In this document: positions 1-23,021 of the stretch, piece by piece
How the letters are laid out: the number at the start of each line of letters is the position of its first letter
Position numbering within the stretch: position 1 is the stretch's first letter
DNA from: a virus
Length of the DNA: 23,021 bases
Strand: one strand, 5' to 3'
IMG/VR virus record: IMGVR_UViG_3300006028_000138
Location: 1-23,021 of that record
Made by a program: the position numbers and the translations under genes
The notes under the pieces: model-generated
Databases searched by the model: none
What the model was told of the DNA's origin: nothing
Seen by the model: the letters and a program-made list of their open reading frames with translations, nothing else

Positions 1-186
1 GACCCGATCGAGAGCTGGCTCGAGGCTCACGACCAGCGCCGCTTCGAGATGACTGCTCCACCGACGGCGGAGAACATCGCGTCCTACTTCCTGGGGATCG
101 CGCGCGGGCTCATGCTGCCGCACGGGATCACGGTCGTCTCGGTCACCGTTCATGAGACGCCGAACTGCAAAGCTATCGCCAGCTGA
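1..186 (+). CDS. queD: QueD/6-pyruvoyltetrahydropterin synthase family protein, C-terminal fragment
   Basis: The reading frame is open from the first base and ends at TGA 184-186, giving the last 61 residues; the 5' part lies outside the window. It shows the family's C-terminal pattern: PTAEN followed by an amphipathic helix, then a strand running into the conserved VTVHET and a short tail. In QueD the glutamate of this last motif contacts the pterin. QueD converts dihydroneopterin triphosphate to 6-carboxy-5,6,7,8-tetrahydropterin, the substrate of QueE, whose gene lies just downstream, with FolE encoded near the other end of the window. That context favours QueD over a pterin-salvage PTPS. 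The zinc-binding histidines and catalytic cysteine would lie in the missing part and cannot be checked. The HNH gene starts inside the last 35 bases of this frame. Confidence 0.82.
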   Translation, partial: DPIESWLEAHDQRRFEMTAPPTAENIASYFLGIARGLMLPHGITVVSVTVHETPNCKAIAS

Positions 187-643
187 ACGCTTCTGGCGAC
201 ACGTCGCCCGTGAAGTAAACGGGCACTGGCTATGGACTGGTGCAGTCGATGAGGCTAGCGGCTACGGGATGTTCAACTCTGGCGACGGCACGATCAAGGC
301 TCACGTGTTCGCGTTCGAGCTCGCCAACCCGCACCTGGTCAGGCTGCGCCGCAAGCAGCGCCTCGTGGTGCGTCACAGCTGTGACATCAAGCTGTGCTGC
401 AACCCGAAGTGCCTGCTGCTCGGGACGCAGAAGGACAACATGGCCGACATGGACGCGCGCGGTCGTCGGGTGAACAACCCAGCTCGCGGTGAGGACCATC
501 CCGGAGCCAAGCTCTCGCGTGAGAGTGTCGAGACAGCTCGACGACTGCACGCCCTCGGCGCCTCTTCCAGATCGCTGGCGAAGGTGTATGGTGTGACGTC
601 GACCGTGATGGACGATGTGATCAAACGAAGGAGCTGGCGATGA
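152..643 (+). CDS. HNH homing-type endonuclease with C-terminal HTH
   Basis: This 163-residue protein has the layout of phage HNH endonucleases. An N-terminal ERFW and WLWTG motif (residues 12-30) precedes GYG and an AH pair, then the nuclease core RHSCD...CCNP...LGT...DN (74-96), MDARGR, and a C-terminal helix-turn-helix (about 119-160) for DNA contacts. The core histidine H75 and N84 are present, but the position normally held by the last histidine (CCNPxHL) is cysteine C87, which may alter metal binding. The ATG at 152 lies inside the end of queD and is the only good start, because the ERFW region follows at once. The stop overlaps the queE start as ATGA. Such genes are often self-mobile and sit between conserved phage genes, as here between queD and queE. 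Cleavage activity is an inference. Confidence 0.85.
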   Translation: MRRRTAKLSPAERFWRHVAREVNGHWLWTGAVDEASGYGMFNSGDGTIKAHVFAFELANPHLVRLRRKQRLVVRHSCDIKLCCNPKCLLLGTQKDNMADMDARGRRVNNPARGEDHPGAKLSRESVETARRLHALGASSRSLAKVYGVTSTVMDDVIKRRSWR

Positions 644-1395
644 GCAAGACCTACGCAGTCGTAGAGGTGTTCGAGACTCTCCAGGGCGAGGGACGCTGGG
701 CAGGCCGGCGCGCAGTGTTCGTCCGCTTCGCGGGCTGCAACATGTGGAACGGCATCCCTGCCGACAGAGCCAAGGGGGCTGGTGCATGCGCGCGCTGGTG
801 CGACACGAACTTCGTCGGTGGGGACAAGATGTCTGCTGACGAGCTCGTCGCGGTCTGCAACACTGCGTGGACCGGCCCGCGTGGTCACGGTTCAGAGGAC
901 TCGCCGATGGTCGTTGTGTCTGGCGGCGAGCCGACGCTCCAGTTCGACTCGGCGCTCGCGCGCGAGCTCAACCGGGCTGGATGGTTCATCGCGATCGAGA
1001 CCAACGGGACCAAGGACTCGGAAGTCTTGCGCGCGTGCGATCACGTGTGTGTCTCGCCCAAGAAGGGATCGACGCTCGCGGTGTGGGCCGCGCACGAGCT
1101 CAAGGTTGTCCTGCCTGGCGGCATCTCCTCCGAGCCTGAGTCGCAGTGGACCGACGGCGAGCTCGCCACGATCGCAGCTCGAGGGCATTGGGGCGCGCGC
1201 TTCGTGCAGCCTCAGGACATCACGAACCAGGCAGCGGTCGAGGACACGCACCTACACACCCTACGCGTCGGGGCAGGTACGGTGCGCGAGGCTCAGCTGT
1301 ACGATCACCACGTGCGGGTCTGCCGAGACTTCATCAGAGCGAATCCCGGATGGAGGCTGTCGGTGCAGCAACACAAGTACCTCGGCCTGCGCTAA
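640..1395 (+). CDS. queE: 7-carboxy-7-deazaguanine synthase (radical SAM)
   Basis: The 251-residue protein carries QueE landmarks: FETLQGEG near the N terminus (residues 11-18), VFVRFAGCN (26-34), CDTNFVG (54-60), the SAM-contacting SGGEP (94-98), an ETNGT strand, VSPKKG, and the C-terminal WRLSVQQHKYLGLR (QueE proteins end in a similar QTHKYL motif). It is a [4Fe-4S] radical-SAM enzyme that ring-contracts 6-carboxytetrahydropterin to 7-carboxy-7-deazaguanine. The cluster cysteines are C33, C50 and C54, giving CX16CX3C, whereas known QueE proteins have CX3CX2C or CX14CX2C. The residue two places before W53, where the second cysteine is expected, is alanine. The gene overlaps the HNH stop as ATGA, indicating translational coupling, and the following gene has its own -10-like box. 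Identity is firm; activity with this spacing is not proven. Confidence 0.93.
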   Translation: MSKTYAVVEVFETLQGEGRWAGRRAVFVRFAGCNMWNGIPADRAKGAGACARWCDTNFVGGDKMSADELVAVCNTAWTGPRGHGSEDSPMVVVSGGEPTLQFDSALARELNRAGWFIAIETNGTKDSEVLRACDHVCVSPKKGSTLAVWAAHELKVVLPGGISSEPESQWTDGELATIAARGHWGARFVQPQDITNQAAVEDTHLHTLRVGAGTVREAQLYDHHVRVCRDFIRANPGWRLSVQQHKYLGLR

Positions 1396-1398
1396 GGT
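1393..1398 (+). promoter_or_regulatory. candidate -10 box (TAAGGT) for the Acb2/Tad1-like gene
   Basis: TAAGGT matches TAnnnT and ends 9 bases before the ATG at 1408, too close for a normal leader with a ribosome site. No convincing -35 is seen (AACACA 17 bases upstream shares three positions with the consensus). It overlaps the queE stop codon. It is one of several similar boxes in this window placed 6-9 bases before a start codon. Confidence 0.35.
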
Positions 1399-1407
1399 CT
1401 GCGGACC

Positions 1408-1617
1408 ATGAAGAACGAATTCGCGGTCCACAAGTTGAACGAAGCCGGCCTCGCCAAAGCCAACGCGATCGGTGAGGCCTTCAGCGCTCTGCTCGAACAT
1501 GTCGAGAAGGAGTGCCCGAAGGGTCGGCCACTCTCGCTCGTAATCACCAAGCTCCAAGAGGCCAGCTTCTGGGCCAAGCGCTCGATCGCAGAGCTGCCCG
1601 AGAACCAAGAGGCCTAG
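1408..1617 (+). CDS. Acb2/Tad1-like hairpin protein, candidate cyclic-nucleotide sponge (anti-CBASS/anti-Thoeris)
   Basis: This 69-residue protein is predicted as a two-helix hairpin: helix one about residues 11-34, a CPKGR turn (36-40), and helix two about 42-63. The second helix reads SLVITKLQEASFWAKRSIA, which closely follows the signature of the Acb2/Tad1 domain family of small phage proteins (RE-SLAxTKLEEAxxWAxxAIA). Characterised members form oligomers that bind cyclic di- and trinucleotides or gcADPR-type signals and so block CBASS or Thoeris immunity. Here the usual RE is RP (R40-P41). Placement beside 7-deazaguanine genes fits an anti-defence role. There is no clear Shine-Dalgarno; the -10-like box just upstream suggests a leaderless message. 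Its stop overlaps the stop of a convergent minus-strand gene by three bases. Family membership is likely; the bound ligand cannot be read from sequence. Confidence 0.75.
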   Translation: MKNEFAVHKLNEAGLAKANAIGEAFSALLEHVEKECPKGRPLSLVITKLQEASFWAKRSIAELPENQEA

Positions 1618-2099
1618 TCGTCGGCGAGCTCGAGTAGCTTTGCCGCTTGCCAGGCGTCGAGGTTCTTGCGGCGCATCCGATAGGACGGGTGCTGTGACCC
1701 AGGATGCTTCCAGTCCCAGCGCATCGTTGGCAGCACGGCGTCGGCCAAGATCAGCTCCTGGATGATAGCTGTTGTGGCCACGTCGGCGAGATCGTATCCC
1801 ATCCTCTCGCGCTTCCAGTCTTCGTAGTCGCGTTCGTACTCGTATCGCTCCTGGATCGAGAGGAACCTCGGCCGCATCTCGCCGACACGACGGCGCCACG
1901 GCAGGCAGAACTCTCGCTGGAGTTTGGTTGCGATCCCCGCTTTGATCGCGATGATATGGACGTTGCTGTGGCTGCTCACTACGTCGTTGATGAGGTCGCA
2001 GAGGTCTCGGATCTGATCGAATCGCCACGCCCCTACCTCGAGCTCTGTCACGCGCATCTCGCCCCTGGCGAGGACGACGTAGTGCGGCTTAGAAGTCAT
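1614..2099 (-). CDS. hypothetical phage protein, 161 aa
   Basis: This is the last gene of the minus-strand block and ends tail to tail with the Acb2/Tad1-like gene, sharing CTAG. I do not recognise the family. The N-terminal third alternates strand and helix (YVVLARGEM, VHIIAIKAG), suggesting a compact alpha/beta fold. The middle is charged and rich in tyrosine and arginine (about residues 80-105). The C terminus ends DAWQAAKLLELADD, resembling the end of the 182-residue protein encoded at 7742-8290 (DSWIAARMLALADFEE). The ATG at 2099 overlaps the previous gene by 11 bases. GC-rich third positions support the frame. The only histidine pair near the C terminus (KHPGSQHPS) could bind metal, but no catalytic motif is clear. 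Confidence 0.72.
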   Translation of the reverse strand: MTSKPHYVVLARGEMRVTELEVGAWRFDQIRDLCDLINDVVSSHSNVHIIAIKAGIATKLQREFCLPWRRRVGEMRPRFLSIQERYEYERDYEDWKRERMGYDLADVATTAIIQELILADAVLPTMRWDWKHPGSQHPSYRMRRKNLDAWQAAKLLELADD

Positions 2100-2637
2100 C
2101 GTCGGATCTGATCGAGGAGAGGAGCTTGGCGGCCACCTCGGCCTTCTTCTCGTGTACAGCCTCGCGGAGGTCGGCCACGATGTGCTTCATCGTGTTGTAC
2201 TTGGCCTTCGGTGCCACTGCGACTTGATCACGGAATGCGTTGGCTGCCTTGCGGTCAGTGTGGTCGAGCGCCGCCAGCGCGTTGATCAAGATGTTCTCGA
2301 GGATGTAGACGCGGGTCTCCATCCGCAGCGCGTCGTCCTTCATGTCCGAGGTCTCGTCCGCTGCGCCGGCAGCCTGCACCAAGTAGGCGGCCGCGCGCAT
2401 GTTGGGGACGTGCCTCAGCGCGTTGGTCAGCGTTTGCATCTTCGATCGCGAGACCTCGAGTACGAGGGTCACGACTGTCTTCGGGAGTGGCCTACCCCCG
2501 GAGTCGACCATGCCCGCGTCCGTCCCGACCTTCGATCCCGAGAGCCTCTCGTACCGAGCCTGGTCCTCGATCGCCCATTCGACCGCGTCTTCGAGGAACC
2601 CTTTGGGAGTCTCCAGTGTTGGTGGTCTGTACGCCAT
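2089..2637 (-). CDS. hypothetical phage protein, 182 aa, mostly helical
   Basis: The frame is open further upstream, but the ATG at 2637 is preferred: it follows a purine-rich GAAGGAAGAGAAGGAAACAG stretch that can serve as ribosome site, and the residues before it overlap the next gene and look non-coding. The protein starts MAYRPPTLETP and is largely helical, with alternating acidic and basic helices from about residue 45 and an acidic end (SDDDF). A SGSKVGTDAGMVDSGGRPLP loop lies near residue 30. No domain is recognised. It belongs to the minus-strand block that reads away from the HTH gene at 3830, so it is probably transcribed together with its neighbours. A DNA- or protein-binding accessory role is possible but unsupported. 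Confidence 0.72.
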   Translation of the reverse strand: MAYRPPTLETPKGFLEDAVEWAIEDQARYERLSGSKVGTDAGMVDSGGRPLPKTVVTLVLEVSRSKMQTLTNALRHVPNMRAAAYLVQAAGAADETSDMKDDALRMETRVYILENILINALAALDHTDRKAANAFRDQVAVAPKAKYNTMKHIVADLREAVHEKKAEVAAKLLSSIRSDDDF

Positions 2638-2672
2638 TCTCTGTTTCCTTCTCTTCCTTCGATCACGAGGCG

Positions 2673-3035
2673 TCACGCCCAGGGATCTTTGTCTACGCGC
2701 AGGAACCTGGCCGCGAGCTTCGCAACCGCATCGTGCTCGGCCTGTACCGGGCAGCGGTGCGACGCCACAGCTCGCCACACGACGTTGCGGGTCTTCGCAC
2801 TGACCTCGACCTCCCAGACGATCTGGCGCCTGGGGCTGACTAGCTTCCAGACTCGATCACCAACCTCGAGCCTGTCCTTCGAGTCCAACGCGGCCTGGAG
2901 GTCGGCCTCTTCGCAGAAGCTGTCCTCCCAGTTGGCGACGTCCTGCTCTGTCGCAGGCCTGTACTCGCCAGTCTCCTCGCTGTCGGGATCGGTCTCCCAG
3001 CGCATGTTGCGCGACTCGACCACGTAGTCGATCAC
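2673..3035 (-). CDS. hypothetical phage protein, 120 aa
   Basis: It starts with GTG at 3035, overlapping the upstream gene's stop as GTGA, and codes for 120 residues. The N-terminal half is acidic (WETDPDSEETGEYRPA, then VANWEDSFCEEADL). The second half holds predicted beta strands (DRVWKLVSPRR, IVWEVEVSAKTRNVVWRAV) and a C-terminal helix with RFLRVDKDPWA. This resembles small beta-barrel or plectonin-like phage proteins in general shape only; no family is recognised. Between this gene's stop and the start at 2637 lie 35 bases with the next gene's ribosome site. Confidence 0.72.
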   Translation of the reverse strand: MIDYVVESRNMRWETDPDSEETGEYRPATEQDVANWEDSFCEEADLQAALDSKDRLEVGDRVWKLVSPRRQIVWEVEVSAKTRNVVWRAVASHRCPVQAEHDAVAKLAARFLRVDKDPWA

Positions 3036-3298
3036 CCGCTGACCTCGTCCGAGAAGACCTGGCAGGCGAGTGCCACGAGGCAGGCCCGACAGAGCATCAT
3101 GCGGCTGATGTGCACGCCGGTGTCTCGTGCCGGGTGTGGGACGCCGCGCGCCTCTCGGTTCTCATGCTGCTTCTCCAACACCTGGCGCGCCCCGATCGTG
3201 GGTGGTCCATTTCTGGTGCAGAGGATTCGATCGTACTCGCGTCCGCAGTCTGCCTGGCAGAGGCCGCCTTGCTGTTGAGCGTGCGCGATGACGATCAC
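3032..3298 (-). CDS. small cysteine-rich probable zinc-binding protein, 88 aa
   Basis: GTG start at 3298, overlapping the previous stop as GTGA. Cysteines C14, C18 and C27 form an N-terminal cluster, followed by a histidine-containing middle (QHENREARGVPHPARD) and a C-terminal LCRACLVALACQVF with C70, C73 and C79. A C-terminal CxxC followed by a short helix is also found in the proteins encoded at 3474-3752 and in the plus-strand zinc-site family from 5871 onward, though the N-terminal halves differ. A structural zinc site is likely; a role in nucleic-acid or protein binding is inferred. No named family recognised. Confidence 0.68.
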   Translation of the reverse strand: MIVIAHAQQQGGLCQADCGREYDRILCTRNGPPTIGARQVLEKQHENREARGVPHPARDTGVHISRMMLCRACLVALACQVFSDEVSG

Positions 3299-3477
3299 AA
3301 GGCCTCTACCTCACCGCCACCTGGTAGCTCCGACTCGTGTGCTCGCGGCAGGCAATGTTGGGTACGACCATGGCCGCCAGACTTGCGGTGGGCGCGGAGC
3401 CTGCCGTCTCGGTTCACGTGTACGAAGCGTCCGCAGTTTGGGCAGCGGATACGCGGTCCTCGTTTAGACTTGATCAC
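3295..3477 (-). CDS. C2HC zinc-finger protein, 60 aa
   Basis: This 60-residue basic protein starts with GTG at 3477 (GTGA overlap with the gene before it) and ends overlapping the next start in the same way. Residues 12-42 read C-P-N-C-G-R-F-V, then GRLRAH, and finally a cysteine at 42, giving C12, C15, H30 and C42 as likely ligands. This C-x2-C-x14-H-x11-C arrangement is common in very small phage proteins that end in a cysteine-proline or similar turn. The basic N terminus (MIKSKRGPRIR) would suit nucleic-acid binding. Its function is unknown. Confidence 0.7.
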   Translation of the reverse strand: MIKSKRGPRIRCPNCGRFVHVNRDGRLRAHRKSGGHGRTQHCLPRAHESELPGGGEVEAL

Positions 3478-3752
3478 AAGGCCTCCATCTCCAGGATCGC
3501 CAACGCGAGCCTGACCGCGCAGCGGTTGCAGAGGAACATCGGATCACTGTAGCTAGTGCCTCCGGTACTCGCCGGCGTGACCTTGTACAGCTTGCATCTG
3601 ATCGCGCCACCGCGTCCGGATTGGATGTTACCTGATCCCGACCTGTACGGAATGCAGCCGTGGCAGTTGTCGGCGTAGCCTTGTCCAGGCACCGCGGTGA
3701 TGGTGGCCCCGGCATGACCCTCGGGGTGCAGTCGACTTGGCTTCCTGGGCAC
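3474..3752 (-). CDS. small cysteine-rich probable zinc-binding protein, 92 aa; first gene of the minus block
   Basis: GTG at 3752 is the likely start; it is the first gene of the minus-strand block, reading away from the gene at 3830. The N-terminal region is glycine- and proline-rich. Cysteines C30 and C33 (NCHGC), C53 (IRCKLYKV), and C75 and C78 (FLCNRCAVRLALAIL) could form one or two zinc sites. The C-terminal CxxC-helix resembles that of the 88-residue protein and the plus-strand zinc family. No strong ribosome site precedes it, so the start is less certain. No function can be assigned. Confidence 0.65.
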   Translation of the reverse strand: MPRKPSRLHPEGHAGATITAVPGQGYADNCHGCIPYRSGSGNIQSGRGGAIRCKLYKVTPASTGGTSYSDPMFLCNRCAVRLALAILEMEAL

Positions 3753-3829
3753 GAGAGAGTCTTACCTGCGCACCGTAGCCCTTCCGACCTTGACCTCAGT
3801 GCACACCGAAGGCACAGTGCTGTACAGCT
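3753..3829. promoter_or_regulatory. divergent intergenic region, probable promoters for both directions
   Basis: These 77 bases separate two divergently read operons and must hold signals for both unless read-through occurs. TTGACC (3790-3795) is a fair -35 for the plus strand, but no good -10 lies 16-18 bases downstream. On the minus strand ACCGTA (3771-3776) reads TACGGT in reverse, a possible -10. CAGTGC occurs twice (3798-3803 and 3815-3820) and could be an operator half-site. None of this is strong. Confidence 0.35.
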
Positions 3830-4576
3830 ATGGGCACCACAGGGAACAAGGTCGACTTCGAGACATGGAACAAGCTGCTGGAGGCCTACCGCGAGGACCC
3901 TGGGAACTTCTCTAACGCGGCACGTCACGCAGGCGTCCAGCGCCGGACGGCCCGGAGAGCCTGGGACGTCGGGTACCCCGATCGACCTTGGGGAGGCAAG
4001 AGCATCCGGGACATGATCCGCGACGAGGCCGAGCTCGCGCGGTCCCGCACGCAGCTCGAGCTGGAGCGTGAAGAGTTGAACGAGGACAAGGAGTTACTCG
4101 AATCCGAGCGGTCCGCAGAAGCCGCGCGCCAGCGGGCGATCGCCGTCCGCGTTGAGGAAGCGCAGCTGATCTCCGGCGCTCGGGCCATTACGATGAACGC
4201 GTTCGCATCCGCGAGCAAGGCCGCGCAGGGCTTGTCCCAGGCCATGACTAAGCTGGGAGGCAGCCTGATCTCGAAGGCCATGTCTGCGGACGAGCTCAGC
4301 ATGAAGGACATGACAGCGCTGTCCGCGTTGCTGCGCCGATACTCCAGCACTCTCAGGGAGTTGACGCAGGCGGGTCAGACCGCGATGGAGATGGAGCGGC
4401 TGTACCTCGGAGAGCCGACAAGCGTGATCGGGGTGATGACAGACCTCGACGCCATGCCGATCGAAGACCTCGTCAAGATGGCTGGGTACCAGGACGAGGT
4501 CCTCACTCGAGCTCGCGAGCGCGGGCTGGTCGTCCTGGACGGCGGCCTCAAGAAAGACGGCAGCCACAAGCCCTAG
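3830..4576 (+). CDS. HTH and coiled-coil protein, possible terminase small subunit or DNA-binding regulator
   Basis: The 248-residue protein has an N-terminal helix-turn-helix (about residues 24-47: GNFSNAARHAGVQRRTARRAW), a long charged coiled coil (60-112: RSRTQLELEREELNEDKELL and on), a helical middle rich in alanine and serine (115-190), and a C-terminal helical part ending in a basic tail. Terminase small subunits often have this order of HTH, helical oligomerisation region and C-terminal part, and the gene lies upstream of terL, although more than 5 kb and many genes separate them. A transcription regulator for the divergent operons is the alternative, given its position at the divergent junction. 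The ATG at 3830 is the first start after the intergenic region; no clear ribosome site precedes it. A short 6-bp inverted repeat covers its stop codon. Confidence 0.78.
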   Translation: MGTTGNKVDFETWNKLLEAYREDPGNFSNAARHAGVQRRTARRAWDVGYPDRPWGGKSIRDMIRDEAELARSRTQLELEREELNEDKELLESERSAEAARQRAIAVRVEEAQLISGARAITMNAFASASKAAQGLSQAMTKLGGSLISKAMSADELSMKDMTALSALLRRYSSTLRELTQAGQTAMEMERLYLGEPTSVIGVMTDLDAMPIEDLVKMAGYQDEVLTRARERGLVVLDGGLKKDGSHKP

Positions 4577-4612
4577 GTCGGAACTCGGAACCTAGTCGGC
4601 AAGGCTGAGATC

Positions 4613-4730
4613 ATGGCCAAGTACGAATATTGCGGAGAAACAGACGGAAAGAAGATCGCCCGCGGGCTGGCGTACTACGTGTCTGCTGAAGTCGATCAAG
4701 AACCTCGCGGACAAGCAGCGCGATCTCAAC
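4613..4730 (+). other. possible out-of-frame 5' part of the following gene (+1 frame change)
   Basis: An ATG at 4613, 9 bases after AAGG, opens a frame reading MAKYEYCGETDGKKIARGLA and then YYV. From about 4684 the GC-rich third-position pattern leaves this frame and appears in the +1 frame (LLKSIKNLADKQRDLNM), which is the frame of the gene annotated from 4731 and has no ATG, GTG or TTG upstream of 4731. Dropping one base after GTG 4679-4681 would join the two parts into a protein of about 114 residues. Sequencing error, a decayed start or programmed +1 frameshifting are all possible. Confidence 0.4.
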
Positions 4731-4958
4731 ATGCTGAACCAGCGGCTCAACTCGGAGGCCACCAGGGCGCGCTCTGCCCAGCTCGCGAGCGAGAAGTACC
4801 TCAACTGGCGCCGCGCCCAAGACGGCCCAACCCTCGGCCCCGGGACGGCCTTCGAGGAGTGGGCACGCGATGTCGAGGCAGCGGAGGCGTCGCGCAAGCT
4901 GCGAGAGAACGAGTACCCAGAGTCGGAGTACGACCTCCGAGATCCGTGTGACCTATGA
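4731..4958 (+). CDS. small helical hypothetical protein, 75 aa (possibly longer)
   Basis: From ATG 4731 this codes for 75 residues that are mostly charged helix (LNQRLNSEATRARSAQLASE), with a GPTLGPGTAFEEWARDVEA stretch and an acidic end. The helix clearly begins before this ATG in the same frame (about 4687 on), and no ribosome site precedes 4731, so the true product is probably longer and starts at the out-of-frame ATG at 4613. It ends with an ATGA overlap with the next gene. No family recognised. Confidence 0.55.
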   Translation: MLNQRLNSEATRARSAQLASEKYLNWRRAQDGPTLGPGTAFEEWARDVEAAEASRKLRENEYPESEYDLRDPCDL

Positions 4959-5206
4959 TCGACGAGTCGAAGATGCTGAGCATGACGTGCTGGCGGTTCA
5001 TCGAGAAGAAGTGCCCCGGCGCTCGCGCCGCGTGGGCACGCGACGTCGGCCTTCCGGAGAACCAGTTCCAGATGGGGATCTCGGGCAAGCCGTTCTACTG
5101 CTCCGCAACCGAGCGCGACTGGTTCGCCAACCCTCAGAGCCAGCGCCGCCAGTTCAAGCGCGACCCCGCTACCGGCGTGTGGTCAGCCGTGTGGGCTCCG
5201 CCGTGA
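4955..5206 (+). CDS. hypothetical phage protein, 83 aa
   Basis: ATG at 4955 overlaps the previous stop as ATGA. The product is 83 residues, with two cysteines in the first third (TCWRFIEKKCPGA) and tryptophans along its length (CWRF, AAWARDVG, RDWFANP, VWSAVWAPP). It is basic in the second half. I recognise no family; it may be a small accessory protein that binds a partner through its aromatic surface, but that is speculation. The following gene starts by a GTGA overlap with its stop. Confidence 0.62.
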   Translation: MIDESKMLSMTCWRFIEKKCPGARAAWARDVGLPENQFQMGISGKPFYCSATERDWFANPQSQRRQFKRDPATGVWSAVWAPP

Positions 5207-5487
5207 TCGTCTACCTCGTGGCTCGCACCTACTCGGAGTGCGAGTCGATCAAGCCGACGATGTTCATGCTCTACCTCGGCACGCCGCAGGTAGTGGTTGC
5301 TGGCCTAGGCTGGGGCAAAGACTGGTGGACCCCGAAGAGTCACCCGCTCGATGCCGTCATGAGCCGCGACGTCCGCAAGTACAGGAGCAAGGTCGCTGCG
5401 ATCGCGAAGGCGCTCCTACTCGGCGGGCGCGTCATCCCCATCGACTCGTCCGCAGGTCACCTAGTACCTAGCAGGACTGCCCCGTGA
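5203..5487 (+). CDS. hypothetical protein of the tryptophan/ALLxGG small-protein family, 94 aa
   Basis: GTG at 5203 overlaps the previous stop (GTGA). The 94-residue product has an N-terminal strand (MIVYLVARTY), a WGKDWW aromatic stretch (about residues 44-49), then a helix ending in AKALLLGGRV (70-79). The same order of an N-terminal hydrophobic strand, central aromatic stretch and C-terminal AAAxALLxGG helix occurs in the two adjacent genes at 9262 and 9507, so these three look like paralogues. The function of this group is unknown to me. The frame continues upstream without stop, but the overlap start gives the length typical of its relatives. Confidence 0.65.
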   Translation: MIVYLVARTYSECESIKPTMFMLYLGTPQVVVAGLGWGKDWWTPKSHPLDAVMSRDVRKYRSKVAAIAKALLLGGRVIPIDSSAGHLVPSRTAP

Positions 5488-5501
5488 GCCCGAGCGCTCG
5501 C

Positions 5502-5663
5502 CTAGAACTTGACCACGTGCGTCGCTACCTCGAACATGGTCACGAGCAGACCGCAGGCGTAGGCCAGGCGGCCGAGCTCGACCAGCTTCGGGTTCGCGGA
5601 CAAGGCGTACACGAGGACGCCAACGATGCAGACGAGGAAGGGCAGGAGGATGGCAAAAGTCAT
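5502..5663 (-). CDS. small two-helix membrane protein on the minus strand, 53 aa
   Basis: On the minus strand this 53-residue protein has two hydrophobic segments, about residues 3-20 (FAILLPFLVCIVGVLVYA) and 32-47 (RLAYACGLLVTMFEVA), separated by a short SANPKLVELG loop. This is the shape and wording of tiny phage inner-membrane proteins that recur in many tailed phages; holin-like or superinfection roles are sometimes proposed for such proteins, but I cannot assign one. The gene runs against all its neighbours. Its ATG shares a palindromic CATG (5661-5664) with the start of the plus-strand gene at 5662. No ribosome site or promoter is obvious. The plus-strand frame across it has no coding character. 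Confidence 0.7.
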   Translation of the reverse strand: MTFAILLPFLVCIVGVLVYALSANPKLVELGRLAYACGLLVTMFEVATHVVKF

Positions 5664-5874
5664 GGGGCAGTCTAGTGCATCTGGCGCGCCAGGTCCAAAG
5701 GTCTGTGGGTACTGCCACGGCGTTTGCGCAGTCCAGATCGAGCGGTGGCTGAGCTCGTGCGGTGTCGAGCTGACCCGCTTGCCCCTGCCAGTCCCTGACG
5801 AGCTCACCGGCGGTGCGGTGAAGAACTTCCGCGGTGACAGCTGGCTGGCGCCAGCCAGGCTGCTCCGCAGGTGA
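5662..5874 (+). CDS. small CxxC zinc-site protein, 70 aa
   Basis: A 70-residue product from ATG 5662. AGGAGG at 5644-5649 lies 12 bases upstream, a slightly long spacing; an ATG at 5650 is too close to it, and one at 5626 would overlap the minus-strand membrane gene. The sequence VCGYCHGVCAVQIERW (residues 14-29) contains three cysteines and a histidine suited to one metal site, with a fourth cysteine at 33. The rest is proline-rich with no recognisable fold. The stop overlaps the next start as GTGA. Function unknown. Confidence 0.58.
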   Translation: MGQSSASGAPGPKVCGYCHGVCAVQIERWLSSCGVELTRLPLPVPDELTGGAVKNFRGDSWLAPARLLRR

Positions 5875-6089
5875 GGCGCGTGCGCCTGTGGGAGGACACG
5901 CTCTCGCTCAGGCGAGACTGGCACGCGGTCGATCCCTATGACGGCTTCCACGGGCAGCGTACGATGTGCGGCCGCGATCTCGAAGGCGACCGTCCCCACC
6001 ACCACGATGACATGATGTCGGTGACGTGCCCGGATTGCCGCGCCGCGCTCGCTGCTGTATTGCTGATGTCGGAAACGATCCCAGACTAG
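5871..6089 (+). CDS. H-C-CxxC small zinc-site family protein, copy 1 (72 aa)
   Basis: GTG at 5871 (GTGA overlap). Likely ligands are H18, C33 (TMCG), C53 and C56 (VTCPDC), followed by the helix RAALAAVLLM. This order (histidine, 11-28 residues, a cysteine often followed by glycine, 18-36 residues, then [TD/N]CxxC and an alanine-rich helix) is repeated in genes at 7440, 8287, 8583, 8996, 9770 and 12267. Small proteins with this plan are frequent in phages of high-GC hosts, but I know no tested function. A histidine run (HHHDD, 43-47) lies between the ligands. Confidence 0.68.
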   Translation: MRRVRLWEDTLSLRRDWHAVDPYDGFHGQRTMCGRDLEGDRPHHHDDMMSVTCPDCRAALAAVLLMSETIPD

Positions 6090-6103
6090 GCAAGTCCTAG
6101 GGC

Positions 6104-6481
6104 ATGGCGCGTAGAACAATCCGAGTGAGGCATAGCGCGGCTTCGATCTTGCGAGCGAAGATCGAGGAGAGCATCGTGGCTCTCGCCAAAGACCGCGACG
6201 CGATCGACATCGAGCTCAGGCTGCTGATGGCGATGTTGGCGGCCGGCGAGGTCGTGGTCAAGAGGTCTCGGCCTGCGAAGGCCTCGAAGGGGAAGGGCGG
6301 TGACGCGGGTGTGGTCGCGTTGGAGATGCTCGCGACCCGAGGCTCAGTGACCGCAGAGGACCTCTTGGCGAAGACCGGGCAGACGATGAAGAATGCGAAC
6401 CAAACGCTGGCGAGGCTCTGCCGGACAGGACGAGCGAAGCGCGTCCGCAAAGGCGTGTACTCGAGAACAGGTAGGACGTAG
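6104..6481 (+). CDS. winged-helix DNA-binding protein with N-terminal coiled coil, 125 aa
   Basis: ATG at 6104 follows a 14-base gap. Residues 14-47 form a likely coiled coil (RAKIEESIVALAKDRDAIDI), residues 52-66 a basic glycine/lysine linker, and 69-121 a winged helix: VALEMLATRGSVTAEDLLAK, then QTLARLCRTGRAKRVRKGVY, where the last part looks like the wing of MarR/Lrp-type or phage wHTH domains. It probably dimerises through the coiled coil and binds DNA, perhaps controlling nearby phage genes. The stop TAG shares a base with the GTG of the next gene (TAGTG). Confidence 0.75.
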   Translation: MARRTIRVRHSAASILRAKIEESIVALAKDRDAIDIELRLLMAMLAAGEVVVKRSRPAKASKGKGGDAGVVALEMLATRGSVTAEDLLAKTGQTMKNANQTLARLCRTGRAKRVRKGVYSRTGRT

Positions 6482-6663
6482 TGGCGAAGCGAGATCACAA
6501 GTTCGAGGAGCAGCTAGCGATCGTCCTGCGTCGGGCGGCGAGACTGCAAGCGGCTATCGACGGCAGCGCGGAGATCGAGTACGTTGAGGTCGGTGCCTGT
6601 CGAGTGAAGGCCCACCGCCGCGGCGCCCACACCAGGGCCGTGATAAAGCTGAGGACCAAATGA
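6481..6663 (+). CDS. small basic hypothetical protein, 60 aa
   Basis: GTG at 6481 overlaps the previous TAG by one base. The 60-residue product has an N-terminal helix (FEEQLAIVLRRAARLQAAID) and a C-terminal pair of strands rich in arginine and histidine (YVEVGACRVKAHRRGAHTRA). It could be a small nucleic-acid-binding partner of the winged-helix protein before it, judged only from charge and gene order. No family recognised. Ends as ATGA with the next gene. Confidence 0.6.
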   Translation: MAKRDHKFEEQLAIVLRRAARLQAAIDGSAEIEYVEVGACRVKAHRRGAHTRAVIKLRTK

Positions 6664-7205
6664 AAGACCCCAAGGGCAACGAGCTCAAGCCTGTCCTGCT
6701 CCAGATCATGGACTCAGACGCGCAAGGTCCTATCCTCCTGCGCGTCCGCTACGACCACGAGAAGATCGATCTCAGCAGCGACGCAAACGCCGGCAGTGCC
6801 AAGTTCGCAATCGTGTACGCGCCCTCGGACTTGGTGCTCGGCGAGATGCGCCTGACCGACCTCTACGAGGACTTCGACAGGCTGAAGGCTGCGCATGTCG
6901 CGGGCGAGGCCGAGAAGGACGGCCTGGCGTACAAGATCGTAGGCTTGACTCGCGACCTCACAGCGCTCGGGGAGGAGAACAGGATCAAGACCGAGGCCCT
7001 CCGCGCGCTCCAGAAGGAGCGAGACCCCGTGCGGTTCGAGGCCTTGATTGCGGAGCGTGCAGCCAAGCTGGCTGCCAAGGCTGAGGCAGAGCTCGCAACG
7101 GCGCGCTCGGATGCAGCCGCGTTGCGGTCGGAGGTGGTCGAGCTGCGTGCTGCGAAGAAGCGGCTCAAGGAAGCGAACGAGCGCTTGAAGGAGCGAGCCA
7201 AGTGA
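6660..7205 (+). CDS. coiled-coil protein, 181 aa
   Basis: ATG at 6660 (ATGA overlap). Residues 1-60 look like a small beta-rich domain (VLLQIMDSDAQGPILLRVRY, then AKFAIVYAPSDLVLGEMRL). From about residue 64 to the end the protein is a continuous heptad-like coiled coil dominated by alanine, glutamate, leucine, lysine and arginine. The architecture suits a homo-oligomer that presents the N-terminal domain. I recognise no family; a structural or scaffold-like accessory role is possible. The next gene overlaps by GTGA. Confidence 0.7.
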   Translation: MKDPKGNELKPVLLQIMDSDAQGPILLRVRYDHEKIDLSSDANAGSAKFAIVYAPSDLVLGEMRLTDLYEDFDRLKAAHVAGEAEKDGLAYKIVGLTRDLTALGEENRIKTEALRALQKERDPVRFEALIAERAAKLAAKAEAELATARSDAAALRSEVVELRAAKKRLKEANERLKERAK

Positions 7206-7450
7206 AGATCGCTCTCGGGATCAACCACAAGGACATCGTCGAGGCCATCCGCGAGTGGTTCGCGGCTCGCGGTGTGCCGGCCGTGCACCTGGCTGAGATC
7301 AAGCTCGAGTTCCGCGGTGCGAACGGCTACGAGTGGATGGGCCTCCCAGGCGGCAGCGCGACGGCGGCCCAGGTCCGCGCCGGCGTAGCCTTCGAGGCCG
7401 ACGCCTTCAGCTCGGAGACGCAGCCCAAGGCCTTGACCGATGGATCCTGA
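7202..7450 (+). CDS. hypothetical phage protein, 82 aa
   Basis: GTG at 7202 (GTGA overlap). The first half reads MKIALGINHKDIVEAIREWF, then AARGVPAVHLAEIKLEF: a strand, a helix and a second strand. This resembles the many small phage proteins that begin MKI-x-L-x-x-x-D-I-x-E-A-I, whose function is unknown. The second half is alanine- and glycine-rich. It overlaps the next gene by 11 bases. Confidence 0.65.
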   Translation: MKIALGINHKDIVEAIREWFAARGVPAVHLAEIKLEFRGANGYEWMGLPGGSATAAQVRAGVAFEADAFSSETQPKALTDGS

Positions 7451-7745
7451 GGACGACGAGTTCGACCAAGAGGAGGTCGAGGCCGACAACATCCCGACCC
7501 CGCTGCGGTCGTTCCAGGGGGCCGGCTGGTTCTGGCTCTGCCGCGTGCGACACGGGAAGCGAGGGAGACGCAACGTCACCCATCTCTACACGAGCAGCAA
7601 GCTCAACGGCAGCAAGACCTGTTGCGGCGCGACCTTCAACGGCTACCGACACCAAGGGCCGCTGTCGGAAGTGAACTGCCAAGACTGCAAGTCTGTCCTT
7701 GCAGCGAAGTTGTTGGTCGCGATCAAGATGCCTGAGGACGAGTGA
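7440..7745 (+). CDS. H-C-CxxC small zinc-site family protein, copy 2 (101 aa)
   Basis: ATG at 7440, inside the end of the preceding gene. The N terminus is acidic (MDPEDDEFDQEEVEAD). The zinc plan follows: H48 (NVTHLY), C61 or C62 (KTCCG), C80 and C83 (VNCQDC), then the helix KSVLAAKLLVA. Compared with copy 1 it has an extra 35-residue N-terminal part with WFWLCRVRHG. Paralogue of the genes at 5871, 8287, 8583, 8996, 9770 and 12267. Metal binding is likely; its partner is unknown. Confidence 0.72.
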   Translation: MDPEDDEFDQEEVEADNIPTPLRSFQGAGWFWLCRVRHGKRGRRNVTHLYTSSKLNGSKTCCGATFNGYRHQGPLSEVNCQDCKSVLAAKLLVAIKMPEDE

Positions 7746-8290
7746 GCACGGCGATCCGAGGACCTGTGGCGATAGCAACCAACCTGATCACGGCAGAGGA
7801 CCATCCGTTCATTCGGAGGTTCCCCGTGTTCGGCGGCTTCCAGTTCGCAGTGGTGATCGGGACCGGGCCGCGGCAAAGCAGCGTGGACAGCGGTGAGCTC
7901 ATCACCTCCTACCCGCAGGTGCTCAAGGCCATCCGCCAGCAGCTGCGGAACGACGATGGCTGGTCTAACCGCTATGACCGTCGCGTAGGCCATCCGGTCG
8001 AGCGCCCGTTCCTGCGGCGAGCTCTCGGCGAGCGGCAGCTCCACGCAGCCTTCTCAGCGATGGACACCAAGTGGACGATGCGCGGGGTCGACCACCTCTA
8101 CGGGCTCGCGACCGAGCGGTGCTTCAACCTACTGGTCACGGACGGCGTGCTGGTGCGGCCGAGTCGTCGCGATGTCTGCGAGCTCGAGGACGATCGCAAG
8201 CACTACTGGGCTGTGGATCGCGAGGCGCGTGACTCGTGGATCGCCGCGCGGATGCTTGCGCTCGCAGACTTCGAGGAGCGCGCGCGGTGA
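7742..8290 (+). CDS. hypothetical phage protein, 182 aa
   Basis: GTG at 7742 (GTGA overlap). The 182-residue product has a predicted alpha/beta N-terminal part (FGGFQFAVVIGTGPR, residues 37-51), a helical middle with many arginines, a HLYGLATERCFNLLVTDGVL region (about 120-139) that could be a winged-helix-like end, and a C terminus DSWIAARMLALADFEERA similar to that of the protein encoded at 1614-2099. I do not recognise a family or catalytic motif. It lies within the chain of small overlapping genes and is one of its longest members. Confidence 0.7.
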   Translation: MSTAIRGPVAIATNLITAEDHPFIRRFPVFGGFQFAVVIGTGPRQSSVDSGELITSYPQVLKAIRQQLRNDDGWSNRYDRRVGHPVERPFLRRALGERQLHAAFSAMDTKWTMRGVDHLYGLATERCFNLLVTDGVLVRPSRRDVCELEDDRKHYWAVDREARDSWIAARMLALADFEERAR

Positions 8291-8586
8291 GGTACTGCGT
8301 TGGGGTCTGGTTCTGCGAAGACTCTCAGCTCGGCTCGTGGGGACTCGTGGTGCACGGCAGTGACGGCAAGTGGCCGCCGGGCCAGGAGCGATACGGGCCC
8401 ACCGCGCGCTCCAAGACCACGTGGTGCGGTGAGGCCTCGGTCGGCACCTTCTCGGCCCCGATCATAGTTACCGCTGTGGTCATGGAGGAGAGTGCGATCA
8501 CGTGCCCCAACTGCATCGCATACGGTGCAGCTCAGCGCCTCGTTGAGGAGGACTTGCCGAGGAACTGGGCGCGGAGAATGAAGTGA
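8287..8586 (+). CDS. H-C-CxxC small zinc-site family protein, copy 3 (99 aa)
   Basis: GTG at 8287 overlaps the previous stop (GTGA); the frame is open further upstream but the overlap start fits its neighbours. Ligand plan: H23 (VVHGS), C47 (TTWCGEA), C73 and C76 (ITCPNC), then IAYGAAQRLVEE. The N terminus (MRYCVGVWFCED) adds two cysteines and is hydrophobic. The C terminus is basic (RNWARRMK). Ends by GTGA overlap with copy 4, which starts four bases before this stop ends. Confidence 0.68.
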   Translation: MRYCVGVWFCEDSQLGSWGLVVHGSDGKWPPGQERYGPTARSKTTWCGEASVGTFSAPIIVTAVVMEESAITCPNCIAYGAAQRLVEEDLPRNWARRMK

Positions 8587-8999
8587 CCTTCGCTCGGCGA
8601 GCGGTGCGGTCGGAATACGAACGGGCCTATGGTAAGGCTGATGCTGTGGCGCGCCGCATCGAGACCGTGTTCGAGTCCTACCCGGGGTTGACCGAGTTCA
8701 AGCGCACGCACTGGCTGGAGCCCAGGGAGGGGATCCGGGCGCGCGGCATCGCCACGATGCACGAGGTGAAGACCTCGTGCGGGCTGCACCTGACCGCGCT
8801 GGTCTCGGGCGAGAGCAGTGTCGGCGACGTCGACTGCGAGACCTGCCAGGTCGCGCTCATCGCTGCGTACCTGCGCGAGGACCGCTGCTACGCCTGCAAC
8901 GATTCTGGGATCATCCCTGGCAGTGCGAAGAACGGACAGCGAGCAACGATCTGCGGCTGCCAGAACGCGCGGGTCATCTTCCCTGGGGCAGACAAGTGA
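8583..8999 (+). CDS. H-C-CxxC zinc-site protein, copy 4, with an added DnaJ-like cysteine module (138 aa)
   Basis: GTG at 8583 (GTGA). An N-terminal helical region (residues 1-40) is followed by the zinc plan H43 (THWLEP), C66 (KTSCG), C85 and C88 (VDCETC) and the helix VALIAAYLRED. A second cysteine module then follows: C102 and C105 in CYACNDSGII, and C124 and C126 in TICGCQNA. CxxCxxSG resembles half of the DnaJ CxxCxGxG zinc repeat. This is the longest copy of the family, and the only one here with a clear extra domain. It is the family member most likely to reveal function by structure prediction. Confidence 0.7.
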   Translation: MTFARRAVRSEYERAYGKADAVARRIETVFESYPGLTEFKRTHWLEPREGIRARGIATMHEVKTSCGLHLTALVSGESSVGDVDCETCQVALIAAYLREDRCYACNDSGIIPGSAKNGQRATICGCQNARVIFPGADK

Positions 9000-9265
9000 A
9001 CGAGGTCGAGAAGAAGCTCGCAGCGCGATTGATGCTGGAGCAGACCGCGCTCTGCCGCGTGAGCTTGCCTGGGGAGGGCACGCGGTACGAGCTCGTGCAC
9101 CTCTGGGAGTCTGGAAGCCAGTACCCGATCGACAGTGGGCCTCCGTGTGGCGCAGGCAAGTACGGCGTGTTCAACCACTGGCTTGGTCCACTGCGCGAAG
9201 TGACCTGCCAGGACTGCATCGCGGTGATGGCGGCGCGTCGACTGATCAAGGCACCGGACCTATGA
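8996..9265 (+). CDS. H-C-CxxC small zinc-site family protein, copy 5 (89 aa)
   Basis: GTG at 8996 (GTGA overlap with copy 4). Ligands: H35 (YELVHLW), C51 (PPCGAG), C71 and C74 (VTCQDC), then IAVMAARRLIK. The CQDC and MAARRL wording is close to copies 2 and 7, so these appear to be the closest relatives. N-terminal helix MNEVEKKLAARLMLEQ. Ends ATGA with the next gene. Confidence 0.7.
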   Translation: MNEVEKKLAARLMLEQTALCRVSLPGEGTRYELVHLWESGSQYPIDSGPPCGAGKYGVFNHWLGPLREVTCQDCIAVMAARRLIKAPDL

Positions 9266-9510
9266 GGTGGGTCGTCTACTTCTCCGTCAGCTCGTACCCG
9301 AATCGGGTCGCGGCGCTCGCTGCGAATGTCGGGATCGGACGGATGTACCTCTGCCGCGATGCACCGCAGCTCGAGAAGTACCGCGCGGTTGGGAACTACC
9401 ATCAAGGCTGCTGGGCGGTGAACCCCGACGACGCGACCAACTTCGAGACGGAGGCTGAGGCCGCTGCCGAGGCGCTGCTCTATGGCGCTGGCGTGGAGGC
9501 CCGTCCATGA
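9262..9510 (+). CDS. tryptophan/ALLxGG small-protein family member, 82 aa
   Basis: ATG at 9262 (ATGA). MRWVVYFSVSS at the N terminus, a GCWAVNPDDATNFETEAEAA stretch from residue 49, and EALLYGAG near the end. The next gene (9507) has the same plan: MTWVVMKRSS at its start, then ATQIESIEEAAAIALLHGG. The pattern tryptophan-valine-valine strand, aromatic middle and then AT-x(3)-E-x(2)-EAAA-x-ALL-x-G is also detectable in the 5203 gene. Tandem duplication of 9262 and 9507 is the simplest reading. Function unknown. Confidence 0.68.
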   Translation: MRWVVYFSVSSYPNRVAALAANVGIGRMYLCRDAPQLEKYRAVGNYHQGCWAVNPDDATNFETEAEAAAEALLYGAGVEARP

Positions 9511-9773
9511 CCTGGGTCGTCATGAAACGATCGTCCCCGGTCATGGACAGCATCGGCAGGCTTGTGGACAGCAGGAACACGTTCTACGAACGGACGCCTA
9601 CGCTTGATCCGGCCAACCCCGTGATGGCGCATTGGACGCCGCATCTCGAGTACGCAACCCAGATCGAAAGCATCGAAGAGGCTGCCGCCATCGCACTCCT
9701 TCATGGAGGCAAGCCGCGGCGCGCGTCCGAGTTCAAGAACTCTCTGCCTCCGGTCGGCTGGACGACGCCGTGA
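9507..9773 (+). CDS. tryptophan/ALLxGG small-protein family member, 88 aa
   Basis: ATG at 9507 overlaps the previous stop (ATGA). It begins MTWVVMKRSSPV, has HWTPHLEYATQIESIEEAAA (from about residue 42), then IALLHGGKPRR and a short proline-rich tail. It is the tandem relative of the gene before it, with a longer C terminus. No cysteine or catalytic motif. Its stop overlaps the following GTG. Confidence 0.68.
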   Translation: MTWVVMKRSSPVMDSIGRLVDSRNTFYERTPTLDPANPVMAHWTPHLEYATQIESIEEAAAIALLHGGKPRRASEFKNSLPPVGWTTP

Positions 9774-10084
9774 CCGCGCATATGATCCACAGGATCCCAG
9801 TTGCGATTGAAGTGCTGCCGAGCGGTCACATGGGTGACGGCCCAGTGCATTGGGTCCCGACTCCTCACCAGCCGTTGGCTCATGCTGAGCTCTACGATGA
9901 CCCGGAGTATGCGATCACCGCGTGCCGTGACTCGGTCATCGGGATGATCCAGGACTGGGTCTCGAGCTCGCACAGCATCACCTGCCTGGAGTGCCAGGCC
10001 AGGCTCGCTGCGGACTACTTGAGCAAGGAGAGGTTCGGAGACGAGCTCGAGGAGGCTGTGCATGCCAAGCTCGACAAGCTGTAA
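9770..10084 (+). CDS. H-C-CxxC small zinc-site family protein, copy 6 (104 aa)
   Basis: GTG at 9770 (GTGA); an ATG at 9782 would remove only four residues. Ligands: H27 (VHWVPTP), C52 (ITACRDS), C72 and C75 (ITCLEC), then QARLAADYLSKE. HWVP is close to the HWLEP of copy 4. The C-terminal 25 residues form an extra acidic helix. The last codons contain the -35 of the terL promoter. It is the last gene of the overlapping chain before terL. Confidence 0.65.
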   Translation: MTAHMIHRIPVAIEVLPSGHMGDGPVHWVPTPHQPLAHAELYDDPEYAITACRDSVIGMIQDWVSSSHSITCLECQARLAADYLSKERFGDELEEAVHAKLDKL

Positions 10085-10099
10085 CGGGTAGGCTACGAT
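10071..10099 (+). promoter_or_regulatory. promoter for terL (TCGACA, 17 bases, TACGAT)
   Basis: TCGACA at 10071-10076 matches the TTGACA -35 at five of six positions. After exactly 17 bases TACGAT at 10094-10099 matches TATAAT at four. The GTG of terL is 9 bases further on, leaving no room for a Shine-Dalgarno, so a leaderless or near-leaderless message is predicted. TAGGCT at 10089-10094 is an overlapping alternative -10. Confidence 0.6.
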
Positions 10100-10108
10100 C
10101 GACGGCTC

Positions 10109-11584
10109 GTGCTTGTCCAATCCCGCAAGGGCCGCTCTCAGCTCGTCCGTGAGGCCCGCGCTCGTCGCGCGATCATCTGCCGTCTGGCTCGCACCGACCC
10201 CAACGTGTTCTGCGAGTACGTCCTCAAGGACGAGAAGACGAACGCACCTATCATCCAAGCTGACGTTCACCGCGCGTGGAACCGCGAGATGGACGAGGCC
10301 GACCGCCTGCTGATCTGGGCGCACATTGAGGCTGGCAAGACGATGCAGGTCTCAGTCGCGCGCACGCTCTACGACCTGGGGCGCGACCCGAGCCTGCGGT
10401 TCCTCATCCTCTCCAACACCCAGAACCAGGCGCGCAAGGTCGCGCGGCTGATCAAGCAATACGTCGAGACCTCGAGCGAGCTGCACGATGTCTTCCCCGA
10501 CCTCCAGCCTGGGTCGCCGTGGGGCGAGTTCGCGTTCAACGTCAAGGGTCACGACAACGCAAAGGACCCGAGCATCCAGATCGCTGGCGTGCACGGCAAC
10601 GTCCAGGGCTCACGTCTCGATGTGATCGTGGTCGATGACATCCTGGACTGGGAGAACACACGCACCCAGGAGCAGCGCAAGCAGCTGATCGAGTGGTGGC
10701 AGTCGACTCCCGCAGGCCGGCTCGTGGACGGCGGACGCATTCGCGGGATCGGGACTGCGTACCATCCGCAGGACCTGCTCCACTGGATGGCTCGGCAGCC
10801 GCGGTGGCGCGCGCTGCGGTACCCCGTGGTCGACCCAGCCACTGGCGAAGCACGCTGGCCGGAGCGCTGGTCGCTCGAGCGGATCGCAGCCAAGGCAGCA
10901 GACCTCGGCCCGCTCGAGGCCCAGCGCCAGCTGATGTGCGAGGCCCGTGACGACGCCTCGTCCAAGTTCAAACGCGAGTGGCTCGAGGTCGCGCTGCGCC
11001 AGGGGGACAACACGAGCCTCGCCTCGGCCCTGACGATCGTGCCACCCGGCTACCGCGTCTACACGGGCGTCGACCTCGCGGTCCAGCAGAAGGAGTCGTC
11101 CGACTTGACGTGCCTCTTCACCATCGCGGTCGACCCCTACGGCGTGCGGAACCTGCTGAACATCGAGTCCGGCCGCTGGGCAGGGCCTGAGATCATCAAG
11201 CGGATCCGCGATGCCCACGTGCGCTACCAGTCGATCGTGGTCGTGGAGAACAACGCGGCGCAGGACTACATCATCCAGTTCACGCGAGACTCTGCTGGCG
11301 TGGCCATCCCGATCATCCCGTACACCACTGGCCGCTCGAAGGCTCACCCCGAGTTTGGTATCGAGTCCATCGGCGTCGAGATGGGCCAGGGCAAGTGGCG
11401 CATCCCGAACCAGGCCGGGCACATGCACCCCGAGGTCCAGGCCTGGTTCGACGAGATGCTGTTCTACGATCCCGCGGCTCACACAGGCGACCGGCTGATG
11501 GCGAGCTTCTTCGCGCGCGAAGGCGTGCGGCTCGGCGGTCGTCGGGTCGAGCCCGTCACTGGTGCGGACTTCACTCGCCGCTGA
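10109..11584 (+). CDS. terL: terminase large subunit (packaging ATPase and nuclease)
   Basis: The 491-residue protein has the TerL order. The ATPase half has a Walker A at residues 71-78 (AHIEAGKT), a strand FLILSNTQNQA (98-108) and Walker B VIVVDD (172-177), followed by a GIGTAYHPQDLL coupling motif (213-224). The RNase H-like nuclease half has D322 in YTGVDLAV, E380 in VVVENNAA and D461 in HTGDRLMA as likely metal ligands. The Walker A starts with alanine instead of glycine, a deviation seen in some terminases. The protein cuts concatemers and powers packaging through the portal encoded at 16980. GTG 10109 is the start given the promoter just upstream; no ribosome site is seen. The length is usual for the family. 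Unlike in most phages, about 5 kb of small genes separate it from the portal gene. Confidence 0.93.
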   Translation: MLVQSRKGRSQLVREARARRAIICRLARTDPNVFCEYVLKDEKTNAPIIQADVHRAWNREMDEADRLLIWAHIEAGKTMQVSVARTLYDLGRDPSLRFLILSNTQNQARKVARLIKQYVETSSELHDVFPDLQPGSPWGEFAFNVKGHDNAKDPSIQIAGVHGNVQGSRLDVIVVDDILDWENTRTQEQRKQLIEWWQSTPAGRLVDGGRIRGIGTAYHPQDLLHWMARQPRWRALRYPVVDPATGEARWPERWSLERIAAKAADLGPLEAQRQLMCEARDDASSKFKREWLEVALRQGDNTSLASALTIVPPGYRVYTGVDLAVQQKESSDLTCLFTIAVDPYGVRNLLNIESGRWAGPEIIKRIRDAHVRYQSIVVVENNAAQDYIIQFTRDSAGVAIPIIPYTTGRSKAHPEFGIESIGVEMGQGKWRIPNQAGHMHPEVQAWFDEMLFYDPAAHTGDRLMASFFAREGVRLGGRRVEPVTGADFTRR

Positions 11585-11637
11585 TTGTCGGAACGCGGTG
11601 CAGCCTCCGCAAGTCACTTGGCACAGGAGGACTGAAG

Positions 11638-12270
11638 ATGGCCGAGATCAAGTTCAAGGGTAAGAAGTTTGAGAAGCTCAAGGCGTTCCTCAAACGCGAG
11701 AACGCGAAGTTCGGGAAGCTGACAAAGAAGGAGCAGCGGCTGGAGATTGCGCACGATGTCATCGCGCTGCTCAAAGCCGAACGGATCATGGCGTCCAGCA
11801 CGTACATCAGCTTTGAAGATGGGGCAGACCTTGAGCCGTGCTACGCAAGTGAAGAGGACGACTACGGTGACCGTGTGATTGATCCGGCGATGAAAAAGAT
11901 CGAGACCCGACTCCTGCTCGACCAGCTTCCGGCGTGCGAGGTCTGCGGGATTGGCTCGCTGTTCGTTGCGGCAGTGCGCAAGCACGACAAGTTGCCGATC
12001 TCGAACTTCCTCGATCTGTACAACGGCCGGAGCGACCGACGAGACAGCGAGGCGCGTTACTTGAAGAAGTGGTTTGATCAAGACGAGCTCTATGATGTGG
12101 AGAGGTTCTTCGAGGCTGACGCCGACAACTTCTCAGAGCAGTCATCTCCAATCAGGAGCCAGAATGACAAGAGCATTCGGCTCGTCATGATCATGGAGAA
12201 CATCATCTCCAACGGGGGGCACTTCAAGCCTTCGGTCGGCCGGCACAAGGACCCGGTCGGTTCACTGTGA
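11638..12270 (+). CDS. hypothetical phage protein with CxxCG motif, 210 aa
   Basis: ATG at 11638 has the best ribosome site in the window, AGGAGG at 11625-11630, 7 bases upstream. The 53-base gap before it is otherwise featureless. The N terminus is very basic and helical (KFKGKKFEKLKAFLKRENAK). Residues 98-110 read PACEVCGIGSLFV, a CxxCGxG motif followed by a hydrophobic helix, a wording found in conserved phage proteins of unknown function. The C-terminal region is acidic and ends RHKDPVGSL. Third-position GC is lower than in most neighbours, which may mean more recent acquisition. The next gene starts by GTGA overlap. Confidence 0.75.
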   Translation: MAEIKFKGKKFEKLKAFLKRENAKFGKLTKKEQRLEIAHDVIALLKAERIMASSTYISFEDGADLEPCYASEEDDYGDRVIDPAMKKIETRLLLDQLPACEVCGIGSLFVAAVRKHDKLPISNFLDLYNGRSDRRDSEARYLKKWFDQDELYDVERFFEADADNFSEQSSPIRSQNDKSIRLVMIMENIISNGGHFKPSVGRHKDPVGSL

Positions 12271-12530
12271 ACATCGAGAAGGTCGCAGCTCTCAACTGCC
12301 TCGTGCGAGCGAGGCGAGGCGCGCGCCTTCACCTCATCAGGCCGCTCGGGTACAACACGCTCTGCGGCGTGAACCACGTGGCGATGACCCCGATCTACTC
12401 CGGAGGTTTGATCCCTCCAGGTCATGCGGACTGGGGGCTCGAGCAGCGAGATCGGATCCTCAAGTACGCCACGTGCCAAGACTGCCTTGCCGCACTGCCG
12501 GCGATCCTCCTCAGGATGGAGGAGGCGTGA
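12267..12530 (+). CDS. H-C-CxxC small zinc-site family protein, copy 7 (87 aa)
   Basis: GTG at 12267 (GTGA). Ligands: H22 (LHLIRP), C33 (TLCGV), C70 and C73 (ATCQDC), then LAALPAILLRME. The spacing between the cysteine at 33 and the CxxC is the longest of the group after copy 8287-type members, with a glycine- and proline-rich loop between. It is the only clear copy downstream of terL. Function unknown. Confidence 0.7.
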   Translation: MNIEKVAALNCLVRARRGARLHLIRPLGYNTLCGVNHVAMTPIYSGGLIPPGHADWGLEQRDRILKYATCQDCLAALPAILLRMEEA

Positions 12531-12802
12531 GGACCAAGACGCGCCGGCCCACCAAGGTTCGGATCCTGCGGTGCAAGGAGTGCGATGCGCTCGTGATCGA
12601 TGCCTTCGACGAGTCAATCCTCAAGTCCGTCCCGACCCACATCAAAGTCCAGTTCGGGCACGTGTGGGCTGGCGTCACTGACGACTACGGCCGCGTCAGC
12701 TGGCGTGCGGTGAGTCGTCGGCTGAAGCTTCTGGTCGAGGAGGGGCACCTGCTCCGCACCGGCGGGCTTCGCCACTATTGGTACCAGAGGCCTCGGGTAT
12801 GA
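12527..12802 (+). CDS. zinc-knuckle and winged-helix protein, 91 aa
   Basis: GTG at 12527 overlaps the preceding stop (GTGA). After a basic N terminus, residues 16-19 hold CKEC. A winged helix follows at about 33-88: DDYGRVSWRAVSRRLKLLVE is the recognition part, and HLLRTGGLRHYWYQRP the wing. The fold suggests sequence-specific DNA binding, so it may be a small phage regulator. Only two cysteines are present, so any metal site would need further ligands. It ends ATGA with the next gene. Confidence 0.7.
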   Translation: MRTKTRRPTKVRILRCKECDALVIDAFDESILKSVPTHIKVQFGHVWAGVTDDYGRVSWRAVSRRLKLLVEEGHLLRTGGLRHYWYQRPRV

Positions 12803-13071
12803 CGCCGCTCGAAGTGCTCGTGGCTACGCGCGATCGATTGCTGGCGAAGGAGGAATGGCAGCCGCGTATCGGCGCCGGACTGATCCCAGCGCTGGAGCAT
12901 GTTGTGCCAGACGACGAGTGGTATCGAGCTGGGCCGCAGAAGCTTGCCATCGAAGCTCTCAAGTTCGTGACCCAGCAGGAGTGCTTGAACTTGTGGGTCG
13001 CGGACAAGGTGACAACGCTCCAAGCGCTGGACCGAGCCATTCTGCACCTAGGGAAGGCTGTGGACGCGTGA
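12799..13071 (+). CDS. hypothetical phage protein, 90 aa
   Basis: ATG at 12799 (ATGA). Entirely helical in appearance: MTPLEVLVATRDRLLAKEEW, a loop containing EHVVPDDEWYRAG (about residues 34-46), then helices ending in a LDRAILHLGKAV segment. Small all-helical proteins of this type occur in many actinophages as well as on plasmids, without assigned function (they often contain the same W-x-P start with a final helix of hydrophobic repeats). The stop overlaps a GTG. Confidence 0.65.
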   Translation: MTPLEVLVATRDRLLAKEEWQPRIGAGLIPALEHVVPDDEWYRAGPQKLAIEALKFVTQQECLNLWVADKVTTLQALDRAILHLGKAVDA

Positions 13072-13089
13072 GTCAGGAAGAGGTAGTTT
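13061..13089 (+). promoter_or_regulatory. candidate promoter (TGGACG, 17 bases, TAGTTT)
   Basis: TGGACG at 13061-13066 matches TTGACA at four positions. TAGTTT at 13084-13089 follows after exactly 17 bases and matches TATAAT at three, including TA and the final T. ATG 13098 comes 8 bases later. If used, transcription would start at or next to that ATG, making it the start of the exported protein. Confidence 0.45.
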
Positions 13090-13391
13090 CCGGGTCTATG
13101 ATCGAAGCAGCACTCGCCATCTTGTCGACTATCCTGATCGCTTGGTCGTGCGTCTCTCGCCCGACTACTGGGGCGTGCGCCAAAGGGTGGTGGCTGCCAA
13201 ACGGCATTCGGGAGAATGGGGTCTATGCTTGCGAGCGCGTGCCAGTCGGTGGTGAGCATCGCGACGAACGCGGCATCCTCCACGACGACTCGATCCAGCA
13301 ACCGGGGAAGCTCGCGGGGCGGATCTACTGCACCGGCGGCAGCGTCCCCATCATCACCAGCGAACGTGCGGTCGGGTGCCAGAGACCGTGA
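13068..13391 (+). CDS. probable exported or membrane-anchored small protein, 107 aa (97 aa from the second start)
   Basis: Two starts are plausible: GTG 13068, by GTGA overlap like most neighbours, or ATG 13098, behind a promoter-like element. Either way a hydrophobic stretch IEAALAILSTILIAWSC comes early, followed by a mainly polar region with five further cysteines or cysteine-bearing motifs (GACAKGWW, YACERV, YCTGG, GCQRP). This looks like a signal peptide or single anchor with a disulphide-bonded outside domain. AWSC is not a good lipobox, because it lacks small residues at -2. The segment lacks the usual positive charges before it. A role at the cell envelope, for instance in superinfection exclusion, is only a guess. 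Confidence 0.6.
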   Translation: MSQEEVVSGSMIEAALAILSTILIAWSCVSRPTTGACAKGWWLPNGIRENGVYACERVPVGGEHRDERGILHDDSIQQPGKLAGRIYCTGGSVPIITSERAVGCQRP

Positions 13392-13424
13392 CGTCGGAAG
13401 GCGCGCAAGCGCCAGCAAGTCGAG

Positions 13425-13430
13425 TACCGT
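13425..13430 (+). promoter_or_regulatory. candidate -10 box (TACCGT)
   Basis: TACCGT lies 7 bases before GTG 13438, in a 46-base gap that contains no Shine-Dalgarno. No -35 is visible. Listed because spacing and pattern match the other boxes in the window. Confidence 0.3.
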
Positions 13431-13437
13431 GAACGCC

Positions 13438-13629
13438 GTGGCAAAGCAGCCCAAGTCTCAGCCGACCGTCCTCGGCTCGCAGCGGCGCATGGACTCCGTG
13501 TGCTCGATGATGGCGCACGGCGGCGAGGGCGACTTCGTGATCGCCCACCAGGACGGCTGCTTGGTCTTCTCCGGACGGAAGTGCTCGTGTGCCCCTAGCG
13601 TGTGGCGTGTCACCAGGGGCAAGGCTTGA
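13438..13629 (+). CDS. small cysteine-containing hypothetical protein, 63 aa
   Basis: GTG at 13438 is chosen because the residues before it are low-complexity and out of character, and a -10-like box lies 7 bases upstream. The 63-residue product contains C21, then DGCLVFSGRKCSCAP (about 39-53) with three cysteines, and a basic tail. C21, C41, C49 and C51 could bind one metal. No family recognised. The next gene starts by overlap with its stop (TTGA). Confidence 0.58.
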   Translation: MAKQPKSQPTVLGSQRRMDSVCSMMAHGGEGDFVIAHQDGCLVFSGRKCSCAPSVWRVTRGKA

Positions 13630-13916
13630 GCGCTGAGGCGTGGATCGAGATCACTTCTGACGGCCGCGCGAACACCTTGGTTGAGCTCGTCATCCGAGAC
13701 GACAAAGGGGACGAGGCGCGCTACTTCATCCCCAACGTGATGAAGGCAACGGTCGAGCTCACGCGCAAGGGAACGATCGCAACGCTCGAGGTCGTTGCGA
13801 GGACGCGCATCCGCGCCATCGTGCGGACCGATGCTGTGTCCGCTGAAGACCTGCTCGCGGAGATTGCCGCTGACCGACTGGTCGGAAAGACTGGCGGCGA
13901 CGGGGAAGACTCGTAG
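13626..13916 (+). CDS. hypothetical protein, 96 aa, TTG start
   Basis: The most economical start is TTG 13626, overlapping the previous stop as TTGA, which continues the coupling seen elsewhere in the operon. The N-terminal half has predicted strands (AWIEITSDGRANTLVELVIRD without the last residue, then RYFIPNVMKATVEL and TIATLEVVARTRI) and the C-terminal part a helix (AEDLLAEIAADRL), suggesting a small beta-sandwich-like fold with an acidic tail. No family recognised. Confidence 0.62.
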   Translation: MSAEAWIEITSDGRANTLVELVIRDDKGDEARYFIPNVMKATVELTRKGTIATLEVVARTRIRAIVRTDAVSAEDLLAEIAADRLVGKTGGDGEDS

Positions 13917-13919
13917 CAG

Positions 13920-14555
13920 ATGGTTACTCCAGCTCACCCAGTCTCGAAGAAGAAGCCAGGTCCCAGCCGCGTTACGACCAAGCTGGAGTGCAGGCTCTGC
14001 CACAAGATGTGCTCGCTCAAGATCCTGCGCCGCGATCACGGCCTGCACCAGCCGCTCTGCGTAGGCGAGCGGACGATGGCGTGGATGCTCGCGAACGACT
14101 GGATGCCATGCGGCACCGCGGCCGCGGTGTTGGAGCGCGCCGGCGTGACCAAGGCGATGCCGTTCTACACCTACACCTGGGAAGAGACTCGCGATGCCCA
14201 CGGCAAGCGGATCGGGCACACGAAGGAGTACCTGGTCGAGTACTACCCAGTCGCCCCGACCTGGGCCGTGACGCTCGCGCGCCGTTTGATGCGCGAGGAT
14301 GAGATCATCCGCAAGGTGTTCGGCAACAAGGTCAAGCTCGAGAAGCGCGTCGGCTTGATGGCTGCACGCAAGGCATCGCGGCACGGTCAGGGCCGCGTGG
14401 TGTCTACGAAGGAGCGAGACGATGTGGTTGAGCGGGCCGTGATCCCCATCAGCCTGCGCGCAAAGATCATCCGCTCGGCCACTAACGCAATGACGCGAGA
14501 GCTGCTCGAGGATGACTTGCTCGCCGCGCTGACCATCATCAAGGATTCGGTATGA
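13920..14555 (+). CDS. zinc-finger hypothetical protein, 211 aa
   Basis: ATG at 13920, three bases after the previous stop. A basic proline-rich N terminus (VSKKKPGPSRVTTK) precedes C24 and C27 (ECRLCHKMC), then DHGLHQPLC with H40, H43 and C47, so a C2HC-type finger is likely; it resembles a DNA-binding zinc finger more than the H-C-CxxC family. Aromatic residues at about 75-105 (FYTYTWEETRD, then EYLVEYYPVAPTWAV) are followed by a helical basic C-terminal half. It may be a nucleic-acid-binding protein; no named family recognised. Ends ATGA with the next gene. Confidence 0.68.
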   Translation: MVTPAHPVSKKKPGPSRVTTKLECRLCHKMCSLKILRRDHGLHQPLCVGERTMAWMLANDWMPCGTAAAVLERAGVTKAMPFYTYTWEETRDAHGKRIGHTKEYLVEYYPVAPTWAVTLARRLMREDEIIRKVFGNKVKLEKRVGLMAARKASRHGQGRVVSTKERDDVVERAVIPISLRAKIIRSATNAMTRELLEDDLLAALTIIKDSV

Positions 14556-14749
14556 GCAGAGCAGACCAGCTGATCGAGAAGCTCGGGCTCGCTGTCCACG
14601 GCGAGACCCCAGAGGTAGTCATCGAGGTCCTCGCCGCGTTCGCGCGTGAGCTCTGCGAGCGCTACGGTACGCCTGTCGAGGTCTTCGTCGAGAAGTTCCG
14701 CGGCGCAGGTCCAGCAGTGCCTCCGGCCGCACTGTCTCGTCGATCGTGA
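14552..14749 (+). CDS. small helical hypothetical protein, 65 aa
   Basis: ATG at 14552 (ATGA). Helices at MSRADQLIEKLGLAV and TPEVVIEVLAAFARELCERY, then a short VEVFVEKFRG segment and a proline/alanine tail. The frame keeps GC-rich third positions to the end. No family recognised; a small structural or partner protein is possible. Confidence 0.62.
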   Translation: MSRADQLIEKLGLAVHGETPEVVIEVLAAFARELCERYGTPVEVFVEKFRGAGPAVPPAALSRRS

Positions 14750-14750
14750 C

Positions 14751-15578
14751 ATGTGGGGCGAGCCGTATGAGGACGTCGAGCACCACATCAAGCACTGGGC
14801 TTGCGATGGTGCTGAGGGTCGCTTGAACGCAGCCATCTCCAAGCTGCCGAGAGTCGTCACTCGCGACCCCGAAGCCCCGTGGCCGCGATTCGAGGCCTCC
14901 GAGTGGAGGAAGACTTGGCTCGGTTCCCACCGCGATGCACGAAGTGGGTCGGCGCCTGTCGACGTCATCTCTTGCGACTTCTCATTGCTGGTCGGGGGCA
15001 CGGATCCAAGCCCATGGTCCGTTGAGATCAGACGCCCAGTCCGCTTCGACTCGACCAGATGGCGCGGCCGATCCACCAAGCGAGTGTCGCCCGTCTTCTT
15101 CAGCCACGCAGTGCGGCACACGCCAACTGGGCTCGGCGATTATGATAACGCGATCTCGCTGCTGATCGGCCGATGCGAATCGTGGCGAGACGCAGCGCTG
15201 CAAGTGCGCGACGTGTTCGATCCGACGGCGCTAGCAGCGACCTTCGGTCGCCAGGTCTACGACCGTCGAGGCTGGACCGAGGTCCGTGAGACGTACCAGG
15301 ACCGCTACACGATGCCCGGTACCCCAGATGCTCGGCCGCACTGGAAGGCGACCGAGAACGGAGCCGAGCCGATCGCGACGATACGTGTTGACGACGCTCA
15401 GCACACCGCGCAGAAGCTCCTGCATGAGGCCGGGATGGGTAAGCAGCTCATCATGGGTCCGCTGGCTGATGGCACCGCGTTCGCGCTCAGCGGGTACACC
15501 GGAGACCGCCACCCTATCGACTTCGCTGTGTGGTGTGCGGATGTGATCTCGTCGGCTGATGACTACACGGAGCAGTGA
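14751..15578 (+). CDS. hypothetical phage protein, 275 aa
   Basis: ATG at 14751 follows the previous stop by one base; the frame is open upstream but the residues there are serine/arginine-rich shadow sequence. The 275-residue product starts MWGEPYEDVEHHIKHWACDG. A middle region CDFSLLVGGTDPSPWSVEIR (about residues 77-96) and SPVFFSHAVRHTPTGLGDYD appear to be strands, and the C-terminal 70 residues look like a compact alpha/beta domain (VDDAQHTAQKLLHEAGMG, then FALSGYTGDRHPIDFAVWC). I recognise no family. It sits immediately before the peptidase gene, so a virion or lysis-linked role is possible. Confidence 0.68.
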   Translation: MWGEPYEDVEHHIKHWACDGAEGRLNAAISKLPRVVTRDPEAPWPRFEASEWRKTWLGSHRDARSGSAPVDVISCDFSLLVGGTDPSPWSVEIRRPVRFDSTRWRGRSTKRVSPVFFSHAVRHTPTGLGDYDNAISLLIGRCESWRDAALQVRDVFDPTALAATFGRQVYDRRGWTEVRETYQDRYTMPGTPDARPHWKATENGAEPIATIRVDDAQHTAQKLLHEAGMGKQLIMGPLADGTAFALSGYTGDRHPIDFAVWCADVISSADDYTEQ

Positions 15579-15582
15579 CGTG

Positions 15583-15591
15583 TGGTAGGGT
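15583..15591 (+). promoter_or_regulatory. extended -10 box (TGGTAGGGT) for the M23 peptidase gene
   Basis: TG-G-TAGGGT is an extended -10 (TGnTAnnnT), which can work without a -35; none is visible. Seven bases separate it from ATG 15599. The intergenic gap is only 20 bases and has no Shine-Dalgarno, again pointing to a leaderless message. Confidence 0.5.
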
Positions 15592-15598
15592 CGATCGC

Positions 15599-16165
15599 AT
15601 GGACCCCGCGAATTTCATCGGCTGGATGTACCCAGTGCCGATCCTCAATGGCCGCAAGCCGGTCATCTCGCACGAGTTCGAGGGCGGCGAGCGCTACCTG
15701 CCGGACGGCTCGCTGAACTACGCGACCCACCTCGGAGTCGACTTGATGTACCCGAGGCTCCCGTCTGACCCGACGGGACCTGCGACCAACGTCGCGATCC
15801 CGAAGCATGGGAACAACCCAGGCTGGATCACGTACCCGAACACGCCTATCCGCGTTGCAGGCCCAGGCAAGATCTGGAGAGCAGGCACGACGCCCCTCGG
15901 TCACTTCGTCGAGATCGATCACGGCCACGTGGCCGGCGTCGGGATGATGACGTTCTACCAGCACATGACCGGCTTCGCACAACCGTGGACGAAGGGTGTC
16001 GAAGTCATGCCTGGCACCGTGTTAGGCATCATGGGCGGTGACCCCACGAACGACCCTCACCTCGTGCACCTCCACTTCGAGCTGTGGCTGCCAGACGGCA
16101 AGCCGAAGCGCGGCGACTGGCCGGTCGACCCGGCTCCCTACCTCAAGATGTGGGCGCAGGTCTGA
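15599..16165 (+). CDS. M23 family zinc metallopeptidase (peptidoglycan hydrolase)
   Basis: The 188-residue protein has the LytM/M23 motifs. H44 and D48 sit in YATHLGVDLM (the HxxxD pair), H122 in FYQHM (the usual Y-x-H), and H157 and H159 in VHLHFE (HxH), so H44, D48 and H159 should bind zinc, with H122 and H157 catalytic. Intervening strands (GKIWRAG, GHFVEIDHG, VMPGTVLGIMG) fit the beta-sheet fold. The enzyme cleaves peptide cross-links of peptidoglycan. There is no signal peptide or transmembrane segment, so it is either a virion enzyme that opens the wall during infection or an endolysin that depends on a holin. It lies among head-module genes rather than beside an obvious lysis cassette. 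ATG 15599 is preferred over GTG 15575, because of the extended -10 box just upstream. Confidence 0.9.
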   Translation: MDPANFIGWMYPVPILNGRKPVISHEFEGGERYLPDGSLNYATHLGVDLMYPRLPSDPTGPATNVAIPKHGNNPGWITYPNTPIRVAGPGKIWRAGTTPLGHFVEIDHGHVAGVGMMTFYQHMTGFAQPWTKGVEVMPGTVLGIMGGDPTNDPHLVHLHFELWLPDGKPKRGDWPVDPAPYLKMWAQV

Positions 16166-16196
16166 ACGACCGTCGAGCCCAACAAGACAGCGCGTA

Positions 16197-16463
16197 ATGC
16201 CTCTGACCGAGAGCCAAGTTGCCGAGGCGCGGTCGCCCGATAAGATCGTTGGGCACTGCGCCGCAGGCGCGTTGTACTCCGTGCGCGTGTCCTGGTTGTG
16301 CGTCGAGCGCGCGCGCTTGCTCGCCTCGGCTGGTACAGGCCCGTGGTGGCAGATGATGTCGTGGGCAGCCGGAGATACTGCTACGATCGCAGCGTCGGCA
16401 CCAGAGTGGTTCATCGAGATCGACTTACAGATTCGCGCGCAACAGGTAGGAGCAAAGCTATGA
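16197..16463 (+). CDS. hypothetical protein, 88 aa
   Basis: ATG at 16197 after a 31-base gap; the open frame extends upstream but overlaps the peptidase gene and reads as shadow there. The product has a cysteine-containing helix (IVGHCAAGALYSVRVSWLCV) and a GPWWQMMSW aromatic stretch about residue 53. It might be membrane-interacting, but no segment is long and hydrophobic enough for a firm transmembrane call. The stop overlaps the next start (ATGA). Confidence 0.55.
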   Translation: MPLTESQVAEARSPDKIVGHCAAGALYSVRVSWLCVERARLLASAGTGPWWQMMSWAAGDTATIAASAPEWFIEIDLQIRAQQVGAKL

Positions 16464-16960
16464 GCATCGAAGGCGAGAACGAGAGCACCAGTCCGGCCGG
16501 CATGACCGCCGAGGAGTTCGACAAGGCGATCGAGAACGACGCCGAGTTGAAGAAGGCTATCGCCAAGAACAAAGCCGAGGCGGTGGCCTCTGGCCAGGCG
16601 CGCGTGCTGAGCGACGAGATGCGCGCAATGGTCGCGCGAGCTCAGACGCTGCGGATCGAGCTCGGCGGGTACTCGGGCTTGTCGGAGGAGATCCGCATGA
16701 ACCAGAACGTCCAGAAGACGGTCCTCCCCAAGCTGGTCGAGTACGCCCGCCTGCGGATGCAGCTGACAGCCCAGGCGACGGCCGACGCCTTGTGTGCTGA
16801 GCTCGGGATCACCGAGCGCCGGCTCCAGGACCTCCTCGAGCACAACACAACACCTACGCCGACCATCGGCCCAGAGCTCGACGAACTCCGTGCCAGGTAC
16901 GACCACCTGTCCGCTCGGGTGAAGCAGCTCGAAGAGTCGAAGCTCGCGACCTCGCCCTGA
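16460..16960 (+). CDS. helical head-region protein, 166 aa, possible terminase small subunit
   Basis: ATG at 16460 (ATGA) with GTAGGAG 9 bases upstream. The N terminus is acidic and disordered (MSIEGENESTSPAGM). The rest is helical: TAEEFDKAIENDAELKKAIA, a central region of about 80 residues, ALCAELGITERRLQDLLEHN at about 113-132, which has HTH character, and a C-terminal coiled coil (ELDELRARYDHLSARVKQLE). HTH plus coiled coil immediately before a portal gene would fit a terminase small subunit or a head-associated regulator; the protein encoded at 3830 is a competing candidate. No ATPase or protease motif. Confidence 0.7.
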   Translation: MSIEGENESTSPAGMTAEEFDKAIENDAELKKAIAKNKAEAVASGQARVLSDEMRAMVARAQTLRIELGGYSGLSEEIRMNQNVQKTVLPKLVEYARLRMQLTAQATADALCAELGITERRLQDLLEHNTTPTPTIGPELDELRARYDHLSARVKQLEESKLATSP

Positions 16961-16964
16961 CCTG

Positions 16965-16973
16965 TGGTAGCTT
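16965..16973 (+). promoter_or_regulatory. extended -10 box (TGGTAGCTT) for the portal gene
   Basis: TG-G-TAGCTT fits TGnTAnnnT. Six bases later GTG 16980 begins the portal gene. TCGCGA at 16944-16949 (18-base spacer) shares only three positions with the -35 consensus. The 19-base gap contains no Shine-Dalgarno. Confidence 0.5.
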
Positions 16974-16979
16974 GGCCGG

Positions 16980-18911
16980 GTGACCGCAAACGGCCTTCCA
17001 GGCGGACCCATCTCCGCGGTGTCTGCTGGGATCATGCACGACGAAGAGGTCGAGCGAGATCGCCAACGGCTCGGCTTGTCTCCTCGCCAGCAGGTGCTGG
17101 ACAAGCTCTACAGCTACTACCGCTGCGATCAATACGCGGCTCGCATCGTAGCGTGGGACGGCTCGCGCCACCTCGGCCAGGTCGAGAAGGACACCGTCGC
17201 GCTGTCGGGCTACGTCCCGCCCGGCTTCTACATTGCGAACAATGACACTCTGCCGATCCAGTTCCGTAGGCCGACGAGCCCGTATCACCTCGTCAAGGTG
17301 ATCGTTGACCGCTTCACAGGGCTGCTGTTCTCGCAGAAGCGGCACCCGCGGATCACGGTCCCCGGCGACGAGAAGACCGAGGACTTCCTCAACACGGTTG
17401 CTGAGGAAGGTCGCCTCTGGCCGGCGATGATGCAGGCGCGCGCCTTCGGTGGCGGTGTCGGCACAGCGGTTGTCGGGTTCAAGCTGCTCCAGGGTCGCCC
17501 GGTGTTCGAGGTCTACGACCCGCGCTGGTGTATGCCGAAGTTCGTCGATCGCAACCAGCTGGTGCTCCACTCTATGGAGTACCGCTACATCTTCGTCCAA
17601 GAGATCCGCGATCCCGAGGGCAACTGGCACGAGGTCGAGTTCTGGTATCGGCGCGTCATCGACGCCCAACGGGACGTCATCTACACGCCCGTTCAAGTCG
17701 AAGACACTCAGCGCCAGATCCAGTGGAAGGAGCTCGAGGCCGTCGAGCACAAGCTCGGGTTCTGCCCGATCGCTTGGATCCAGAATCAAGCCAACCAAGT
17801 CGAGATCGACGGCGACCCAGACTGCATTGGCATCTACGAGCTCGTCGAGGCCATCGACCGCCTCAACGCGCAGAGCGAGAAGGGCGTGCTCGCGAACTGC
17901 GACCCGACCGTCGTCATTGCGACCGACGCGACGATGGGCGAGGTCCGCAAGGGCTCGGCCAACGCGATCAAGATGCCCTCTGGCGGTACCGCGAGCTACA
18001 TGGAGATCTCAGGCGGCGGCATCAAGGCCGCCAGCGACAAGGCGAAGGAGTACAAGGAGATGGCTCTCGAGGTCGCCCAGTGCGTCCTCGAGCAGCCCGA
18101 CGGTCAGAAGACCGCGACCGAGGTCGATCGCAACTATGCCAGCATGCTTGCCAAGGCCGACACGCTCCGCGAGCAGTACGGCGAGATGGGCGTCAAGCGC
18201 CTGCTGAACATGGTCATCGTTGCAGCCAAGCGGCTGACGACCCCGCGTGCCGAGAACGGTGCGATCGTGCGCGCGACGTTCTCGCTCGCCCCCAAAGTCG
18301 AGAAGGACGAGAAGACCGGGAAGCAGAAGTTGATCACGCGCTCCATCGGGCAGGGTCCGTACCGCGTTGACCTCACGTGGCCGCACTACTTCGAGCCGTC
18401 CGTGACCGACGCCGGCAAGGCCGTCCAGTCGGCGATGACCGCGAAGACCTCGGGGCTCGTCGACGCGGCTACGGCTGCGAAGTACGTCGCTCCGTACTTC
18501 GGTATCGAGGACGTCGACAGCATGATCGCAGAGGTCAATCGCGCGGCACGCGAGGACCAGCAGTCGCTCGAGGAGATGGCGCTCAAGGGCCCAGGCGACG
18601 ACAGCGACACGGGCGACGGACAGCCGACGAACGTCCAGCAGCACGCGCTCAACGGTGCGCAGGTCACCGCGCTGCTCGCGCTTGCTGTGGCAGTCGATGC
18701 TGGTCAGATCTCGGCCGAGTCGGCGATGGGGATCATCGAGGTCTCCTTCCCAGTCGGCCATGCGGAGGCATTCAAGATCGTCGGCAACCTTGGCGGCAAG
18801 AAGTCAGTCGTTGCCCAGGCGCAAGCCAAGCAGGCGGCAGCCGCAAAGGCAGCGGCCGCACCTCCGGCTGCTACCCCGCCTCCGCCGACACCACCCAAGC
18901 CAGGACCGTGA
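16980..18911 (+). CDS. phage portal protein
   Basis: The 643-residue protein has the features of a tailed-phage portal: an N-terminal helical part with YSYYRCDQYAARIVAW (about 45-60), a YHLVKVIVDRFTGLLF helix (about 102-117), VFEVYDPRWCMPKF strands, an ELVEAIDRLNAQSEKGV wing or stem helix, and GGIKAASDKAKEYKEMALEV followed by TATEV, as in many portal families. A helical C-terminal region and a low-complexity alanine/proline tail (from about residue 605) follow. Twelve copies form the ring at one capsid vertex through which TerL pumps DNA and onto which the tail attaches. GTG 16980 is chosen because of the extended -10 box just upstream. The following genes (MuF, acidic protein) complete a head module; the major capsid gene is not in the window and would be expected downstream. 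Confidence 0.9.
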   Translation: MTANGLPGGPISAVSAGIMHDEEVERDRQRLGLSPRQQVLDKLYSYYRCDQYAARIVAWDGSRHLGQVEKDTVALSGYVPPGFYIANNDTLPIQFRRPTSPYHLVKVIVDRFTGLLFSQKRHPRITVPGDEKTEDFLNTVAEEGRLWPAMMQARAFGGGVGTAVVGFKLLQGRPVFEVYDPRWCMPKFVDRNQLVLHSMEYRYIFVQEIRDPEGNWHEVEFWYRRVIDAQRDVIYTPVQVEDTQRQIQWKELEAVEHKLGFCPIAWIQNQANQVEIDGDPDCIGIYELVEAIDRLNAQSEKGVLANCDPTVVIATDATMGEVRKGSANAIKMPSGGTASYMEISGGGIKAASDKAKEYKEMALEVAQCVLEQPDGQKTATEVDRNYASMLAKADTLREQYGEMGVKRLLNMVIVAAKRLTTPRAENGAIVRATFSLAPKVEKDEKTGKQKLITRSIGQGPYRVDLTWPHYFEPSVTDAGKAVQSAMTAKTSGLVDAATAAKYVAPYFGIEDVDSMIAEVNRAAREDQQSLEEMALKGPGDDSDTGDGQPTNVQQHALNGAQVTALLALAVAVDAGQISAESAMGIIEVSFPVGHAEAFKIVGNLGGKKSVVAQAQAKQAAAAKAAAAPPAATPPPPTPPKPGP

Positions 18912-18912
18912 C

Positions 18913-19134
18913 ATGGCGATCGATACCAAGAAGCTCCACCTGATGGTGAACCACACATCACCAGGCGGTAAGAAGAAGCCTGCGCCCAAGGCGAAGTCTC
19001 CGCGCAAGCCGCCTTCCCCGAAGGCGTCACCTCTGCCGACTCGACCCGCGCCGATGGCGCACGCCTCGGGCCCCGTCCACGGTGTGTGGCCTGGGCAGCC
19101 AACGGTTCAGCCGGTCGTCTCGAAGAAGCGATGA
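18913..19134 (+). CDS. small basic proline-rich head-module protein, 73 aa
   Basis: ATG at 18913, one base after the portal stop. It begins MAIDTKKLHLMVNHTSPGG, which resembles the N termini of the proteins encoded at 19944 and 21497. The rest is a disordered lysine/proline stretch (about residues 20-50) and a short hydrophobic end (VWPGQPTVQPVVSKKR). Such a disordered basic protein could bind DNA or capsid shell. No family recognised. Ends ATGA with the next gene. Confidence 0.62.
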   Translation: MAIDTKKLHLMVNHTSPGGKKKPAPKAKSPRKPPSPKASPLPTRPAPMAHASGPVHGVWPGQPTVQPVVSKKR

Positions 19135-19412
19135 ACGCATCCCAGCGCACGCTCGCTCTGGCCGCGATCGACCCTAACCAGGCGCTCGCGGTCCCCGATG
19201 ACGTCGAGCTCGAGCCGAGTGCTCCCGACGAAGACTTCGCACGCCCACGTCGGCCGAAGCGACCGCTGACGTTGGCTGTGACCGTTGATCCCCCGCCGAA
19301 GCTCAAGCGGTGGCGGTTCTTCGTCTTCTGGTGCCTCGTGAAGCTCGCGGCCTGGGTCTACCCGTTCGAGTTCGAGATCTACAGGACCGAGAAGCCTTGG
19401 GAACGCGAGTGA
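19131..19412 (+). CDS. small protein with C-terminal hydrophobic segment, 93 aa
   Basis: ATG at 19131 (ATGA). Residues 1-45 are proline-rich and acidic, then basic (FARPRRPKRPL). Residues 61-78 (WRFFVFWCLVKLAAWVYP) form a likely single membrane segment flanked by KLKR and EFEIYRTEKP. The segment carries one lysine, so a membrane call is tentative. A tail-anchored or holin-like role could be imagined, but there is no second segment. Gene density breaks after it (127-base gap). Confidence 0.62.
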   Translation: MNASQRTLALAAIDPNQALAVPDDVELEPSAPDEDFARPRRPKRPLTLAVTVDPPPKLKRWRFFVFWCLVKLAAWVYPFEFEIYRTEKPWERE

Positions 19413-19420
19413 CGCACGTC

Positions 19421-19512
19421 GCCGCGTAGCGTCGTCATAGCGAGGCGATTGCTGGCTCCAGCCACTCTGGGCAGTACGAAATTTTGATGCGCTAAACGAG
19501 ACGCTACGCGGC
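19421..19512. repeat. 13-bp perfect inverted repeat around a 66-base loop, in the longest intergenic gap of the head module
   Basis: GCCGCGTAGCGTC at 19421-19433 is the exact reverse complement of GACGCTACGCGGC at 19500-19512. Between them lie a possible small hairpin (TGGC-TCCA-GCCA, 19453-19464) and an AT-rich patch (ACGAAATTTTGATGCG, 19477-19492) that stands out in this GC-rich genome. GCTGGCTC also occurs twice (19451 and 19511). The region is between two genes and just before an extended -10 box. A large stem-loop in RNA, a dimeric regulator site or a recombination site are all possible. Confidence 0.72.
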
Positions 19513-19524
19513 TGGCTCGCGGCG

Positions 19525-19533
19525 TGTTAGGGT
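19525..19533 (+). promoter_or_regulatory. extended -10 box (TGTTAGGGT) upstream of the 134-aa gene
   Basis: TG-T-TAGGGT fits TGnTAnnnT and ends six bases before ATG 19540; no -35 or Shine-Dalgarno is apparent. The inverted repeat ends 12 bases upstream, so a protein bound there could cover this promoter. Confidence 0.5.
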
Positions 19534-19539
19534 CGGCGC

Positions 19540-19944
19540 ATGGGTCGCAGAGATCGCTTGAAAGCCGCGCCGGTCATCCACCGCTCGAAGTTGTTCGGAG
19601 GTGTGCGGACCGCGCAAGAGGTCTACGCCGAGATGGGCTTCCGTGCGAAGTGCACCAAGTGCGGCGGGCCTCCGGTCATTCAGGTCAAGATGTTCATGCA
19701 CCACGACGAGTTCGTGAAGCGTGCGCCGCTGCTCGCGATCCAGATCGCAGCGACGAATCCGGGCGGCCCCGGGATCCCCTGCACCCCAACGACCTTCGGA
19801 CCGTTCGTGCGGTACGCGACGGTCACCGCGTGCAGCGTTCACCAGAAGGATCTCGAGCGCACAGCCGCGAAGGCTCCGAGCTACGTGCTCGTCGAGATCG
19901 ATCGCGGCCCCGGCGCAGACAAGCCTCTCGTTCAGGTGGCGTAG
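19540..19944 (+). CDS. zinc-ribbon-like head-module protein, 134 aa
   Basis: ATG at 19540. C38 and C41 (KCTKCGG) start a ribbon; C81 (IPCTP) and C98 (TACSVH) could complete a four-cysteine site. The region between includes KMFMHHDEFVKRAP and the conserved-looking TFGPFVRYATVTACS. The C-terminal part ends VLVEIDRGPGADKPLVQVA. The wording is that of a conserved structural-region protein, though I cannot name the family. It is the first gene after the inverted repeat and may begin a transcription unit. Its TAG shares a base with the next GTG (TAGTG). Confidence 0.72.
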   Translation: MGRRDRLKAAPVIHRSKLFGGVRTAQEVYAEMGFRAKCTKCGGPPVIQVKMFMHHDEFVKRAPLLAIQIAATNPGGPGIPCTPTTFGPFVRYATVTACSVHQKDLERTAAKAPSYVLVEIDRGPGADKPLVQVA

Positions 19945-20417
19945 TGGCGATGGACCCGAAGAAGCTCGCTGTCCTCGTGGAGGACAGATCAGGCCAGCCC
20001 TCGGCTGGTCCTGTTCCGTTGCCCGTCCCGAGCGACGTACTTTACGAGCCGGCGGTCCTCGGGAAGCGCGGCAAGCTTTGCGCGAACTGCGGACTGTGGG
20101 CCGAGCAGGACAGCCGTTGCCTGTTGATGGGCCCCGACGTCGAGGTGCTCGGCACGATGGTCTGCGGCTACCACGTCCCCGGTGAACCGCAGCTCTACGC
20201 ATCTGCACTCGGCTGGCAGACGATGGTTGATCCGTCGCTCGCCGGATTGATCAAGGCACCGGACGGTGGTACGGCTTGCTTCCAGTGCAAGAACTATCAG
20301 GGGCTGACGGACGACTCAGGTCGTTGCCGTGCGGTTCAATTCGGAGGGAAGCCGGCTCCGGTCGACGCGCTCGGCTGTTGCTCTCGATGGGCACAAGGCG
20401 ATGAGCCCCTACGATGA
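19944..20417 (+). CDS. protein with two tandem HiPIP-like cysteine clusters, 157 aa
   Basis: GTG at 19944 overlaps the previous TAG; ATG 19950 is a close alternative. The N terminus (MAMDPKKLAVLVEDRSG) resembles those of the proteins at 18913 and 21497. Cluster one: C46, C49, C59 and C74 (CANCGLW ... VCGYH), giving C-x2-C-x9-C-x14-C. Cluster two: C112, C115, C128 and C145 or C146 (CFQCKNY ... GCCSRW), giving C-x2-C-x12-C-x16/17-C. High-potential iron-sulfur proteins use C-x2-C-x(8-16)-C-x(10-13)-C with an aromatic residue after the last cysteine, and single clusters of this look are present in some phage head-region proteins. Two copies suggest internal duplication. Iron-sulfur versus zinc cannot be decided from sequence. 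Confidence 0.7.
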   Translation: MAMDPKKLAVLVEDRSGQPSAGPVPLPVPSDVLYEPAVLGKRGKLCANCGLWAEQDSRCLLMGPDVEVLGTMVCGYHVPGEPQLYASALGWQTMVDPSLAGLIKAPDGGTACFQCKNYQGLTDDSGRCRAVQFGGKPAPVDALGCCSRWAQGDEPLR

Positions 20418-20479
20418 CGGTTGGCTCCTCGACGACCTCGCGGTCGAGATCAGGCTTAACGACCCGAGGACGGTGAGCC
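20401..20479 (+). other. coding-looking segment in a different frame before the MuF gene (+1 frame change)
   Basis: ATG 20401 begins MSPYDDGWLLDDLAVEIRLN, then DPRTVS, with third codon positions mostly G or C. The signal then disappears at about 20477 and resumes in the +1 frame, as the MuF protein. The frame of 20401 stays open to 20625 but has no coding character after 20480. An N-terminal extension joined by frameshift, a sequencing error, or a tiny separate gene are the options. Confidence 0.4.
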
Positions 20480-21451
20480 TTGGCGCTGACGTTTCAACAG
20501 GCGTCGATCGAGCACATCACCAAGCTGACGCGGTTGATCAATCGCGGAGGCGTGGCCCGAGTGAAGAAGGTCTACGACCAGGCGCAGGCCGAGCTCGAGC
20601 GGAAGCTAGCTCGGAGCATCGGTAGTGGCTCCTCCCCGTTCACGATCCATCAGCACCGCGCGCTGCTCGCGCAGGTTCGCCAGGGTCAGATGCACATCGC
20701 GAGGAAGATGGGCGTCGCGAGCTCGCAAGCCACCATCGACACCCAGAAGGACGCGCTCGGTGGCCTCGTCGGTACGATCAAGCGCTTTGAGAAGAAGCAC
20801 GGGGCTGACGCCCCGATCCTTCCTCTCGAGGAAGCCTCGAAGTTCGCTGGGGTGCTGGACAAGCGGAAGACGTCCCTGCTCAAGCAGAACGCGACGTCCA
20901 TGGCTAAGTACGGGGCAGGCGTCGTGCAGAAGATGGAGGGTCAGCTCTCGCTATCCCTGGCGACTGGAGAGACCGCGTTCGAGGCGATGGACCGGGTCGC
21001 AGCCACTGCCGACACCGAGTTCTGGAGGGCCGAGCGGATCGTCCGCACCGAGCAGGCCTGGGCGTTCAACGCGACCATTCGAGACGGCATCGCGGCCACT
21101 GCCGAAGCTGTCGGCGGTGATCTCTACATGCGGTGGACTGAGATGGTCGACGACGACAGCCTCGAGCCGCTCGACGACCGAGTCTCGGCGGACTCCATCG
21201 CGCTGCACGGCCAAGTGGCTCGCCCCGGGGAACAGTTCACGATGCCGTCGTCGGCTCGTGGGCTTGAGATCCGCAACCGCTTCGGCCGGTCACGTGTCGA
21301 CCCCGACATGATTGGCCAGGGCTGGGACCACCCACCGAACCGCCCGAACGATCGGAGCTCCGTGCTCCCATGGCGCCCCGGCTGGGACGCGCCCGGCTGG
21401 CGATGCGTCGGTGGAGTCAAGGTCCCAGTTAAGGCTCCTAGGCAGCGCTGA
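20480..21451 (+). CDS. MuF-type minor head protein (SPP1 gp7-like)
   Basis: The 323-residue protein has an N-terminal helical half with basic repeats and a C-terminal MuF domain (about residues 178-300): RAERIVRTEQAWAFNATIRD, YMRWTEMVDDDSLEPLDDRV, HGQVARPGEQFTMP, and GWDHPPNRPNDRSSVLPW. In other members of this family the D-R-V-x-x-x-C site usually has a cysteine, which is replaced here (DRVSADSIALHG). MuF proteins link portal and capsid and enter the head in small numbers. An upstream in-frame stop (20474-20476) leaves TTG 20480 as the only start, with GAGG 10 bases before it; see the note on the preceding frame. Confidence 0.87.
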   Translation: MALTFQQASIEHITKLTRLINRGGVARVKKVYDQAQAELERKLARSIGSGSSPFTIHQHRALLAQVRQGQMHIARKMGVASSQATIDTQKDALGGLVGTIKRFEKKHGADAPILPLEEASKFAGVLDKRKTSLLKQNATSMAKYGAGVVQKMEGQLSLSLATGETAFEAMDRVAATADTEFWRAERIVRTEQAWAFNATIRDGIAATAEAVGGDLYMRWTEMVDDDSLEPLDDRVSADSIALHGQVARPGEQFTMPSSARGLEIRNRFGRSRVDPDMIGQGWDHPPNRPNDRSSVLPWRPGWDAPGWRCVGGVKVPVKAPRQR

Positions 21452-21496
21452 CCTTGGCATGGTACTTGTCTCATCACACACAGGAGAACGAACCAG

Positions 21497-22120
21497 ATGG
21501 TCAACCCCGGAAAGCTCAAGGCCCTCGTCGACACCCACTCGGAGAACCCGGGGATGGCAGCGATCTCGAATCCGTCAGACGCCGCTGGCGATGACGACTT
21601 CGACGACGAAGAGGACTCGGAGGCCGGCGAGGAAGAGGCCGCCCCCGCTGCCGACCCCCTCACGCGCGGCAACGAGCTGATCGGCCAATGGGGCCTACTC
21701 GGCGCGCACCTCAAGGAAGAGGCCGGCGAGATCGTCGACGAGGCACACGAGGTCGGTAGCGACCTCCTCCTCGCGAAGGTCCCCGAAGAGACCATCACCG
21801 AGGTGGAGGATCTCTTCGACAAGATGCCCGAAGAGATCCAGCACTGCCTCGCGAAGTACGTCGCGAAGCTCCCGCCCGATGACGTGACCGCGCTGGCGAC
21901 CGCGCTCGTCGACGGCCACGACGGCGACACCGAGGACGCCGACGTCAAGTTGATGGCAGTGTTCCTGACGACGATCTCGGCCCACGCGGCCGAGGAAGTC
22001 GACCCGGACGACATCGCCGACGAGGAGCCCGAAGAGGACGAAGACGAAGACAAGGACGAGGAGGAGGACACCGAAGAGGATGCCGCTCCGCCCGCCGACG
22101 AGCAGGCTCCACCCGAGTGA
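21497..22120 (+). CDS. strongly acidic protein, possible scaffold, 207 aa
   Basis: ATG at 21497 has AGGAGA 10 bases upstream, one of the few good ribosome sites here. It begins MVNPGKLKALVDTHSENPG, matching the N-terminal peptide of the proteins at 18913 and 19944. Residues 32-55 and 172-207 are long aspartate/glutamate runs, and the middle (about 60-165) is helical with leucine and alanine. Position between MuF and the rest of the head genes, acidic composition and helical middle fit a capsid scaffold or portal/capsid assembly factor; low-complexity acidic protein of other function is possible. No protease motif is visible. Confidence 0.68.
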   Translation: MVNPGKLKALVDTHSENPGMAAISNPSDAAGDDDFDDEEDSEAGEEEAAPAADPLTRGNELIGQWGLLGAHLKEEAGEIVDEAHEVGSDLLLAKVPEETITEVEDLFDKMPEEIQHCLAKYVAKLPPDDVTALATALVDGHDGDTEDADVKLMAVFLTTISAHAAEEVDPDDIADEEPEEDEDEDKDEEEDTEEDAAPPADEQAPPE

Positions 22121-22701
22121 GCTCGAGACCGACCAGAGCGGAGGCCGAGCTGGCTGTCCGCACGCTTCTGGCCTGGGCCGGTGACGACCCCGATCGGGAA
22201 GGTCTCCAAGAGACCCCCGCTCGGGTCGTTCGGTCGTATGAGGAGTTCTTCCGTGGGTACGACACGAACCCGAAGAAGCACCTCGAGAAGACCTTCACCG
22301 ACGTCGATGGGTACGACGAGATCGTTCTGCTGCGAGGGATTCAATTCGAGTCCTACTGCGAGCACCACCTCGTCCCGATCCTAGGCGTTGCCCACATTGC
22401 CTACCTTCCGTCCAAAGCGGTCGTAGGCCTCTCCAAGCTGGCCCGCGTGGTCGACGACTACGCCAAGCGCCTCCAGATCCAGGAGGCCTTGACCAAGCAG
22501 ATCGCGAAGGCCATCAACGAGGCGCTGACCCCACGCGGGGTCGCAGTCGTTCTCGAGGCTGAGCACGAGTGTATGTCGACGCGCGGCGTCAGGAAGCGCG
22601 GAGTCACGACCACGACTTCGTGCATGCTCGGGGTGTTCCGCGAGAGCGGTGCGGCGCGCGCGGAGGTCATGTCCTTGATCCTCCGGGACGGCCGGCGTTG
22701 A
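22117..22701 (+). CDS. folE: GTP cyclohydrolase I
   Basis: GTG at 22117 overlaps the previous stop (GTGA). The 194-residue protein contains the FolE signatures: DPDREGLQETPARV (24-37), SYCEHHLVPI (79-88), VVGLSKLARVVD (102-113), RLQIQEALTKQIA (118-130) and LEAEHECMSTRGVRKRG (146-162). C81, H84 and C152 are the likely zinc ligands. FolE converts GTP to 7,8-dihydroneopterin triphosphate, which QueD uses; with QueD and QueE at the other end of the window it supplies 7-deazaguanine synthesis, although the same product also feeds folate. The length is close to bacterial FolE without the N-terminal extension. Genes lie on either side without break, so it appears to be transcribed with the head genes. 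Confidence 0.95.
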   Translation: MSSRPTRAEAELAVRTLLAWAGDDPDREGLQETPARVVRSYEEFFRGYDTNPKKHLEKTFTDVDGYDEIVLLRGIQFESYCEHHLVPILGVAHIAYLPSKAVVGLSKLARVVDDYAKRLQIQEALTKQIAKAINEALTPRGVAVVLEAEHECMSTRGVRKRGVTTTTSCMLGVFRESGAARAEVMSLILRDGRR

Positions 22702-22726
22702 CTCCTGGCCCACACCCAGGTAGCCT
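22698..22726 (+). promoter_or_regulatory. promoter (TTGACT, 17 bases, TAGCCT)
   Basis: TTGACT at 22698-22703 matches the -35 consensus at five of six positions. TAGCCT at 22721-22726 follows after exactly 17 bases. ATG 22734 begins 7 bases later, so the predicted start of RNA falls at or next to the ATG. This is the clearest promoter in the window and sits at the end of folE. Confidence 0.65.
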
Positions 22727-22733
22727 CTCCGAC

Positions 22734-22982
22734 ATGAGGCGTCCAGAGTTCTTGCCGTTGCCGGGTATCAGTACCCGCGACCCGAACTTCTACGAAGGTG
22801 CCGACTACGGGGATCGCGAGCGCTTCGCGCAGCCCACGAACAACGATCACGTCCTCGGTGGCGTGATCGATATCGGCATTGATCGGGCGGCGACGCCCGG
22901 CCTTGCCGGTGACCAGTCACCGACCAACGAGCCGACTGGTGGTCAAGACCCCAGCCCGTTCAAGATCGGAGCAGGACGATGA
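22734..22982 (+). CDS. small hypothetical head-module protein, 82 aa
   Basis: ATG at 22734, directly behind the promoter. The product has an early proline-rich segment (PEFLPLPGISTRDPNF), then acidic and polar sequence with GGVIDIGIDRAATPG (about 42-56) and a proline/glycine tail. It appears disordered, with no cysteines or catalytic motif, and could be a capsid-decoration or assembly protein judging by position only. Ends ATGA with the next gene. Confidence 0.62.
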   Translation: MRRPEFLPLPGISTRDPNFYEGADYGDRERFAQPTNNDHVLGGVIDIGIDRAATPGLAGDQSPTNEPTGGQDPSPFKIGAGR

Positions 22983-23021
22983 GCGTTCGCCAGAAGTCTC
23001 CGTCACCGGGCGGCCTCCGCA
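22979..23021 (+). CDS. start of an unknown protein, cut by the window end
   Basis: ATG at 22979 overlaps the previous stop (ATGA). Fourteen residues are visible (MSVRQKSPSPGGLR). Serine/proline-rich and basic, like many small disordered phage head proteins. No identification possible; the rest is outside the window. Confidence 0.55.
   Translation, partial: MSVRQKSPSPGGLR

Follow-up and report, generated by a model that had tools for sequence, protein, structure and literature searches.

The window, i.e. the whole stretch of DNA analysed here, is an entire IMG/VR virus contig of 23,021 bases. Seven plus-strand ORFs (members A to G in Table 1), all found at the coordinates given by a first-pass annotation, encode small proteins featuring a histidine, a lone cysteine and a C-x-x-C pair followed by an Ala/Leu-rich stretch. 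The lone cysteine is part of a CG dipeptide in six proteins and of a CR dipeptide in the product of gene 9770. Member D carries in addition a Cys-rich C-terminal tail. Starts overlap the upstream stop by four bases in six genes (the overlap is GTGA in member C), which are consequently read as translation-coupled; the overlap is 11 bp long in gene 7440. The longest ORFs of 8287, 8996 and 9770 begin further upstream, and the stop-overlapping starts originally assigned to these genes are plausible. GC3 values of the seven genes range from 0.80 to 0.86 and resemble those of the large terminase (TerL, 0.87) and portal (0.84) genes, so that all seven look coding.

Table 1. Positions of family members and of the other features discussed. 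Coordinates refer to the window, except in the last line; E-values were obtained with the profile built on outside proteins.
Feature	Coordinates	Strand	Length (aa)	Putative ligands	E-value	Remarks
Small Cys-rich protein	3032-3298	-				CxxC before C-terminal helix
Small Cys-rich protein	3474-3752	-				CxxC before C-terminal helix
Small-terminase-like protein	3830-4576	+				Left border of variable interval; named from position and build
Member A	5871-6089	+	72	H18, C33, C53, C56	2.8e-9	
Member B	7440-7745	+	101	H48, C62, C80, C83	2.1e-3	
Member C	8287-8586	+	99	H23, C47, C73, C76	1.3e-3	
Member D	8583-8999	+	138	H43 (or H60), C66, C85, C88	3.4e-4	
Member E	8996-9265	+	89	H35, C51, C71, C74	1.7e-3	
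Member F	9770-10084	+	104	H27, C52 (CR), C72, C75	1.7e-4	
Large terminase (TerL)	10109-11584	+				Identified by tblastn to phage terminases; right border of the interval with members A-F
Member G	12267-12530	+	87	H22, C33, C70, C73	6.4e-3	
Portal	16980-18911					
Head morphogenesis protein	20480-21451					
Family array of contig G008	12-2299 and 3705-8953	+				

Members A to F are all located between a small-terminase-like gene and the TerL gene, which F directly precedes; G lies outside this interval, just downstream of TerL. The product of the small-terminase-like gene has a helix-turn-helix-like N-terminal stretch followed by a charged helical stretch, and matched no PHROG; homologous genes precede TerL in contigs L003, L007, L009, L010, L012, L014 and L185. 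The window TerL is distant from the terminases of cultured phages (22-27% identity among the tblastn matches listed), and has 38 relatives among viral contigs. The nearest relatives of the window are L003 and L004, in which TerL is 68% identical and gene order is kept, and next come L005-L012 (about 50%). A further relative, G008 (L185, IMGVR_UViG_3300005529_000953), is a contig of 15,243 bases with TerL and portal proteins 53% and 46% identical, respectively. The interval between the small-terminase-like and TerL genes spans about 0 kb in L010, 0.7 kb in L007, 1.1 kb in L012, 2.4 kb in L009, 3.2 kb in L014, 4.4 kb in L003, and 5.5 kb in both G008 and the window. Family copies vary in number among the phages sharing this TerL: none is found in L005-L040, one in L003 and L004 (the L003 copy is closest to member D), seven in the window, and about 12 genes, all on the plus strand and corresponding to some 17-18 units, in G008. 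In the latter, copies flank the small-terminase-like gene on either side, and five proteins consist of two units fused in tandem. With a length varying from 0 to 5.5 kb, and with the other relatives lacking copies, the interval behaves like a site of accessory genes.

Other window genes deserve mention. The ORFs at 49-186, 640-1395 and 22117-22701 are, judging from their sequence, presumably QueD (C-terminal part), QueE and FolE, which we take to be a 7-deazaguanine synthesis set, possibly with a role in DNA modification. QueD and QueE are also found in L003, together with a possible DpdA-like protein (1371-2303). The 15575-16165 product resembles M23-type peptidases, ends with HLHFELW..., and is possibly an endolysin or a tail peptidase. 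A CxxCxxxC...H...C cluster close to the N-terminal start of the 13920-14555 protein, which is homologous to L003 13849-14409, is another putative metal site. Lastly, the small proteins encoded at 9262-9510, 9507-9773 and 5206-5487 are alike at their end (AAxxALLxGG-like), and the first two weakly match each other (E 0.037); the three may represent a second small paralog family diverging nearby.

Membership of the seven genes in one family, proposed in the first-pass annotation, was assessed with proteins gathered from other viral contigs by a DNA pattern for C-G..V-T-C-x-x-C. An HMM built from 32 such proteins, and no window sequence, recovered exactly the seven ORFs at E<0.01 (2.8e-9 to 6.4e-3) and none other of all the window ORFs; no shuffled ORF scored below E 0.18. 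The copies were not placed in unrelated families by profile searches. Pairwise, phmmer linked 5871 to 7440 (E about 3e-5) and 7440 to 8996 (E about 3e-6), the remaining members being too diverged for pairwise proof. No direct DNA repeats of 30 nt or more are left between window copies. Similarity within the window is just modestly above similarity to other contigs (permutation p 0.03), and therefore not all seven genes need be mutual duplicates. The best explanation is that a family of one-domain phage mini-proteins has seven members here, either paralogous or co-recruited. The minus-strand genes 3032 and 3474, previously regarded as partial members, must be set apart: matched to three family profiles they gave E-values of 14-39 or no match, and a CxxC before a helix is all that they have in common with the family.

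The H-C-CxxC site is present in all seven proteins, and in an alignment of 52 sequences the His, the lone Cys and both Cys of C-x-x-C are the only invariant columns, conservation of the cysteines being partly built in, as the Cys pattern was the collecting criterion, and an upstream His having been required in choosing the alignment set. The Thr preceding C-x-x-C is nearly invariant. The strong divergence outside the ligands, noted in the first-pass annotation of the seven genes, is supported. AlphaFold2 models of members A (mean pLDDT 82) and E (74.5) agree in placing the histidine in a short strand (H18 in A; H35 in strand 34-37 in E) and C-x-x-C where the C-terminal helix begins (54-69 in A, 72-85 in E). 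This predicted layout suits one bound metal, and the model topology suggests that the four ligands converge. The family proteins probably bind metal, zinc being the most likely. In Foldseek searches member A matched no solved structure in the PDB, and a profile search of PDB sequences found no credible relative (best E 0.42). Against BFVD member A gave weak matches (E 0.14-0.95, probability 0.5-0.97), to be taken as leads only, to uncharacterised proteins of, for example, Haloarcula tailed virus 2, Mycobacterium phage Aminay and Microbacterium phage Hendrix; nothing was found by Foldseek with member E.

No Pfam or NCBIfam family was assigned to window members over curated cut-offs, and the wider family set gave weak matches to these libraries. 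Single members similarly reached no named PHROG family over a cut-off. PHROGs scatters proteins of this type over several small families of unknown function (phrog_15583, phrog_7505, phrog_9470 and others); member A matches phrog_15583 (E 3.8e-4), and five related proteins match phrog_7505 (best E 2.6e-13). As in the window family, the match falls in the H..C..CxxC region of phage proteins of unknown function, but the unnamed PHROG families have not been joined into one, nor described as multi-copy. The name of Pfam zf-HC3 (PF16827) suggests one His and three Cys as found here, and 2 of 48 related proteins matched it weakly (best E 0.023); no window protein did at E<=10, and the 25-bit cut-off was not reached. 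Lar restriction alleviation proteins (PF14354) are also small, Cys-rich and phage-encoded. They have a pair of Cys in place of the lone one of the window proteins, and member F alone gave a match, with 12.7 bits against a cut-off of 28.6 bits. WhiB-like regulators hold an Fe-S cluster by four conserved Cys, whereas the invariant residues are here three Cys and one His. No description of the H-C-CxxC family or of such arrays was found in the literature searched, which covers few of the subscription journals, and nothing on zf-HC3 (PF16827) or on arrays of zinc mini-proteins in phages was found there. The nearest situation described is that of the zinc finger mu-proteins of Haloferax volcanii, numerous tiny putative zinc proteins of one domain each, encoded by one genome, the majority of which are reported to bind zinc and several to be associated with phenotypes (PMC6562870, PMC11241148). 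The mu-proteins are cellular, feature four Cys in two C(P)XCG motifs and form no hyperdiverged phage array. Window sequences have just one CxxC plus a lone Cys and do not belong to them.

The largest expansion seen is hosted by G006 (L186-L188 and L190, IMGVR_UViG_3300042090_002485), a contig of 187,862 bases which looks unrelated to the window phage, because the phages that its large conserved protein matches form another set. Four cultured phages carrying the latter protein gave no family match below E 0.01. Seventy of the 71 domains matched in G006 are on one strand, and 68 have H..C..CxxC within the matched stretch; leaving out the antisense match and the few domains lacking some ligands, about 67 genes are counted, which form runs of overlapping short ORFs around 86, 130-153 and 167-183 kb. 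A 145-kb contig from a different metagenome (G007) is 100% identical to G006 over the compared stretches; this speaks against an artefact of assembly, provided that the two data sets have no reads in common. The ligand columns of this array do not vary and their immediate neighbours are conserved (V-T-C-V-x-C-L-A, G-V-V-H); entropy in most columns beyond these is 3-4 bits, i.e. close to random, and pairwise identity is 25% on average and 47% at most. The ligands of the window and G006 sets align in hhalign (probability 71%, E 3.8e-5). Common descent of the two sets is likely from this alignment, independent convergence on ligand spacing being possible. Expansion, first noticed in the window phage, is thus found also in its relative G008 and in G006, and the family expands repeatedly, in unrelated phages.

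The H-C-CxxC proteins are widespread, unnamed mini-proteins of tailed phages. At E<=0.01, 39 of the 50 pattern-collected contigs have one profile match, five have two, one has four and five have none. Among cultured phages, a single homolog annotated as hypothetical is encoded by Pseudomonas phage PAK_P4 (86981-87166), within a string of small hypothetical genes and close to ClpP-like protease, dCMP deaminase and ligase genes; Stenotrophomonas phage S1 has a single copy in an unannotated frame, annotated genes being on the opposite strand. When members A and B, the single L003 homolog and a gene of one array were compared with cultured phages by tblastn, nothing relevant was retrieved. Scanning viral contigs by alignment to window members also failed, for want of conserved stretches. 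In a limited sample of 150 bacterial genomes, from the phylum of one Gammaproteobacteria MAG, no match was found at E<=1e-6. A 354-aa protein encoded by contig L100 (IMGVR_UViG_3300046615_000303, 5278-6342) includes about three units of the family domain.

The chances appear even that the H-C-CxxC proteins represent a metal-stabilised mini-scaffold, serving as a diversifying accessory set for interaction with the host or counter-defence. In such a domain, a short beta element carrying the His would be followed by a loop Cys, which is mostly part of CG, then by a variable loop and finally by a C-x-x-C opening the C-terminal helix, and the one His and three Cys would hold a single metal ion, most likely zinc. 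The ion would stand in for a hydrophobic core, leaving nearly all other residues, loops and surface free to vary. Genes could be gained, duplicated, fused and lost in translation-coupled strings within the accessory interval, and the copies would be small proteins with differing host partners, acting in takeover or counter-defence, defence components being among the putative targets. A set of small proteins differing in their targets is consistent with genes being gained and lost at an accessory site, with translational coupling, with the two-unit fusions and with the unconstrained surface charge. As a counterpoint, variation around a fixed metal site could reflect relaxed drift, and member G lies outside the interval. 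More tentatively, phages may maintain expandable arrays of up to about 67 genes per genome, with variation allowed everywhere except at the metal site, as a permanent stock of binders for counter-defence or host takeover.

The main rival reading is that each copy is a small nucleic-acid-binding regulator, a zinc-finger transcription or antitermination factor acting on phage or host genes. A few outside members weakly match WhiB-like and Q-like PHROGs, and a small zinc-finger protein of Halobacterium, Brz, does regulate transcription (PMC2253796). Net charge however spans -9 to +3 in window members and -8 to +7 in the G006 array, where the median pI is 6.4; a charge so poorly conserved and often negative speaks against nucleic-acid binding by all copies and is in keeping with protein partners that have diversified. 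As a conserved basic surface or recognition helix is also absent, and some 67 regulators would be unusual in a single phage, this reading fits less well and is unlikely. Neutral accumulation, by which an easily metal-folding short ORF is duplicated by replication slippage and drifts with the metal site alone constrained, would account for constraint confined to ligand columns and their neighbours, for the tandem overlapping organisation, and for the fused proteins of G008. It is nonetheless improbable, because about 67 copies whose frames are still open and whose ligands are kept despite a mean identity of 25%, and the disappearance of DNA repeats from the window, point to long retention against loss, unlike what neutrality would leave in compact phage genomes. 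That the proteins are minor virion or packaging components, as adjacency to TerL might suggest, is most improbable, since they are absent from relatives that share TerL and portal, copy number is unstable, unlike that of structural proteins, and the PAK_P4 homolog sits among protease, deaminase and ligase genes.

Small phage genes of unknown function make up a large unread portion of viral genomes. The H-C-CxxC family, defined by just four putative metal ligands, escapes the family libraries now in use, even though its expansion has recurred in unrelated phages. Should the copies hit different host targets, each array would directly supply candidates for counter-defence proteins, and the scaffold would exemplify how a small binder can be held together by a metal in nature.
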